Source: Streptomyces sp. NBC_01754 (GTDB lineage: Bacteria; Actinomycetota; Actinomycetes; Streptomycetales; Streptomycetaceae). From it: DNA of 64,000 nucleotides. Below the pieces are notes generated by a model. The model did not search any database, had not been told where the DNA came from, and saw only the letters and a list, made by a program, of their open reading frames with translations. A program made the position numbers and the translations under genes. The stretch covers positions 1 through 64,000 of the forward strand of contig NZ_CP109132.1 in assembly GCF_035918015.1 (NCBI RefSeq), read 5' to 3'. How positions within the stretch are numbered: the first letter of the stretch is position 1; every line of letters starts with the position of its first letter. Positions 1 through 64,000 of this stretch are shown here, in pieces.

Positions 1-16
1 CCGCGAAGACGACGCG

Positions 17-180
17 CCGTCGCTACGCGACGGATACCTCGCGATGCTCCGCATCGCTGACGCTGCGTCACTCCGTGACGCAGGCCGGCCGCTCCGCGAC
101 CGGGGCTCGGTTCGCTTCGCGATCCGAGCGGACGAGAGCCCGCTCCGCGGTCTCTCGACGGAGTTCGCTCCGCGAACTCC
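17..180. repeat. Telomere-like array of seven palindromes
   Basis: Seven consecutive inverted repeats, each with a 3-nt loop: 17-33 (7 bp, loop TAC), 41-57 (7 bp, TCC), 63-83 (9 bp, TCC), 85-103 (7 pairs plus one mismatch, TCC), 105-129 (10 pairs plus one mismatch, TTC), 133-157 (10 pairs plus one mismatch, TCC), 160-180 (9 bp, TCC). Every loop is closed by C-G. On the lower strand the loops read GTA, GGA, GGA, GGA, GAA, GGA, GGA, i.e. all are C-GNA-G triloops. The lower strand is the one whose 3' end would lie at the left terminus. Densely packed GNA-type hairpins on the 3' strand are the known architecture of Streptomyces telomeres. The archetypal first palindrome is not seen, so the window may start just inside the end or the telomere may be atypical. 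Positions 181-368 show no gene; 179-184 and 185-190 are two further 6-bp palindromes. Confidence 0.75.
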
Positions 181-368
181 TAGGGCTAGCTGCGAAGATG
201 GGGCGGGGGTGGTCGATTGTCTGAGGGTCTCGGGCCTGCTGAGCTCGCAGGCGGTGCAAGTCGTTCTCGTGTCGGGGGCGTTGGAACGGGAGCCCGAACC
301 GCTTCCCCATCAGATCTCCACGGTAGCACTCCCAGTGTGCTTCCTTAGTGGAATCGTTGGCAAAAAAG

Positions 369-2867
369 TTACGGGATCTCTGAGAATCCAGGGCGCTCCT
401 CTTCGGGAAGAATGACGCTGACTCCGTTGAGGATGCTCTGAATCAACTGGCTTCTGCTCTCGGAGAGTTGACCGTTCTTCTGGGCAGTGCGGATCTTGCA
501 GAGCCAGGGGCCGATCATCACTCGCTCTCCGTCGACGTCGATCCCCTCCCGGGCACCAGGAGGACGGCCGTGCCGTTCCACGTAGGCGCGCAGCAGTGTG
601 ACGGTCTGTTCGAAGGAGCGGCGCTTTCTGGTCTTGGGGGTGTTGAGTCTGGCGGGAGTGGTGGGCTTCTTCGCCCTCGTTTTCGTTGTGAGGGTGATGT
701 GCGTAGGAGTGAGGCCCAGGCGGGATAGGAGGTGGCGTTGGCCGTCGTCGAGAGTGCTCCAGGTGGTGAGCTGGCGCTGCAGCCAGGCGCCAGCTTTCAC
801 GCCGTCAATTACCGTGTCGCGGCGCAGAGTCGCTGGATCGTTTCCGGTCTGGAGGTGTCGAGCCAGGAGGTGGTACTTGCGGTGCCAGTCGGGTCCGTGG
901 GGCAGAAGCCAGTCGGCGTCGAGGGCGGTAAGGCGCGCATGGCGGGTTTCGGGGAGTTGGCCTTTGCGGGCGAGGCCGCGTTGGTCGACGAGGAGCTGGC
1001 CGCCGGGATCCTGAGCGGGGATGGCGAGGTGGCCGTGTTCTGTGTGGAAGGCCTCGATGAGGGTCATGTTGCCTTCGAAGGCGGCTTCGTGCTCGTCCCA
1101 GATCATGCCGAGCTCGTCGAGTTCTGTGATCCAGTCGGGGGTGAGAGTGTTTCGGCGGTGGGCGGTGCGCTGGCCGGCGATGAAGGCTCCCAGGCGGTAG
1201 CCGTAGGCGTCGGTGTAGTCGACCGGGGCCTTCAGGTGCCCGTGTTCCGTGTGGTACCGGACAGCGGCGGCCAGGCCGGCGCGGCGGGGTCCCGAGAGCA
1301 CCGCGCCGGTAGAAGGCCAGGCCAGCAGGTCCATTGTGCGGGCGATCATGCTGGGGTCGAGGGTGAAGTCGAAGCGGAACCGGCGGGTGAGCAGGCGGTG
1401 GGTGATCTCGTCCAGGCGGTGCGCGGTGGTCTTGCGGGGGGCGCGGGCGGCGATGGTCTGGTCGTGATGACGTAGCGCGGCGGTGATCAGCCAGAGGGCT
1501 TCGAAGGGGGTGTCGAGGAGGTCGGTGGGGTCGGAGTCGGGTGGGATGTAGGCGGGGATGATCAGGCTCGCCATCTTCACGTCGGTGGTGGGGGGTTTAC
1601 GCAAGGCGCGGCCCAGGGCCTGGACGATGCGGCGCACGCTCTCGGTGCGGGAGGCGAAGACGATGGCGTCGACGGCCGGCAGGTCGATGCCCTCGGAGAG
1701 GACCTGGGCGTTGGTGATCACAGCGCGGTCGGCGTTCGCGAAGCGGTCGAGGAGTTGCGCGCGCTGGTGGGGGGTGTGGTTGCCGTTGATCGAGGAAACG
1801 GAGAGCTTCGCGGTCCAGGAGGGGCGTTGGTCGAGTGGGAGGGTGCGCAGGGTGTGGCCGAATTGGCGGGCGAAGTCTTCGGCGTCGGCAACCTGTTGGA
1901 AGTAGACGATCACGTGCTTGAGGTCGTGCTCGGTCATCGCTTTGAGGACGGCCAGGTGCAGGGCGGTCGTCCGGCGCGCGGTCGGGGTGAAGCCGGTATG
2001 CGCGCGGTCGGGGTCGGTCAGGACGGTGCGCAGGTCGGTGTCGGTAATGGTGGGGACCAGGAGCTGGTAGTCGGCCAGGACCCCGTCCTCAATCGCCTCG
2101 GCGTGGGAGTAGGTGTGCAGGCGCGGGCCGAACACCTTCAGATCGTCCATCGAGGCGATCAGGGACGGAGACTCCCATGCCGGTACGGTCGACGCGGTCC
2201 GCTTCGGGCGCGGGCGGGCATCCGGGGCCTCGGCCAGGCGCGGCGCCTCCCACTCGTACGGCGTCGCGGTCAGATACAGGCGGCGCTCCGTGCGGATCCG
2301 GCAGGAATCGTGGACCATCGTCCACTCCTTGTCCCAGGACCCGGCGGTGCGGTGTGCCTCGTCGATGACCGTGAGATCGAAGGCCGGAGCGGGGAAGAGG
2401 GAGTGCTGGATTTCCTCGATCCGCACCAGGGAATCGAGGGTCACGAACACGGTCGCTCTCTCGTTCTTCTTGGCTCGTTGGGCCAGCCAGTACGCCAGGT
2501 ACTCCCCCGACCCTGTACTGCTCGCTCCTGTCTCGGCGAGCACGGGGTGCTTGTCCGCGTTCAGTGAGGAGACCGCCATCAGTGCTTCGGTGCGCCCGTC
2601 CGCGCGGGCCGCGGCCGCCCACTGCCCGATCAGATCCCGGCTGGGTACCACCACCAGCAGAAACCGGATGTCCAGTGCCTCGGCCGTCCGTAGCGCGATC
2701 AACGTCTTGCCCGTACCGCACGCGGACACCATGTGCCCACGCGAACCCGGCCTCTTGAGCCCGCGGACCCCGCTGTCCACCGCCTGCTGCTGATCGGGGC
2801 GCAGCGTACGGCGAGGAGCGTGGGTGGTCTGGGGCGTCACCGCAGCGGGCTCGGGGCTGGTGGACAT
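369..2867 (-). CDS. Telomere-proximal superfamily 2 helicase with helicase-associated domains (TtrA-like)
   Basis: An 832-aa ATP-dependent helicase. Visible SF2 motifs are Walker A ACGTGKT (residues 49-55), DEAH box VIDEAH (167-172), motif III TATP (about 200), and motif VI QALGRALR (near 400). The C-terminal third holds repeated helicase-associated (HA) units with the EHGHL... pattern, and a last unit containing WLCKIRTAQKNGQLS. I chose the ATG at 2867 because it has a GAGG nine bases upstream and begins just before the conserved region; an open frame continues upstream to 3083 but overlaps the preceding gene. Helicases of this architecture (TtrA) are characteristic of the extreme ends of Streptomyces linear replicons and have been linked to conjugal transfer. 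Its place directly inside the palindrome array fits. The family assignment is firm; the TtrA role is inferred from position. Confidence 0.85.
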   Translation of the reverse strand: MSTSPEPAAVTPQTTHAPRRTLRPDQQQAVDSGVRGLKRPGSRGHMVSACGTGKTLIALRTAEALDIRFLLVVVPSRDLIGQWAAAARADGRTEALMAVSSLNADKHPVLAETGASSTGSGEYLAYWLAQRAKKNERATVFVTLDSLVRIEEIQHSLFPAPAFDLTVIDEAHRTAGSWDKEWTMVHDSCRIRTERRLYLTATPYEWEAPRLAEAPDARPRPKRTASTVPAWESPSLIASMDDLKVFGPRLHTYSHAEAIEDGVLADYQLLVPTITDTDLRTVLTDPDRAHTGFTPTARRTTALHLAVLKAMTEHDLKHVIVYFQQVADAEDFARQFGHTLRTLPLDQRPSWTAKLSVSSINGNHTPHQRAQLLDRFANADRAVITNAQVLSEGIDLPAVDAIVFASRTESVRRIVQALGRALRKPPTTDVKMASLIIPAYIPPDSDPTDLLDTPFEALWLITAALRHHDQTIAARAPRKTTAHRLDEITHRLLTRRFRFDFTLDPSMIARTMDLLAWPSTGAVLSGPRRAGLAAAVRYHTEHGHLKAPVDYTDAYGYRLGAFIAGQRTAHRRNTLTPDWITELDELGMIWDEHEAAFEGNMTLIEAFHTEHGHLAIPAQDPGGQLLVDQRGLARKGQLPETRHARLTALDADWLLPHGPDWHRKYHLLARHLQTGNDPATLRRDTVIDGVKAGAWLQRQLTTWSTLDDGQRHLLSRLGLTPTHITLTTKTRAKKPTTPARLNTPKTRKRRSFEQTVTLLRAYVERHGRPPGAREGIDVDGERVMIGPWLCKIRTAQKNGQLSESRSQLIQSILNGVSVILPEEERPGFSEIP

Positions 2868-2937
2868 CGCGTGCAACCTCAACTCGCGCAGAAGGGGGCG
2901 TTCGGCGGCCATCTTCCCGCAGGTGCGGGAGGGGAGG

Positions 2938-3465
2938 TCACTGGTAGAGGAAGTCGGTCCACCACACCTGGAATCCGTCGACCAGGACGACGGCGTTGTC
3001 TGCCACCTGACGGCGCTGGTCGGTTCCGTACGTGGCGTACACGGCGTTGAAGGCCGACCCGGGGTTGTGGTACTCCGCGGCAAGTCGGCAGAAGAAGGGC
3101 GAGGGGTGAAAGACGGTGTCTGCTGCCACTTCTTCGTCCACGAGCTCCGCGGGAAGCTCGCAGTACATCTCGGAGGCGATATGGCAGGCCCAGTCCACCA
3201 GCTTGCGAGTCGCCTCTACATCGGCTGCAACGCGGTCGAGCAGCAGAGGGCGGCAGTTGGGGTCAGGGCATTCGTCCACCGTCGCGTAGAACAACTGGTC
3301 CAGCACGGCAGTGTCGTCCTGGGCCTGGGCGTACGGCAGGTACGACTCGGACGGTGGCACGAACGTGCGTTGCCGACTGCGGACCGTGGCTGCGGTGTGT
3401 ACATGGTCAGCGCCAATCACGCTTCTTTCCACGGCTCCTCCGGCAGGCTCATTCCTCGACATCAC
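2938..3465 (-). CDS. Hypothetical protein, 175 aa
   Basis: An acidic, soluble-looking 175-aa protein with no signal peptide or membrane segment that I can see. It contains a cysteine pair (ECPDPNC) and an aromatic C-terminus (VWWTDFLYQ). It lies about 70 bp upstream of the helicase in the same direction, so the two are probably co-transcribed. I do not recognise the family. The composition (many charged residues, helix-prone, proline-poor after residue 50) supports a real gene rather than a shadow frame. The two consecutive Met codons at the start leave the exact start open by one residue. Confidence 0.55.
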   Translation of the reverse strand: MMSRNEPAGGAVERSVIGADHVHTAATVRSRQRTFVPPSESYLPYAQAQDDTAVLDQLFYATVDECPDPNCRPLLLDRVAADVEATRKLVDWACHIASEMYCELPAELVDEEVAADTVFHPSPFFCRLAAEYHNPGSAFNAVYATYGTDQRRQVADNAVVLVDGFQVWWTDFLYQ

Positions 3466-3623
3466 ACTTCATCGTCGCGCGCCCTGCGCGCACGGGGGCC
3501 ACAGAGCGGCGAACACACCGCACGGCGGTAGATCTTCAGGTAAGGAGACGCGCTTCAAGGCGGGGTAGCGGTGGTGCGCGAGGGAGGATTGCTCGCTCGG
3601 CCCACTTGGTGCCCTTGTGGATG

Positions 3624-4214
3624 TCAAGTGTCCTTCGGTGCTGATGCTTTCCTGCGTGTCGCAGCAGCTCGGGCCTGGGCACGCGCCGCGTAGTGGTGTT
3701 CGAGGGCTTCTCGGGTGCGTTTAGGGATGACCAGTTTCTGCTTGGCGGCGGGGGCGACGAAGGTGCTGGCGCCGGTGCCGTAGCGGCCGTTGAGGGTGTC
3801 GCTGTCGGTCTTGTAGAGCAGGACGTCGACGATGCCGAGGGCGCGGAGGTTGGTCAGTGCTCGTTGGACGTCGTCGATGTCGCGCCAGTCTCTGGTGTAG
3901 ATGCAGATGGGGCGGCGGGTGTCGTCGCTCTTGGGCCGGGTGTTGATGAGCGTGCCTGCCTTGCTGCGGTAGCCGAGGAGGCCGTCTTGGGTGGCGGCGC
4001 GGATCGTGGTCCAGGAGGCATCGAGAAGGCTGATCGGTGTGAACCAGATCCACTTGCCGCTGAAGGAGTGGTCGTCTTCGGTCAGAGGGGCGTCCGGGGC
4101 GGCGGCCCACAGCCAGGGGTCGGTGGTCTCGCGTGACGGGGTGGTGCTGGTGGGGGGCTCGGGTTGGGCCGATGGGGCGGTCTTGGCGTTCATGACCGGC
4201 ACCGTATGCGACAT
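3624..4214 (-). CDS. DUF1917 / phosphothreonine-lyase-like domain protein
   Basis: A 196-aa protein whose core (about residues 50-160) carries GKWIWFTP, LLGYRSKAGT, PICIYTRDW and LLYKTDSDT blocks, as I recall for the DUF1917/Bles03-like family often annotated as putative phosphothreonine lyase domain. That name comes from structural similarity; no reaction is established for bacterial members. The N-terminal 45 residues are low-complexity and rich in Pro/Thr. The start at 4214 has no clear ribosome-binding site; an alternative Met eight codons in (4193) is possible. The gene is divergent from the pPIWI_RE operon, with only 29 bp of AT-rich DNA between the start codons, so the two sides probably share a promoter region. 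Whether it takes part in the defence operon is unknown. Confidence 0.6.
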   Translation of the reverse strand: MSHTVPVMNAKTAPSAQPEPPTSTTPSRETTDPWLWAAAPDAPLTEDDHSFSGKWIWFTPISLLDASWTTIRAATQDGLLGYRSKAGTLINTRPKSDDTRRPICIYTRDWRDIDDVQRALTNLRALGIVDVLLYKTDSDTLNGRYGTGASTFVAPAAKQKLVIPKRTREALEHHYAARAQARAAATRRKASAPKDT

Positions 4215-4243
4215 TCGTTAGGTTTTTTGTTTATTCAGCCACT

Positions 4244-5419
4244 ATGGGTCTTGTGGAACGGAACACTCCTCGATGGCGCCGCGACCTGGCGCTGACCGCG
4301 TGCTGCGCGGCCGCTGTGGCGGAAGCGGACCGTACCGGCGATCCGGGCCAGCGTGCTGCCCGGCTCATCGACTGCCTCGGGGTTCTGCGCTCGACACACG
4401 GTGCCGGCGCGGCCGCCGCCTTGGACATGGGCGTGCTGCGGCGGGGCCTGCGCCACGGGCTCGCGCCCCTTCTGCCCGCGGGTAGCGAGGGCGGGGACCC
4501 GCTCGGCGAGATGAGGCTGCTGAACGAGGACGGCCTGCTGTGCGATGCCGTGGAGGACCTGGGGCGTGAACATCTCGTGCCGCAGCAGGCGTTGATGGAG
4601 TACTGGCCCTGGGCGCGCTTGCGCGCCGAGCAGGAGGAGCAGCAGCTGTACGCGGAGATCCGGCGTCTTCCGCCGGACGATTACGCGAGGGTGCGCGAGC
4701 TGCTGGCGAGTGATCCAGTGGCGGAGCATGGTGTGCTGTGGGAGAAGTGGGGCGGATTGTGGGGGCGCTTCGGGTTCTTCGAGCCGGTCTCGTCCTGGCC
4801 GTGGTGCAACGCGGCGGGCTGGTGTTTCCCGTGCCCCACCTGTGCCTGGCCGATGCGGGCCCAGTCCGCTGGCGACGGTGTCTTCGTCGTCTCGTGCGAC
4901 GCCCATCTTCTGGAGGGGGCGCAGTACACCTACCGGCCGGTGCGGGGAGGCGGCCCTCCGGTCCTGGAGGGCGGGGGCGGCTTGGCCGGTCAGGTGGAAG
5001 GCTTCCCGGCGGCCGGTGACTATCTGGCGGTCTCCCGGACGGTGTGGCGGTATCTGACCCTGCCGGGGCGCATGGAGTTCGCGATCCGGGGCGCGCTGAG
5101 AGGCATCGCCGGTCTCGACGTTCTCATGTATCCGGACGGTGACCGCTACGACCTACGCATCACAGCCGCCGACCCGCTGGTGGCCAAGCAGTGGCGGGTG
5201 GATGCGAAGGCGTGGCGGTCCTTCGGTGCCCTGGCCGATGCGTTGCTCGAGCGTCCCGTGCTGGGCGGAGCAGTGCCGCTGACCATCGTGGTGCCCCACC
5301 GGCAACGGTCCGATCTCCCGCTGCTGCGGGCGCGTCTTGCCGGGCGCACGGACTTTGAGGTGATGACCGACAAGGACCTCGTTACCGAAGTCCTTCGCTG
5401 GTGCCGAGGTGCATTGTGA
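4244..5419 (+). CDS. pPIWI_RE-associated restriction-endonuclease-fold protein
   Basis: The first gene of the three-gene operon (391 aa). The C-terminal domain has a PD-(D/E)XK-like arrangement: an acidic residue in DRYDLRI (about 303), then DAKAW (about 319-323) at the end of the next predicted strand. The centre holds a cysteine-rich knuckle, WCFPCPTC (about 193-200) with further Cys near 187 and 218, probably binding zinc. In the published comparative-genomic description of the pPIWI_RE module, an REase-fold protein of this kind is encoded with a DinG-type helicase and a PIWI-like protein; this gene matches in order and size. The ATG at 4244 is the first in frame after the divergent promoter gap. 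The stop (TGA, 5417-5419) overlaps the GTG of the next gene. It is predicted to be the cleaving subunit; no activity has been shown here. Confidence 0.75.
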   Translation: MGLVERNTPRWRRDLALTACCAAAVAEADRTGDPGQRAARLIDCLGVLRSTHGAGAAAALDMGVLRRGLRHGLAPLLPAGSEGGDPLGEMRLLNEDGLLCDAVEDLGREHLVPQQALMEYWPWARLRAEQEEQQLYAEIRRLPPDDYARVRELLASDPVAEHGVLWEKWGGLWGRFGFFEPVSSWPWCNAAGWCFPCPTCAWPMRAQSAGDGVFVVSCDAHLLEGAQYTYRPVRGGGPPVLEGGGGLAGQVEGFPAAGDYLAVSRTVWRYLTLPGRMEFAIRGALRGIAGLDVLMYPDGDRYDLRITAADPLVAKQWRVDAKAWRSFGALADALLERPVLGGAVPLTIVVPHRQRSDLPLLRARLAGRTDFEVMTDKDLVTEVLRWCRGAL

Positions 5420-8400
5420 AGACCAGTGAGGTTCGTGAGGCGTTGCAGCGCTGTGCCGTCGCTGCCTATCTCACCTTGTCTCAGCAGTACTTCGCCTTCG
5501 AGACCGTCGATGGCCGAAGCGGTGTGCCGTTGGACTTCGCGGCGATGTTCGCAGGTCGGCGCACCGACCTGTGGGGTGCGTGGCTGTCGCTGCCGCGTGC
5601 CGAGTACGAGTTGGTGGGCCGGTTGTGGCGGGCACTCAGGCAGGAGGGGGATCTGGCGCAGCCGGAGACGTTCCGTGAGGCGGTGCTGGAGTACGCGGTG
5701 GCGCCCACGGCGCTGTTTAGGATTCCGGAGGAGTCGAGCGCGGACGAGACCCACTGGCTGGTGGCCTGCCATGCTCAAGAGCCCCTCGTCCTGGCCGAGA
5801 ATCTGGTTCAGGAGGCCGAGGGCTACCGGGGCATGCTGGAGACAACGCTGCCGACGGCCGGCGAGGGCCTGTGGGCGTTCGGTCACGATGGGCTGTACAC
5901 GGTAGAGATTCCTGCCAGCGAGAAGAACGCCTTTGTGGCACCGGTCCGGCTGCGCACCGAGCCGTTCCTTGACGAGGCGAGGCTGCCGCGCGAGGCCGTG
6001 ATGGGCCGCGTGGTGGGCCAGGCGAGAGCCCAGCCGGAGAAGTTCGGGTGGAAGCCCGGCCTGCTGCAGGGGTTCTTCGACCGGCTCACCGACGCCTACG
6101 GCCGTACGGCGGCGGAGCTGCGACTGCCTGCCGGAGCGATGACGCTGTTGAATGCGCCCACAGGGGTGGGCAAGAGCGTGCTGATGCGGGATGCGGCACA
6201 CCTTCTTGCGGCGGGCGGCCAGGGGCCGGTCCTCGTGGTGGTGGGCCGCATCCGTGAAGGGCTGGGGACCGCCGAGCAGTTGGCCGCGGATAGCGCACTG
6301 GTCGAGGAGACAGCCGCCGCTGTGAAGGATGCGGCCGAGCGGGCCAAAAAGCCTCTGCGGGTGGTGGCCTGGGTGGCGTCCTCACGCTACGACGACCAGG
6401 CGGAGCTCGCGTTCTCCCAGGGCCGCGAGGACCGGTTCGAGCAGTTCGCCGGCGGCTGCGAGATGACCGGTTGGCAGGTCGACGGCCCGAGACTGGACCG
6501 CACCAGGCTCCCCTGCGCCCAACTGGAGTGGCTCGACGGGCCCGCCGAGCCGGAGTCTGCCGGCAGGCACCTGTGCCCGCGCATGGGGATCTGCCGGCGC
6601 TTCGAGCACGTCCGGCAGGCCGCCGAGGCCGACATCATCGTGACCAACCACCACAACCTGATCCGGGGGCGCTGCAAGGTACCCGTCGAGGTGGACGGCG
6701 AGCGGGTCGTCAACGACATGAGTGTGCTGGAGTTCGTGCTGCGCCGCTGCCGCGTCGTGATCATCGACGAGGTTGACGCGTTCCAGTCCATCTGGTGCAC
6801 GCAGGGCGCGCAGGAGTTCACCCTCATCAGCCGTGGCCGCGGCAACGGAGGGCGGCTGGAAGAAGTCGACCGGCACCGCAACGGCCTGACCGCGCTGAAG
6901 AACCTGCTGGTGACCAACCCGCTGATGGAGGCGCGCCGGCTCAGCGAGACCTTCCTGGACAACGTGCTGACCGGGCATCTGTATCTGGAGTCCGAGCAGG
7001 AGCGCCAGAATCGTCCCGGATCCGGCTGGTACATGGTGGGCAAGAAGGACGCCGAGCTGTGTCGCATGCTGACGGGCGCCTCGCCGGATGCTGAGGTCAG
7101 TGAAGGAGTCCACCAGGCCTACCTGGCGCTCTTCCCTGGCGAGCAGACTGACGCCGGGGTGCCGGAGGGCTGGCAGCCGCTTGCCGAGCAGATCCGCCAG
7201 GCTCTGGCCGGCAAGGTCCAGGGCACCCGCCGCAGCAGAAAGCTCGCGGTCTTCAAGGACTCCATCTCGCGCATCCTGGGCGGCGCGCCCTTCCATGTGC
7301 CCGCCTCCCGGCGCGCCGCGCTGGTCAATGATCTGCTGGTGCGGGCCTGGCTCGGTGCGCTCCACAACGAGCTGCACACCTTGAAGTGGTCGCTCCTGCC
7401 GCTGCTGGGGGAAGTGAACGCGGCCACTGACCTGGTGTCCACGATGGGGCTGATTCCCCGCGACGAGCCGATTCCTTACGGGCCGCTGGGGCAGAACCTG
7501 TACGGGTTCAAGCTCGACAAGAACGCCGGCGGCACCGGCCGGCTGTCGCTGCAGTCGCTGGGCGGCGACCCGCACACCTCCACCGTCCGCCTGGGCGACA
7601 CCGTCGCCCAGGCGACCGCGGGGGTGCGGCGCAGCGTGCTCGGGCTGTCCGCCACCGCGTTCTTCCCCAAGGCCGCCCTGCAGCACGTGCACACCCTGCC
7701 CGCCTACGTGATGACCGACGCCGCTGTCGGTGCGGTCACCGCCCATGCCGGGAGTGTGTCGGCGACCGACATCGGCTGGCAGCCGATCTCGGTCGGCGGT
7801 GTGGAGGAGAAGCGCAAACCCTCCGAGCTGCGCAAACTCGCCGAGCGGCTGTGGCACACCCAGATGTCGTCGCATCTGGAGAAGGTCGCCCGCAACGACC
7901 CGCTGCGGGAGCTGGCGCTGCTGGCCGGGAACTCCTATTTCCACGCGGAGGTGATGGCCGCCGGGATCGCGGCCGCGTGCGGCCGCCCGGAATGGGTCGC
8001 GGTCCTCGTCAGCAACAACTCGTCCTCCTCCAGAGCGGCCGTGGCCCTGCCCGAGGGTGTGGTGCGGGTGACCATCGACGAACTCGAAGACCTGCCCGCC
8101 ACCCACCCACGGGTGAAGGTGATCTGCGCACCGCTGTCGGTGGTCTCCCGCGGCCTGAACATCCTCATCCCGCACACCGACCGCTCGGCGCTCGCCTCGG
8201 TGTGGGTGGGGGTGCGCCCCATCACGCACCTGCACGAGCCGTCCGTGATGTATGCGAGCATCAACTCCTGTGGCATCGCCGCCGGCGCCGTCAGCGCCGA
8301 CCCTGCGGGCATGCTCGCTTCCCAGCGCAGTGCGGCCATCCGCCAACGGGAGTTGCTGCTGCGCACCGATCCGCGGTTCTCCCGCATGCCGAAGTTCCTC

Positions 8401-8709
8401 AAGACCGAGGTCCTGGCGGGGATCCTCGTCGAGCTCATTCAGCTGGCCGGGCGTGCCCGGCGCGGCGGCACTCCCGTCGAGCTTTATCTGGTCGACCACG
8501 CCTTCTTCAACCAGCAGTTGGGCTGCGACTTCCCTCGTCTCCTGCGCTCCTACTACGACCAGCTCGACGCCGACGAGCAGGACATCTTGTGCCGCGTTTA
8601 CGGCTCCACCCTCACCGCCTGGCTAGACCTCGCCCACAGCGAGAGCCTGCTGCCCCATCCCGTCACGTTGATTCCCGCCCCGGCCCTGGACGATGAAGGA
8701 ATTGAGTAA
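5416..8709 (+). CDS. DinG-type helicase of the pPIWI_RE system
   Basis: A 1097-aa SF2 (XPD/DinG-like) helicase. Walker A APTGVGKS lies near residues 246-253 and the DExD box IIDEVD near 450. Between them are four cysteines (about 348, 367, 387, 392; the last two in LCPRMGIC), placed like the iron-sulphur cluster of DinG/XPD, followed by TNHHNL. The roughly 240 residues before Walker A form the extra N-terminal region typical of the pPIWI_RE helicase partner. I chose GTG at 5416 because it overlaps the previous stop (GTGA) and has GAGG upstream; an in-frame GTG at 5401 also exists. The stop TAA shares a base with the next ATG (TAATG), so all three proteins are translationally coupled. Expected role: 5'-3' unwinding of DNA or RNA-DNA hybrids for the nuclease. 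Confidence 0.8.
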   Translation: MKTSEVREALQRCAVAAYLTLSQQYFAFETVDGRSGVPLDFAAMFAGRRTDLWGAWLSLPRAEYELVGRLWRALRQEGDLAQPETFREAVLEYAVAPTALFRIPEESSADETHWLVACHAQEPLVLAENLVQEAEGYRGMLETTLPTAGEGLWAFGHDGLYTVEIPASEKNAFVAPVRLRTEPFLDEARLPREAVMGRVVGQARAQPEKFGWKPGLLQGFFDRLTDAYGRTAAELRLPAGAMTLLNAPTGVGKSVLMRDAAHLLAAGGQGPVLVVVGRIREGLGTAEQLAADSALVEETAAAVKDAAERAKKPLRVVAWVASSRYDDQAELAFSQGREDRFEQFAGGCEMTGWQVDGPRLDRTRLPCAQLEWLDGPAEPESAGRHLCPRMGICRRFEHVRQAAEADIIVTNHHNLIRGRCKVPVEVDGERVVNDMSVLEFVLRRCRVVIIDEVDAFQSIWCTQGAQEFTLISRGRGNGGRLEEVDRHRNGLTALKNLLVTNPLMEARRLSETFLDNVLTGHLYLESEQERQNRPGSGWYMVGKKDAELCRMLTGASPDAEVSEGVHQAYLALFPGEQTDAGVPEGWQPLAEQIRQALAGKVQGTRRSRKLAVFKDSISRILGGAPFHVPASRRAALVNDLLVRAWLGALHNELHTLKWSLLPLLGEVNAATDLVSTMGLIPRDEPIPYGPLGQNLYGFKLDKNAGGTGRLSLQSLGGDPHTSTVRLGDTVAQATAGVRRSVLGLSATAFFPKAALQHVHTLPAYVMTDAAVGAVTAHAGSVSATDIGWQPISVGGVEEKRKPSELRKLAERLWHTQMSSHLEKVARNDPLRELALLAGNSYFHAEVMAAGIAAACGRPEWVAVLVSNNSSSSRAAVALPEGVVRVTIDELEDLPATHPRVKVICAPLSVVSRGLNILIPHTDRSALASVWVGVRPITHLHEPSVMYASINSCGIAAGAVSADPAGMLASQRSAAIRQRELLLRTDPRFSRMPKFLKTEVLAGILVELIQLAGRARRGGTPVELYLVDHAFFNQQLGCDFPRLLRSYYDQLDADEQDILCRVYGSTLTAWLDLAHSESLLPHPVTLIPAPALDDEGIE

Positions 8710-11480
8710 TGCCCTCGAATGACACCCGCATGTCCCTGCTGGCCGCGCCGTTGACAGCCGCGCTGATGGGCACCGTGTGGCTGTACCGCTTCCCGGATAA
8801 GACCGAGCACGAGTGGAAGAAGCTGCGCGACATCTACCGCGGCAAGACCGGCTCGAAGGCCAACCTGCCCTATGCCGGGCTATTGACGGTCCTGCGCGCC
8901 AGCGGTGCCACCAGCGCCACGCTGAATCCCACCAGCAAGAGCAAGCCTCCCCAGTTCCTCGCACTGTCCAAGAAGCTGCCGGGAACGCATCTGCGGGCCG
9001 CGGTGGCCTTGTGGGAACAGGTCCTGCTGCAGACACCGACGGAGGAGATCTCCCTGGCCTACAGCAGTGACCTCGCCGACCTGTTCGCCTCGGTGGAGCC
9101 CGAACACGTGATGGTGTGGGACCACGTCCGCCTCGGCCCGCACGCCGTGGACGCGGACGGATGGGTGTGGGACGCGGCCAGCTCGAATCTTGCCTCTCTG
9201 GTGGCCAAGACCGACGTATCGGTCGACGGCCGCACCATTGCATTGCGCCCGGACACCGAGAACAACGTCATGGTCTGGGACACCGAGCACCTGTGGTCGA
9301 ACAACTGGCTCGACGCCCGACCCGCCAAGGACAAAAAGCACGACAGTCCCAAGGGCGCTTCCGATGAGTCCCAGGAACCGGAGGAGTGGAAGGTCCGGCG
9401 GCATTACGCCGCACTGCGGGTGGAAGTGGCGATGAAGTCGCTGCACTCGCTGCCCGTACCGCTGGTGGTCATGACGCCCCGTGTGTCCCGGCTGAGCAAC
9501 CAGATCAACGGTGCCCGCACCGCCTGGTGGGCGCCACGCTCCCCCACCCGGCCGCTGCTCTGCCTGAACCTGGGAGGCAAGGGCAAGTACACCCACCTCG
9601 AGCACACCAGCCGCCTGGCCCTGGACGCGTGGGTGCGGCTGATGGACGAGCCCGTCTTCCCCCGCGGCCCCAAGGACACCGAGTTCCTGCCCGTCAGCGC
9701 CATGGACCTGTCCGGCGAACCCGGCGACTTCCGCGCGCTGATCCCCTTCTCGAAGTCCTTCCCCCTCGGCAAGGGGGTCGGTCTGCACACCGTCGCCGCT
9801 CTGGCCGAGCACCTGTCCGAGGTCACCGGGCAGGATCTCGTGAGCGGCCGGCAGGTCGCGAAGGTCCTCTCGGTGGCCGCCCGCAAGACCGAGTACGGCC
9901 GTGATGCCACGCTGCTCGACGACATCGACCTCCAGGACATCATGGCCGCCGCGGGCTGCTCCAAGCTGCGCATCCTGGCCCTGTACGAGCACCAGGAGAT
10001 GCGCACCCGCATGCAGCGGCTGCTGGCCTACCACTTCAACCGGCCCGATCTCGCCGCCGGGATGCCCGACGACGAGATCGTCGAACTCGGCTGTCACACC
10101 GAGGTGTTGCTGCACCGGTGCCCGGAGCTGCTGTCCCACGGCAGCCACCACGACCAGCGCGGTGCGCTGACCGATGCTCTGCCCGGGCTCTCGGCACCGG
10201 GTACCGGGGTGCTGGCCCTGGTCGAGACCGAGTACGACGCCAAGGAGTGGGGCCGCCGGCGCCGCGCTGCCCGCCGCGAAGAGGAAGGTGCCGTCGACCC
10301 GTACCCGCTGGATGCCAAACCGGAAGTCTCCCGGCATCTCGCGCGTCACGGTGTGCTCGCCCAGTTCCTCACCCCCGCCACGAAGAAGCTGCGCTCGAAA
10401 AAGAAGGAACGGGAGGCCGAAACTCCGCTCGAGGCGCTCGGCATGGAACTTGCGGCCGACTTCCCCGGCCACATGGCCATCGGTGACATGCTGCGCGCCG
10501 CCGGACTGGTTCATCCGCGTCTGACCCGGGCCATCTCCACCGGCAAGGGACTCAAGGACCGAGTCGCCCACCTCGGTCTGCACATGCGCGCCCAGCTCGG
10601 CGAAAAGCACACCCACCGCACCGAGGAGCCCAAGCTCATGTGGGTCCTCACCGCATTCGTCCCCGTCGGCGAGCAGTGGAAGACCCTGGCCTATCTGCCC
10701 GCCGACCGGGCCCACCGTGGCGGCTGGCTCAACTACGCCGAGGCCCAGGGGCTGTCGCGCAGTCGCCCCATTCCTGAAGGCAGCCGCGGTGACGACATGC
10801 TGCCCCGACGCATCGACCACGCCCTGTTCGAGCTGGCCCGGCACCTGGAGTGCGGCTATGTGCTCTACGTTTCCGGTGACTCCACCCGCCCTGTCTGGCC
10901 GCTGCTGTCGAACAAGAACGCCAATCTGCTTACCGACGACGACGGTCTGGCAGGCGGCAGGCCGGCGTTGCCCGGTGCCACGCTGGCGCCCGAGCACCGG
11001 CCGCGCGCCGTTATCCGCACCACCTCCAGCGCCGACCCGAGCATTCCGGTGCCCGCGCTCTTCCACGAGATCGGCGAGGACGGCAACGAGAACGGCGGGG
11101 ACAAGACCAGCAACGCGCTGTTCCAACTCGACGGCACCGACACGACGTTCCTCATGAGCCGGCGCCCCCACCAGATGGACGGCAAGACCCCCTCGGCCAA
11201 GTCCGGCCGCAATCAGGGGCGTTGGAGCTGCGACGACAAGGAGCAGCAGGCCGAGACCTGGTACAACCTCACGGCTACCGAGATCGCCGTCATCCAGCGG
11301 CCCGACGGGGACGACGCGCTCCCCTATGCCCTGACCGCTGCGAGGCTGTGCAACCACGCCCTGGCCTGGGAACACCGCACCCGCCACCCGCTGCCCATCC
11401 ACGCCGCCATCCAGATGGACAAAAACCACCCCGAATACCGGCGCACCATCGACTACGAGGTCAACGACGCCACCGGCTGA
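8709..11480 (+). CDS. pPIWI_RE family protein (RNase H-fold PIWI-like)
   Basis: A 923-aa protein, last gene of the operon. The order of segments matches the pPIWI_RE family: an N-terminal pPIWI_RE_X-like region, a central MID-like region, and a C-terminal RNase H-fold domain (about residues 640-923). Blocks such as VLYVSGDSTRPVWPLL (about 720-735) and the run ending WYNLTATEIAVIQ are characteristic of that domain. The family was defined by comparative genomics as a prokaryotic PIWI branch linked to a nuclease and a helicase, and was proposed to act on R-loops or invading nucleic acid; I know of no mechanism proven for this type. ATG at 8709 is preceded by GAAGGA eight bases upstream. The gene ends 77 bp before a convergent gene. 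Confidence 0.8.
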   Translation: MPSNDTRMSLLAAPLTAALMGTVWLYRFPDKTEHEWKKLRDIYRGKTGSKANLPYAGLLTVLRASGATSATLNPTSKSKPPQFLALSKKLPGTHLRAAVALWEQVLLQTPTEEISLAYSSDLADLFASVEPEHVMVWDHVRLGPHAVDADGWVWDAASSNLASLVAKTDVSVDGRTIALRPDTENNVMVWDTEHLWSNNWLDARPAKDKKHDSPKGASDESQEPEEWKVRRHYAALRVEVAMKSLHSLPVPLVVMTPRVSRLSNQINGARTAWWAPRSPTRPLLCLNLGGKGKYTHLEHTSRLALDAWVRLMDEPVFPRGPKDTEFLPVSAMDLSGEPGDFRALIPFSKSFPLGKGVGLHTVAALAEHLSEVTGQDLVSGRQVAKVLSVAARKTEYGRDATLLDDIDLQDIMAAAGCSKLRILALYEHQEMRTRMQRLLAYHFNRPDLAAGMPDDEIVELGCHTEVLLHRCPELLSHGSHHDQRGALTDALPGLSAPGTGVLALVETEYDAKEWGRRRRAARREEEGAVDPYPLDAKPEVSRHLARHGVLAQFLTPATKKLRSKKKEREAETPLEALGMELAADFPGHMAIGDMLRAAGLVHPRLTRAISTGKGLKDRVAHLGLHMRAQLGEKHTHRTEEPKLMWVLTAFVPVGEQWKTLAYLPADRAHRGGWLNYAEAQGLSRSRPIPEGSRGDDMLPRRIDHALFELARHLECGYVLYVSGDSTRPVWPLLSNKNANLLTDDDGLAGGRPALPGATLAPEHRPRAVIRTTSSADPSIPVPALFHEIGEDGNENGGDKTSNALFQLDGTDTTFLMSRRPHQMDGKTPSAKSGRNQGRWSCDDKEQQAETWYNLTATEIAVIQRPDGDDALPYALTAARLCNHALAWEHRTRHPLPIHAAIQMDKNHPEYRRTIDYEVNDATG

Positions 11481-11557
11481 CAAGCGACAACGACGGTCGC
11501 CTCCCCTGCTCCGGGCAACAGCGGAGCAGCGGAGGCGGCGCTGCCGTGCTGGAAGCC

Positions 11558-13012
11558 TCAAAGCGGACGTCGAGTGGTGGGTAGGCGCGAACGTGCCCGC
11601 GCCGAAGAGGCCGGGGCAGCCGGGACAGGGGCGTCCACGTGCCGGCAGCGGGCGGCGGTGTGCCAGTCCTCTGCTGGGTGCGGGTGTGTGACGGCCGGGA
11701 TGTCGAGGCCGGCGTCGCGGATGAGGTGGTCGAAACGGATGGAGGTGCCGAAGCATCCGGCGAACAGCCCGAAATGGTCGGCAGTGAGTGGAGTACGGCG
11801 GCGGAAGGCGAGGGCGGCGGCAAGCAGGGGGCGGGCACGGGCCGGGATGGCGTACATGTGCCGCGGACCGGGTGGCATGCCGATGTAGATCCGCGAATCG
11901 CGGTCGATGGCCAGGCGGGTGGCGTGCTCGTCGAGGCTGGTGATCTGGGTCATGGACAGCAGGGCCTGGTCGGTGCCGGTGAACAGCAGGGCGGCTGCCG
12001 CGGCGGCTCGCAGCGGGTTGGGCAGGTTCGTGGTGAGGGTGTGGGCCACGTGCGGGGTGATCGGCACGGTGGTGATGCCGGGGCCGCCCCGCGCGGCGAG
12101 GTCGTCAGGGACCTCGAGGTGGAGTTGCCGGTCAAGGAAGTGGGCCTGGGCGCCACGTATGCGTGCGAGGGTGTGGCCAGGGCTGGGGCTGGAGACGGTG
12201 AGGCGGGACAGGAACAGGCGCAGGCTCTCCATGTCCTGCCAGTCGGTGGGTTCGTGCGGGCCGGTGTCCTCGTCCGGGGGTCTGACGGTGGCTGTCGCTG
12301 CGGGCGTGAAGCGGGGGTGGCGGGCCAGCCAGGTGCGCGCGGCGGCGTGGCCGGCCCGGTACTGGCTGTCGGTGCGGGCGAAGTCGTCCTTGTTCAGGTG
12401 GTGTCTGCACTCCTGGAGGAAGGAGGCGGCGTCGGCCTCGGGCAGGTCAGGCAGCGCAGGAATGTGGTCGGGCGGGGGCGGGCTGTGGAGTCGGTTTGTG
12501 CCGGGCGGGCCGAGGGCGTCCAGGACTGCCAGGGTGCCGGAGGCGGTGTGGAGATCGGCGAGGCCGGCGGCGGCAAGGCGTGCCCGCAGGCGGTACTCGG
12601 TGGCCTCGGTGGGGGTGTGGGCAACGAGGGTGAGGCGGATGCCGGTCTCCGCGCGCCAGGCGGCCAGGCGCGCCAGGCGTTCGGAGGTGAGGCGGTGGGC
12701 GCGCAGCACGATGGCGTGCTGGAGCCTGGTGGTCAGGGTCCAGCAGGTCACGGCGCGCCAGGCCGCGTCGGTGGACATCCGCTCGGCGTCGGGGCGGGTA
12801 AAACTGTCGCGGCCCATGGCGCGCAGCAGGTCCAGGGCGAGGTAGGCGAGGCTGTTGGTGTGCGGGGTGGGATCGGCGGTGATGCAGCCGGCGCTGGGGT
12901 CGCCGCGGTGGAGGGCGGCGCGGTGGAGGGCGTGGTCGTCGCCTGCATCGAGCAGCAGCAGGACGGGCGGCAGGGTGGTCGGCGCGCAGGCGGTGGAGGC
13001 GAGTTGGGTCAT
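11558..13012 (-). CDS. Hypothetical protein of a transposon-like module, 484 aa
   Basis: I do not recognise the family. The start at 13012 is supported by a 4-bp ATGA overlap with the stop of the upstream ATPase gene, so the two are co-translated. The N-terminal half has an ATPase-like look without a P-loop (IVLRAHRL ... IRLTLVAHT resembles a degenerate Walker B and sensor strand). The C-terminal half (about 300-440) has a helix-rich layout (LLFTGTDQALLSMTQITSL, then a strand pair IDRDSRIYIGMP) faintly reminiscent of a tyrosine-recombinase core, but I cannot find the R-H-R-Y set. The partner ATPase suggests a role in transposition target selection, by inference only. Confidence 0.5.
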   Translation of the reverse strand: MTQLASTACAPTTLPPVLLLLDAGDDHALHRAALHRGDPSAGCITADPTPHTNSLAYLALDLLRAMGRDSFTRPDAERMSTDAAWRAVTCWTLTTRLQHAIVLRAHRLTSERLARLAAWRAETGIRLTLVAHTPTEATEYRLRARLAAAGLADLHTASGTLAVLDALGPPGTNRLHSPPPPDHIPALPDLPEADAASFLQECRHHLNKDDFARTDSQYRAGHAAARTWLARHPRFTPAATATVRPPDEDTGPHEPTDWQDMESLRLFLSRLTVSSPSPGHTLARIRGAQAHFLDRQLHLEVPDDLAARGGPGITTVPITPHVAHTLTTNLPNPLRAAAAAALLFTGTDQALLSMTQITSLDEHATRLAIDRDSRIYIGMPPGPRHMYAIPARARPLLAAALAFRRRTPLTADHFGLFAGCFGTSIRFDHLIRDAGLDIPAVTHPHPAEDWHTAARCRHVDAPVPAAPASSARARSRLPTTRRPL

Positions 13013-13799
13013 GGGCGGCGCGAGGTGTCGATGCGGGCGACGACCCGCCGCAGCAGGCCGGGATCGGGGCACGCGGCGCCGGTAGCGGTCAGGGTTCGCT
13101 GGACGTGGTGGGTGAGCAGGGCCCAGCGCCGCAGGCTTCCGTGCGCGAAGTGACCGTCCAGAGATAGGAGTTGGTCGGGTGCGACGGTCTGCCACAGCGG
13201 GTGCAGGACCGCCGCGGCGCGTGGGACCTGGCCCCGGGTGAGCGGCTGGAGAGTCAGCCATGTGGTGGTGCGCGTGAGAAGCATCTGCTGGGCGCGCAGG
13301 GCCTTCTCACCTCGCTGGCCGGCGATCAGGACGGCGCACAGGCCGTCGGGTAGGTCGTCGTGCAGGAAACGCAGGTACTCAAAGCATGGCTCGGGCATCC
13401 GGTCGGCCTCGTCGACGACCACGATGCGGGGTGCGGCCCCGAGGGCGCGGCGGATCAGCGCGTCGGCGGCGGCCGGTTCGGCCGGTGCGGTGCCATGAAT
13501 GCCGAGGGCATGGTGCAGGTGGAAGCGCAGGTCGGCCGGGCCTGGTCTGGCCCCCAGGCGCAGCGGAACGTGCGCCCGAGGGAAGCGGGTGTGGGCGGTG
13601 TGGTGGACGGCGAAGGTCTTGCCGAGGCCGGCGTCGCCCAGTACGCACAGGAAACGCCGCTGCCGGTGGGCGTCGGCCAGCGCGCTGTCGACGTCCGTCA
13701 GGCCGGGGGTGAGGACGGTACGGGCGCCGGCCAGGCTGAGGAAGTGAAGCCGGCGGGGCGTGGCCTGGCCGGCGAGGGGGGGGCCTTGCCCCTACGGAG
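13009..13799 (-). pseudogene. AAA+ ATPase, 5' end removed by IS3-family element
   Basis: The frame encodes a P-loop (CVLGDAGLGKTF), a Walker B strand (IVVVDEADRM) and a helical lid, as in the TnsC/TniB/IstB class of transposition ATPases. The coding frame is open from codon GGG at 13791 but has no ATG or GTG before the Walker B region (GTG at 13422). An in-frame TAG lies just outside, a few bases from the IS boundary at 13800. The N-terminal start has therefore been lost to the insertion. The product would overlap the 484-aa gene by 4 bp at its 3' end. Confidence 0.7.
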
Positions 13800-13818
13800 T
13801 GGACACCTGTTCGTGTCG

Positions 13819-14709
13819 TTATGCGGCGAGTGTCAGGGTAGCTGACTGTTGTTCGTAGGCATTCGGTGCCTTCTGTCCGTTCGCCGAGTGTCGTCGGCGG
13901 GTGTTGTAGCGGGTGGTCCAGCGGAAGACGGCCAGGCGGCAGGCGCGGGCGCCGTCGTAGCGGCGGGCGCCACGGAGCGTCTCGCGTTTGAGGGCGGCGT
14001 TGAACGACTCGGCGAGTGCGTTGTCCGCGCTCGTTCCGACCGCCCCCATGGACTGTCTGACGCCCAACTGTGCGCATAGCCCGGCGAATTGGCGGGAGCT
14101 GTACTGGGCTCCGTGATCGCTGTGGAAGACGGCGCCTGCCAGGCTGTCGCGGACCCGGGCTGCGGACCGGAGCGCGTCGGCGACCAGCTCGGTGCGCATG
14201 TGGTCGGCGATCGACCAGCCCACCAGGCGGCGCGAGAAGCAGTCGATGACGGTGGCGAGATACAGGAACTCGCCGTCGCCCACCGGCAGGTAGGTGATGT
14301 CGCCGACGTACTTGGTGTTCGGCGTGCTCGCGGTGAAGTCGCGCCGCAGCAGGTCCGGTACAGGGGTGGCGGACGGTTCGGGCACGGTGGTGACCTGGCG
14401 TTTACGCAGCCGCAGTCCGGCGATGCCGAACTTTCGCATCACCCGTCCGACGCGCTTGTGGTTCACGCGCTCGCCGTCGTCACGCAGCTCGGCGGTGATG
14501 CGGGGGCGGCCGTAGGTGCCGTCCCACTCGGCGTGCACGGCCCTGATCCGCTCGGCGAGAGCGGCGTCGGCCCGCTCGCGCGCGGCGCGGGCCTCGCGGC
14601 CGGCCCGCCACTTGTAGAAGCTGGAGCGGGCGACCTCCAGCACGGCGCACAACCGCTTCACGCCCCAGGCGCGGTGGTGGTCCTCGATGAACTGGAAGCG
14701 GTTGGTCAC
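13819..14709 (-). CDS. IS3-family transposase OrfB (DDE integrase)
   Basis: A 296-aa catalytic subunit. It begins with the HTH_21-type region (YGRPRITAEL) and contains the rve integrase core with the DDE triad: D in KYVGDITYLP, D in HSDHGAQYSS, and E in NALAESFNAALKRE, followed by the RRRHSANGQKAPNAYE tail typical of IS3 OrfB. It starts at GTG 14709, overlapping the orfA stop by four bases (GTGA). In this family an OrfAB fusion is made by ribosomal frameshifting or by coupling. There is no internal stop, so it is probably functional. Confidence 0.9.
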   Translation of the reverse strand: MTNRFQFIEDHHRAWGVKRLCAVLEVARSSFYKWRAGREARAARERADAALAERIRAVHAEWDGTYGRPRITAELRDDGERVNHKRVGRVMRKFGIAGLRLRKRQVTTVPEPSATPVPDLLRRDFTASTPNTKYVGDITYLPVGDGEFLYLATVIDCFSRRLVGWSIADHMRTELVADALRSAARVRDSLAGAVFHSDHGAQYSSRQFAGLCAQLGVRQSMGAVGTSADNALAESFNAALKRETLRGARRYDGARACRLAVFRWTTRYNTRRRHSANGQKAPNAYEQQSATLTLAA

Positions 14710-15056
14710 CAGGTCATCTCTTGTGCGAAAAACTTCGTCGCCTTGCGCAGGATGTCACGCTCGGTGGCCAGTTTCTGCATCTCTTTGCGCGCTGTCGCCA
14801 GCTCCCGGCGCAGGGCCTCGTTCTCGGCCTGAAGCTCCTGGGCCGTCGGCGGGGAATCCACCGTGCTCTTCTCCGTGCTCGTGCTCGTCGTGCTGCCCCC
14901 GCCGTGGCGGGCCCGCTCGGCCCGCACCCAGTTACGCAGCGTCTCCCGGCTGATCCCCAGGTCCTTGCCGATGCCCTCGAAAGTGTGGCTCGGGTCCGAC
15001 AGGTACAGCGCGACAGCGTCCGCCTTGAACTCGGGCGAGTAGACCTTCATCACCAT
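14706..15056 (-). CDS. IS3-family transposase OrfA
   Basis: A 116-aa DNA-binding subunit. The N-terminal helix-turn-helix (YSPEFKADAVALYL to GISRETLRNWV) binds the terminal repeats. The C-terminal coiled coil (ELQAENEALRRELATAR) is the leucine-zipper dimerisation segment normal for OrfA. The ribosome-binding site GGAGG (within AGGAGGAATC) is visible upstream of the ATG at 15056. Confidence 0.9.
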   Translation of the reverse strand: MVMKVYSPEFKADAVALYLSDPSHTFEGIGKDLGISRETLRNWVRAERARHGGGSTTSTSTEKSTVDSPPTAQELQAENEALRRELATARKEMQKLATERDILRKATKFFAQEMTW

Positions 15057-15107
15057 AAGAGATTCCTCCTACCCGGCCCCTGCCGGGGCCGGGCTCAGAG
15101 GTGTCCA

Positions 15108-16001
15108 CCACTCGGGGACAGGTCCCTCCAGCGCGGACTGCTCCTCGCACGGCGGATGCTGCGGCGAAACGGCGAACGCCGCCAACCCGGCCCGCACATC
15201 GCCATCGACAGCGACTACGGCGGCACAGGCAAACGCACGCTGCTGCACCACATCGGCATGGGCCACCAAGGGCGCCGCGAGAAACTACACGGCATCGACG
15301 ACACCCGCATCCCGGTGATCTGCATCAACGCCCCGCCCACCCCGGGCACCCCGGCCGACTGGTCCGCCGCCCTTGCCACGTTCCTGGGCTGGGACCTCTA
15401 CCGCTCCGACACCGACAGCCGGCCCGTGCAGCGCATGAAGGACTTCACCGGGCCCGCCGTGCACGTGATGCGCACCAACCACGTAGAGGTGTGCCTGGTC
15501 GACGGGATCGACCGGCTGCGCACCGAGGACCTGCAGCCCACCTTCGACTTCTTCGACTACCTCGCGGACGAACTGAGCCTGACGGTCTTTTGGAGCGGCA
15601 TCGGCTCCAGCGACATCCTCCGCGAAGCACGCACCGCCCGCTTCCCCGCCCTGCGCCGGACAAGCGACGCCGCACCGCTGCGCCAGCGGTCCGTACCCAC
15701 CTTGTGGGTCAACCGGCTACCGCCTCGCAGCCCCGAACACCCCGACGAATGGCCCCGCGCCCTGGCCAGTTTCGACGGAAGACTCCAGCTGTGCCACCAC
15801 CGGCCCAACAGCCTCCTGGAGCTCGCCGAAGAGCTCTACGACATCACCGACGGGCTCATGGAAAACCTCACACCGCTGCTCAGCATGGCCGCGCAGATCG
15901 CCATTCTCGACGGCACAGAGGCGATCACACCGGAGATCATGCACGACGCAGCCCGATACCTCGATCTGCCCGCGGCAGGCACGATGGGCGAGGCGTGGTG
16001 A
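15108..16001 (+). pseudogene. TniB-like AAA ATPase, 5' end removed by IS3-family element
   Basis: The frame reads out of the IS right end into an ATPase with P-loop DYGGTGKRTLL, the block VICINAPPTPGTP, Walker B VEVCLVDGIDRL and a sensor strand (TVFWSGIG). It resembles TniB-type transposition ATPases. The frame is open from the IS boundary; the first ATG is at 15156, only some 20 codons before the P-loop, shorter than a usual N-terminus. The gene points away from the IS, opposite to the ATPase remnant on its left. Expression from 15156 (281 aa) cannot be excluded. Confidence 0.6.
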
Positions 16002-16122
16002 CGCAGAGCGCGGGTGCCGGGCTCTCACCACCGACGAGTACGCGGGCCGCTCGCACGCCGTGCCGGACACTCGCACGCGTAGCCCAGCGGGGCCGCAGCT
16101 AGCGGGCGCCCCTGAAATGCGA

Positions 16123-16156
16123 CAGGGTCCAGATCCTCGAATGGATCCGGACCCTG
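16123..16156 (-). terminator. Hairpin terminator downstream of the tRNA
   Basis: Arms 16123-16136 and 16143-16156 pair over 14 positions with one mismatch around a 6-nt loop. It lies 9 bp beyond the 3' end of the tRNA gene on the lower strand. Confidence 0.7.
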
Positions 16157-16164
16157 CTCGGCAG

Positions 16165-16238
16165 TAGCGGGGACAGGATTTGAACCTGCGACCTCTGGGT
16201 TATGAGCCCAGCGAGCTACCGAGCTGCTCCACCCCGCG
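16165..16238 (-). tRNA. Initiator tRNA-fMet (CAT)
   Basis: A 74-nt cloverleaf without encoded CCA. Anticodon CAT lies in a stem of three consecutive G-C pairs (GGG/CCC), and the 1:72 position is unpaired (C opposite T). Both are hallmarks of the bacterial initiator. The T-arm GGTTCAAATCC and D-arm GCTCGGTAGC are present. It sits 58 bp beyond the stop codon of the Tpg-like gene, on the same strand. Confidence 0.95.
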
Positions 16239-16296
16239 TCGGTGAAGCCAACCGTACGCCATCCCGCGAGGTCCGCAGACCACCTCCGGCCAGGGG

Positions 16297-16869
16297 CTAT
16301 GCAGCGAAGCCGACGTTGGTGCAGTACTCGTACGCTCCGTACTGGGATCCCAGATCAGGCAGGATGTCGTCGGTCCAGGCCGCGTCCAAGCCGTGGTGGT
16401 CACCGGCCGCCCACGCGCCGACGATCCGGTCCCAGCGGCGCACGTTCATGTGCCGGAAGGGAACGTCGCGCTGCAGCGGGCGGGCGACGCCGGACTGGTT
16501 GAGGGGGTGGATCTCCACCCGGGTGCCGCCGTTCGCGTTGAGGCGCTTGAGCAGGTGCCGGGCCACGTTCTGCCGGCGCACCACCCGGTAGGCGTCGTCG
16601 ATCTTCTTCAGGTTCTTCGCCGAGGGGCGGCGCTTGCCCTCCAGCCACGCCTTGAGCGTGCGGTCGGTCACCGTCAGCCCGGCACCCCTGGCGGCCTGGC
16701 GGGCGTGTTCGGACCTCGTCAGATAGTTCAGGCGCGCCATCAGACCGCGCTTCGCGGTGACGGGGGTGGCGATGCCGCCGGCGAGGTCGTCGAGCTTCCG
16801 CCCAACGAGTTCGCTTCCCCTGACGCCGCTCGCGCCGAACCTTCCGAAGTCACTGTTCCTCTCCGGCAT
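16297..16869 (-). CDS. Tpg-like terminal protein candidate, 190 aa
   Basis: A basic 190-aa protein with a helix-turn-helix (about residues 60-95, VTDRTLKAWLEGKRRPS) followed by basic helices and the short strand GTRVEIHP. Streptomyces terminal proteins (Tpg, about 185 aa) have the same layout: an N-terminal lead, an HTH with a ..RT...YL.G..R.P pattern, a basic helix, then a strand-rich C-terminus. Here the sequence is divergent and the tail (YGAYEYCTNVGF) differs. The ATG at 16869 follows directly on the stop of the Tap-like gene with no gap, the operon order of known tap-tpg pairs. The expected role is priming of telomere end-patching as a covalently bound 5' protein, with a Tyr, Thr or Ser as attachment residue; which one is not predictable here. 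It could also be an unrelated HTH protein. Confidence 0.6.
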   Translation of the reverse strand: MPERNSDFGRFGASGVRGSELVGRKLDDLAGGIATPVTAKRGLMARLNYLTRSEHARQAARGAGLTVTDRTLKAWLEGKRRPSAKNLKKIDDAYRVVRRQNVARHLLKRLNANGGTRVEIHPLNQSGVARPLQRDVPFRHMNVRRWDRIVGAWAAGDHHGLDAAWTDDILPDLGSQYGAYEYCTNVGFAA

Positions 16870-18390
16870 CTACTGCTCCTCCCCCATCGTGTCGGTGCCC
16901 GCGGTGTAGAGGTCTTTGACCTTGACCTCGGTAACCCCACGGCCTTCGGGAAAGACACGGCGCCAGTCGCCGATGACGTGGAGTTCGTCGGTGCCCATCG
17001 CGCGGACGACGGCGAGTCCTTCATCGTGGGCTTTGAGCGCCTTCATCCAGAGGTTGGTGAAGGCCTGCGAGCGGATGATGTGCATCCAGTCCGGCCGATA
17101 CAGCTCCCGGTTGTAGTTCGACTCCCCCATGGTGGACACGAACTTCGAGTACATCGCCTTCACGTACTCCAGGGTGACGGCGTCGCCGTCGGCGATGGCG
17201 GTGTCGCGGACGTCCTTGAGCGTGATGCGGAACTTCTCCAGCAGGTTCTCCGTCGCCCCCGAAGTGTAGGACTCGTGGACTTCCGGCGCCTCGCACAGCC
17301 CGTACTTCGGGCCTGACAGGCGCAGCAGGAGCCGCAGGGTGGGTTCGGTGACCCACAGGGGTCCGGGTTCGTCGCGCTCGCCGATCGGATTAGGCAGCGC
17401 GACGCCGTGCTCCCAGGCGGGTGGGGTGATCAGGTGGACTCCGGCACGGCGGCGGTCATGCGGCATGCCGGTGGTGTGCTCGAGCTGCCCGAGCGGCAGA
17501 TGAGTCTTGAGGGCAGACAGATAGGCGCCGTTGATGTCCAGTGCCGTCACCTCATGAACGCCGGGCGGCAGTTCGGCGCGGGTCCACTTGGGGCGGGCCT
17601 CCCAAATCTGGTCCGCACCCCGGGAGGTCTGCTTCTTCAGGATGTCGGGAATCCAGGGGTGGGCGATCACGTCGTACCGGGCGCCCTTGCGGGTCTCGTC
17701 CAGCAGGCGCATCGCGTCCGGGATCGCCTTCTTCAACAGCGCCGCGGTGGCCGCTTCCACGTCGCCCTGGTACTCGGCGAGCGCTCCCTCAACCGCCGCA
17801 TGAATCAAGCCCACCGGGCCAGACGGCTCCTGGAACGCCCGGCGGGCCGGGCCCTTGACACGCTCCGACAGCTTCGAGGCCGGAGCGGGCCGGCCGGCTA
17901 CCGGGGCCGGCTGCGCCTCGACTGTGCCGCCCTGGCATCCGGCCGGGTCCAGGTGCTGGGCGAAGCCCTCCACCCGCTGTCCGGCCGGACGCCCGCACAG
18001 CACACACGGCTCCGGCGCGGTGAGTACCTCGACTTCGTCCCCGTCTTCGAATTCGAAGGAAGCGGGCCCGGCCGCAGCGGCAGCATCCGCTGCGACCGGC
18101 TCGGCCACAGCGGACTCCACCGCTGGCTCAGTTTCAGGCGTGGTGTCGGTGGCGAGCTTGGCGCTCAACCCGTTCAGGAGGTAGGCATACTTGACGCGCA
18201 CCTCGCCGGCCGGATCCCGGCCGGCTTCCCAGGCGCTGACCGTGGACGGGCTCACCCCGAGAGCACGGGCCACCTGCGCCTTGGACAGCTGAGCCTGCTC
18301 GCGCAAAGCGCGGCGGGCCTCGGGGTCCGGAAGGTCGGTCTGCGGGCCGACGGAGGCGAGGAGCGAGTCGATCGCGTCGAAGTCACTCAC
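16870..18390 (-). CDS. Tap-like telomere-associated protein with polymerase-palm-like motifs
   Basis: A 506-aa protein. It has an N-terminal XRE-type HTH (residues 34-60, LSKAQVARALGVSPSTVSAW), an Ala/Glu-rich linker, a CxxC...H...C zinc-knuckle candidate (C129, C132, H146, C152), then a C-terminal domain. That domain carries ALDINGAYLSAL (283-294, like motif A of family B polymerases, D..xxxY), YVKAMYSKF (409-417), RPDWMHIIRSQA (432-443) and GTDEL (466-470, motif C-like). The same order occurs in streptomycete Tap (GIDVNMAF, IKATVKGGIGK, RPDIRAAVISKARVN, SDCVVY), which is usually about 740 aa, so this is a shorter, diverged member. Tap binds the telomere 3' overhang and recruits the terminal protein. 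ATG 18390 lies 14 bp after the upstream stop. A competing reading is a generic XRE regulator. Confidence 0.7.
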   Translation of the reverse strand: MSDFDAIDSLLASVGPQTDLPDPEARRALREQAQLSKAQVARALGVSPSTVSAWEAGRDPAGEVRVKYAYLLNGLSAKLATDTTPETEPAVESAVAEPVAADAAAAAGPASFEFEDGDEVEVLTAPEPCVLCGRPAGQRVEGFAQHLDPAGCQGGTVEAQPAPVAGRPAPASKLSERVKGPARRAFQEPSGPVGLIHAAVEGALAEYQGDVEAATAALLKKAIPDAMRLLDETRKGARYDVIAHPWIPDILKKQTSRGADQIWEARPKWTRAELPPGVHEVTALDINGAYLSALKTHLPLGQLEHTTGMPHDRRRAGVHLITPPAWEHGVALPNPIGERDEPGPLWVTEPTLRLLLRLSGPKYGLCEAPEVHESYTSGATENLLEKFRITLKDVRDTAIADGDAVTLEYVKAMYSKFVSTMGESNYNRELYRPDWMHIIRSQAFTNLWMKALKAHDEGLAVVRAMGTDELHVIGDWRRVFPEGRGVTEVKVKDLYTAGTDTMGEEQ

Positions 18391-18404
18391 CGGGGACGCT
18401 CCCT

Positions 18405-18737
18405 TCAGATGTAGGTGACGGGGTTGCGGGACAGGTGCGGGCTCTTGGTGGCCCGTCCGACACGTTCGTCGCCCCGCAGCAACTCCCCCTGGAGGGCGTA
18501 GCGGTCGCCGTGCTTGGAGATGCCGGTGATCGTCGCGACGGCGAGGACGGTGCCTGACGTGTTGATGATCTGCACCTCGTCCTGTGAAAGGGCGCGGTCG
18601 GCGTTGAACTTCCAGATACCGCGACCGACCTCCCAGACTTCGTCCTCACTCATGCCGGGGCGCCATCCGATGGTCAACCGCCCGAGCATGTCATCGGGGT
18701 CCGCCTCACGCTCGGGGCCGATCTGAATCTGCAACAC
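18405..18737 (-). CDS. Hypothetical 110-aa protein, first gene of the tap operon
   Basis: A small, mostly beta protein (VQIINTSGTVLAVATITGI, DRYALQGELLRGD) ending in RATKSPHLSRNPVTYI, a tail I have seen on actinobacterial proteins of unknown function. It precedes the Tap-like gene by 14 bp on the same strand, so it is the leading gene of a three-gene operon with the Tap- and Tpg-like genes. The inverted repeat at 18767-18813 sits directly upstream of its ATG. No catalytic motif is recognisable. Confidence 0.6.
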   Translation of the reverse strand: MLQIQIGPEREADPDDMLGRLTIGWRPGMSEDEVWEVGRGIWKFNADRALSQDEVQIINTSGTVLAVATITGISKHGDRYALQGELLRGDERVGRATKSPHLSRNPVTYI

Positions 18738-18766
18738 CCGCCCACCTCCCAGAAACCGAACTCTTC

Positions 18767-18813
18767 AACTTGTTCCAAAGTTACCACCCAACCATGTAAC
18801 TTTGCAACAAGTT
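18767..18813. promoter_or_regulatory. 18-bp inverted repeat upstream of the tap-like operon
   Basis: AACTTGTTCCAAAGTTAC (18767-18784) and GTAACTTTGCAACAAGTT (18796-18813) are inverted copies that differ at one position and are separated by 11 bp. The stretch is AT-rich in a GC-rich region and lies 29 bp upstream of the operon's first ATG. It is most likely an operator overlapping the promoter. The HTH of the Tap-like protein is an obvious candidate ligand, which is inference. The remainder, 18814-19070, shows no gene that I can support. Confidence 0.6.
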
Positions 18814-19070
18814 AAAAGGTATTCACCTTGCCTGACCTCAGCACGACTTCACCGCTCCGACCCTCGACACGAAGGCCAGGCGGAACAAGCCTGAAATCGA
18901 GATGATCAGCGACGGGCACGGCTTGCCGAAGAGGACACTCCGCTCGCAGCGGACCGGCGCAGGCTGCCTCTTGACCGGGACTGCAGTGGGCGTAGCGGGT
19001 TCGGGCCGGTCACGCCTGCGTTGCGGGTGAGGTCGGTAGCGTGAACGGCATTGTCAGCGGCCCCCGCTAG

Positions 19071-20512
19071 TAGGGCTTTGTTAGGTACCCCGGATGGCCG
19101 GACACCGGTAGTGTTGTGATCTTCTGTCAGGTGTGACACCTGAGGAGATGGAAGAGGTCCGTCCGCGCCTGGAGGCGTTCGCGGCCCAGATGCTGGGACC
19201 CTTGGCCCGTCGGGACCAGCGGGCCAAGGGTGAGCTGTATCTGCGTGGGCTGATGCTGGACGGCAAGCGCAAGTCGATGCAGCCGATGGCCGAGCGTCTG
19301 GGCGTGGACCACCAGCAGCTCCAGCAGTTCGTCTCCTCCTCCACCTGGGACTACTCCAAGGTCCGGGAAAAGGTGGCGCGTTGGGCCGCGGCACACATTT
19401 CGCCCGAGGCGTACGCGATCGATGATGTCGGTTTCCCCAAGGACGGCTACGACTCGCCGGGGGTGGCGCGGATGTACTGCGGGGCGCTGGGCAAGCGGGG
19501 CAACTGCCAGGTCGGGGTCAGTGTGAACCTGGTCTCCGACCGTGCGTCCTCGGCCGTCGACTGGCGCCTGTTCCTGCCCGAGAGCTGGGACGACACCAAG
19601 CACGGCGAGGACCCGCTGCCGGCCGGGGCGATCCGGCGCGCCGGGCCAGGGCGGGCGTCCCCGATGCGGCACGGCACCGGGAGAAGTGGCGCCTGGCCCT
19701 GGACATGCTGGATGAGGTCCGCGGGGACTGGGAGCTGCCGGACCTGCCGGTCGTCGCCGACGCCGGATACGGCGACGCCACGGGCTTTCGCGAGGGCCTG
19801 ACCGAGCGCGGTCTGACCTACGCGGTCGCGGTCAAGGCCACCACGACCGCCCACCCGGGCGACGCGACGCCCCAGCGCCCGCCGTACTCCGGGCAGGGCC
19901 GCCCTCCCGTGTCCGCCTACCCCCACCCCCACACCACCCTGCGCGAACTTGCCCGGACAGCCGGACAGACGGCCACCCGCACCGTCACCTGGCGCCAGGG
20001 CAGCAAAACCACCAAGCGCAACCCGAACGCCGAGACGCGCTCGCAGTTCCTGGCCCTGCGGGTCCGCCCGGCCAACCGACACATCCGCCGAAACGCAGAC
20101 GGCTCCCTTCCCGACTGCCGGCTGCTCGTCGAGTGGCCACCCGACTCCGCCGAACCAACCGACTACTGGCTCTCGACACTGCCCGCCGACACCCCACTGC
20201 GCGAGCTCGTCCGAATCGCCAAGATCCGCTGGCGAGTCGAGCACGACTACCGCGAGCTCAAGGACGGCCTCGGCCCTGGACCACTTCGAGGGCCGCAACT
20301 ACCTCGGCCGGCACCGCCACGTCACCCTCGCCTCCCTCGCCCAAGCCTTCTGCACAATGCTCAGGCTCGACCCAAAAGCCCCTGCACCGGCCTGACCCTC
20401 TACGCGGTCCTCCGCGAACTCCAGGCCCTCCTGGCCACCTGGACCGGCGCCTGCTCGATATGCGGCCAACCCGCACCAAGACCCGACCCCCACAGAACCT
20501 AACAAAGCCCTA
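19071..20512 (+). mobile_element. IS701-family element with CTAG target duplication
   Basis: Terminal inverted repeats TAGGGCTTTGTTAGGT (19071-19086) and ACCTAACAAAGCCCTA (20497-20512) are perfect over 16 bp. The element is flanked by CTAG at 19067-19070 and 20513-20516, the target duplication expected of IS701-family elements. Length is 1442 bp. Confidence 0.9.
19133..20502 (+). pseudogene. IS701-family transposase, multiply frameshifted
   Basis: The DDE_5-type transposase starts at 19133 and keeps the first catalytic block (YAIDDVGFPKDG). The frame changes near 19630-19700, where reading passes to the frame holding LPVVADAGYGDATGF. It changes again near 20275, where EHDYRELKDGLG continues as LDHFEGRNYLGRHRHVTLASL in another frame. 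It changes once more near 20395 before the C-terminal LTLYAVLRELQALLATW block. Three shifts make it inactive, although the element ends are intact. Confidence 0.85.
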
Positions 20513-20608
20513 CTAGCGGACACCTACCACTTCGGGAAGGGGAAGGTCAGCACCTGGCAGAAGGCCAAGTCTGATCAGCCCAATATCCCGCCCCTGCGGT
20601 TCGTCGAG

Positions 20609-21802
20609 GTGCTGATTGCAGTGGCGCGGGAACGCGCGAATCTGCAGGACAGGGCCGCAGCGGTGTTCCTGCACCAGTACGGCGAACTACTGAAGCTGTA
20701 CTGCGCACGGGCGAACCCGCACAACGTCCACCGCCAGATGCTCACCGACTACGAGAACACCCTTCGGATCCGCGAGCTGAACGACGCGACAAACGCTGCG
20801 CTGGAGAAAATGGCCGGCCTCACCGAGGAACTGCAGACGCTGCGGGAGGACCGGGACGAGGAACGCCGGCAACGGATCACCCTGCAGCAGCAGATCCATT
20901 CGCTCAGGAGCCAGAACCAGGCCCGGGCCGCGGAGAAGAAAACAGCCCTTGCCGAACGGGACCAGCTCCGTGCCGACCTCACGACGTACGAGAGCGACCA
21001 GCAACTGGAGAAGTGGCAACCAGGCGCTGAGCAGGATGGTCCGTATGCGCACCACCCCGACAAACCCGTTGTTGTGCCGCTCTCCCCGCCCTCCGGCCGT
21101 ACCAAGCGGCGGGGACTCGTACTGGCCCTGATCGTGGTCGGCGCCGTGGTCCTCTCCCTCACTGTCTACGGCGTCACCCAGTTCGACGACAATCACGGCA
21201 AGAACACCCAGGGCTCCGGAGGCAGCAGCCCGGACCCCACGACCCCCATAACACCCCCCGTTGCCGGGGGCGGACTCGTGACTGGCGGCAGCTCGTCAAA
21301 CGGTGGCAGAGACGCCGACACATCCGGGGGCACATCCGGGGGCGCGTCCGGGGGCAACACCACCGGCGGGTCGAGCGACGCGGGCGCCTCCAGCGGAAAC
21401 AACGGTTCTGCTGGGCCGGCTGGCGCGACCTCGACACCGCCCGCGTCCAGCGGCTACTTCCAGCTCAGGGACGTCGGCTACGGCAAGTGTTTGTCCGCGA
21501 CCTCCATCATCCAGTTCGCCACCTGCACAGACAGCCCGGTGACCAACTGGACTGCAAAAAAGGCCGGTTCTGGCAGTTCCTACACGCTGTACAACGAGTC
21601 CACCGGCCAATGCCTTGCTGTCAACATCAACATGCTGATTATGGCCGCCTGCGACTCCAACACCAACCTGAGTTGGCGCACGGGCACCAGCAGCACCCTC
21701 GTGAACCTGCACAGCAGCCTGTGTCTCGATGAGAGTGCCGGCTGGCCAATTCTGGCGTCCTGCGAGCCGTCGAAGCCGACTCAGCACTGGGCGAAGAAGT
21801 GA
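20609..21802 (+). CDS. Membrane-anchored protein with ricin-B-like C-terminus, N-terminal HTH probably cut by IS701
   Basis: A 397-aa frame starting at GTG 20609. Residues 1-60 look like the last part of an XRE-type HTH region common in streptomycete proteins (upstream in-frame codons back to the IS edge read HFGKGKVSTWQKAK, the recognition-helix style). Next come a long coiled coil (about 55-125), a single membrane helix (GLVLALIVVGAVVLSLTVYG, about 170-189), a Gly/Ser/Thr linker, and a C-terminal domain of about 120 aa with paired Cys (GKCLSA, ATC, GQCLAV, LCLDE) typical of ricin-B/beta-trefoil lectins. The lectin part would be extracellular and the coiled coil cytoplasmic. The IS lies at 20512, so the native start is probably lost; I could not find the missing part left of the IS. 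Confidence 0.65.
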   Translation: MLIAVARERANLQDRAAAVFLHQYGELLKLYCARANPHNVHRQMLTDYENTLRIRELNDATNAALEKMAGLTEELQTLREDRDEERRQRITLQQQIHSLRSQNQARAAEKKTALAERDQLRADLTTYESDQQLEKWQPGAEQDGPYAHHPDKPVVVPLSPPSGRTKRRGLVLALIVVGAVVLSLTVYGVTQFDDNHGKNTQGSGGSSPDPTTPITPPVAGGGLVTGGSSSNGGRDADTSGGTSGGASGGNTTGGSSDAGASSGNNGSAGPAGATSTPPASSGYFQLRDVGYGKCLSATSIIQFATCTDSPVTNWTAKKAGSGSSYTLYNESTGQCLAVNINMLIMAACDSNTNLSWRTGTSSTLVNLHSSLCLDESAGWPILASCEPSKPTQHWAKK

Positions 21803-21940
21803 TCTATGTAGGGGCAGGGCCGACGGGCCTCGTACGGTCCGCTGTCAGATCCTGTTTTCAAGCCGCCCTACGGGGGCCTCGGTAGGCTGGTGGCAGAATA
21901 CCTCCAGGGCGAGTTGTTCCCCACCAACTTGGCCCCCTGG

Positions 21941-21966
21941 GGCTCGGTCACCTGGGTGACCGAGCC
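21941..21966 (+). terminator. Hairpin downstream of the lectin-like gene
   Basis: Perfect 12-bp arms (21941-21952, 21955-21966) with almost no loop. It lies 139 bp after the stop at 21802. The rest of 21803-22129 shows no gene that I can support. Confidence 0.45.
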
Positions 21967-22129
21967 ACTCTGGCTCATCAACCCCAGCGGCCCCGGGGCT
22001 TCCGTTCGCCAAACGGTCACAGAGCCCCTCCGGCGAACGCTTCCTCAAACTTCTCGTATCGGTCACTGTCCTGCTGATCGAGCGTGACTAGCCGCCGTAC
22101 GAAGGCGACTGGGCCATCGCCGGCGGTCA

Positions 22130-22580
22130 CGTCGACGTCAGAGAAACGAGCCGTGAGGCCGCCGTCCGCGACGAGATCCGCCGCCTGAAGACCGCGGCCT
22201 TCGCCCACATCGACTACCCGCACGCCCGCCAGGCCCTCCAAGTCGTGTGCTGGAGACGCGATCTGGGCACGGGCAAACTGACGATCGAGCGGATCTACCT
22301 GGTCACGAGTCTGCCGCCCGGCGCGGCCGACGGCAGCGAACTCGCGGCCTGGATCCGCGGCCACTGGCGGATCGAGAACCAGCTCCACCACGTCCGTGAC
22401 CGGACCTTCCATGAGGACGCCTCGCACATCCGCACCCGGCATCTACCCCGCGTCCTGGCCGGCCTGCGCAACCTCGCCATCGGCGTCCACCGCCAAGACG
22501 GCCACACCAACATCGCCGCCGCCCTCCGCCGCACCGCCCGAGACCACCTGCGGCCCCTCACCGCCCTCGGCCTGACATGA
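22130..22580 (+). pseudogene. ISAs1-family transposase, C-terminal fragment
   Basis: The frame opens with [18 protein letters not shown] and then runs through [22 protein letters not shown], and the family's C-terminal block [20 protein letters not shown] with NLAIG and [13 protein letters not shown]. The N-terminal two-thirds of the transposase (about 250 residues) is absent, so this is a remnant. No matching terminal repeats were found. Confidence 0.8.
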
Positions 22581-22649
22581 TGAACCCGGACACAAGATCA
22601 CTTCTCAAAGACCCTGCTCGCCCGGGCGTGCGGTGCGGTTGCCACCGCA

Positions 22650-22961
22650 TCAGCAGCGGTAGCCGTTCGGAACGTGGAGAAGGGCCACGAAGATCCAGAC
22701 CATGACCGCAGCACCGGCCGTGCCACCAAGGAGGGCAACCGCGAGGTTCCAACGCCCTATGTAGCCGACGAGCGCACCCCACCACACTGCCGAGATGATC
22801 GTGAGCAGAGCCCCGTAGAAGATCAGCGCAAGGCCGTTGGCCGCGCCGTTCACTCCGACGTCGCAGGCCCGCCAGGCAGCCGAGAGAAGTACAGACCCGA
22901 TCACGCCGGTGGCCAGGCCTCCCACAGGGGCGGCCATACATCCCCACTGCCCGCGCGTCAC
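22650..22961 (-). CDS. Small membrane protein, putative immunity to the adjacent Ntox44-like toxin
   Basis: 103 aa with about four hydrophobic segments (GGLATGVIGSVLLSAAW, GLALIFYGALLTIISAVWWGALVGYI, LAVALLGGTAGAAVMVWIFVALL). The start at 22961 overlaps the toxin stop by 4 bp (ATGA), so it is co-translated. A small gene directly downstream of a polymorphic toxin is normally its immunity gene; the sequence matches no immunity family that I know, so the role rests on position. Confidence 0.6.
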   Translation of the reverse strand: MTRGQWGCMAAPVGGLATGVIGSVLLSAAWRACDVGVNGAANGLALIFYGALLTIISAVWWGALVGYIGRWNLAVALLGGTAGAAVMVWIFVALLHVPNGYRC

Positions 22962-24121
22962 TTCCGGGTCCTGACCTGCGGAACGTCCTCGCCGTTGCGC
23001 TGCGCTTGCTCCATCTGATCCATCGCGTCGTTGATTCCTTGCCGGAGCTGTTTCTCGGTCAGGTCGTCACCGTACTTCTCGTAGAGGTCGATCCCCACTC
23101 GCATCGTGATCTGATCGCCTTGGTCGTCGTCTCCCGTGAGCACCGTTTCTCCGAGGGAGGCGCCCTGAATCAGGGTGTCCGTGTCGAAGCCTGCGGCCCG
23201 GCCGACGTATCCGTAGTGCACGTTGGAGTAGATGTCGTAGAAGACTTCGCGGTTCGTTCCGGGCTGCTTGAAGTAGTAGTCGTCGATCGTCTGGAGGTCG
23301 TACCGCTGTTGGAGCTGAGGTTTGTGGTCCCAGTCCTGGCCCGGGGCCACCTTCACACCCCACATCACCATCGCGGCGTTGATGTCCGAACCGTAATTCC
23401 GGCTGAACTCATACCATTCCGGCTCATCAAGCAGGGCCTTTATGTTGCCGACGGTGTCCGACTTCGCGTTCCGCTTCATCTCCTCAAAGATCCACTTTTC
23501 CGCGTCGGTGAACTTCTGCTCGCTGCGCTCCTGACCTGTCGGGGGGATGACGGGCCTGGTGGTGGCGTTGAAGCCTCCGACCGTGCCGTCAAGCAGGTTT
23601 CCGTCCACAACCACGCCTTCGAGCGCCTGCTTGACGGCCTTGTCGAACTCGTCCACGGCACGTACCGCTGAAGCGATGTGTGAGGTCCAGGACTCCTCCA
23701 CCCCTTTCAGGTCCGGGTCGTGGCGCAGGGCATGTTCCTGCGACGGATCCTTGAGGCGTGTGAAGTCGAAGGTGGCCCGTCCTGCTGCCGAGACCGCCAT
23801 ACCAGCGGCCACGGCGTCGTCCCGGGCCGATTCGACCTTCTTCTTCAGGTCCACGAAACCGGTGTGCGCGTCTCTCAGGATCTTGGCGACCGACTTTGCC
23901 TCAGTTTGCGCGGACTTGTACTCGCGTCGGGTCGTCGCGAACTTCGTGTGCGCCGCTTCCACGCTGAGCCCATGCCAGTTCTGCCCCAGCGTGATCTTCT
24001 GGACGGTCTCCCCGTAGCGCTTCCCGACCTTCGCGAGATCGGCGGCCATGGTTTCCCATTTCTCGGCAGCCTTCGTCAGAACACTGAGATCGGTCGTCAC
24101 GACTTCCTGATACGACAGCAC
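22958..24121 (-). CDS. ESX/type VII secreted toxin with Ntox44-like domain
   Basis: 387 aa. Residues 1-110 are helical with a NWHG motif (near 48-51), the WXG-type helical hairpin used as a type VII secretion signal. A helical middle follows. Residues about 200-360 match the polymorphic toxin type 44 (Ntox44) pattern: KWIFEEMKRNAKS, WGVKVAPGQDWDHKPQL, and YDIYSNVHYGYVGRAAGF. Ntox44 is a predicted nuclease-like toxin domain, and the conserved WDHK and NVHYGYVG blocks would hold its active site. There is no classical signal peptide. It is followed at once by a membrane protein (probable immunity) and preceded 11 bp away by a small ESX-type partner. Confidence 0.8.
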   Translation of the reverse strand: MLSYQEVVTTDLSVLTKAAEKWETMAADLAKVGKRYGETVQKITLGQNWHGLSVEAAHTKFATTRREYKSAQTEAKSVAKILRDAHTGFVDLKKKVESARDDAVAAGMAVSAAGRATFDFTRLKDPSQEHALRHDPDLKGVEESWTSHIASAVRAVDEFDKAVKQALEGVVVDGNLLDGTVGGFNATTRPVIPPTGQERSEQKFTDAEKWIFEEMKRNAKSDTVGNIKALLDEPEWYEFSRNYGSDINAAMVMWGVKVAPGQDWDHKPQLQQRYDLQTIDDYYFKQPGTNREVFYDIYSNVHYGYVGRAAGFDTDTLIQGASLGETVLTGDDDQGDQITMRVGIDLYEKYGDDLTEKQLRQGINDAMDQMEQAQRNGEDVPQVRTRK

Positions 24122-24132
24122 GGACCGATCTC

Positions 24133-24513
24133 CTACAGTTCGTCAAGACTGGATCTGACACCTCGAAGCTTGCTGGCCGTGCCGAGATCATTCTGGATGA
24201 ACAGACTCGAGGTGTTGCGCAGAGAAGCTTTCTCCGCGGCAAGTCGCCCCATCAGCACTCTCACCTGCTGGTCCCAGGTCCCCACGACCTTCTTCAGGCC
24301 GGAAGCGGTCTCCCAGCCGTCAAGCGTCCTGGCCGCGGTGTTGGTGCTCTCCTTCGCACCGTCTGAGGTCTTCTTGGTGTCCGGCTCCAACTCGGTCTCG
24401 ATGTCGTTCGCCGCCGCATTCTTCTCCGCCGGTGACGAGCCGAACAGACCACCGTCACCCGGAGCTAACGGGCCAGCCGGTGTACCGCCCCCGCTGCTCT
24501 CATCCCACGCCAC
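24133..24513 (-). CDS. Small ESX-type (WXG100-like) partner protein
   Basis: 126 aa, with a Gly/Pro-rich N-terminus and then two long helices with GWETASGLKKVVGTW (near 65-80) between them, consistent with a secreted helical-hairpin partner of the downstream toxin. Its stop is 11 bp from the toxin start, same strand. There is no signal peptide. Function is inferred from context; no secretion machinery is encoded in the window. Confidence 0.6.
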   Translation of the reverse strand: MAWDESSGGGTPAGPLAPGDGGLFGSSPAEKNAAANDIETELEPDTKKTSDGAKESTNTAARTLDGWETASGLKKVVGTWDQQVRVLMGRLAAEKASLRNTSSLFIQNDLGTASKLRGVRSSLDEL

Positions 24514-24625
24514 GATCAGCCCCCTCTTCCTGAACTCCGCTCAGATCATATGCAGAACGACCGGCGCCCCGGTCCCCTTTGTCAGGGCTTGTGCAAGTTC
24601 CCGGGATCGCCCAACTGGCGTGAGG

Positions 24626-25694
24626 GGGTCTGTACAGCGAACGGTGGGACTCGGTTGGTTGATTTCTATCGGCGTCCGGCGGTGAGCCGGCCGTCGAAGG
24701 TGATGTCGAAGGCTTGGAGTGCGGCCTTCCAGCGCATGGTCCAGCGTTTGTTCCCGGTGCCCTTTGGGTCCAGGCTCATCACCGCGAGGTAGACGCACTT
24801 GAGCGCGGCCTGTTCGGTGGGGAAGTGCCCGCGGGCCCGCACGGCCTTGCGGATGCGGGCGTTCACGGACTCGATCGCGTTGGTCGTGCAGACGATCTTG
24901 CGGATCTCGACGTCGAACTGGAGGAAGGGGACGAACTCCGCCCAGGCGCTCTCCCACAGTCGCACGATGGCCGGGTACTTCTTCCCCCAGGCCTCGCCGA
25001 ACTCCAGGAAACGCTCCAGGGCGGCGTCCTCGGTCGGCGCGGTGTAGACGGGCCGGTTGGCGACCTGACGTCCCTGACCTTCACGTTCACGCAGTCGATG
25101 AACACGACCGGGTACACGCTGTCCAGGGGACGGTTCTGCCACTCGGCCATGCCGGCCATCACGCTGTCGGTGATCGTCGAGATCGTGGACTTGGAGACCT
25201 CGGTTCCGTAGACCTCGGCCAGATGGGCGGAGATCTCACCGTGGGTGAGGCCCTTCGCGGACAGCGACAGCACCATCTCGTCGACGCCGCCCAGACGCCG
25301 CTGGCGCTTCCTGACCAGCTGCGGCTCGAACGTACCCGCCCGATCCCGCGGCACCGTGACCTCCACCGGGCCGACCTCGGTGGTCACCGTCTTGGACCGG
25401 TGCCCGTTGCGGTAGTTCTCCCGCCCCCTCAGCCCGTTCGCCGGGCCCGTGCCCGAGGTGGTCGGTCAGCTCGCCCTCCAAAGCGGACTCCAGCACTTTG
25501 CGCGTGAGCTCCGCCAGCAGGCCGCCCGCACCGGTCAGCTTCACCCCGCCGGCCTCGGCCCGTGCCACCAGCTCGGCAACCAGACCGTCATCCACGGCAT
25601 CCACAGCGGCCTCCCCGGCCTCGATGTCACTCATCACGTCAGTCATCAACTGTCGCTTCCAGCTCGGGAGTTACACCGTTCACCGTACAGACCC
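24626..25694 (-). mobile_element. IS256-family element, internally deleted
   Basis: The ends are inverted copies: GGGTCTGTAC at 24626-24635 and GTACAGACCC at 25685-25694, with similarity continuing inward (..GCGAACGGTG / CACCGTTCACC..). At 1069 bp it is shorter than a full-length element. I see no target duplication. Confidence 0.7.
24666..25649 (-). pseudogene. IS256-family transposase, frameshifted and internally deleted
   Basis: The N-terminus (ARAEAGGVKLTGAGGLLAEL) is in one frame. The middle (GLTHGEISAHLAEVYGTEVS, VFIDCVNVKVRD) is in a second. The C-terminus (CTTNAIESVNARIRKAVRARG) is in a third. The block normally between VKVRDGQVANRP and VYTAPTEDAA, about 80-100 residues including the second catalytic Asp, is missing. 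The protein cannot be functional. Confidence 0.85.
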
Positions 25695-26260
25695 TCGCCT
25701 GATCGACTGCCAAGATCCGCGGACAGCGCCGCGTAGATGTACTCGCTGCCCCAGCGATCCCCGTCGAGGTCGTTCTCGACCAGGTGCGCCTCCCGGCGCA
25801 TCCTGAGGCGCTCACAGACCCGTACAGACCCGGTGTTCTCCACATCCAGCCGTGCGTAGAGCCGGTGCACGCCCAGTGTGTCGAAGGCAAACCCGGCCAG
25901 CGCCGCGGCCGCCTCGGTCGCGTAGCCGTGTCCCTCGTGACTCGGGTCGAGAGTCCAGCCAATCTCGGCCTGGGCGGCGCGGACATCGGCCAGGGTGAGG
26001 CTCACCTCTCCAAGGACGCCGGGCTCATCGCGTCGGCAGACAGCGAGCGCCAGCTTGTCCCCGTCGGCGCGCCAGGCCGTCTGCGCCGCACGCTCGGCGG
26101 CAACTTGCTCGCTGCGCTCACGCGTGTGCGTCGGCCGGTACAAGTAGCGCGCCACGCTCGGCAGGCTCTGGTAGGCGTACAGGTCGTCGGCGTCGCCGGG
26201 AGTGAACAGACGCAGCGACAACCGGGACGTGGTCAACGGCAGCAGCGAAGCGATGTCCAT
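25646..26260 (-). CDS. GNAT N-acetyltransferase (RimJ/RimL type), C-terminus replaced by IS sequence
   Basis: An Acetyltransf_3 domain protein: TSRLSLRLFTPGD at the N-terminus, an acetyl-CoA-binding region with HEGHGYATEAAAAL, then FDTLGVHRLYARLDVEN and RVCERLRMRREAH. The family normally ends soon after a DEYVYALL-like strand; here WGSEYIYAAL is followed by about 20 residues encoded by the IS256 end, so the native tail was cut. The start at 26260 has GGAGG six bases upstream; the open frame continues upstream without support. It probably still encodes the whole fold. The substrate (ribosomal protein N-terminus or small amine) cannot be predicted. Confidence 0.8.
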   Translation of the reverse strand: MDIASLLPLTTSRLSLRLFTPGDADDLYAYQSLPSVARYLYRPTHTRERSEQVAAERAAQTAWRADGDKLALAVCRRDEPGVLGEVSLTLADVRAAQAEIGWTLDPSHEGHGYATEAAAALAGFAFDTLGVHRLYARLDVENTGSVRVCERLRMRREAHLVENDLDGDRWGSEYIYAALSADLGSRSGEGLYGERCNSRAGSDS

Positions 26261-26414
26261 GCGGACCTCCGGGACGCGGATGTGGATCAAGTTGCGGACG
26301 GATTGTCGCATCACGACTGCCCCGCAGCCACGCCTTTTCAAGAGCAACGGTCGGCAGCCGCACCTCACCACGAGGCGTGGCTTTCCAGGAGTTGTTTACT
26401 GACCCACACTCCTA

Positions 26415-26535
26415 TAGGGCTTGGTCATGTTGGTGCGGGGTCTGGTATGTCGCGGTGACAGGTGGGGCAGGCGCCGGTCCAGGTCGCGAGGAGTATCTGC
26501 AGCTCGCGGACGACTCGGTAGAGGCTCAGGCCGAC
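26415..26535 (-). pseudogene. Remnant of a second IS701-family transposase
   Basis: Reading leftward, codons give GVGLSLYRVVRELQILLATW, then a Cys pair (ACPTC), and a stop. This is the C-terminal tail of the same family as the transposase at 19133-20502. It is followed by the terminal-repeat-like TAGGGCTTGGT starting at 26415. Only about 35 codons survive. The rest of 26261-26661 shows no gene. Confidence 0.7.
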
Positions 26536-26661
26536 GCCGTCTCTTTTGGGGATCGGCTCAGCCTTGATCCACCGGATCGGTTCGTGAGTGATTGATTCTC
26601 GTGATCGGGTCGGTGTTTCCGTTTTCGGACGTGGGGTGGCCGCTGGATGCTCCTATGGTTG

Positions 26662-27738
26662 TCAAGCCGTTGGAACGAGGTCGGTTTGAGTGGTTCGTTC
26701 TGTGGGTGTGGTGGTCAGTGCGCGGTAGACCTCGCGGGCGACGAATCGCTTGAGGCAGCGCATGATGTCTTTCTTGGACAGTCCTTCCTTGGTGCGGCGT
26801 TCGACGTAGGCGCGGGTGCGGTCGTCGAAGCGCATGCGGGTGAGCACGATGGTGTGGAGCGCGTTGTTGGCGGCCCGGTCGCCGCCGCGGTTGAGGCGGT
26901 GGCGGTGGGTGCGTCCTGAGGAGGCCGGGATCGGTGCGACCCCGGCGAGGTGCGCGAATGCGCCCTCGGATCGCATGCGTTCGGGGTTGTCCCCGGCCGA
27001 GACCAGCAGCTGGCCCGCGGTCTCGGGGCCGATGCCGAACAGCTCCAGCAGCGCGGGAGCTGCCTGCTCGACCAGCGGGCCGATCTCCGCGTCCAGCTCG
27101 GTGATCTCGGCGTCCATGGCCTGGTGACGGCGGGCGAGCCGGCGCAGTGCCGCCCGGGTAGCCGCCAGCGGGCGGGACAGGTCATTGCCAGGCCGCAGCC
27201 TGGCCAGGGTGCGGATCAGCGCGGCGCGGTCCAGGCCCGCGACCTGTTCGCGCAGCATCGCGGGCGCCGAGACGAGCAGCCCGCGGATCTGGTTCATGGC
27301 CTGGGTGCGGGCCTTGACCGCGCTGCGGCGCGCGATCCGCAGCACCCGCACCGCCTCGACCCCACCGTCCCGGCTCTTGGGGACGCCGGTGGCCCGGCCC
27401 GACAGCACAGCCGTCGCAGCGGCATAGGCGTCGATCGGATCGGACTTGCCCTTCATCCGGCGGGTCTTGCGGTCTGGGCGGTCCACGTCGATGACTGTGA
27501 TCCCTGCGGCGGTCAGCACGCGGGCGAGCTCGGCCCCGTAGGCGCCGGTGCCCTCCACGCCCACCGCAACGAGCGTGCCGTGGGAGCGTATCCAGTCGAG
27601 CAGGTCGCGGTAGCCGCGGATGGTGGCGGGGAACTCCTGGTCGGCCAGGTGCCGTCCGACCGAGTCGATCACCGCGGCGTGGTGGGTCTGGCCGTGCGTG
27701 TCGACTCCGCCGGTGATCTGCGGGGTGGTGTGCGTCAT
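26662..27738 (-). CDS. IS110-family transposase
   Basis: 358 aa, intact. The N-terminal DEDD domain begins GGVDTHGQTHHAAVID with later VGVEGTGAYG and DRKTRRMKGKSDPIDAYAA. The C-terminal transposase_20 domain has ELFGIGPETAGQLL and AFAHLAGVAPIPASSG with the conserved Ser. ATG at 27738 begins the conserved fold; the open frame extends upstream without homology. The 8-bp sequence GCTCCTAT occurs on both sides (26649-26656 and 27830-27837), perhaps marking the element ends or the duplicated core used by IS110 elements, which lack long terminal repeats. Confidence 0.9.
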   Translation of the reverse strand: MTHTTPQITGGVDTHGQTHHAAVIDSVGRHLADQEFPATIRGYRDLLDWIRSHGTLVAVGVEGTGAYGAELARVLTAAGITVIDVDRPDRKTRRMKGKSDPIDAYAAATAVLSGRATGVPKSRDGGVEAVRVLRIARRSAVKARTQAMNQIRGLLVSAPAMLREQVAGLDRAALIRTLARLRPGNDLSRPLAATRAALRRLARRHQAMDAEITELDAEIGPLVEQAAPALLELFGIGPETAGQLLVSAGDNPERMRSEGAFAHLAGVAPIPASSGRTHRHRLNRGGDRAANNALHTIVLTRMRFDDRTRAYVERRTKEGLSKKDIMRCLKRFVAREVYRALTTTPTERTTQTDLVPTA

Positions 27739-27869
27739 GCTGGTCGTGTCCGTCCTTGCGAGTCTGTTCCGGGGGCGGCACGCGCCGGCCGGGCGGGCGG
27801 ACAAGACAGTGATGGGGCTTTTGAGCCAAGCTCCTATAAAGTCACGAATGCCCGTCCGGTCGCGTGTCG

Positions 27870-27958
27870 GTGGCTTCTCCGAGTGGATCGACGGATCCAG
27901 CGCAAGACAGTCCGACGACGTCCGTCTGCCCATGAGTCAGACCCCTCGGAGAAGCCAC
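27870..27958. repeat. Small inverted-repeat element
   Basis: GTGGCTTCTCCGAG (27870-27883) and CTCGGAGAAGCCAC (27945-27958) are a perfect 14-bp inverted pair enclosing 61 bp with no coding content. It is either a terminator-like structure or a trace of a miniature element between the IS110 and IS1380 copies. Confidence 0.5.
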
Positions 27959-28036
27959 TGACATCCTCACTGTCTGCCCGGCTTTTCCACTTGTCCACAG
28001 GTCTCGGGCCCTCGCGGGCGGGTCGGATGTTCCTGG

Positions 28037-29390
28037 TCAGGCCGGTGGGGGTGGGACGTGCAGGGCGTGGAAGAGGGTGTCGAAGGCCTCTTGCCAGGGC
28101 CAGTGTTCTGGCAGGTGCAGGGTGAGCCGGCGGGCCGAACGGGCGAGGCGGGCAGGCACGTTGATCAGGTGTTCGCGGATGGTCGCGCAGGTCGCGCGGG
28201 CGTGGGAAGTGATCGGCGAGGGTGCCGCAGGGTCGCATCAGGTTGAAGGTGAGGGCGGCCAGCGCGAGCCAGGCGGCGTTGGCCTGGAAGTTCCCCGATG
28301 GCGCGTGGGTGAACGGACCGTTTTTCAACTCTGCGATCACCTGTTCCACGATCGCGTGCCGGCGGTGGTCCTTCTCGGCGTCGGCCGGCGAGAGCGAACT
28401 GTCGGTGAACACGGCGTGGAAGCGCCAGGTGGTGAACAGCTCGCCTTGGCCCTCGGGGACCGCCTTGGGGTTGAGGCGTTTCACTCGGCGCACGATCAGG
28501 CGTGCGGTGACCTGCTGTTTCTTAGGCTTCGAGGTGAACGCGGTGTAGGGGATCTCGGCGATCTCCGCGTCCGATATCCAGCGGGAATCGTCGTGGTCCC
28601 AGATCGCCCGGGGGTATTTGATCGGCCTCCAGGCGTCCTCGGCGACGGTGGCGATGGCCGTCTTGACAGAGGTGTTGTGGCGCACGGTAATCGAGGAGCG
28701 GGCGCCGGCCGCCTTGCGGGCGGCGATGAGTTCCGCACCGTAGTAGGCGGAGTCGGCCCGCACAATCAGCACCCCTGTGGCACCCGAGGCGCGGGCGGTC
28801 GTTATCGCCTCGGTGGCGAAGGAGGCGGCGCCGCGGGCGGAGTTCACGCTGCCCTTGCGCAGCCTTGTCGCGGGGATCACCGGGGCGGCCAGCGGCGTGG
28901 AGAGCGTCGCGATCAGCGCGTTCAGGCCCTTGACCTTGTTGTATCCATAGCCCACGTCCTGCTTGGCATAGCCGTGGACGGGCTTGATGGTGTCGTCCGG
29001 ATCGAGGTGGGCGATGGTGTCCGAGCCGGGCAGCAGCGGTGTGTGGGCCGCCAGGCGTGGCAGCAACCGGCGGCTGACGGCATGGAGTTGTTTCACGTGC
29101 CCGTGAGTGAAGGATCGCAGGAAGCTGCCCGGCGTGGACGGCACCCGCACCCGCGTGCCGCAGCCGGTCCATGTCGTCGATACTGTCCGCGCCCGCCGCC
29201 ATCCCCGCGACCAACGCCATCACCTTCGACGCCGGGAAGGCGCCGGTGCCGTTGGCCGACGCCGGCAGGCGCACCAGCTCGACAACCAGACCGGGCAACC
29301 CGCACCGCTCGGCCAGGCGCACCAACGGAGCCGGCCCGCCGTACGCGATCAGATTCGAGTCGTCGAACCGCGCGGAAACCCCCCTGGGGC
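28037..29390 (-). pseudogene. IS1380-family transposase, frameshifted
   Basis: The DDE_Tnp_1-type protein is spread over three frames. The N-terminal FDDSNLIAYGG and LVAGMAAGADSIDDMDRLRH blocks are in one. The central block, from GSFLRSFTHGHVKQL through HLDPDDTIKPVHGYAKQ, VRADSAYYGAEL and VEQVIAELKNGPFTH, is in another. After NLMRPCGTLA the native tail (HALHVPPPPA, stop at 28037) is in a third. At least two frameshifts mean that no complete transposase can be made. Confidence 0.85.
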
Positions 29391-29455
29391 ATGGGAAGAT
29401 TGCATCTCGGAAGTGCCCTCGTGAACGTGCTTGATGTGGTCCTAGAGAAACCTAA

Positions 29456-31084
29456 TCATCGCAGGTCACAGGGCACTTCCTCATTCCCGGAGAAGTTGTC
29501 CACAGGCATCAGGCCGGCGGATCCAGGCTGAGTCGTCGGATAGGCGCTCTTGCGCCTATCCAGCACCGGCTCGGGCAGCAGGTCCGCGACCGCGGCCCGC
29601 AGCAGGCTCTTCTCCTGCCCGTTCACCCGCTTCAGTGCTGCCGGCACGTTGTAGACGTACTCCACCAGCGCCCGGTCGCAGAACGGCGGATGCAGCTGCA
29701 CCCCGTGCGCCATGCTCATCCGGTCCGCACGGTCCAGATGCGTGGGCGCCCATCGGGTCAGCGCGAGATACGTGATCTCGCGCGCCCTGCGTTCCTCGGA
29801 GCTCTCGCCGTCGGTGTGCGGCACCTCGGCGAGCGCGTCCCGGTAGTGCTGGTCCGCGTAGCCCATGAAGTCCAGCTCCTTGCGGAGCCCGAGATCGACC
29901 AGCGAGCAGCCCAGACCGCCAGCGGCGGCGTCGTGGCCACGCTCGAAGGAGACCCAGGGGAAGGTCGTGGAGTTGCTGTGCCTGGGCTCGTACGCCCAGA
30001 AGTAGCCGTTGAAGACCTCGTCGGCGGTCTCTCCCGAGAGAACCGCAGTGATGCCGGCGCTGCGCAGCGCCTCGAAGAAGAGCAGCAGGGAGACGTCCAT
30101 GTCACCGAGCGGGGACGGAGCGTCCTGGCTGCGCAGCGCCGCCGCGTGCACATCGGGGTCGGTGAGGACGGCGGTGTCGAGCAGGATCTCGGTGTGCTCG
30201 GTACCGATGTGCCGGGCCGCCAGCTCCGCGAACGGGGCGTCGGGGGTGGCGCGCATCGTCGGATGCGGCTCGAAGGTCTCCGCGTATCCCGCGAAGTTGA
30301 CCGAGAAGCTGCGCAACGGACCGGGTCCTGACTGCTTTGCCGACAGCAGCCGGCGCACCGTGGCCACCATCGTCTCGAGGCTGTCGGTGTGCGGACGGGC
30401 GGGCAGCGACCAGTAGCGCCGGTGGGCAGTACCCGGGCGGCGCACGAGCAGCGCGTGGCCCGGCAGCACCTCACAGATACCGCGGAACACCCCGGTGCCG
30501 GGCTTGCGGCTGTGCGCGAACAGCTCGCGCAGCCCGTCGGCGTCGACCACCGGCTCCACCGACGGATGCGCGAGCAGCGCCTTGGGCTCCGAGCCGAACA
30601 GCAGACCCGACGGAGTGCGGTAGTAGCACAGCGGCTTGACGCCGAGCCGGTCGCGGGCGAGCAGCAGCTCCTGACGCCGCTCGTCCCAGACGGCGAGCGC
30701 GAAGAGGCCCTCGAGCCGGGTCAGGAATTCCCCGCCCCACTCCAGATAGGCGTGCAGGGCCACCTCGCCGTCGCCGTCGCCGTGGCCGGTGAACCGGTGC
30801 CCCTTGGCGGCCAGCTCGCGCCGCAGCTCGACATGGTTGGTGATCGCGCCGTCGAGGGTGAGCACGGCCACCGGGCCGCCGTCCGTGGCGTGGACGACGG
30901 GCTGGACGCCGTTCTCCACCTCGAGGAGTGCCAGCCTGCGGTGGGCCAGCGCGGCGTGGCCCTGGATCCAGTCGCCCTCCCCGTCGGGGCCGCGGTGGGC
31001 CAGGGTGTCCACCATCGCGCGTACGGTGGCGGCCTCCGGGGTCAGATCCCGGTCGAAGTCGACCCAGCCGGCGATTCCGCTCAT
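29456..31084 (-). pseudogene. Asparagine-synthase-like amidotransferase (OxyD type), missing key catalytic segments
   Basis: The frame is open (542 codons) and clearly of the AsnB family: GNQ/Ntn part with LAHRGPDGEGDW and LARDRLGVKPLCYY, and synthase part with LSGETADEVFNGYFWAY and RADRMSMAHGVQLHPPF. Three defects are visible. The N-terminal nucleophile Cys2 is Ser (MSGIAGW). The ATP pyrophosphatase loop (SGGLDSS and its surroundings, about 35 residues) is absent between TVRRLL and GPLRSFSVNF. The C-terminus after KSAYPTTQ is replaced by sequence from the adjacent IS1380 end. In aromatic polyketide clusters this enzyme makes the malonamate starter unit. It is the last gene of a three-gene coupled operon. 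I judge it inactive as an ATP-dependent amidotransferase. Confidence 0.8.
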
Positions 31085-31614
31085 CGTGGGGTCCTCTCGT
31101 TCGCAGTGTCGGTGGTTACGTCGGTGGCGGCGGTACGGGGCACGACCTCGACCAGGGACAGACCGCAGCGCTGCACGGCGTTCTCGAACTCCTCGAATCC
31201 GGGCGTGCGTCCACCGGCGACCGTGATCCCGAGCCGCCGCTCCGCCGCTTCGCCGTAGCGCTCGTACAGCTCCAGATAGCCGTGGGCCGTCCGCTCGGGG
31301 TCAGCGACCAGCAGGAAGCGGACCTGTGTGCGCTCGCCGCGCCAGGTCAGCTCGCCGTCGGCGCCGCCCGCGAAGTTGTGCCGCCAGGGGCTGCCCGTCG
31401 CCACGACCGGAGCGCCGCCGAGGCGGTGCACACCCGCCGGGACGGTGTACGGGCGGCCGGTGCGCCGCCCGGTGAAGTGCAGCAGCGCGAGGCGCTCGCC
31501 CACCGGCCCCGGGTCGGGGCGGGAGAGCAGTTCCCGCATCCGGGAGTCGGCCTGCGCGCGGTCCGCGCGGTCCGCGCCGTCCGGCAGGGAACGCTCGACG
31601 ACGGGCCGGCTCAT
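31081..31614 (-). CDS. Deazaflavin (F420)-dependent nitroreductase/quinone reductase family protein
   Basis: 177 aa of the Ddn-type split-barrel family: LLHFTGRRTGRPYTVPAG near 43-60, VATGSPWRHNF near 71-81, and the later VRFLLVADPERTAHGYLELYERYG. These proteins bind F420 or flavin and reduce quinones or enones; in polyketide clusters they often act in late redox tailoring. The start at 31614 overlaps the previous stop by four bases, and its own stop overlaps the start of the amidotransferase by four, so the three are one operon. The N-terminal 40 residues are an Asp/Arg-rich lead with uncertain function. Confidence 0.75.
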   Translation of the reverse strand: MSRPVVERSLPDGADRADRAQADSRMRELLSRPDPGPVGERLALLHFTGRRTGRPYTVPAGVHRLGGAPVVATGSPWRHNFAGGADGELTWRGERTQVRFLLVADPERTAHGYLELYERYGEAAERRLGITVAGGRTPGFEEFENAVQRCGLSLVEVVPRTAATDVTTDTANERTPR

Positions 31615-32060
31615 GACAGCACCACCGCGGCCGCGGTCAGCGTGCACCCGGCCACCGCGCAGCAGGTGCGGACCAGATGCCAGTCGCGCCACTGGATCCG
31701 CGGGTCCTGCCAGCCGGGGCCGAGGTCCTCCGGCCCCGTGCGCTTGACCCGGTTGTTGATCGGCACGTTCCTGGTCTGCGACACCACGGCGACCCCGGAC
31801 ATGCACAGCGCGGCGGCCGCGAACAGGACGCGGACGGTGCCGGTCCCCCGGATCGCGAAGGCCACGTCGATCACCGTGGAGCCGGTGACGATGAACGGCA
31901 TGATCCGGTCGTAGTACCGGCCCAGCAGTTTGTGTGTGGACACATACCGGTCCGGGGGCATCGCGATCAGCGCGGGCATCACACTCACCGCGACCGCGAA
32001 CAGCACCCCGGCCACCAGGCCGGTATCCAACAGCACCAGCACACTCAGCACCTCCACCAC
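31611..32060 (-). CDS. DUF1772 / anthrone-oxygenase-like membrane protein
   Basis: 149 aa, starting from GTG 32060, which has GGGAGG nearby upstream. Four hydrophobic helices are visible (VLSVLVLLDTGLVAGVLFAVAV, FIVTGSTVIDVAFAI, VRVLFAAAALCMSGVAVV, HLVRTCCAVAGCTLTAAAVVL), with the NVPINNRVKR motif typical of DUF1772. Family members in aromatic polyketide pathways act as cofactor-free anthrone oxygenases that form anthraquinones. It is the first gene of the coupled operon and is divergent from the FAD monooxygenase at 32250; the 189-bp gap between them should hold both promoters. Confidence 0.75.
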   Translation of the reverse strand: MVEVLSVLVLLDTGLVAGVLFAVAVSVMPALIAMPPDRYVSTHKLLGRYYDRIMPFIVTGSTVIDVAFAIRGTGTVRVLFAAAALCMSGVAVVSQTRNVPINNRVKRTGPEDLGPGWQDPRIQWRDWHLVRTCCAVAGCTLTAAAVVLS

Positions 32061-32249
32061 GGCTTTCCGCCTCCCGTCGTCCGTTGCGCATCGCGGCTCG
32101 ACCCTGACAGCGGTGCCTCGCACACCGCTCGAGGACGCCTGGGAGTGATGTTGCCGGTGGTTGAGGCGCTCGGCCCCGGCCCCAGCCCGCTTCGAGCGGC
32201 CGGGTGTTGACTTCGCCGGTACGGTCCCCACTCACCCGGAGGAGCCTTC

Positions 32250-33773
32250 ATGGCGGAAGAGACGACCGACGTACTGATCGTGGGCGGCAGCATGGTGGGC
32301 CTCGCCGCGGCCCTGTTCCTCGCCCAGCAGGGGGTGCGCACGATGGAGCTGATGCGCGCGCTCGGGCTCGAGGGGGCGGTGCGCGCGCAGGAGAACCCGC
32401 ACGCGCAGTACGGCGACATCCTGCAGGCCGAGTCGCTCGCGGGTACCGAACTCGGCCGGTTCGACGGCCCGTTCCGGCACGACCCCACCGAGGTGGGCAC
32501 CACCGGCTGGACGCTGATCGGGCAGGATCGCTTCGAGCCGGTGCTGCGGGCGCGCGCCGAGGAGCTGGGCGCGGACATTCGGTTCGCCACCGAGCTGGTG
32601 CGCTTCACCCAGGACGCAGACGGGGTCGACGCCGTGCTGCGCGACGCCGAGGGCGCGGAGCGGCGGGTGCGCGCCCGGTACCTGGTCGCCGCCGACGGCT
32701 TCCGGACCCCCGTGCGGGAGAGCCTCGGCATCGGCCACCACGGGCAGGGCGTCTTCGGCCGGCAGATGAACGTGATCTTCCACGCGGACCTCGACCCCTA
32801 TGTGGCCGGGCGCAAGTTCTTCCTGTGCTTCGTCAGCAACCCGAAGGTCAAGGGCGTCCTCGGCAAGCTCGGCGGCGACGGCTCCGACCGCTGGGTGCTG
32901 GCCCCCAGCCTGCCGCCCGAGGACAGCCACCGCGAGTACGACACCGAGGCGTGCGTCGAGCTGGTGCGCGCCGCCGTGGGAGCGGCGGACCTGCCGGTGA
33001 CGGTCGAGTCCTCGAGCAGCTGGGAGATCGCCGCCTGGGTCGCGGACCGGTTCCGCTCCGGGCGGGTGCTGTTTGCGGGCGACTGCGCCCATGTGATGCC
33101 CCCCACCGGGGGGTTCGGGGGCAACATGGGCGTGCAGGACGCGCACAACCTGGCGTGGAAGCTCGCCCTGGTGCTGCGGGGCCAGGCCGGCCCCGGTCTG
33201 CTGGACACCTACGAGCAGGAGCGGGCGCCGGTCGCCGAGTTCACCGTCGAACAGGGCGTGATCCGCTACCTCCAGCGCAGCGGCCTGGACGAGGAGGTCG
33301 CCGCGCGGCACCACCCCGAGAACACCGTCCTCTTCGGTCACCTCTACCGCTCCGGCACCGTGCTGACCGAGGAAGGCCCCGACGACGGCGCCCCGGTGGA
33401 GGACCCGACCCTCCCCTCGGGCCGCCCCGGCACCAGGGCCCCGCATCTCCCTCTGCACCGGGCCGGCCGTGCCGCACCCCTGCACGACCTCCTGGACGGC
33501 GACTTCTGGCTGCTGGTCGCCCCGGGCGGCGAAGCCTGGGAAGCCGCCGCGGCACACGTGCGCACCGCCACCGGCCTTGCGCTCGCCTTCCACCGCGTCG
33601 GCGAGCAGGAGCCGCCGGAAGTCACCGAGCGCTTCCTGTCGTCGTACGGCGTGGGTCGCGGCGGCGCGGTGCTGATCCGCCCCGACGGATTCATCGCCTG
33701 GCGGACACCGGAGCCGCCGCCGTCCCCGGCGGACGAGCTGTCGACGGTCTTCGCCCGGCTGCTGCACCGCTGA
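32250..33773 (+). CDS. FAD-dependent aromatic hydroxylase with an internal N-terminal deletion
   Basis: 507 aa of the PHBH-type polyketide hydroxylase family: dinucleotide fold VLIVGGSMVGLAAALFLA (near 8-25), DG motif YLVAADGFRTPVRE, and GD motif VLFAGDCAHVMPPTGGFGGN, with a thioredoxin-like C-terminal domain. Between AQQGVR and TMELMRALGL about 20 residues are missing compared with its relative at 34328 (which reads ATLVERHPDTSTHPKARAINPR there). The lost part contains the Glu that binds the FAD ribose. The gap is in frame, with GC-rich ends suggesting recombination at a short homology. GGAGGAG precedes the ATG at a good distance. FAD binding is probably impaired. Confidence 0.85.
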   Translation: MAEETTDVLIVGGSMVGLAAALFLAQQGVRTMELMRALGLEGAVRAQENPHAQYGDILQAESLAGTELGRFDGPFRHDPTEVGTTGWTLIGQDRFEPVLRARAEELGADIRFATELVRFTQDADGVDAVLRDAEGAERRVRARYLVAADGFRTPVRESLGIGHHGQGVFGRQMNVIFHADLDPYVAGRKFFLCFVSNPKVKGVLGKLGGDGSDRWVLAPSLPPEDSHREYDTEACVELVRAAVGAADLPVTVESSSSWEIAAWVADRFRSGRVLFAGDCAHVMPPTGGFGGNMGVQDAHNLAWKLALVLRGQAGPGLLDTYEQERAPVAEFTVEQGVIRYLQRSGLDEEVAARHHPENTVLFGHLYRSGTVLTEEGPDDGAPVEDPTLPSGRPGTRAPHLPLHRAGRAAPLHDLLDGDFWLLVAPGGEAWEAAAAHVRTATGLALAFHRVGEQEPPEVTERFLSSYGVGRGGAVLIRPDGFIAWRTPEPPPSPADELSTVFARLLHR

Positions 33774-33806
33774 CGCGAGTCCTTCCCCACCCGTCCCGCT
33801 GCGCTG

Positions 33807-34012
33807 CGGCGTGGGGGACCCCGCTTCCCCCACCGGGGGCAAGCCCCCAGCCGCCGAACGCCCTCTGGGTCCCCGAGGCGATGTCACGACCAAGGGACAG
33901 CCCGAGAATCCAGTCCCGCCGCCGTTCTCCCACGCCCGCAGGGCGTAGGGGAGGTGCGAGGTACAGGGGCTGGGGCGGAGCCCCAGATAGCGGGAAGCGG
34001 GGTCCCACGCCG
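33807..34012. repeat. Large imperfect inverted repeat in the intergenic region
   Basis: CGGCGTGGGGGACCCCGCTTCCC (33807-33829) recurs inverted at 33992-34012 with a 2-base length difference. Several shorter GC-rich inverted pairs lie between (for example GGGGGCAAGCCCCC near 33835-33848). I see no gene in 33774-34327. Confidence 0.5.
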
Positions 34013-34085
34013 TAGGGCGTGGCGGGAGGCGTCGGGACAGGCCCGCCGCAGGCGTCCAAGACCCACCGGACACGCCCCGGCAACG

Positions 34086-34130
34086 CGTCGGCGCGCTTCC
34101 CCCGGGAGAACCGGAGGAAGCGCGCCGACG
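34086..34130. terminator. Bidirectional hairpin between convergent monooxygenase genes
   Basis: Perfect 15-bp arms CGTCGGCGCGCTTCC (34086-34100) and its complement (34116-34130) around a 15-nt loop, midway between the ends of the genes stopping at 33773 (+) and 34328 (-). Confidence 0.8.
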
Positions 34131-34327
34131 GCGTTACAGGGCCTGCGGCGTCTGTGCGGACGCTCGCAAGGCGGGGCCCCGTACGCGTACTTGGCGTACG
34201 GGGACCAGCCCGACGACGCAGCTGGGGTCGCCCCAGGCGAAGTCTCCGCGCAGGGCGCTTCCGGCCCCGGCTCCAAAGGAGCGTGCCAGGCATCGCAGCC
34301 CGGCGGGGCTTGCGGACGCGGCCTGGC

Positions 34328-35947
34328 TCAGGCGCGCGCGAGCACGCGGCGCAGGGCGCCCGCGATCTCGTTGTCCGTTCCGCCGGGGCGGCCGGTCGTG
34401 GCGCGCCAGCAGACGAATCCGTCGGGGCGTACCAGCACGGCCCCGCCCTCCAGCAGTCCGTACCGCTGCCGGAACTGGCCGTCCTGGTCGCGGAGTCCGG
34501 CGCCGGAGCCGATGCTGTGCACGGTCAGCGTCAGGCCGAGCTCGCGGACGGCCCGGTCCGCGAGCTCCGCCCAATGGCCCGCGGCGGAATCGGCGAGCAG
34601 CACGAAGCCTCCGCCGAACAGGTCGAGCGTGGACAGGGGTCCGTGCTCGCCGTCCAGGGGGACGTGCGGGGCGCGCGCTCCGGGGCGGCCGCTGGGGTGC
34701 TCCGGGTCCTCGATGAGGGTGTCGGGGGACCCGTTCTCGGCGACGAAGGCACCGGCCGGATAGCAGTAGCCGAAGGTCATCGTGGTCTCGTCGAGCAACT
34801 CGTTCTCGACGTCCCTGAACTGCTTGCCCTCGCGCACCGCGAAGCGCAGCATCGCCTGCTTCACGGTCTCCTCGGCGACCGGCTTGCGCTCCGCCGCGTA
34901 CGACTCCAGCAGACCGGGTCCGGCCTGGCCGTTCAGTACCAGGGCGAGCTTCCAGGCGAGGTTGTACGCGTCCTGGATGCCGGTGCTGGCACCGAAGGCG
35001 CCGGTGGGCGGCATGACGTGCGCCGCGTCGCCGGCGACAAAGATCCGGCGGGTGGTGGACGCGTCCGCGACGCGCGCCGAGATGTCCCAGGCCGGCATGG
35101 CCACCGACTCGACCTTCAGCGGCAGTCCGGGGATGCCGACCGCGGCCCTGACCAGCTCGACGCACCGCTCTTCGGTGAAGTCGTCGGCGCTCTCGCCACG
35201 GTCGGGGAAGAAGGAGACGTTGATGACCCAGCGGCGGTCGTTGTCGATCGGGATGATGGTGCCGCGCACCTCGGGGTTGTTGACGTACGCGGCGATGATC
35301 TTCCGCCCGCGCAGCGCCGCCTCGAGGTCGGCCTCGAAGAAGAAGCTGACCAGATGGGTGAGGGTGCCGCGGCCGTGAGCGCCGATGGACAGCATCTCGC
35401 GCACCGGGCTGCGGCTTCCGTCGGCCGCTATGACGTACGAGGCGCGCAGTGCGCCGCTCTCGCCGGTTCCGAGGTCGGTGGTGCGCAGCAGCACCCCGTC
35501 GGCGTCCTGCTCGACCGCGTCGACGCGGGTGTGGAAGCGGACGTCAGCCCCTGCCTCGACGGCGCGTTCGCGCAGGATCGGCTCCAGCTGGTTCTGGTCG
35601 ATCAGCGTCCACTGCGTGGGGCTGATCCGGCCGATGTCATCGGGCGACGCGTTGGGCATCCGAACGCGCTCGTTGCCCGCCAGCGTCTCGACGTGGACCA
35701 GATCGGTGTTGCCGGAGATGGGCGAGCGCCCGGCCCGTACCCGCTCCTCCATGCCGACCGCTCGGTAGAGCTCCATGGTACGCGGGTTGATGGCGCGGGC
35801 CTTCGGGTGCGTGGAGGTGTCCGGGTGGCGCTCCACGAGCGTCGCGCGCACTCCGTGCGCGGCGAGGAACACGGCGGCCGACAGTCCGGTGAGCCCACCG
35901 CCGACGATGACGACCTGCGCCTGCTCCTGCGTCGTGTCCTGCGTCAT
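34328..35947 (-). CDS. FAD-dependent aromatic polyketide hydroxylase
   Basis: 539 aa from the ATG at 35947 (GAGGAG upstream). The complete family pattern is present: GGGLTGLSAAVFLA, the ribose-binding LVERHPDTSTHPKAR, DG motif VIAADGSRSPVREML, GD motif IFVAGDAAHVMPPTGAFGASTG, and a C-terminal thioredoxin-like domain ending with VRPDGFVCWRA. It would hydroxylate an aromatic polyketide intermediate using NAD(P)H and O2. It lies 11 bp after the O-methyltransferase gene in the same direction, so the two form an operon. It seems intact, unlike its relatives at 32250 and 43828. Confidence 0.88.
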   Translation of the reverse strand: MTQDTTQEQAQVVIVGGGLTGLSAAVFLAAHGVRATLVERHPDTSTHPKARAINPRTMELYRAVGMEERVRAGRSPISGNTDLVHVETLAGNERVRMPNASPDDIGRISPTQWTLIDQNQLEPILRERAVEAGADVRFHTRVDAVEQDADGVLLRTTDLGTGESGALRASYVIAADGSRSPVREMLSIGAHGRGTLTHLVSFFFEADLEAALRGRKIIAAYVNNPEVRGTIIPIDNDRRWVINVSFFPDRGESADDFTEERCVELVRAAVGIPGLPLKVESVAMPAWDISARVADASTTRRIFVAGDAAHVMPPTGAFGASTGIQDAYNLAWKLALVLNGQAGPGLLESYAAERKPVAEETVKQAMLRFAVREGKQFRDVENELLDETTMTFGYCYPAGAFVAENGSPDTLIEDPEHPSGRPGARAPHVPLDGEHGPLSTLDLFGGGFVLLADSAAGHWAELADRAVRELGLTLTVHSIGSGAGLRDQDGQFRQRYGLLEGGAVLVRPDGFVCWRATTGRPGGTDNEIAGALRRVLARA

Positions 35948-35958
35948 GGTCTCTCTCC

Positions 35959-36999
35959 TCACTTGTGGGACGTGTGGGCCGTCACGAGCGTGTGGGTGCC
36001 GAGCAGCGGCTCCGCACCGCCGTCGGTGAAACCCGCCTCACGCAGCCAGGTACGGCAGTCCGCCACCCGGTACTCGGAGCCGTCCGGGCTGACGAGCCTC
36101 GTGTGCAGGCTGCTGAGCAGCCGCTCGGGGTCGCTGCGGTCGTCGTCGATCATGCGGTCGTAGACGAGCACCGCGCCGCCGGGGCGGACCGCCTCGTGGA
36201 CCCGCCGCAGCAGGGTGCGCCGCCGGTCGGTGTCGAAGCCGTGCAGGATGTGGCCGAGGACGACGACGTCGGCCTGCGGAAGGTCGTCGGTGAAGAAGTC
36301 CCCGCCGGCGAAGGCGATCCGGTCGCCGAGGCCGAGCCGGCCGACGTGCTCGGTGAACAGCGGCCGGGTGCGTTCCAGATCGAAGCAGGTCGCCTCGAGG
36401 TGCGGGTGCGCCTTGACCAGGACGGCGGCAAGGTTGCCGCGGGCGCCGCCCAGGTCGACGAAGGAGCCGTGGCGACTCCAGTCGACGCGGCGGGCCAGTT
36501 CGGCGCCCATCCGGTCGCTGTAGGCGTCGAGACCTGCGAGGAACCGCTTCATCTTGCCGGGGTCCTGGTGCTTGTCGCCGACGAACCCGCCCTTGTCCGG
36601 GTCGAGATGCTGGGGTTCGCCGCTGCGCAGCGCCTCGGTGAGCCGGCCCCAGGTGCCGTACAGCGTCTCGTTCGTCAGCTCGACGAACCCGCCGAGGTAC
36701 GAGGACGAGCCGGGCACCAGATAGGTCTGCGCGAGCGCGGAGTTGCGGTAGCGGCCGTCCGTGCGCTCCAGCAGGCCGAGGCCGGCGAGAGCGTCGAGGT
36801 AGTCGGCGGCCATGCGGTGGTGCATCCCGGTGCGCTCGGCCGTACGGGCGGCGTCGGCGGGCCCGTCCGCGAGCGCCCCGAAGACGCCGAGCGTCACCGC
36901 GCTGTGCAACACCTTCGCGGCGCAGTCCGCGATGGTCAGCTTGATCAGCGGGCCGGGGTCGACCGCCGCGGCCTTTGTCGGGTCTTCGGTCGTGGTCAC
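35959..36999 (-). CDS. SAM-dependent O-methyltransferase (plant-type fold)
   Basis: 346 aa with an N-terminal dimerisation/winged-helix domain (VLHSAVTLGVFGALADGP, ALAGLGLLERTDGRYR) and a Rossmann domain containing the SAM motif VDLGGARGNLAAVL, the acidic CFDLER, and LGHILHGFD where the catalytic His is expected. The family (Methyltransf_2) methylates phenolic hydroxyls of aromatic polyketides. The C-terminus is somewhat short but contains the usual motifs. It begins the two-gene operon with the hydroxylase at 34328; a terminator hairpin upstream (37131-37166) separates it from the exporter. Confidence 0.85.
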   Translation of the reverse strand: MTTTEDPTKAAAVDPGPLIKLTIADCAAKVLHSAVTLGVFGALADGPADAARTAERTGMHHRMAADYLDALAGLGLLERTDGRYRNSALAQTYLVPGSSSYLGGFVELTNETLYGTWGRLTEALRSGEPQHLDPDKGGFVGDKHQDPGKMKRFLAGLDAYSDRMGAELARRVDWSRHGSFVDLGGARGNLAAVLVKAHPHLEATCFDLERTRPLFTEHVGRLGLGDRIAFAGGDFFTDDLPQADVVVLGHILHGFDTDRRRTLLRRVHEAVRPGGAVLVYDRMIDDDRSDPERLLSSLHTRLVSPDGSEYRVADCRTWLREAGFTDGGAEPLLGTHTLVTAHTSHK

Positions 37000-37130
37000 A
37001 CGGGCCTCCAGGGCACTCTCGGCATCTGTTTGCGGTGCTGCCCCCGACGATGGCCGGGGGGTGTCGAGCGGGGCTCGAAGAGCTCTGGAGCACGAGCGCA
37101 GGCGCGGACGACCGCGTACGGCAACGGCAC

Positions 37131-37166
37131 GAGGGCCGCTTCCCCCCGCACGGGGAAGCGGCCCTC
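37131..37166 (-). terminator. Terminator after the DHA2 exporter
   Basis: Perfect 15-bp arms (37131-37145, 37152-37166) with a 6-nt loop, 31 bp beyond the exporter stop. Confidence 0.85.
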
Positions 37167-37196
37167 CTGGTGGTGGACTTCGGCGCCCTGAGGCGC

Positions 37197-38774
37197 TCAG
37201 TGCCGGTCGGCGTGCTCCTCCGAGGAGCCCTCGGAACCGCCGTGGTCCCAGGAGCGCAGCGGCATGTTCTTCATCAGCAGGGCAATGCCCAGGCCGACGA
37301 CGAGCACCGGCACCGCGGCGAGGAAGACGGGGCTGAGCGCGGCGGCGTAGGCGTGCTCGACCGCGTCGCGCACAGGAGCGGCCAGCTTCGTCAGCACCTC
37401 GTTCGAGGAGAGCGAGTTGTGGTCGATCCCGTCGAGCGCCCCGGCAGGAACCCGCTTGGCGAGGTCCTCTGTGAGCCGGTTGTAGAAGATCGCGGCGAAC
37501 ACCGAGATGCCCAGGGTGCTGCCGAGCTGGCGGGTGAAGGCCACCGTGGCGTGCACGGCGCCGATGTCGTCACGCGGCGCGGTGTTCTGCGCGGCCATGG
37601 TGAGGACCTGCATGTTGAGACCCGCGGCGATGCCGAACAGCAGCATGTAGGCGATGGCAACGACCCGCGGTGTGCCGGTGTCCATGGTGGAGAGGAGCAG
37701 CGCGCCGGCGATGCCGGTGGCCATGCTGAGCACCGGATACCACTTGTACCTGCCGGTCTTCGTGATGATCTGGCCGCTGACGACCGAGGCCGCGACGAGC
37801 CCGAACATCATCGGCAGCAGCACGACACCGGACATGGTGGGGCTGGCGCCGGTGACGACCTGGATGTACAGCGCGAGGAAGTTGACGGCGCCGAGGAAGA
37901 CGATGCCCGCGGCGATGCTGACCAGGACGCTGACGCTGAACGTGGAGTCACGGAACAGATGGAGCGGGATGACCGGCTCGGGAGCGCGTCGCTCGGCCGC
38001 CACGAACAGGCCGCCCATGACGATGGAGAGGGCGGCGAGACCGAGGATCTGCGGTGAGATCCAGTCGTACTTCACCCCGCCCCAGCTCGCGAGCAGTGTG
38101 AGGGCGACGATCGCGGCGCTGAGGGTGATGAAGCCCGCGTAGTCGATGTGTGCGCGCCGGGACTTGGGCGGCAGATGCAGACAGCCCGCGACGAGCACGA
38201 AGACGATCACGCCGAGGGGTAGATTGATCAGGAACACCCAGTGCCAGCTGAGCAGATCGGTGAGCACACCGCCGACCGCCGGTCCCGCGAGAGCCGCCGC
38301 CGCGAAGACGATGCCGAACAGGTTGAAGTACTTGGCGCCCTCACGTGGGCTGAACAGGTCGCCGATGATGGCGAGTACGGACACGAACAGTCCGCCGGCG
38401 CCGACGCCCTGCACGGTGCGGAACAGGATCAGCTGCTCCATGGACTGCGCGGCTCCCGCGGTGGCGGAGCCGACGACGAAGATCGCGATGGCGACGAGGA
38501 AGACCTTCTTGCGTCCGAAGAGGTCCCCGAGCTTGCCGTAGACAGGGGTGGTGACGCTGCTGGCGATGATGTACGCGGTGGTCACCCAGGCGAACTGGTC
38601 GAGGCCGCCGAGGTCCCCGACGATGCGGGGCAGGGCGGTGGCGACGATCTGTGAGTCGAGCATCGCCAGGAAGATCGCGAGCATGCAGGCCGCGATGACG
38701 GTGGAGATCCTGGTGTCTGGCGCTGGACTCGCGCCGGTCTGAGGGGCGTTGGAATCGGTGGTCGGGGCGGACAC
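37197..38774 (-). CDS. MFS drug exporter, DHA2 (14-TMS) family
   Basis: 525 aa with about fourteen hydrophobic helices. DHA2 hallmarks are LDSQIVATALPRIVGDLGG in helix 1 and the motif-A loop YGKLGDLFGRKKVFL. A large C-terminal hydrophilic region precedes the last helix. It is most likely the self-resistance efflux pump of the polyketide locus. It lies downstream of the quinone oxidoreductase gene on the same strand, but a hairpin at 38931-38968 separates them, so it probably also has its own promoter in 38775-38930. Confidence 0.9.
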   Translation of the reverse strand: MSAPTTDSNAPQTGASPAPDTRISTVIAACMLAIFLAMLDSQIVATALPRIVGDLGGLDQFAWVTTAYIIASSVTTPVYGKLGDLFGRKKVFLVAIAIFVVGSATAGAAQSMEQLILFRTVQGVGAGGLFVSVLAIIGDLFSPREGAKYFNLFGIVFAAAALAGPAVGGVLTDLLSWHWVFLINLPLGVIVFVLVAGCLHLPPKSRRAHIDYAGFITLSAAIVALTLLASWGGVKYDWISPQILGLAALSIVMGGLFVAAERRAPEPVIPLHLFRDSTFSVSVLVSIAAGIVFLGAVNFLALYIQVVTGASPTMSGVVLLPMMFGLVAASVVSGQIITKTGRYKWYPVLSMATGIAGALLLSTMDTGTPRVVAIAYMLLFGIAAGLNMQVLTMAAQNTAPRDDIGAVHATVAFTRQLGSTLGISVFAAIFYNRLTEDLAKRVPAGALDGIDHNSLSSNEVLTKLAAPVRDAVEHAYAAALSPVFLAAVPVLVVGLGIALLMKNMPLRSWDHGGSEGSSEEHADRH

Positions 38775-38930
38775 GGAAGTGACCTTTCGGTAGTGGGATC
38801 AGGGGTGCCGCGTGCGGCGGCTGCCGCTGCGAGTGGTGTGCCGTCCCCGTCCCGTCGGCCGCGGTACTCGGCCGACGTCATGGCCTGTCCGAAAAGGGGA
38901 TCTTCACTTCGCCAGGTGTGCGGTACTGGG

Positions 38931-38968
38931 GTGGCCGGCCGCGATCGGGGGAGGTCGCGGCCGGCCAC
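38931..38968 (-). terminator. Terminator after the quinone oxidoreductase gene
   Basis: Arms 38931-38945 and 38954-38968 pair over 14 bp plus a G-T wobble around an 8-nt loop, 18 bp beyond the stop codon. Confidence 0.75.
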
Positions 38969-38985
38969 GACTGCGAGGAGGGCCG

Positions 38986-39963
38986 TCAGGGAACGAGGAC
39001 GACCTTGCCGAGCTGCGCCCGGGCCTCCATCAGTTCGTGAGCCTTGGCGGCGTCCACGAGGGGAAGCCGCTCGTGCACGATCGGCCGGACCTTGCCGGAG
39101 CTGATCATGTCGAACAGATCCCGCCGGCCCGCGGCGATGGCCTCGGGCCTGTTGTAGAGCATCGCGTAGAGCGCGAAGCCGGCCACGGTCTTCATGCGGC
39201 TGAGCATCAGCGGGTTGACCGGCTGGATGTCGCCGCTGGCCGAGCCGTAGAAGACCAGTCGGCCGAACTGAGCGGTCAGGGCGACGCTCTTGATGAGGAT
39301 GTCGCCGCCGACCGTCTCCAGGACGACATCGGCGCCACGGCCCTCGGTGGCGGCCTTGACCTGGTCGTCCCAGTCCTCGTCCGTGTAGTTGACCGTCACG
39401 TCGGCGCCCAGGTCACGGACGAAGTCCAGCTTGGCCTGGGTGCTCGCGGTGGCGATGACCTTGCCCGCGCCCATCGCCTTGGCGATCTGGACGGCGAGGT
39501 GGCCGACACCGCCCGAGGCGGCGTCGATCAGCACGGTCTCACCGGGCTTGAGCTGACCGGACTCCTTGAGTGCGTGGTAGGCGGTCTGGCACGGGCTGGG
39601 CAGCAGGGTCGCCTCGGCGGCGTCCATGGTGTCCGGGATGGCAATGGCCCAGGCCGGGTCGGCGATCACATGGTCGGCGTAGGCACTGTGGTCGACGTCG
39701 ACGACGATACGGTCACCGACCCGGAGGTCGGTGACACCCTCGCCGAGGGCCTCGACGGTGCCGGCGACGTCGCCGCCGGGGACGCCCGGCAGCGAGGCGT
39801 GGCCGCCGATCGGAATGCCCTGGCGGCGCTGGACCTCGGCGAACGTGACGCCGATGGCCTCTGAGCGGATCAGCACTTCGCCCGGTCCGGGCTGCGGCTT
39901 CTCCGCCTCTTCGACACGCAGCACTGAGGGGGCTCCGTGCTCGTCGTGGCGGACGATACGCAT
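38986..39963 (-). CDS. Zinc-independent quinone oxidoreductase (MDR superfamily)
   Basis: 325 aa. It has a GroES-like N-terminal half (PGPGEVLIRSEAIGVTFAEVQRRQG) and a Rossmann half with the NADPH motif AASGGVGHLAVQIAKAMGAG and VLETVGGDILIKSV. There are no zinc-ligand cysteines, so this is a QOR-type NADPH enone/quinone reductase. It starts at ATG 39963 with GGGAGAAG upstream. Directly upstream an IS4-family element has inserted (39985); its duplicated target CAACTAGGAG reaches to nine bases from the Shine-Dalgarno, and the native promoter probably now lies beyond the element near 41583-41617. A close paralogue is at 41697. Confidence 0.88.
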   Translation of the reverse strand: MRIVRHDEHGAPSVLRVEEAEKPQPGPGEVLIRSEAIGVTFAEVQRRQGIPIGGHASLPGVPGGDVAGTVEALGEGVTDLRVGDRIVVDVDHSAYADHVIADPAWAIAIPDTMDAAEATLLPSPCQTAYHALKESGQLKPGETVLIDAASGGVGHLAVQIAKAMGAGKVIATASTQAKLDFVRDLGADVTVNYTDEDWDDQVKAATEGRGADVVLETVGGDILIKSVALTAQFGRLVFYGSASGDIQPVNPLMLSRMKTVAGFALYAMLYNRPEAIAAGRRDLFDMISSGKVRPIVHERLPLVDAAKAHELMEARAQLGKVVLVP

Positions 39964-39984
39964 GGTTCTTCTCCCAACTAGGAG

Positions 39985-41524
39985 CAATGCCGTTCGGTTA
40001 GCCGTCTGGCGGGTTTGGCAATGTGTTGATCTCGATATGGACGGCGGTTCTGTGGGTTCGGTGGTCGGTGTGGCGGCCGACGGCGCGGTACTTGGAGTTG
40101 ATCGCTCGTTTCTTCACGCGGGGCCGGGACCGGTGACGGCGGGCGGGCAGGAGGCCGTTGAGTATGGCGGTGCCGATTTGTCCGACGAGGTCGGTCTGGG
40201 CGTGGGGGATGATGCCGGCGGCCCGGATGATCTGGTCACGTGCTGTGTTCAGCGCGATGGTGAATGCGGCGCGGTCGGGGTCGATGTCGGGCCGGTGCAG
40301 GACGGCGTCGCTCATCGCGGTGCGTAGTGCCTGGTAGGCGACCAGAAGTGCCCAGGTCTCCTGGGTGACGGCCGCCGGGTGGCGGCCGCGCAGGACTCTG
40401 CCGCCGAGGATGGCCGATTTCAGCTCGCAGTAGCTGGTCTCGATCTCCCAGCGCTCTCGGTAGAGCCTGACCAGGGCGGTGGCGGGTGCTTCGTCGGGGT
40501 CGAGCAGGCTGGTGACCAGCCGGTAGGTGCTGTGGGTGGCGGTGTGTTCGCTGGTGCTGTCGGCAGGGGTGAGGGTGAGGGTGGCCTCAATGACACGGAC
40601 GGGGACTTCACCTATGCGGGACAGGAACGTGCCGTCGGGCAGACGGCGCAGGATCGGCAGCTTGAGCGCTGTGCTGTGGGTCTTGGCCCGGATAAGGAAG
40701 TCCGCGCCCGTGGATGCGACCGTGTCCACGAACCTGGTGGCTGAGAAGTTTCGGTCACCCAGCAGCAGCATCCCGCGCCGGAGTGCTCTGGTCGTGCCCG
40801 CGCCTGTGACCAGGTCACGGGCGTAGGTCAGCTCGCCGGTCACGTCGGTGCCGAAGACGGCGTCCATGAGGGTTCGGGTCCCGCAGGCCGTCAGCGTGAC
40901 CAGACGCAGCATCGGGTAACCAGCCGGGCCCGTTCGGTCCGGCCTTCGCCTTGGGGAACACCGACAGGTTCGCGGGCGTGTCCGGCAGCGCGATCTGGGC
41001 CCCATCGATCGCGACCACCAGCCTGCCCGCGAACCGTGTCACCTGTGTCGCGGTCACCGCTGCGGGGCCTTTGACCAGATCGAACAGTGCTTTCAACGGT
41101 CTGGGGCCGACCCGCCGCATCGCAGCCGTGATCGATGAAGGCGCCGGTACAGGCAGCGGCACAGGCAGCGAGGCGTTCAGCCGGGACCAGATTCCCGTCC
41201 AGCCCGTCCCGGTGAACAGCGCGCCTGCGAGCAGGAGGTAGACCACCACCCGCGACGGCAGCCGCCGCACCCGATGCTGCAGACCACCCGCGGACGCGAG
41301 TGCCTCGTCGACAAGATCGAACGGAACAACCTGGGTCAACTCGCCCAGGTGCCCCACGGCAAACACACCGGGAGCATGCGTAATGACAGAATCAGACACT
41401 GCAGCCCTTGCAGAGGAACACGAGTCTTGGCGGACCCGAGAACCACTACAAGGGCTGCACCCGTATCACCAGCCGAAACGCCGAGAGTTGCACCGCCGAA
41501 CGAACCCCTAACCGAACGGCATTG
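39985..41524 (-). mobile_element. IS4-family insertion sequence with 10-bp target duplication
   Basis: Perfect terminal inverted repeats CAATGCCGTTCGGTTAG (39985-40001) and CTAACCGAACGGCATTG (41508-41524), flanked by the direct repeat CAACTAGGAG at 39975-39984 and 41525-41534. The element is 1540 bp. Intact ends and a perfect duplication indicate a recent insertion. Confidence 0.92.
39998..41399 (-). pseudogene. IS4-family transposase with one frameshift
   Basis: The N-terminal part (start ATG 41399) carries GRLVVAIDGAQIALPDTPAN with the first catalytic Asp. The frame then changes near 40915-40935, where GPNGPGWLPDA should read GPAGYPMLRLVTLTA. The second frame continues with LLLGDRNFSATRF (second Asp) and LYRERWEIETSYCELKSAI (Y-x2-R-W-x-IE-x6-K motif, third acid). 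One single-base change separates two otherwise complete halves, so it is a very recent lesion, a sequencing error, or a programmed shift. Confidence 0.85.
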
Positions 41525-41582
41525 CAACTAGGAGGTGTTGTCGAGCCGCGAAGACGCCGGCGGCTCAGCCCAGGGATCCGGG

Positions 41583-41617
41583 ACTAATTACATGCCGTCA
41601 CGCATGTGTTTGTTAGT
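41583..41617. promoter_or_regulatory. Nested inverted repeat, likely displaced promoter/operator
   Basis: Inner arms ACATGC (41590-41595) and GCATGT (41602-41607) and outer arms ACTAA (41583-41587) and TTAGT (41613-41617) form an AT-rich palindromic region of operator type. It lies between the IS4 right end and the stop of the next gene, where the promoter of the 38986-39963 gene should have been before the insertion. The rest of 41535-41696 shows no gene. Confidence 0.45.
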
Positions 41618-41696
41618 CTACATATTAGCGGTGCAAGGCCCTCGTCCGGCCGGCTGCCCGCCGGACACCCGGACTTTCCGGGCAGCCGGACCTGTG

Positions 41697-42673
41697 TCAG
41701 GGGACGAGGACCACGCGGCCGAGCTGGGAGCGTTCCTCCATCAGCGCGTGCGCGTCCGCGGCCCGCTCCAGCGGCAGTTCGGCGTGCACGACAGGCCGCA
41801 CTTTGCCGGAGGCGACGAGCTCCAGCAGCTCCTTCGCCCCCTCGGCCAGCGCCTTCGGCCGATGGGCCATCACGCCCCACATGCTGAAGCCCATGACCGT
41901 ACGGTTGTCGAAGATGTCGGCGACCTCGACCGCCGGAACCTCGCCGCTCGCCGTGCCGTACACCACCATCCGCCCGAACGGGGCGATCAGGCCGACACTT
42001 CGGGCCAGGACCGACCCACCCACGGTCTCCAGGACGACGTCGACGCCCTTGCCGCCGGTGGCGGCCAGGATCTTCTTGTCCCAGTCGTCCTGGCTGTAGT
42101 CGGCGGTGAGGTCGGCGCCGAGCGAGACGGCGAAGTCCAGCTTGTCCTGGCTGCTCGCGGCCGCGATCACCTGGCCCGCGCCCAGCGCCTTGGTCAGTTG
42201 GACCAGCAGATGGCCGATGCCCCCGCCGCCGCCGTGATCAGCACGGACTCCCCCGGCTGCAGCCGGGCCGCCGTGACGAGCGCGTGATACGCGGTCTGGG
42301 CGGGGATCGGCAGGGACGTGGCCTGCCCGGCGTCGATCCCTTCGGGGACGGTGAACAGCCAGTCGGCGCGGGCCACGACGTACTCTGCGTACCCGTCGGC
42401 CGCGACGCCGGTGACCACTCGTTCCCCGACACGTACCTGGGTCACGCCTTCACCGAGGGCCTCGACGGTGCCGGCGACATCACCGCCCGGAGACCCGGGA
42501 AGGGTCGCCGGGCCACCGACCGGGATGCCCTGCCGACGCTGGCACTCGGCGAAGTTGACGCCGATCGCCTCGGTACGGATCAGCACCTCGCCGGGCCCGG
42601 GTGCCGGTTTGCCTGCCTCCTCGACGCGCAGCACCGCAGGGGGGCCGAACTCGTGGTGACGGGCGATACGCAT
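41697..42673 (-). pseudogene. Quinone oxidoreductase, single-base frameshift
   Basis: A close paralogue of the gene at 38986. It starts at ATG 42673 with MRIARHHEFGPPAVLRVEE and has the GroES-like half intact. At the NADPH motif the frame breaks in a G run near 42215-42225: GCGGGGGCATCGGCCATCTG reads AGASAIC but with one more G gives AGGIGHLLVQL, and the second frame continues to VVLETVGGSVLARSV and RVVLVP with a stop at 41697. One base restores the protein, so either a recent mutation or a base-calling error in the homopolymer explains it. Confidence 0.8.
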
Positions 42674-42755
42674 GGTCGTACTCCTCTTGCTCGTGCGAAT
42701 GGGGGGTTGTCGTACGTGTGGTGTCACGCGCGCAGGTGCGGGAGGACGGCGCGGC

Positions 42756-43757
42756 TCAGGCAGGGGTGAACTCGGCCAGCGAGCGGACCGGGCCCAGTTC
42801 GGCCACCCGGCGCAGCGCCAGTCCGGACTCCGCACCGAGGCCGCGCAGTTCCTCGGCGGTCCGCATCCGCCCGTCCAGATAGACGAGCATCCGCAGGTCC
42901 AGATCGGTCTGGTCGGTCTGCACATCGAGCAGCCCTTCCAGGACCATGACCCGGCCGCCCGGGGCGACGGCCTCGGCGCAGCGCCGCAGGATGGCGACGG
43001 CTCGCTCGTCGGGCCAGTTGAGCAGCACATTGGCCAGCAGGTAGACATCGGCGCCAGCGGGCAGCGGGTCGAAGAAGCTGCCGACCACCGCTGTGCAGCG
43101 CTCACCGAGTCCGGCCGCGGCGAAGTCCCGTTCGGCCGCGGCCGCCGGCCGCTCCAGGTCGACGAGCGTGCCCCGCATCCCCGGCCTGCTGCCGACCACG
43201 GCCGCCAGCAGGGTGCCGCTGCCTCCGCCCACGTCCACGACGTGCCGTACGCCCTCCCAGTCGCCCTCGGAGACAAGCGCGGGGACGACCCACTCCATGC
43301 TCGCCGCCATGCGCCGGGCGAAGGACTGCGCGAGCGCGGGGTCGGCCTCGAGGTCCTCCCAGAACTCGCTGCCGTACACCAAGGAGTAGACGGACTTCCC
43401 GGTGCGCACGGCGTCGAGCAGCCGGAAGAAGGCGAGATCGCCCCTGCTGATCGGTCCGTCCAGAGCGAGCCAGTCACGGCCCGAGCCGGGGACATCGCCG
43501 CGCAGCAGGGTGCCGAGTTCGGTCAGTTCGTAGCCGCCGTCGGATGTTGTGCGGTAGACGCCCGCGTTCACCAGGTGGCCGAGGAGGCGGCGCAGGGCAC
43601 CGGGGTCCACGGACGCCGCACGGGCCAGCGCCGCCGCGGTGACCGCTCCGGCCGCCATGTAGTCCGACAGCCGGAGCGTGGCCGCGGCTCTGATGGCCAT
43701 AGGGGTGATCAGATCGCTCTTTCGCATCAGCTCCCTGGACCAGGGTGGTGCGCTCAC
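42756..43757 (-). CDS. SAM-dependent O-methyltransferase
   Basis: 333 aa, Methyltransf_2 type: N-terminal winged-helix dimerisation domain (TPMAIRAAATLRLSDYMAAG, LLGHLVNAGVYR), SAM motif VVDVGGGSGTLLAAV, acidic LVDLERP, and LLANVLLNWPDE in the catalytic region. It resembles the anthracycline/aromatic polyketide methyltransferases acting on phenols or C-10 carboxyls. Spacing places it in an operon with the frameshifted FAD monooxygenase upstream (70 bp) and the quinone oxidoreductase downstream (82 bp). No defect is visible. Confidence 0.87.
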   Translation of the reverse strand: MSAPPWSRELMRKSDLITPMAIRAAATLRLSDYMAAGAVTAAALARAASVDPGALRRLLGHLVNAGVYRTTSDGGYELTELGTLLRGDVPGSGRDWLALDGPISRGDLAFFRLLDAVRTGKSVYSLVYGSEFWEDLEADPALAQSFARRMAASMEWVVPALVSEGDWEGVRHVVDVGGGSGTLLAAVVGSRPGMRGTLVDLERPAAAAERDFAAAGLGERCTAVVGSFFDPLPAGADVYLLANVLLNWPDERAVAILRRCAEAVAPGGRVMVLEGLLDVQTDQTDLDLRMLVYLDGRMRTAEELRGLGAESGLALRRVAELGPVRSLAEFTPA

Positions 43758-43827
43758 GGACTCTCCTTGTTGCGGTGCGTTCGGTGGCGGTGCGGCAGGG
43801 ACTCGGCGAGCGGGTGAGTTAGCGGCG

Positions 43828-45398
43828 TCAGACGGTGCCGAACCAGGTGGCGAGGGCGGTGCCGAGCCCCTCGCTCAGCTGATCCCCGGGCACATCCCGG
43901 TCCACCGCCCAGGCGACATAGCCGTCGGGGCGGACCAGCAGGCCTGCCAGCTCCGGCTCCTGGTCGCATTCGGCACGAACACGGCGGAGGCGCCCGGCCC
44001 AGGAGACGCCCGCGCTCCACTCGTCGTACGCCTTGGAGATTTCAGGCTGGCCGGACAGGTCGAGCAGCAGGCCGGTGCCCCGCTTGAGGTACTGGGGGAG
44101 GGTGGACTTGCCGTCGTCCGTGCGGAGTTCCAGATCGCGGGCGAAGTCGCCGAGCAGGCGGTGCTCGGGGCCCTCGAGCGCGTAGCGGACGGTGACGCCG
44201 CTGAGCATCTCGGCGAGGTGGAGGTTCACCTGGTCCTTGCGCATGAGGTCGGTGAACAGCTCGCGCAGCGGGGTGACATACGGATCCGGGTTCATCAGCG
44301 CGATCTGGGCGCGGGTATTGGCCAGGACCTTGCGGGCGGGCGCCTGGCGCTCCTCGTCGTAGCTGTCGAGCAGGCCGTCGGGTGCCCAGCCGTGCACGGT
44401 GGCGGCGAGCTTCCAGCCCAGGTTGAAGACGTCCTGGAGGCCGAGGTTGACACCCTGGCCGCCGACGGGGAAGTGGGTATGGACGGCGTCGCCCGCGATC
44501 AGGAGCCGGCCCTCGCGGTAGCGGTCGGCCTGGCATGCGGAGTCGGTGAAGACGGAGAGCCAGCGCGGCGAGTGGGCGCCGAGATCGCTGCCCCAGATCT
44601 CGTGCAGGCTGGCGGTGAGCTCGTCCAGGGTGAGCTCCGCGCCCGGCTCTCCCGGTCGGCCCCGAAGTCGAAGGTGGAGACACGGTGGTACGTGTCGTCG
44701 AGCGGTACGCAGAACAGCAGGCCACGCTCAGTGCGCTCCATGCCCATCGGGGCGTTCTCCCGGTCGGCGAGGATCACGTCGCTCAGGCGGGCGGTCACCC
44801 GGCCGCCGGTGCCGGGAAAACCGATGCCGGCCGCCCCCCGGACCAGGCTGCGACCGCCGTCGCAGCCCACGATGTAGCGTGCGCGCAGGGTGTACGCGCC
44901 GTCGGGGCCGGTGACGTCGGCCTCGGCGCCGTCGGCGTCCTGACGTACCGCGGTGACCTCGTGGCCGCGCCGGATCTCGGCGGTGACCTCGACGGCGCGC
45001 TCCTCGAGCAGCCGCTCGGTCCTGGTCTGCTCGGAGAGCAGGGCGTACGCGTGCGTACTGTCCAGCGTGGAGAAGTCGACCCACTCGTCGAGCCCCGCGA
45101 AGTGGCCGTTGTTCCACGACCGGGCGCCGTCGCGGAAGCGCTCGACCAGCCCGCGCCGGTCCAGCGACTCCAGGGAGCGCGCGTGCAGCCCGAAGGCCTT
45201 GGAGTGCGGGGTGCGCTCGGGAAGCCGCTCGAGCACCACCGCACGGACCCGGGCTATCCGCAGTTCAGCGGCAAGCAGCATGCCGACGGGACCGCCGCCG
45301 ACCACGAGTACATCGAAGTCGTAGCCCTCCGGATCCGCATAATCCGTCCATTCCGCCTGCTCGGCGCTCTGCGCGCGCCCGGTGTTCTCGGTCGACAT
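43828..45398 (-). pseudogene. FAD-dependent polyketide hydroxylase with one frameshift
   Basis: It starts at ATG 45398 (GGGAGGGG upstream). The first part has VLVVGGGPVGMLLAAELRI, VLERLPERTPHSKAFGLHAR, and DG motif YIVGCDGGRSLVRG. The frame is lost near 44650: the expected GAELTLDELTASLHEIW appears in another frame and continues through the GD motif (LLIAGDAVHTHFPVGGQG, about 44450-44510) to the C-terminus LVRPDGYVAWAVDR with stop at 43828. One-base loss explains it. The protein would otherwise be full length (about 523 aa). Confidence 0.8.
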
Positions 45399-45446
45399 GG
45401 CGACCCCTCCCCTTCGACTGAAGAATATATGTTTCTTTACAGGTAT

Positions 45447-45488
45447 ATGCTTTAAAGCATGCAATGGATTGTGAGCATGCAGATGCTC
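45447..45488. promoter_or_regulatory. Palindromic operator region of the MarR regulator
   Basis: ATGCTTTAAAGCAT (45447-45460) is a perfect 14-bp palindrome, and GAGCAT/ATGCTC arms (45473-45478, 45483-45488) form a second one. Both lie in the AT-rich 123-bp gap between the divergent monooxygenase and MarR genes, where a MarR dimer would repress both directions. Confidence 0.65.
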
Positions 45489-45521
45489 GCCTGCTGTAAT
45501 CAACTCGCTTAGAATGCGGTC

Positions 45522-46010
45522 ATGGAGACTTCGACCCAGAGCCCGCCGGGGGCAGCGGAGCTGCTCGACGCCGTCGGCCCCGCCTTCTCGCGACTGCGGC
45601 GCACCGCGGCGCTGAGCGTCGAGAAGCGGGTGTCCCGCAAGGACATGACCCGAACGCTGGTGCTCAACATCGTTCAGGACGGCCCCGAGCACGACGGTCA
45701 GGAGATCACCGTGGGCGTGGTCGGCGAACGGCTCGCCGTCGACCCCTCCGTCGCGAGCCGCATGGTCTCCGACTGCATCTCCGCCGGCTATCTGATCCGG
45801 GCCGCGTCCCAGCGCGACGGGCGCCGCACCATCCTCCAGCTGACCGAGGACGGCCATGAGATGCTCGCCCGCTTCCGCAGCCACCAGCGGTCCGCGTTCG
45901 AGCGGATCACCCAGGACTGGCCTGAGGAGGAGCGGCTGGAGTTCGCCCGGCTGCTGATCAAGTACGTGGACTCCATCGGAGAGCTCCAGAAGGCCAGCGA
46001 CGCGGCCTAG
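45522..46010 (+). CDS. MarR-family transcriptional regulator
   Basis: 162 aa with a winged helix-turn-helix: VGVVGERLAVDPSVASRMVSDCISAGYL (about 65-92) and the wing RAASQRDGRRTILQLTEDG, then a dimerisation helix. MarR proteins next to aromatic hydroxylases usually sense the pathway product or related phenols. It is divergent from the hydroxylase gene, with two palindromes between. Its stop codon (TAG, 46008-46010) directly abuts the stop of the convergent phosphopantetheinyl transferase gene, so it marks the boundary of the polyketide and peptide regions. Confidence 0.88.
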   Translation: METSTQSPPGAAELLDAVGPAFSRLRRTAALSVEKRVSRKDMTRTLVLNIVQDGPEHDGQEITVGVVGERLAVDPSVASRMVSDCISAGYLIRAASQRDGRRTILQLTEDGHEMLARFRSHQRSAFERITQDWPEEERLEFARLLIKYVDSIGELQKASDAA

Positions 46011-46793
46011 CTAGAGAGGTAGCTGACACCCCGACAGGCGGTTCACCCGGGGCGACGGCGTCGTCAGCTCGCCGTGGAAGGCCACGGCCGCCGCGTAGCC
46101 CCGGTCGACGGCGATGTCGAGCAGAGTCCAGCCAACGGGAGGCAGGGGGCCTTCGGGGCTGCCGGAGCCGACGTAGTCGGCGGCCGGATCCCGGCCGAGG
46201 CCGGTGCCCAGACCCTTGAGATAGGCCTCCTTCCGGGTCCACAGCCGGGCCAGCGCCCGCGGCCGGCGGGGTGAAGGCAGTGCCTCGATCTCGCGCTGTT
46301 CGGCCGGGTGGAGCATTGTTGCGAGTTCCGCGGCGCCGCCCGGGTCGGGGACCAGGTCGACGTCTACGCCGATGGGGGCGGCGGCGGTTCCCACAAGGAC
46401 CAGGTCGCCGCGGTGGGAGAGCGAGAAGTGCAGGCCGCGGGTGGCCCCGAGGACGGTGGGCCGTCCGTGCGGGCCGCCGCAGCACGGGCAGGCCTCGCGG
46501 CCGTAGCGGATGTCCTGCGGAAGCATGTCGAGGTAGGTGCCCAGCAGGCGGCGGAGCGTCAGATGGGCGGCGGTGAAGCGGATCCTGTCCTCCGCGTATG
46601 CCAGCCCGGCGGCCCGCTGGCATTCGTCGGCGTCCAGCACGGCCGTGTCGAGGCCGGTGCCCCGGGCGTCGGAGACCCTGAGCAGCCACAGGTCGAGGGA
46701 CCCGGGCCTGGGCAGGCCGCGCGGTGGTGGCGCGGGTGCGGGCAGCAGAAGGCCGTTCGCGGAACTCCTGAACCCGCTTCTGGGATCACTCAT
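46011..46793 (-). CDS. Sfp-type 4'-phosphopantetheinyl transferase
   Basis: 260 aa. Core motifs are GVDVDLV (about 142-148; Mg-binding acids), the later WTRKEAYLKGLGTGL (about 185-199), and HFSLSHRGDLVLV upstream. It activates carrier-protein Ser residues by attaching phosphopantetheine from CoA, and is needed for the four T domains encoded at 53180-64000. ATG 46793 lies 55 bp after the exporter gene, so it is the last gene of the diaminobutyrate/export operon. The CPCCGGPHGRP cysteine cluster is a common feature of actinobacterial members. Confidence 0.92.
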   Translation of the reverse strand: MSDPRSGFRSSANGLLLPAPAPPPRGLPRPGSLDLWLLRVSDARGTGLDTAVLDADECQRAAGLAYAEDRIRFTAAHLTLRRLLGTYLDMLPQDIRYGREACPCCGGPHGRPTVLGATRGLHFSLSHRGDLVLVGTAAAPIGVDVDLVPDPGGAAELATMLHPAEQREIEALPSPRRPRALARLWTRKEAYLKGLGTGLGRDPAADYVGSGSPEGPLPPVGWTLLDIAVDRGYAAAVAFHGELTTPSPRVNRLSGCQLPL

Positions 46794-46848
46794 GGGACCC
46801 CTCCTGTTCGGTGACGGATACGCAGACGCGGATGGCCGTCGGGACGGA

Positions 46849-48132
46849 TCAGCGTTGTTCGGGGGTTGCGTAGTCGGGTGCCGGCTGCGGGGGTTCGGTG
46901 GGCAGGTCACGGCGGCCGCGCAGCGGGCCGGCCAGGAGCAGGACGGAACTGACGGCGAGGCCGGCGGTGAGCAGCCAGAGGGTGGGCCGTAGCCCGAACA
47001 GGCTGCCGAGTACGCCGCCGAGGAGCGAACCGATGGGGATGGCGCCGAAGTTGGCGACGGACACGCTCGCGGTGATCCGGCCGAGGAGCTCCGGGGGGCA
47101 GTACGTCTGGCGGAAGGCACCCTGGATGACGTTGGCGGAGACCACGCCGAGGGCGAGGACGGCACCGCCCAGGGGGAGCAGGACGACCCGCCAGCCCGGT
47201 TCGGCGAGCGGGATGAGCAGGCCGAAGGGGGCGGTGGCGAACTTGCACAGGAGCATGCCTCGGGCGGTGCCGAAGCGTCGGGCTATCGCGGTGGCCACGA
47301 CGGCGCCGAGCAGTCCGCCGATGCTGCTGCCTGCGAGGAGCCAGCCCAGGGCGGCCTCGCCGACGTGGAGTTCGCGGACGAGGAACACGGTCAGGATGGC
47401 CTGGTATCCGGTGAGCAGCAGGTTGGTGACGGTGCCGTAGGTGGTGAGGACGCGCAGGTAGGGGTCGCGCACGGTGTGCCGCAGGCCCTCTGCGACGTCC
47501 TTGCGCAGGGCGGTGGGTTGTTCGGGCTTCTTCGGCGGTGGTTCGGTGGCGCGGATGCCGAGGAGGCAGAGTGTGGAGGTGAGGAAGGTCGCGGCGTCGG
47601 CGAGCAGCCCGGTGACCGCGCCGAACGCTCCGGCCAGGGCTCCGCCGCCGCCGAGTCCGGCCAGCTGTGCCGCGGATTCGCTGCCCTGGAGCTTGGCGTT
47701 GGCCTCGGTGAGGTGCTCGCGGCTGACGACGAACGGCAGGTAGACGCGGTAGGCGATGGAGAAGAAGACGTTTGCGAGGCCGGTGAGCAGCGAGACGACG
47801 AGCAGCTGGCCCATGGTCAGTACGCCGAGCCAGGCTGCGGCGGGCACGCTGAGCAGGAAGACGAGCGAGACGAGGTTGCAGGCCACCATGAGGGGGCGCC
47901 GGGGCAGCCGGTCGACCCAGGCTCCGGCCAGCAGGCCGATCAGGAGCCAGGGCAGCCATGCGGCGGCGGCCAGGGCGCTGACCCAGAAGGTGCTTGCGTC
48001 CAGGGTGACCACGGCCACCAGTGGCATGGCGACGCCGGTGATGTTGCTGCCGAAGCGGCTGGTGGTCTCCCCCGCCCACAGCAGCCGGAAGTCGTGCTGC
48101 CGCAGCAGTCCGGACCGGGGTTTTGAGCTCAT
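46849..48132 (-). CDS. MFS exporter (12-TMS, macrolide-efflux type)
   Basis: 427 aa with about twelve hydrophobic helices; MFS motif A-like GLLAGAWVDRLPRRPLMV follows helix 2, and the N-terminus (LLRQHDFRLLWAGETTSRFGSNI) is typical of the MefA/enterobactin-exporter branch (MFS_3). It probably exports the nonribosomal peptide. The start at 48132 overlaps the lyase stop by four bases, so it is in the operon. Confidence 0.9.
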   Translation of the reverse strand: MSSKPRSGLLRQHDFRLLWAGETTSRFGSNITGVAMPLVAVVTLDASTFWVSALAAAAWLPWLLIGLLAGAWVDRLPRRPLMVACNLVSLVFLLSVPAAAWLGVLTMGQLLVVSLLTGLANVFFSIAYRVYLPFVVSREHLTEANAKLQGSESAAQLAGLGGGGALAGAFGAVTGLLADAATFLTSTLCLLGIRATEPPPKKPEQPTALRKDVAEGLRHTVRDPYLRVLTTYGTVTNLLLTGYQAILTVFLVRELHVGEAALGWLLAGSSIGGLLGAVVATAIARRFGTARGMLLCKFATAPFGLLIPLAEPGWRVVLLPLGGAVLALGVVSANVIQGAFRQTYCPPELLGRITASVSVANFGAIPIGSLLGGVLGSLFGLRPTLWLLTAGLAVSSVLLLAGPLRGRRDLPTEPPQPAPDYATPEQR

Positions 48133-49661
48133 CGGTCGGCCACCACCTTGGCGACGGCGTTGTCGAGCCGGTCGGCGGCGTCGGCCCAGCGGGCCCGCCG
48201 GGCGCCCGACTGGGCGGTGAGGCGGCCCAGTTCGGTGTGCGCGCGGGTCAGGGCGGCCTTCTGTGCCGGGCTGCCGGGCCCGCCTCCGTGGGCGCAGGCG
48301 CCGGCGACGGTCTCGGGGGCGAGCCAGTCGGCCGGGTAGTCGGCGGCGGTGGGGGCGACGGCCGGGTGGGCGCGGGCGGCGTCGGACAGGGGCGTTCCGC
48401 TGTCGAGGGCGGTCAGGACGGTCTCGCCGACCACGTGGTGGGCGGTGCGGAAGGGGGTGCCGTCGACGACGAGGCGTTCAGCGAGGTAGGTCGCCGAGGT
48501 GAGGCCCTCCCGTGCGCGTTCGCGCATGCGTTCCTGGTTGGGTTGTGCTCCGGCGACGACGAGCCGGAGGAGGGTGACGGCCTGGGTGGTGTCGGCCAGG
48601 GCGGGCCAGAGGTGGCGTACGGCCTCGGTGCCGACGGCGATGGCGTTGGTGTAGCCGGCGGTGGACATGGACGCGGCGGCGCCGGTGAATCCGGCGAGGG
48701 CGGACGTCGAGCGGCCCTGGATGTGTTCGAGGAGGAAGGGGTTGCGCTTCTGCGGCATCATCGAGCTGGACCCGACCAGGTCGTCGGCCATCCTGAGCAG
48801 CCCGAACTCCTCCGTGGTCCACCAGGTGAGGTCGCGGGCGACCCGGGCGAGGAGCACGCCGAGGACGGCTGCGGACGAGAGTATCCGCAGGACGAAGTCA
48901 CGGGAGGCGACGGCGTCGACGGAGTTGGGTGCGGTGGCGGTGAAGCCGAGGAGTTCGGCGGTGCGGGCGGGGTCGACGGGCACGGAGGTGCCGCCGACCG
49001 CACCGGCGCCGAGCGGGTTGACGTCGATCTCCCGGCCGGCGTCGAGGAGTCCTTCCAGGGAGCGCAGCACCGCGCCGGCGGTGCCGGTGAGGTAATGGCC
49101 GTAGCTGATGGGGACGGCGGGCTGGCCGTGGGTGTACGCGGGCATAGTGACGTCTTGGTGCGCCTCGCCCTTCTCCAGCAGGACGCGGGTCAGTGCGGAG
49201 ACCTCGTCGAGGAGTTCGGCGTAGGGGCCGCGCACCTTGAGACGTACGGTGGTGGCGTTGAGGTCGTTGCGGGAGCGTCCGGTGTGCAGGACGCCGCCGG
49301 TGCGCTGGCCGAGCCGGTCGACGAGCCAGCCCTCGTACGCCAGGTACAGGCCGCGGGGCATGGGGCGGTCGCGGACGGGAGCGAAGTCGTCGGCGCGCAG
49401 GGCGTCGACGGTGTCGAGGAGGGCACCGGAGCGGGCGGTGTCGACGATGCCGCGTTCGGTGAGCATCACCAGGTGGGCGCGGTCGACCTCGCTGATCAGC
49501 CGTAGTTCGCCGCCGACGGGGTCGTCTCCGTCAGGCCGGTACTGGTCGTAGACGATGCGGTGGGCGCGCGGGTCGAGCCCGGTGCGCAGCCGTCCGGTGT
49601 CGACGCCGGCTTCCCGGCCGTCTGTGGCGGCCGGGTCCGGCGCGTCGCTGATGCCGGTCAT
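48129..49661 (-). CDS. Argininosuccinate-lyase homologue (2,3-diaminobutyrate pathway)
   Basis: 510 aa, fumarase/ASL superfamily: HTGRSRNDLNATTVRLK (near 110), the Thr-His block YTHGQPAVPISYGHYL, and the signature GSSSMMPQKRNP, which carries the catalytic Ser loop. It sits with a threonine kinase and a cysteine-synthase homologue instead of arginine genes. In the known Dab route (friulimicin DabA-C, pacidamycin), O-phosphothreonine is condensed with an amino donor such as aspartate, and an ASL homologue then releases fumarate to leave 2,3-diaminobutyrate; this is that third step (DabB-like). Overlaps of four bases on both sides mark translational coupling. Confidence 0.85.
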   Translation of the reverse strand: MTGISDAPDPAATDGREAGVDTGRLRTGLDPRAHRIVYDQYRPDGDDPVGGELRLISEVDRAHLVMLTERGIVDTARSGALLDTVDALRADDFAPVRDRPMPRGLYLAYEGWLVDRLGQRTGGVLHTGRSRNDLNATTVRLKVRGPYAELLDEVSALTRVLLEKGEAHQDVTMPAYTHGQPAVPISYGHYLTGTAGAVLRSLEGLLDAGREIDVNPLGAGAVGGTSVPVDPARTAELLGFTATAPNSVDAVASRDFVLRILSSAAVLGVLLARVARDLTWWTTEEFGLLRMADDLVGSSSMMPQKRNPFLLEHIQGRSTSALAGFTGAAASMSTAGYTNAIAVGTEAVRHLWPALADTTQAVTLLRLVVAGAQPNQERMRERAREGLTSATYLAERLVVDGTPFRTAHHVVGETVLTALDSGTPLSDAARAHPAVAPTAADYPADWLAPETVAGACAHGGGPGSPAQKAALTRAHTELGRLTAQSGARRARWADAADRLDNAVAKVVADR

Positions 49662-50926
49662 ACCGGCAGCACCTCCTTGACGACGGGGCTGCCAGGGGTT
49701 TCCAGTGCGCCGGCGAGTGCGGCGAGGGCAGTGTCTGCGGCTTCGGCGGTGCGGCCGGGGGTCGCGCCGGTGGTGATGACGTGGCCCAGTCGGCCGCGGA
49801 AGTCCTCGGCGGGTTCGACGCGGGTGCCGGCCGGGCGGTACAGGGCGGTGTCGACGACGCCGGGCACTGCCCGGGCGGCGGACTGGGCGGCGGCGGGGTC
49901 CGTGAGGATGCTTGCGGCGCGGGTGGTGAGGAAGCGGATGGAGGCCGCTCCGGCGGCGTCCGTTCCGGGTCGGGTGAGGTCGGTGTACTCGCCGAGTGCG
50001 GCCCGTACCTGGGCGCCGACCAGGTCGATGCCGCGGGCGCGGCGCACGAGTTCGGGGATCATACCGCCGGCCAGGCGGGGGTTGACCTCGATGACGCGGG
50101 CCACGTCGCCGTCGAGCCGGAGTTCGACGTGGGCGGCGCCCCAGCCGAGGCCGAGAGCCTTGACGGCGTGGACGGCGCTGTCGACGAGCGCGGCGGCCTG
50201 GGCGGTGGGCAGGAGGGCGGGGACGTCGTGTCCTGTCTCGACGAAGACGGGAGGCGCGCCGATGTGCTTGGCGACGGTGACGACGGCGTCCTGTCCGAAG
50301 ACCTCCACGGAGAACTCGCGGCCGGTCAGGTACTGCTCGACAAGGACGGCTCGGGGGGTGTCGAGGCCGCGTTCGTTGACGGTGGCGGCGAGCAGGACGC
50401 GCGCGTGCTCGGCCACCTCGTCGGGGTTGTGGCAGAGGCGTACGCCCAGGCTTCCCGAGCCCTGGACGGGCTTGACGACGACCGGGCCGCCGATGGGCTG
50501 GGCGGCGGCGAGCGCCTCCGGGATGGTACCGGCCACCGAGAAGAGGGGCACGGGTATTCCGGCGGCGGCCAGGGCGCGCCGCTGGAGGGACTTGTCGCGG
50601 CAGGCGCGGACGGCGTCGGCGCAGGGGCCGTGGAGGCCGAGCCGCCGGGCGAGGCCGGCGGCCGTGGCCACGTAGTACTCGGAGCTGGAGAGCACGCCGG
50701 CGATCGGGGCGCGGTCCGCGAGGGCGGTCACGGCGGCCCACAGGGCGTCGGCGTCGGCGGTGTCGACGACGATGGTGTGCAGGTCGTCCTCGGCGGCGTA
50801 GGGGTAGCGGCCGGGGTGGGCGGTGAGCAGCACGGGTTCGGCGCCGAAGGCGCGGGCCCGCTGGGCGAACTGGCGTCCCGTGCCGGTGGTGTTGGACTCG
50901 ACGAGCAGTAGTTGGGGGGTGTTCAT
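49658..50926 (-). CDS. ATP-grasp ligase
   Basis: 422 aa. The ATP-grasp fold is shown by VVVKPVQGSGSLGVRL (about 150-165; phosphate-binding loop), AVLVEQYLTGREFSVEVF, and the metal-binding EVNPRLAGGMIPELV. The N-terminal domain (LLLVESNTTGTGRQFAQRA) is of the carbamoyl-phosphate-synthase/amino-acid-ligase kind. It catalyses ATP-driven amide or C-N bond formation on a carboxylate through an acylphosphate. In this operon it could form or release a Dab-derived dipeptide, or ligate an amino acid to the NRPS product; the substrate is not predictable. It overlaps both neighbours by four bases. Confidence 0.83.
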   Translation of the reverse strand: MNTPQLLLVESNTTGTGRQFAQRARAFGAEPVLLTAHPGRYPYAAEDDLHTIVVDTADADALWAAVTALADRAPIAGVLSSSEYYVATAAGLARRLGLHGPCADAVRACRDKSLQRRALAAAGIPVPLFSVAGTIPEALAAAQPIGGPVVVKPVQGSGSLGVRLCHNPDEVAEHARVLLAATVNERGLDTPRAVLVEQYLTGREFSVEVFGQDAVVTVAKHIGAPPVFVETGHDVPALLPTAQAAALVDSAVHAVKALGLGWGAAHVELRLDGDVARVIEVNPRLAGGMIPELVRRARGIDLVGAQVRAALGEYTDLTRPGTDAAGAASIRFLTTRAASILTDPAAAQSAARAVPGVVDTALYRPAGTRVEPAEDFRGRLGHVITTGATPGRTAEAADTALAALAGALETPGSPVVKEVLPV

Positions 50927-51981
50927 GCCTGGGCCTCCGGCGTCATCACGTCGTTGAATCCGCGGCGGGCCCATACCAGGCGGGTCCAGGAGTCCGGGGC
51001 GTCCAGCGGGTGGTCGACGGTGACGGGGCCGCCGGGGGTGGGGGCGGGTTCGATGCCCTGCTCGCGGAGCCATTCGGCGTGGTAGACGGTGGACTGGTAG
51101 CGGTAGCCCTCGTCGGGGAGCACCATGACGACCTTGCTGTCGGGGTTGCGCGCGGCCCACCAGGAGGCGACCTGGAAGGAGGCGCCGCTGGTGGGTCCCA
51201 TGAACAGGCCGTGGTTGCGGAAGAGTTCGTGGGTGGCGTGGAAGGCTTCGGGGGCGGTGACCCAGTGCACCTCGTCGTAGGCGCTGTGTCTGACGTTGCC
51301 CGGGTGGATGCTGCTGCCGAGGCCGCGCAGGGTGCGCGGGCCGTCGGGGGTGCCGAAGATGATCGATCCGTGGGTGTCGACGCCGATGAGGTGCAGGGCC
51401 GGGTCGGCGGGGCGCAGGGCGGCGGCGAGGCCGCCGGTGGAGCCGCCGGAGCCGACCGGGCCGACGAGGCAGTCCACGGAGCCCACGGTCTCGCCGATGA
51501 GGTCGGCGGCCACGGAGTAGGCGCCGGGGTTGTCCGGGTTGTCGTACTGCCCGGGGACGAAGCTGTCGGGGTGGAGCCGCTGGAGCTCCGCGACTCGGGC
51601 GAGGCGGGCGCCCTGGATGCCGCCGGTCTGGCCGGCGTACTCGACGATCTCGACGTCGGCGCCGAGCATTTCCAGGCGGTTGCGCAGGTCGCGGTCGATG
51701 GCGGAGTCGCCGACGATGGTCAGGTCGTAGCCGCGCAGCCGGCAGACCATCGCCAGGCCGAGGGCGAAGGTGCCGGAGGAGGTCTCGATGACGCGGGTGC
51801 CGGGCCGCAGCACGCCGGCGGCCTCGGCGCGGTCGATGATGTAGCGCGCGGGCAACAGCTTCATCAGGCTGAACGCGGCGGCGTAGAGATTGTCGGTCAC
51901 CTGGATGATGCGGGGCAGTTCGGTGGCGTCCACCACCGAGTCGTGCAGTTTGACGGCGCCCGCGATCGTGGTCGTAGTCAT
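50923..51981 (-). CDS. PLP-dependent cysteine-synthase homologue (2,3-diaminobutyrate pathway)
   Basis: 352 aa of fold-type II PLP enzymes: VIETSSGTFALGLAMVCRLRGY (the substrate-loop S-S-G-T), the phosphate-cup VGPVGSGGSTGGLA, and PTSGASFQVA. The usual SxKDR block carrying the PLP lysine reads YIIDRAE here; the nearest Lys is in LMKLLPAR, seven residues before, and probably forms the Schiff base. The gene order matches DabA-like enzymes that replace the phosphate of O-phospho-L-threonine with an amino donor. ATG 51981 follows the kinase stop by one base. Confidence 0.82.
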   Translation of the reverse strand: MTTTTIAGAVKLHDSVVDATELPRIIQVTDNLYAAAFSLMKLLPARYIIDRAEAAGVLRPGTRVIETSSGTFALGLAMVCRLRGYDLTIVGDSAIDRDLRNRLEMLGADVEIVEYAGQTGGIQGARLARVAELQRLHPDSFVPGQYDNPDNPGAYSVAADLIGETVGSVDCLVGPVGSGGSTGGLAAALRPADPALHLIGVDTHGSIIFGTPDGPRTLRGLGSSIHPGNVRHSAYDEVHWVTAPEAFHATHELFRNHGLFMGPTSGASFQVASWWAARNPDSKVVMVLPDEGYRYQSTVYHAEWLREQGIEPAPTPGGPVTVDHPLDAPDSWTRLVWARRGFNDVMTPEAQA

Positions 51982-51982
51982 G

Positions 51983-52900
51983 TCAGTCACCCGTCGTGAA
52001 GATCCACTGCTCGTGGATGCCGATGTTGTGCAGCAGTCGCTGAGCGTGCTCGGTGCGGGCCTCGACCTCGGGGTCGTCACGGTCGTAGAAAAGGCCGGCG
52101 ATGTCGCCGCTGTGCGCGGTCTGGATGCCCAGTGCCCCGGTCTCGCGGACGATGGTCCGCAGTCCGTCGAGGCGCGGGATGGGCAGATGGCGCTGGTTGA
52201 CGTCCGTGCTGGCGGTGGCGACGGCGCCGACGAGGGAGACGTCCTTGGTCTGGATGGCCTCGCGCAGCATCACCTGGAGTTCGGCGAAGAGTTCCAGCTC
52301 GGCGGCGCCGTACTCGGCGGGCGGGAAGGCCAGCGTGTCGACGCCCTTGCCTTCGTTCTCGGGTCTCGAACCGAATCCGAGGACCCGCATGGCGGGCATG
52401 CGGTACCCGAAGTCCTCGATGACCTTGCCCTCCCGCTGGGCGAAGAGGACCGAGCTCTCGTTGAACATCAGGGAGTCGGACGCGGTCTCGGCGCGCACCG
52501 CGATCCGTGCGATCTCCTCGGCGGGCAGCGGGGTCACCAGGGCGTCCTGGACGGCCCAGACCGCGGCCAGCACGTCGCTGGTGGAGGAGCCGAAGCCGCG
52601 GCAGAGGGGGACGTCACCCGTGAGTTCGAGGTGCCCGCCGACCGGGCCCTCTCCGGGCGGGACGCATGCCTCGGCGGTGAGCTGTGCGGAGCGCATCGCC
52701 TTGGTCTTCCAGGCCGGGGAGACGGTCAGTTTCTCGCCCCGCGCGGGTATGAACGAGGCCCGGGTCGTGTAGACCGTGCAGGGCAGTGTGACCAGCCCTC
52801 GGGTCGGCCGGCCTCGGTGCGGGAAGACGCCCTGGAGAATTTCGCCGTGATGTATGGGAGCCGAGGCGACACCGACCCGCCAACCGGAATGATCCACCAT
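51983..52900 (-). CDS. GHMP-family L-threonine kinase homologue
   Basis: 305 aa, GHMP kinase superfamily, PduX/threonine-kinase branch: ASAPIHHGEILQGVF at the N-terminus, and the ATP-binding PLCRGFGSSTSDVLAAV (about 108-124). It is predicted to make O-phospho-L-threonine, the substrate of the adjacent PLP enzyme (DabC-like). It is the first gene of the operon; ATG 52900 has AAGG close upstream, and the frame has no homology before it. The promoter should lie in 52901-53118. Confidence 0.85.
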   Translation of the reverse strand: MVDHSGWRVGVASAPIHHGEILQGVFPHRGRPTRGLVTLPCTVYTTRASFIPARGEKLTVSPAWKTKAMRSAQLTAEACVPPGEGPVGGHLELTGDVPLCRGFGSSTSDVLAAVWAVQDALVTPLPAEEIARIAVRAETASDSLMFNESSVLFAQREGKVIEDFGYRMPAMRVLGFGSRPENEGKGVDTLAFPPAEYGAAELELFAELQVMLREAIQTKDVSLVGAVATASTDVNQRHLPIPRLDGLRTIVRETGALGIQTAHSGDIAGLFYDRDDPEVEARTEHAQRLLHNIGIHEQWIFTTGD

Positions 52901-53118
52901 GTCCTTGACTTCCTCTGCGGGCCGGGACCGCACCGCTCACGGGGCCTGGCCGATCGTGCGGACATCCCCAACGCTAGGCAGCGTCGCGGCACCGATCCGG
53001 CTGGTCGGGCGGCAGTATGCGGGCAGTTGGCCGGGGAGGGGTCGGGAAGGTGCTGAGGGCCGGGGGCGGGCTCGGTGCGGCGGCGGGCCGCCGGCGGGCG
53101 GGGGCGGGCGGGAACGCG

Positions 53119-53158
53119 CCGGGGCCTGTACGGCGGTGAAGCGCCGTACAGGCCCCGG
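53119..53158 (-). terminator. Terminator of the NRPS gene
   Basis: Perfect 17-bp arms (53119-53135, 53142-53158) with a 6-nt loop, 21 bp beyond the NRPS stop. It separates the NRPS from the Dab operon. Confidence 0.9.
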
Positions 53159-53179
53159 TCCTCCGGATGCTTCCCTCGG

Positions 53180-56100
53180 TCAGATACGGGCGGGCCGCAG
53201 CCTGCGGGCGAGTACCCGCCCGATCTCGCTCAGCGGCTCCGCCTCGGTCATCCGGGCGTGTTCGCAGTCGACCGCGAACTCCTCCATACGGCCGGTGAGG
53301 TACGGCGCCCAGGCGGCCGCGCCCGACAGGGGCGCGGGCGTGCCCGTGGCGTCGAAGAACACCGCGTCGCCGCCGAACGCGACGTCCGGCACGTACCGGT
53401 AGCGCATCCGCAGGTTGTCCAGGGTGGCGGCCACGACGGCCGCCGCCTGCGTGTGCTCCAGGGCGCCGAACACGGGGTCGGCCCCGCGGAGCGCCTCGGC
53501 CAGTTCGGCGATGTCCGGTGTGGTGTCCGCGCAGCGCACGGGGGTCGTCTCGCCGAGGGTGCCGAGGAGGGAGGTCAGCACGTGCCGGCCGTCGATCTCG
53601 GGGGCCCGGAATCCGTCGGGCAGCGGGTAGGAGTCGAGGAGGGCCAGCAGGGCCACCTCCTCACCGGCCGCTTCGAGCCGGGCGGCGACGGCGTGCGCGA
53701 CCAGGCCGCCGAAGGACCAGCCGAGCAGGTGGTAGGGCCCGTGGGGCTGGATGCGCCGGATCTCGGCGAGGTAGTCGTCGGCCATGCCCTCGATGGATGT
53801 CGGCGCCCCGTGCGGGCCGGTGAGCCTGCGGGCCTGGAGCGCGATGAGGGGCCTGTCCCGGTCGAGGTGGGGCAGAAGTCCGGCGTAGCTCCAGCACATG
53901 CCGGACACGGCGTGCACGCAGAACAGCGGTGCCTCGCCGGAGTTCGCCGCGGTGGCGGCCCGGATGGGCAGGACGGTGCCGAAGGCTTCGGCCCCGCTGC
54001 CCGCCGCGATGTGCTCGGCGAGCAGCGCGGGGGTGGGACTCTGAAACAGGTCGCTGACGGTGATGCGGGTGTCCCAGACGGCGCGGATGCGGCTGATCAG
54101 TTTGGTGGCGCGGAGGGAGTGTCCGCCTCGGTGGAAGAAGTTGTCGTCGATGCCGATGGAGTCCAGGCCGAGGTTGTCGGCGAACAGTCCGCAGAGGATT
54201 TCCTCGGCCGGGTTGCGGGGCCGCCGGCTGTTTTCGGATGGTGTGCCGGGATCGGGTGCGGGCAGAGCACGGCGGTCGAGTTTGCCGTTGACCGTGCGCG
54301 GCAACTCGTCGAGGACCGCGAAGGCAGAGGGGATCATGTACTCGGGCAGCCGGGCGGCGGTGTGCCGGCGCAGCTCTTGCGGAGTCGTCTGCCCGACGGT
54401 GTAGGCGACGAGGCGTTTGTCGCCGGGCCGGTCCTCGCGGACGACGGCGGCGGCCTGGGTGACAGCCGGATGGGCAAGGAGGGCGGCCTCGATCTCGCCG
54501 GGTTCGATACGGAAACCACGGAGCTTGATCTGTTCGTCACCGCGCCCGAGATACTCCAGGGCACCCTGGCTGTTCCAGCGGGCAAGGTCACCGGTGCGGT
54601 ACATACGGGAGCCGGCGGGACCGTACGGGTCGGCGACGAACCGCTCGGCGGTCAGGGCCTGCTGACCGATGTATCCGTGCGCGATCCCGTGACCGGCCAC
54701 ATACAGCTCACCCGGCACCCCAGGAGCCACCACCTCCAGACCGGCATCAAGAACATAAGCGTGCTTCCCCAGGAGCGGGCTGCCGACGGGAACGCCGGCG
54801 GCGCCCGCGGCGGCGCCGGGCTCGATGACGAAAGCGGTCGTGAAGCCCATGCTCTCGGCCGGGCCGTACCCGTTGAGCAGACGCAGCTGGGGACTGTCCG
54901 TGAGAGCACGGGTGATGTGCGCGGGTGAGGCAGCCTCCCCCGCCGTCATCGCCTCCCTCAAACGGGTAAAAGTCCGCGGGTGCTCGTCGAGCATGTGGTT
55001 GAAAAGACTCGCGGACATCTGAAGCGTGGTCACCTGGTGCTCCTCGACCAGCTCCGCAATCAGATTCGGGTCAGTGTGCTGACCGGGCTGGAGAACACAC
55101 ACACCGCCGTGCAGCAGCGGACCGAACACTTCAAGAGCGAACGCATCCCACGAAACCGGAGAGCACTGCAGGAACCTCTGCCCCGGACCGAACGCCAGAT
55201 AGTCCGGGCCCACAAAAGTCGCCGCGAGAGCCCGGTGAGAGGCCATCACCCCCTTCGGCACACCCGTCGAACCGGAAGTGAACATCACACAGGCCACCGA
55301 CTCCGGCGAACCCCCGGTCTCCACCACACCGCCCGGCAGCCCGCTCACCTCACCCACCTCGGCAGTCAGATCCACCACCACCGCCCGGGTACTGAGCACA
55401 GGAAGATGACTCTGAGTGATGAGCGCCGCCGGTGCCACCTGCCCCAGAACACCGTTGAGCCGCTCCACCGGGAACAACGGGTCAAGCATCGTATAACCCG
55501 CACCGGCCTTCAGCACGGCAAGGATCGACGCCACCATGTGCGGCGAACGCTCGACATGCACACCGACAAGATCACCAGAACGCACACCCCGGCCGGTCAG
55601 ATACCGCGCCAGCCGGTTGGACCAGACATCCAGCTCCCCGTACGAAATCACCTGGTCCTCGAAAACCAGCGCCGTCGCCTCCGGCGACCGCGCCGCCTGC
55701 GCCACGAACAGACCGTCAAGCCCCTCAACCGGACTCCCCGCCGCCACCCCGGACCACACAGCGAGACGATCCCGCTCCGCCTCAGGAAGAAAAGCCAGAG
55801 AACCGACAGCCGAATCAGGAGAAGTGGCCGCGGACTCCAGAAGAAGGAGTGTCCGCTCCAGGAGGCCGGCGATCGTGGCGGGGTCGTAGAGATCGGTGGC
55901 GTATTCGACGGTGACGTCGAGCCCGCCGGGGCTGCCGTCCGCTGTCCGCCGCTCACCGAACGCGAACGTCAGGTCGAACTTCGCGATCCGCAGCTCCGGG
56001 GCCACGAACTCGGCCTCCACCCCACCGAGCCCAGGCGCGCCCACCGCCGTGTCACCCACGGTGAGCATCACCTGGAACAACGGATGCCGGGACGCCGAAC

Positions 56101-59100
56101 GCTCAGGGTTGAGAGCCTCGACCAGCCGGTCGAACGGAAGGTCCTGATGAGCCCAAGCGGCAAGATCCGATTCCCGCACCCGGCCCAGCAACTCACGGAA
56201 GGTGGGATCGCCACCCAGATCCGTACGCAGAACCAACGTATTGACGAAAAAGCCCACGAGATCATCGAGAGCCTGATCCGTCCGCCCCGCGACCGGCGAA
56301 CCGATCGGGACGTCTTCGCCGCCACCGCACCGCGCCAGCACCACCGCGACAACAGCCTGGGCGACCATGAACAACGTGGTCCCGGTCTCACGCGCCAGCC
56401 CGGCCAGAGCCTGATGCACCACGGCAGGGCAGGACGCAGTGAGTGTGGCGCCCTGGTAGGAGGCGACGGCCGGCCGCGGCCGGTCCGCGGGAAGAGTCAC
56501 CTCTTCCGGAAGACCGGCGAGTTGCTCACGCCAGAAGCCGAGTTGAGGCAGCTGCTCGGCGGCGAGCAGATCACGCTGCCAGAGTGTGTAATCGGCGTAC
56601 TGGACGGGCAGCGGCGCCCAACCAGGAACGCCTCCCTCGCTCCGGGCCTCGTAGGCACGGGCCAGATCAGCGAAAAACGGCGCGTTCGACCAACCGTCGG
56701 AGGCGATGTGGTGCATCACCACCAGGAGCACATGCTCCTCGGGGGACAGCTCCATCAGATTCGCGCGGAGGGGCAGATCGGTGGAGAGGTCGAATGTGGT
56801 GCCGGCCAGTGCGGCCAGCACCTGGGGCAGGGACTCCTGCGTCACCGGGATCACCGGGCACGCGAGGTCGGTCGCCGCGACAGGGCGGACCGCCTGGTGA
56901 GGCAGTCCGCCCTCGGAGGGGAAGGACGTCCGGAGGGATTCGTGGCGTGCGACGACATCGCCGAGCGCGAGACGCAGGGCCCCGGTGTCGAGGGCGCCGG
57001 TGAGCCGGAGTGCCAGCGGAATGTTGTAGGTGGCCGAGGGGCCTTCCAACTGGTCGAGGAACCACAGGCGCTGCTGGGCCGAGGAGAGCGGGATGCGCTC
57101 GGGCCGCTCCTGGACCACGAGGGCGGGGCGCTCCTCCTCACCCCCGCTCACCGCGATCAGTTCGGCGAGCCGGGCCACGGTCGGGTGCTGGAAGACGTCG
57201 CGCACTCCGAGCCGTACGCCGAAGGCGTCGCGGATCTTGGAGGTGAGTTTGGTGGCGCGGAGGGAGTGTCCGCCTCGGTGGAAGAAGTTGTCGTCGATGC
57301 CGATGGAGTCCAGGCCGAGGTTGTCGGCGAACAGTCCGCAGAGGATTTCCTCGGCCGGGTTGCGGGGCCGCCGGCTGTTTTCGGATGGTGTGCCGGGATC
57401 GGGTGCGGGCAGAGCACGGCGGTCGAGTTTGCCGTTGACCGTGCGCGGCAACTCGTCGAGGACCGCGAAGGCAGAGGGGATCATGTACTCGGGCAGCCGG
57501 GCGGCGGTGTGCCGGCGCAGCTCTTGCGGAGTCGTCTGCCCGACGGTGTAGGCGACGAGGCGTTTGTCGCCGGGCCGGTCCTCGCGGACGACGGCGGCGG
57601 CCTGGGTGACAGCCGGATGGGCAAGGAGGGCGGCCTCGATCTCGCCGGGTTCGATACGGAAACCACGGAGCTTGATCTGTTCGTCACCGCGCCCGAGATA
57701 CTCCAGGGCACCCTGGCTGTTCCAGCGGGCAAGGTCACCGGTGCGATACATACGGGAGCCGGCGGGACCGTACGGGTCGGCGACGAACCGCTCGGCGGTC
57801 AGGGCCTGCTGACCGATGTATCCGTGCGCGATCCCGTGACCGGCCACATACAGCTCACCCGGCACCCCAGGAGCCACCACCTCCAGACCGGCATCAAGAA
57901 CATAAGCGTGCTTCCCCAGGAGCGGGCTGCCGACGGGAACGCCGGCGGCGCCCGCGGCGGCGCCGGGCTCGATGACGAAAGCGGTCGTGAAGCCCATGCT
58001 CTCGGCCGGGCCGTACCCGTTGAGCAGACGCAGCTGGGGACTGTCCGTGAGAGCACGGGTGATGTGCGCGGGTGAGGCAGCCTCCCCCGCCGTCATCGCC
58101 TCCCTCAAACGGGTAAAAGTCCGCGGGTGCTCGTCGAGCATGTGGTTGAAAAGACTCGCGGACATCTGAAGCGTGGTCACCTGGTGCTCCTCGACCAGCT
58201 CCGCAATCAGATTCGGGTCAGTGTGCTGACCGGGCTGGAGAACACACACACCGCCGTGCAGCAGCGGACCGAACACTTCAAGAGCGAACGCATCCCACGA
58301 AACCGGAGAGCACTGCAGGAACCTCTGCCCCGGACCGAACGCCAGATAGTCCGGGCCCACAAAAGTCGCCGCGAGAGCCCGGTGAGAGGCCATCACCCCC
58401 TTCGGCACACCCGTCGAACCGGAAGTGAACATCACACAGGCCACCGACTCCGGCGAACCCCCGGTCTCCACCACACCGCCCGGCAGCCCGCTCACCTCAC
58501 CCACCTCGGCAGTCAGATCCACCACCACCGCCCGGGTACTGAGCACAGGAAGATGACTCTGAGTGATGAGCGCCGCCGGTGCCACCTGCCCCAGAACACC
58601 GTTGAGCCGCTCCACCGGGAACAACGGGTCAAGCATCGTATAACCCGCACCGGCCTTCAGCACGGCAAGGATCGACGCCACCATGTGCGGCGAACGCTCG
58701 ACATGCACACCGACAAGATCACCAGAACGCACACCCCGGCCGGTCAGATACCGCGCCAGCCGGTTGGACCAGACATCCAGCTCCCCGTACGAAATCACCT
58801 GGTCCTCGAAAACCAGCGCCGTCGCCTCCGGCGACCGCGCCGCCTGCGCCACGAACAGACCGTCAAGCCCCTCAACCGGACTCCCCGCCGCCACCCCGGA
58901 CCACACAGCGAGACGATCCCGCTCCGCCTCAGGAAGAAAAGCCAGAGAACCGACAGCCGAATCAGGAGAAGTGGCCGCGGACTCCAGAAGAAGGAGTGTC
59001 CGCTCCAGGAGGCCGGCGATCGTGGCGGGGTCGTAGAGATCGGTGGCGTATTCGACGGTGACGTCGAGCCCGCCGGGGCTGCCGTCCGCTGTCCGCCGCT

Positions 59101-62100
59101 CACCGAACGCGAACGTCAGGTCGAACTTCGCGATCCGCAGCTCCGGGGCCACGAACTCGGCCTCCACCCCACCGAGCCCAGGCGCGCCCACCGCCGTGTC
59201 ACCCACGGTGAGCATCACCTGGAACAACGGATGCCGGGACGCCGAACGCTCAGGGTTGAGAGCCTCGACCAGCCGGTCGAACGGAAGGTCCTGATGAGCC
59301 CAAGCGGCAAGATCCGATTCCCGCACCCGGCCCAGCAACTCACGGAAGGTGGGATCGCCACCCAGATCCGTACGCAGAACCAACGTATTGACGAAAAAGC
59401 CCACGAGATCATCGAGAGCCTGATCCGTCCGCCCCGCGACCGGCGAACCGATCGGGACGTCTTCGCCGCCACCGCACCGCGCCAGCACCACCGCGACAAC
59501 AGCCTGGGCGACCATGAACAACGTGGTCCCGGTCTCACGCGCCAGCCCGGCCAGAGCCTGATGCACCACGGCAGGGCAGGACGCAGTGAGTGTGGCGCCC
59601 TGGTAGGAGGCGACGGCCGGCCGCGGCCGGTCCGCGGGAAGAGTCACCTCTTCCGGAAGACCGGCGAGTTGCTCACGCCAGAAGCCGAGTTGAGGCAGCT
59701 GCTCGGCGGCGAGCAGATCACGCTGCCAGAGTGTGTAATCGGCGTACTGGACGGGCAGCGGCGCCCAACCAGGAACGCCTCCCTCGCTCCGGGCCTCGTA
59801 GGCACGGGCCAGATCAGCGAAAAACGGCGCGTTCGACCAACCGTCGGAGGCGATGTGATGGGTGACGACCACCAGGACGTGGATGTCGTCGGACAGGGTC
59901 AGCAGGGCGGTGCGCAGCGGCAGTTCGGCCGTCAGGTCGAAGACCTTGGCACTCTCCTCGGCGAGGAGCGCGGTGAGGGTCTTCTCGGTGGCCGGCACCG
60001 TGGGCAGTGGCAGGTCGATCCCGTCGGCGGGCAGGATGTGCTGGTAGGCCTCGCCGTCGGCGGTCCGGAAGACGGTCCGGAGGGATTCGTGGCGTGCGAC
60101 GACATCGCCGAGCGCGAGACGCAGGGCCCCGGTGTCGAGGGCGCCGGTGAGCCGGAGTGCCAGCGGAATGTTGTAGGTGGCCGAGGGGCCTTCCAACTGG
60201 TCGAGGAACCACAGGCGCTGCTGGGCCGAGGAGAGCGGGATGCGCTCGGGCCGCTCCTGGACCACGAGGGCGGGGCGCTCCTCCTCACCCCCGCTCACCG
60301 CGATCAGTTCGGCGAGCCGGGCCACGGTCGGGTGCTGGAAGACGTCGCGGACCGTGATGCTGGTGCCGAGGGCGGCGCGGATCCGGCTGACGAGCCGGGT
60401 GGCGAGCAGTGAGTGCCCGCCGAGGCGCAGGAAGTGGTCGTCGACGGTGACGGACGGGCTGCCGAGGACGTCGGCGAACAGTGCGCAGAGCACTTCCTCG
60501 CGGGGGTTGCGCGGGGCGCGGCCGTCGCTCTCGCCGTCGAGTGCGGGCCGCGGCAGGGCGCGGCGGTCGAGTTTGCCGTTGGCGGTCAGCGGCAGGGCGT
60601 CCAGGAGGACGAAGGCGGAGGGGACCATGTAGTCGGGCAGGAGTTCGCCGGCGTGGGTGCGCAGCGCGTCCGGGTTCCATGGGGTGTCGGTTGTGCCGAC
60701 GAGGTAGGCGACGAGGCGTTTGTCGCCGGGGCGGTCCTCGCGGACGATCACCGCGGCCTGGGTGACGGAGGCGTGTGTCATCAGCGCGGATTCGGTCTCG
60801 CCCGGTTCGATGCGGAAGCCTCGCAGTTTCACCTGCTGGTCCGCCCGGCCCAGGTACTCGATCTCGCCCTTCCGCGACCAGCGCACGAGGTCGCCGGTGC
60901 GGTACATGCGGGAACCCGCGGAGCCGTAGGGGTCGGCGACGAACCGTTCAGCGGTGAGCGCGGGGTGGCCGAGGTAGCCGCGGGCGAGTCCGGTGCCGGC
61001 GATGTACAGCTCGCCGGGGACGCCGGGGGCGAGGAGTGCGAGGTGTTCGTCGAGGACGTAGAGGCGGGTGTTGTCCAGGGGGCGTCCGATGGGGAGGGCG
61101 CCGTCGTAGTCGAAGGGCCGGTGCAGCGGGTGCGAGGTGGCGAACGTCGTCGTCTCCGTCGGCCCGTATCCATTGACCACGATCAGGTCCGGGCAGGCGT
61201 CGGTCACCCGGCGCACCGCCTCCGGCGGCACGACGTCACCGCCCGTCCACAGCTCGCCCAGGCCGGCGAACGCGCCCGGGTCCTCCTCCGCGACCAGCCG
61301 GAACAGACCCACCGTGAGCCACAGCCCGGTGATCGACTCCTCCTTCAGCACGGTCGCGAGCGCGGCCGTGTCGAGAACTCCGGGCGGGGCGACCGAGACG
61401 GTGCCGCCGGAGAGCCAGGGCACCCAGAGTTCGAAGGTCGAGGCGTCGAAAGTGTGCGGGGAGTGGAAGAGCACATGGGCGTGGGCGGGGCGGGTCCACC
61501 TCCGGTCCAGGGCGAGTTCGGCGACGTTGCGATGGGTGATGGCGACGCCCTTCGGCACACCGGTCGAACCCGAGGTGAACATGACGTACAGCCACTGGTC
61601 GGGATGCGTGGTGGTTTCGGGTGCGGTCGCCGGATGGGCGTCGAGGGCCGGGTCGTCGGCGAGTCCGTCGACGAGGACGGTGCGTGCTCCGGTCGTCTCG
61701 GTCAGGATCTCGTGCTCGGCGAGGGCCGGGTCGACCAGGACGACCGGGGCTGCTGTGTCGGCGAGGATACGGGTGAGCCGGGAGGCCGGGTCGACGGCGT
61801 TGAGGGGGGCGTAGACACCGCCGGCCTTGGTGATGGCGAGCAGTGACAGGACGAGGTCGGCGGAGCGTTCCATCAGGACGGCGACGACGGTCTCGGGTCC
61901 GACGCCGAGCGAGACCAGGTGATGAGCGAACCGGTTGGCGACGGTGTCGGCTTCGGCGTAGGTGAAGGTGCGGCCGGCGTGGGTGAGGGCGATGGCGTCC
62001 GGGGTGCGCGCGGCCTGTGCGGTGAAGAGGTCGGCGACCGAGGCGTCGGGGACCGGGGTGGCGTGGCCGGTCCAGGTGTCGAGGAGCAGGGTGCGCTCGG

Positions 62101-63478
62101 CCGGGTCGAGGAGGTCCAGGCCGGAGAGCGGGGTGTCGGGGTGGGCGACGGCCTCGGTGAGCAGCCGGCCGAGCCGGGCGAGGAGGGCTTCGACGGTCTC
62201 GGGGTCGTAGAGGTCGGTGGCGTATTCGGCGGTGATGTCGAGGCCGTCGGGTCGGCCGTCGGGGGTGAGGTGCTCGTCGAAGCCGATGGTCAGGTCGAAT
62301 TTGGCGGTGCTGGTGGGTGAGTATTCGGTGCGGGTCCGCAGGCCCGGGAAGTCGGCGCCGGATTCGGTGGCGCCGGCCTGTACCAGGGTCAGCATGACCT
62401 GGAAGAGAGGGTGGCGGTCGCCGGTGCGCTCGGGGTTGAGTGCCTCGACGAGCCGGTCGAAGGGCAGGTCCTGGTGGGCCCAGGCGCCGAGGTCGGTGGT
62501 ACGGACTCGTTCCAGGAGTTGCCGGAACGTCGGGTCGCCGCTGACGTCGGTGCGCAGGACGAGGGTGTTGACGAAGAAGCCCACGAGGTCGTCGAGTGCT
62601 TCGTCGGTGCGGCCGGCGACCGGGGAGCCGACGGGGACGTCGGTGCCGGCTCCGGAGGCGGCGAGGACTGTCGCGAGTGCTGCCTGGGCTGCCATGAAGA
62701 GGGTGGCGCCGCTCTCCTTCGCCAGTTCGGCGAGGGCCGCGTGGGTCTGGGGCGGGCAGTGGAGACCACGGGTGTCACCGCGGTAGGAGCTGACGGCGGG
62801 GCGGGGCCGGTCGGCGGGGAGGGTGGCCTCGGCCGGCAGTCCGGCCAGCCGTTCACGCCAGTACGCGGTCTGCCGGGTCATGAGGCTGTCCTCGGCGTCG
62901 GGTTCGCCGAGCAGTTCGTGCTGCCAGAGGGTGTAGTCGGTGTACTGGATCTCCAGCGGGTCCTGCTCCGGGGCCCGGCCGGTGAGGCGTGCCCGGTAGG
63001 CGTGGGCGAGGTCGCGCAGCAGCGGGGCGATGGACCAGCCGTCGGAGGCGATGTGGTGCATGACGACGAGGAGGACGTGCTCCTGTTCCCGGTCGGGCCC
63101 GGGCTTCGCGGCCGGCCGGCCGTCGGCGAGCCGGATGAGCCGTGCTTCCACGGGGAGGTCGGTGGCGAGGTCGAAGATGTGGGCCGACTCGGCGGCGAGG
63201 ACCTCGGCGAGGCCGGCCTCGTCGGTGTGCAGGACCGGCAGGTCGAGGTGTATGTCTTCGGCGGCGAGGATCTCCTGGTAGGGGGTGCCGTCGCGCTCGG
63301 GGTAGACCGTGCGCAGGCTCTCGTGCCGGGCGACGACGTCGCCGAGAGCCAGGGTCAGTGCCTCGGTGTCGAGGGCGCCGGTCAGGCGGAGTGCCAGCGG
63401 GATGTTGTAGGTGGCCGAGGGGCCCTCCAGTTGGGCGAGGAACCACAGGCGTTGCTGGGCGTATGACAGGGGGATCAC
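53180..63478 (-). CDS. Three-module nonribosomal peptide synthetase, C-A-T x3 with thioesterase
   Basis: 3432 aa from GTG 63478, overlapping the upstream NRPS stop by four bases (GTGA). Approximate domain order: C1 1-430 (HHIASDGWS), A1 455-960, T1 975-1045; C2 1055-1480, A2 1500-2000, T2 2010-2085; C3 2100-2530, A3 2550-3050, T3 3060-3130; TE 3160-3432 with GWSFGG. All three C domains keep HHxxxDGWS and all T domains the GGHS serine. No epimerisation domain. My manual specificity codes are DAFWTGGTF for A1 (near the valine code DAFWIGGTF) and DALQTGGGF for A2 and A3, which are the same; I know no substrate for the latter, and 2,3-diaminobutyrate from the neighbouring operon is a candidate. 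TE would release or cyclise the peptide. A 2.6-kb DNA segment is repeated between modules 2 and 3. Confidence 0.93.
54099..56710. repeat. NRPS module repeat, copy in module 3
   Basis: 2612 bp running from the T domain through A to part of the C domain. It is almost identical to 57246-59857 at an offset of exactly 3147 bp; the only difference I noticed is G at 54606 versus A at 57753. After a divergent patch (56711-56927), identity resumes at 56928-57202. Confidence 0.9.
57246..59857. repeat. NRPS module repeat, copy in module 2
   Basis: Partner of 54099-56710, followed by the divergent patch 59858-60074 and a further identical stretch 60075-60349 (partner of 56928-57202). Confidence 0.9.
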
Positions 63479-64000
63479 TGGGAGGCTCCCATCCGGCGCA
63501 TCGGCCGCAGCTTCGGGCGCGCGCTCTGGGCGCGGTCGAGCCGCTCGGCCAGGCTGGCCACGTTCGGGTTCTCGAAGAGGGCGGGGACCGGGAGTTCGGC
63601 CCCGAGGGCGGTACGGATCCGGCTGACGAGCCGGGTGGCGAGCAGTGAGTGCCCGCCGAGGCGGAAGAAGTCGTCGTCGATGGAGACGGTGGGGACGCCG
63701 AGGACGTCGGCGAACAGTGCGCAGAGCACTTCCTCGCGGGGGTTGCGCGGGGCGCGGCCGTCGCTCTCGCCGTCGAGTGCGGGCCGCGGCAGGGCGCGGC
63801 GGTCGAGTTTGCCGTTGGCGGTCAGCGGCAGGGCGTCCAGGAGGACGAAGGCGGAGGGGACCATGTAGTCGGGCAGGAGTTCGCCGGCGTGGGTGCGCAG
63901 CGCGTCCGGGTTCCATGGGGTGTCGGTTGTGCCGACGAGGTAGGCGACGAGGCGTTTGTCGCCGGGGCGGTCCTCGCGGACGATCACCGCGGCCTGGGTG
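63475..64000 (-). CDS. Nonribosomal peptide synthetase, C-terminal part (A-T), continues beyond the window
   Basis: The stop is at 63475-63477. The visible part is the end of an A domain ([33 protein letters not shown]) and a T domain ([17 protein letters not shown]), then a short tail ending GASQ. There is no thioesterase, so the chain is handed to the C domain of the next protein, whose GTG overlaps this stop. The last 304 bp of the window (63697-64000) appear identical to 60461-60764 of the downstream gene. The remaining N-terminal portion is outside the window. Confidence 0.9.

Follow-up and report, generated by a model that had tools for sequence, protein, structure and literature searches.

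The window, i.e. the whole stretch of 64,000 nucleotides analyzed here, comprises bases 1-64000 of a 7,738,802-bp contig of a linear Streptomyces chromosome. Close to its left end three intact open reading frames follow one another on the + strand (4244-5419, 5401(5416)-8709 and 8709-11480) in the order REase-DinG-PIWI, the genes overlapping by GTGA at 5416-5419 (REase/DinG) and by TAATG at 8707-8711 (DinG/PIWI). Divergent from this triad lies a fourth gene encoding a BLES03-domain protein (Table 1). An earlier note on this DNA had described three intact components, translationally coupled through the two overlaps, and the open reading frames, the overlaps and the Pfam and PADLOC matches agree with it. 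It had also placed the operon (4244..11480) near a replicon end on a linear arm; the location holds, but the range was too narrow and omits the gene at 3624-4193. Comparison of both contig ends revealed a terminal inverted repeat of 70 kb that extends to position 70,091, the window being its left part, and a mirrored identical triad close to the other contig end. Since the locus lies inside this repeat, each chromosome carries two cassettes, one per end. The end-proximal helicase gene, a candidate ttrA, is transcribed outward, whereas transcription of ttrA is usually directed inward (PMC8743542).

Table 1. Features of the four-gene cassette and its surroundings (positions are those of the window unless a contig is named).
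Feature	Position	Strand	Basis or remark
Terminal inverted repeat, left part	1..64000	.	comparison of both contig ends
Four-gene cassette	3624..11481	.	DNA similarity to 8 other loci
BLES03-domain (PF08939) gene, 189 aa from conserved start	3624..4193	-	divergent from triad
Candidate divergent promoter region, 50 bp	4194..4243	.	-10-like motifs, both directions
pPIWI_RE_REase, 391 aa	4244..5419	+	PF18154
DinG-type helicase, 1097 aa from GTG 5416 (probable start)	5416..8709	+	PADLOC PprDinG, GTGA overlap
pPIWI_RE protein, 923 aa	8709..11480	+	PF13032, PF13111, PADLOC PprPIWI
PIWI gene, second copy	G000:C1:7727324-7730092		right end of contig

The triad belongs to the already known pPIWI_RE systems (Burroughs 2013; PADLOC models). 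The HMM search proposed in the earlier note was run, and PF18154, PF13032 and PF13111 all scored above the Pfam cut-offs. The REase protein matches PF18154 (E 1e-14, 55 bits, cut-off 26.1) and PADLOC PprRE (E 2.4e-10). The 923-aa protein does carry the pPIWI_RE domains ascribed to it, namely PF13032 RNaseH_pPIWI_RE (E 1.7e-32, 113.9 bits, cut-off 25) and PF13111 pPIWI_RE_X (E 3.1e-10, 40.2 bits, cut-off 30.5), and matches PADLOC PprPIWI (E 2.4e-53); MID_pPIWI_RE (PF18157) was not detected in it at E 0.01. PF18157 was detected in a distant Streptomyces relative (L106). The DinG protein matches PADLOC PprDinG (E 3e-97) and in Pfam gave a sub-threshold AAA_25 match and nothing else, so that its assignment rests on PADLOC and motifs. 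NCBIfam yielded no match for any of the four cassette proteins, and no PDB sequence relatives were found for PIWI (profile, to E 1), REase (E 1) or DinG (E 0.01). Gene order and overlapping genes are the same as in the three-gene system (PprRE, PprDinG, PprPIWI) described in the main text of PMC3702460, and the zinc-ribbon REase fold, the DinG protein with FeS cysteines and the X and RNase H domains are likewise shared with that description.

In the REase protein the conserved Arg (R151), the zinc ribbon (C197/C200/C218/H221) and the PD-(D/E)XK core (E278/D300/D303/D320/K322) are invariant in all 33 aligned rows, which represent 31 distinct loci because L100 and L101 are copies of the window. 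The DAK motif pointed out in the earlier note thus has its D320 and K322 conserved in 33/33 rows, three of them being the window or its copies. The DinG protein has a Walker A lysine (K258), a DEVD motif (456-459) and four cysteines at FeS positions (C353, C372, C392, C398); these residues are invariant in 27/27 aligned rows, V458 of DEVD excepted, and the description as a DinG-type helicase with four FeS-placed cysteines stands. The longest DinG open reading frame starts at 5401 (1102 aa, used for residue numbers); the gene itself probably starts at GTG 5416, because the frame is broken just past the codon equivalent to 5401 in L065, L066 and L081. For both proteins products <250 aa were skipped and L068, L075, L088, L089, L091, L035, L073, L074, L092, L105 and L106 were omitted as duplicates, fragments or too distant; the 27 DinG rows further omit L065, L066 and L081 (early stop codon), L096 (IS-split) and L103 (fragment).

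The fourth gene has a conserved start at M8 (position 4193) of a longest open reading frame that opens at 4214 (196 aa, used for residue numbers). Its product matches PF08939 with 64.9 bits (cut-off 23.1), covering profile positions 162-249 of 255 only. It has a predicted eIF4E-like fold, and both the fold and the putative pocket residues of BLES03 are matched, with 27-31% identity to PDB 1ztp across the aligned region. eIF4E binds the m7G cap by paired Trp residues. The proposed pocket of human BLES03 (K128, K159, Y175, K204, R169; PMC4159009) corresponds to K54, K85, Y106, K135 and R101 of the window protein, K85 having been placed by us and the other four taken from the alignment. All five are invariant in 21/21 rows; in alignment A2, P0009 has A at K54 and L099, a member of another family, has L at R101. 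The protein resembles BLES03/C11orf68 (PDB 1ztp) in predicted fold and putative pocket residues and eIF4E in predicted fold, and differs from both in being bacterial and tied to a PIWI cassette. BLES03 has been predicted to be a phosphothreonine lyase (Khater and Mohanty 2014), and the invariant equivalents of the human pocket residues would suit an eliminylase that switches the system by removing phosphate from phospho-Ser/Thr of a triad or invader protein; we regard this as improbable.

The 50 bp between the divergent genes contain a -10-like motif for either direction, TACGGT (complement of 4201-4206) for the BLES03 gene and TATTCA (4232-4237) for the triad, each 6-7 nt before the respective start codon. 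TAnnnT and TATnnn recur in 14/14 aligned loci and in L068 and L072, i.e. in 16 of the 17 clade loci. The exception is the most divergent clade locus, L098, which has GGAGG rather than a -10-like hexamer before the fourth-gene start and TACGGT rather than TATnnn before the REase start. Because the motif lies so close 5' of both starts in 16/17 loci, the region suggests, at the level of sequence, two overlapping divergent leaderless promoters. Such an overlap would fit a regulator or antitoxin-like safeguard, where the fourth protein restrains the nuclease by binding either a triad protein or the divergent promoters. HTH genes located 5' of the REase gene in two other Streptomyces triads, and HTH-REase fusions reported in the main text of PMC3702460, point in the same direction. 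The invariant residues, however, include those of the putative ligand pocket. The eIF4E/BLES03 fold is not known from DNA-binding regulators, and a regulatory role is unlikely.

The fourth gene was found in all 17 compared clade loci, divergent every time, with fourth-protein identity falling to 40% and surroundings differing; the count omits G362, G046, L070, L073 and L074, clade members that are truncated or partial and in which no fourth gene was detected. These loci are related and therefore do not represent independent events. In another comparison, of 15 clade loci plus the distant L086 and L093, the ORF caller gave the fourth gene in 12, and tblastn added L071, L072 and L095. Across the genus it occurs in 9/392 genomes, the very ones that encode a full-length PIWI protein of the clade, and PF08939 was found in none of the 102 other PF13032-carrying genomes. 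In eight loci DNA similarity covers approximately the stretch between the stop codons of the BLES03 and PIWI genes, as single blastn HSPs that start at 3622-3646 and end at 11481-11483 in seven loci and span 3597-11496 in the eighth. Judged by these comparisons, the BLES03/eIF4E-fold gene and the triad from which it diverges behave as a single unit.

Several other accounts were considered. The fourth gene was rejected as a general neighbor of pPIWI_RE systems, 102 of 111 PF13032-positive genomes having no PF08939. Some other triads are preceded instead by an HTH gene (in L107 and L111) or by a PDDEXK_1 gene (in L106 and L119). A phage origin was rejected as well, neither PIWI nor BLES03 protein having a match in 50,697 phage records; a search of IMG/VR contigs with the BLES03 alignment gave no match. 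The right-end BLES03 gene of G093 was rejected as a terminal-repeat copy, since it shares 37% identity with the window protein vs 42% for the left copy, and is therefore counted as a distinct copy near the end of its contig. BLES03-family proteins also occur without a triad, so the family can act alone. These unlinked copies, and the fact that one ancestral joining could explain all linked ones, would be compatible with a functionally unrelated passenger stuck beside one ancestral triad. Such a scenario is very unlikely given the 17/17 linkage down to 40% identity in varied surroundings, the conserved pocket residues, a promoter region common to 16/17 loci, and the retention of the fourth gene where an IS insertion splits the DinG gene.

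We read the cassette as a horizontally mobile four-gene form of the pPIWI_RE conflict system. Instead of defence, its task might be to replicate linear replicons or maintain their ends. It lies in both terminal repeats of the window chromosome and close to an end in two linear plasmids, and by a small, post hoc tally made by hand, which covered G000 and 28 single-contig genomes and omitted multi-contig chromosomes (G166, for example), it is <60 kb from an end in 3/5 clade chromosomes vs 1/26 single-contig genomes with other PIWI-RE (Fisher p 0.008). Knockout in the relative from Pseudomonas stutzeri caused filamentation and sensitivity to ciprofloxacin, which the authors interpret as a role in replication or division (PMC10991935), and the ciprofloxacin phenotype would also speak for end maintenance. 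Yet in G110 and G269 the cassettes are 0.5 and 1.46 Mb away from the chromosome ends, others lie inside plasmids, the four-gene form is confined to 9/392 genus genomes, and Streptomyces chromosome arms gather horizontally acquired genes in general; we consider such a role quite unlikely. In G166 another triad clade lies near both chromosome ends.

The predicted structure of the PIWI protein is Argonaute-like over residues 3-912, with two SPARDA entries among the matches. The two RNase H-type catalytic Asps of an active (DEDX) PIWI protein appear to be absent: H625 (strand 619-629) and S722 (end of strand 716-722) occupy the expected places, as assigned by motif position and predicted strands, with rows L005, L007, L008, L019 and L029 (wrong frame) excluded. 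R770 (24/24 rows) and E858 (22/24) match the R/E signature, their equivalence to the published R and E being by position only. Because His and Ser apparently replace the expected Asps, the protein is probably a non-cutting recognition subunit. In nuclease-dead prokaryotic Argonautes of the SPARDA type, PIWI recognition proceeds without intact Asps and a partner effector does the damage. The cassette would be similar in both respects, and is unlike them in its full-length PIWI fold with a family-specific N-terminal domain, its helicase partner and its separate PD-(D/E)XK zinc-ribbon protein. PsPIWI-RE of P. stutzeri has reported catalytic residues D525 and D610 (PMC10991935), in contrast to H625 and S722 at the apparent equivalents in the window protein, matched by motif.

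Our best explanation, about as probable as its opposite, is a four-gene pPIWI_RE variant with divided roles for recognition, helicase, nuclease and guide licensing. With the greatest confidence, the PIWI protein would recognize but not cut a duplex of guide and target, probably an RNA:DNA hybrid. Next in confidence, recognition would recruit the DinG-type helicase, opening the hybrid or R-loop; third, the PD-(D/E)XK protein would cut the DNA exposed in this way on an invading element. These steps follow the published R-loop-restriction proposal, altered for the lost PIWI catalysis. The step of the BLES03/eIF4E-fold protein is new and the weakest of the four: this dedicated partner would use its conserved basic pocket (K54, K85, R101, Y106, K135) for a phosphorylated ligand, most likely an RNA or guide 5' end, and would thereby supply or license guides. 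A more specific version is a speculation we think doubtful: the pocket would take up the 5' ends of RNA or guides, and the protein would deliver them to an Argonaute-fold partner that has lost catalysis, which in turn would license destruction of transcribed invading DNA by DinG and PD-(D/E)XK proteins. If true, this would bring an eIF4E-like fold and a PIWI protein together in a guided immune system of prokaryotes. The earlier note had spoken of a defence system: conflict-system genes are present, and their role in defence is what we infer. The P. stutzeri knockout phenotype counts against our best explanation. So do the BLES03-family proteins that occur without a triad, the missing match to the MID model, the deviating promoter layout of L098 and the relatedness of the 17 loci.

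Read as a whole, the earlier note was right about a three-gene operon and missed the fourth gene, the second copy and the apparent loss of the PIWI Asps. What is new here is the four-gene form; the poorly characterized triad was already known, and function is inferred. The divergent BLES03/eIF4E-fold gene is an addition relative to the published system, and a word search of the main text of PMC3702460 found no DUF1917, eIF4E or 'fourth gene'. pPIWI_RE systems were predicted in 2013, and among the papers listed by the literature search the one bench study with PIWI-RE in its title is the P. stutzeri paper (PMC10991935); the earlier description of the mechanism as essentially open is fair in that the family is little studied, but a relative does have biochemistry and a knockout. 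With PIWI catalysis predicted to be lost, cutting is to be expected from the REase protein instead. The fourth gene offers a new, small and testable pPIWI_RE component, of a lineage that in this analysis was found so far only in Streptomyces, and BLES03, a human protein without established function, gains a genetically tractable bacterial genomic context.

The three open reading frames described in the earlier note are present, and the domain searches support their assignment. Pfam detects pPIWI_RE_REase in the first (E 1e-14) and RNaseH_pPIWI_RE (PF13032, E 1.7e-32) and pPIWI_RE_X (E 3.1e-10) in the third; the PADLOC models PprDinG (E 3e-97) and PprPIWI (E 2.4e-53) match the second and third, respectively. 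Both gene overlaps, GTGA and TAATG, are likewise borne out, and GTG 5416 is most likely the start of the DinG gene. The triad is an already known kind of system. It stands as a unit, but its extent had been drawn too short, omitting a small divergent gene just upstream. The product of this fourth gene matches PF08939 (BLES03, E 1.4e-17) and, by sequence, the solved human BLES03 structure 1ztp (E 9.4e-7).

Positions of the cassette genes, their neighbours and related features on other replicons (G, genomes; L, loci compared)
Record	Feature	Position	Strand
Window	ResIII/helicase-associated-domain gene	369-3083	-
Window	Fourth gene (ORF), immediately upstream of triad, divergent	3624-4214	-
Window	REase gene	4244-5419	+
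Window	DinG gene	5416-8709	+
Window	PIWI gene	8709-11480	+
Window	IS3-type transposase genes	13819-15056	
L096 (NZ_CP108874.1)	DinG gene split by IS3-type insertion	9958-12013	
NZ_CP118575.1	Clade DinG fragment	60808-61638	
L122 (NZ_CP107961.1)	BLES03 gene	5572-6081	
G166:C1	pPIWI_RE of a different clade	22157-23932; 9100483-9101346	
G362:C1	Truncated PIWI gene	712686-714860	
L106	Gene upstream of REase gene	2226-3905	
L119	Gene upstream of REase gene	15709-17364	
L105	Gene upstream of REase gene	17999-19819	
L107	HTH (Xre-like) gene	4094-4654	
L111	HTH (Xre-like) gene	16656-17924	

The fourth gene is part of the triad's unit because of four lines of evidence: co-occurrence, linkage, DNA-similarity boundaries and co-divergence. 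Among 392 genomes of the genus, PF13032 was found in 111 and PF08939 in nine. These nine are the ones with a full-length PIWI protein of the window's clade (at least 52% identity). Set against the remaining 102 genomes with PIWI-RE, this co-occurrence has a Fisher p of 2e-13 (counts entered by hand, genome kinship ignored). In G362 and G046, whose clade members are shortened, PF08939 has no match. Ten of the eleven places with PF08939 adjoin a triad; the remaining one is on the G093 contig, near its right end.

All four genes are detected, with the fourth divergent, in 17/17 clade loci compared (the window plus 12 further loci on chromosomes or contigs and four on plasmids), and 24-32 bp separate the equivalents of the window ORFs' first codons of fourth gene and triad, as extrapolated from tblastn. 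Any other neighbouring gene is common to at most five of 17 loci (15 from the clade and two distant). In a blastn search with window positions 1-16000, single matches of ~7.86 kb in seven loci begin at most 22 bp from the fourth gene's stop codon and end 1-3 bp beyond that of the PIWI gene; in an eighth locus the match covers window 3597-11496. Outside the cassette (triad plus fourth gene), further matches among these eight were confined to the S. corynorhini locus L065, where they cover the adjoining helicase gene and part of the tip. For each of the three triad proteins, the distance matrix correlates at 0.96-0.97 with that of the fourth protein, a value reached in 0/2000 permutations. In one plasmid copy (L096) the DinG gene is split by an IS3-type insertion; the annotation of this copy still includes the fourth gene.

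The conserved start codon of the fourth gene, at 4193, is ATG or GTG in 14/14 aligned clade loci. All 14 carry TAnnnT 6-7 nt upstream of it and TATnnn 6-7 nt upstream of the triad's start codon. Two loci outside the alignment (L068 and L072) share this layout, giving 16/17 overall; in L098, the most divergent clade locus, it is absent and GGAGG precedes the fourth gene's start codon. With 50 bp between the two start codons in the window, these short motifs look like two overlapping divergent promoters with predicted leaderless transcripts, which are common in Streptomyces.

A 7.74-Mb contig (G000:C1) has the window as its left end, and its opposite end bears the same triad in mirror image. Apart from an offset of 2 bp and a small number of changes within the first 150 bases, the two contig ends are identical up to position 70,091, which places the cassette in a terminal inverted repeat. 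Short hairpins within the first 180 bases are consistent with a streptomycete telomere, described as palindrome-rich in PMC8743542. On chromosomes, 3/5 clade members are found within 60 kb of an end, versus 1/26 single-contig genomes with other PIWI-RE proteins (tally compiled by hand, p 0.008); the G110 and G269 cassettes lie 0.5 and 1.46 Mb inside. The helicase gene adjoining the window's cassette is transcribed outward, and similar genes occur near the ends of other cassette-bearing replicons (71% identity in S. corynorhini). Downstream of the cassette, one transposase ORF was scanned (rve, HTH_21) and a second judged by eye. G166, a genome without PF08939, carries copies of a different pPIWI_RE clade at ~23 kb from each end of its chromosome; these score differently and are not identical.

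PIWI relatives with 82-94% identity over nearly the full protein occur in S. corynorhini, Streptomyces sp. NBRC 110028, S. spirodelae, S. smyrnaeus and S. albus. At least 80% of the PIWI protein is found in four plasmid records, two with the cassette within ~18 kb of the linear molecule's end; the phage records searched gave no match. Truncated or partial clade PIWI genes in G362, L070, L073 and L074 are probably remnants or contig-edge pieces. Among 5.8 billion proteins, in a search reaching close relatives only, the fourth protein has 27 matches, all organism-named ones from Streptomyces. PF08939 proteins without a triad do occur: among 396 genomes of the phylum, PF08939 was found in one besides the window's, on a 9.3-kb contig with no triad gene by tblastn, and PF13032 is absent from two Streptomyces plasmids and one Cupriavidus replicon with PF08939 (one of two Cupriavidus replicons covered). 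On NZ_CP118575.1, one of these Streptomyces plasmids, the BLES03 gene is unlinked and a DinG fragment lies elsewhere (46% identity over residues 24-301). BLES03 genes lie beside helicase-associated-domain genes near the end of a plasmid without PF13032 (L122) and ~0.2 kb from the right contig end of G093 (L104).

In three other Streptomyces triads, a gene of ~550-600 aa directly precedes the REase gene; both of the two scanned match PDDEXK_1, which may be another accessory type. In two further triads this upstream position holds HTH (Xre-like) proteins.

The 2013 proposal (PMC3702460) is DNA restriction at RNA:DNA hybrids, with PIWI as the sensor of the hybrid, DinG for unwinding or translocation and REase for the cut. 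The residues of the triad proteins fit this scheme, with a PIWI that would not itself cut. With its adjacent putative promoter, predicted eIF4E/BLES03 fold and conserved basic pocket, the fourth protein may be best explained as a dedicated partner recognising a phosphorylated end or residue. As its putative ligand we prefer 5' ends of RNA or guides, and rank phosphoprotein chemistry and promoter control behind this reading. In view of the only phenotype found in print for a relative, ciprofloxacin sensitivity with filamentation (PMC10991935), the system may have a role in replication.

In the main-text parts of Burroughs 2013 (PMC3702460) that were covered, a partner of the BLES03 or eIF4E-fold type does not appear. 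Searches of open-licence journal papers, judged mostly from the listings, gave no paper on such a partner of pPIWI_RE, nor did those for the names of BLES03 or for Argonaute together with phosphothreonine lyase, which does not prove absence. What appears to be new is the fourth gene, coding for a BLES03 protein with a predicted eIF4E-like fold, beside a triad already known.
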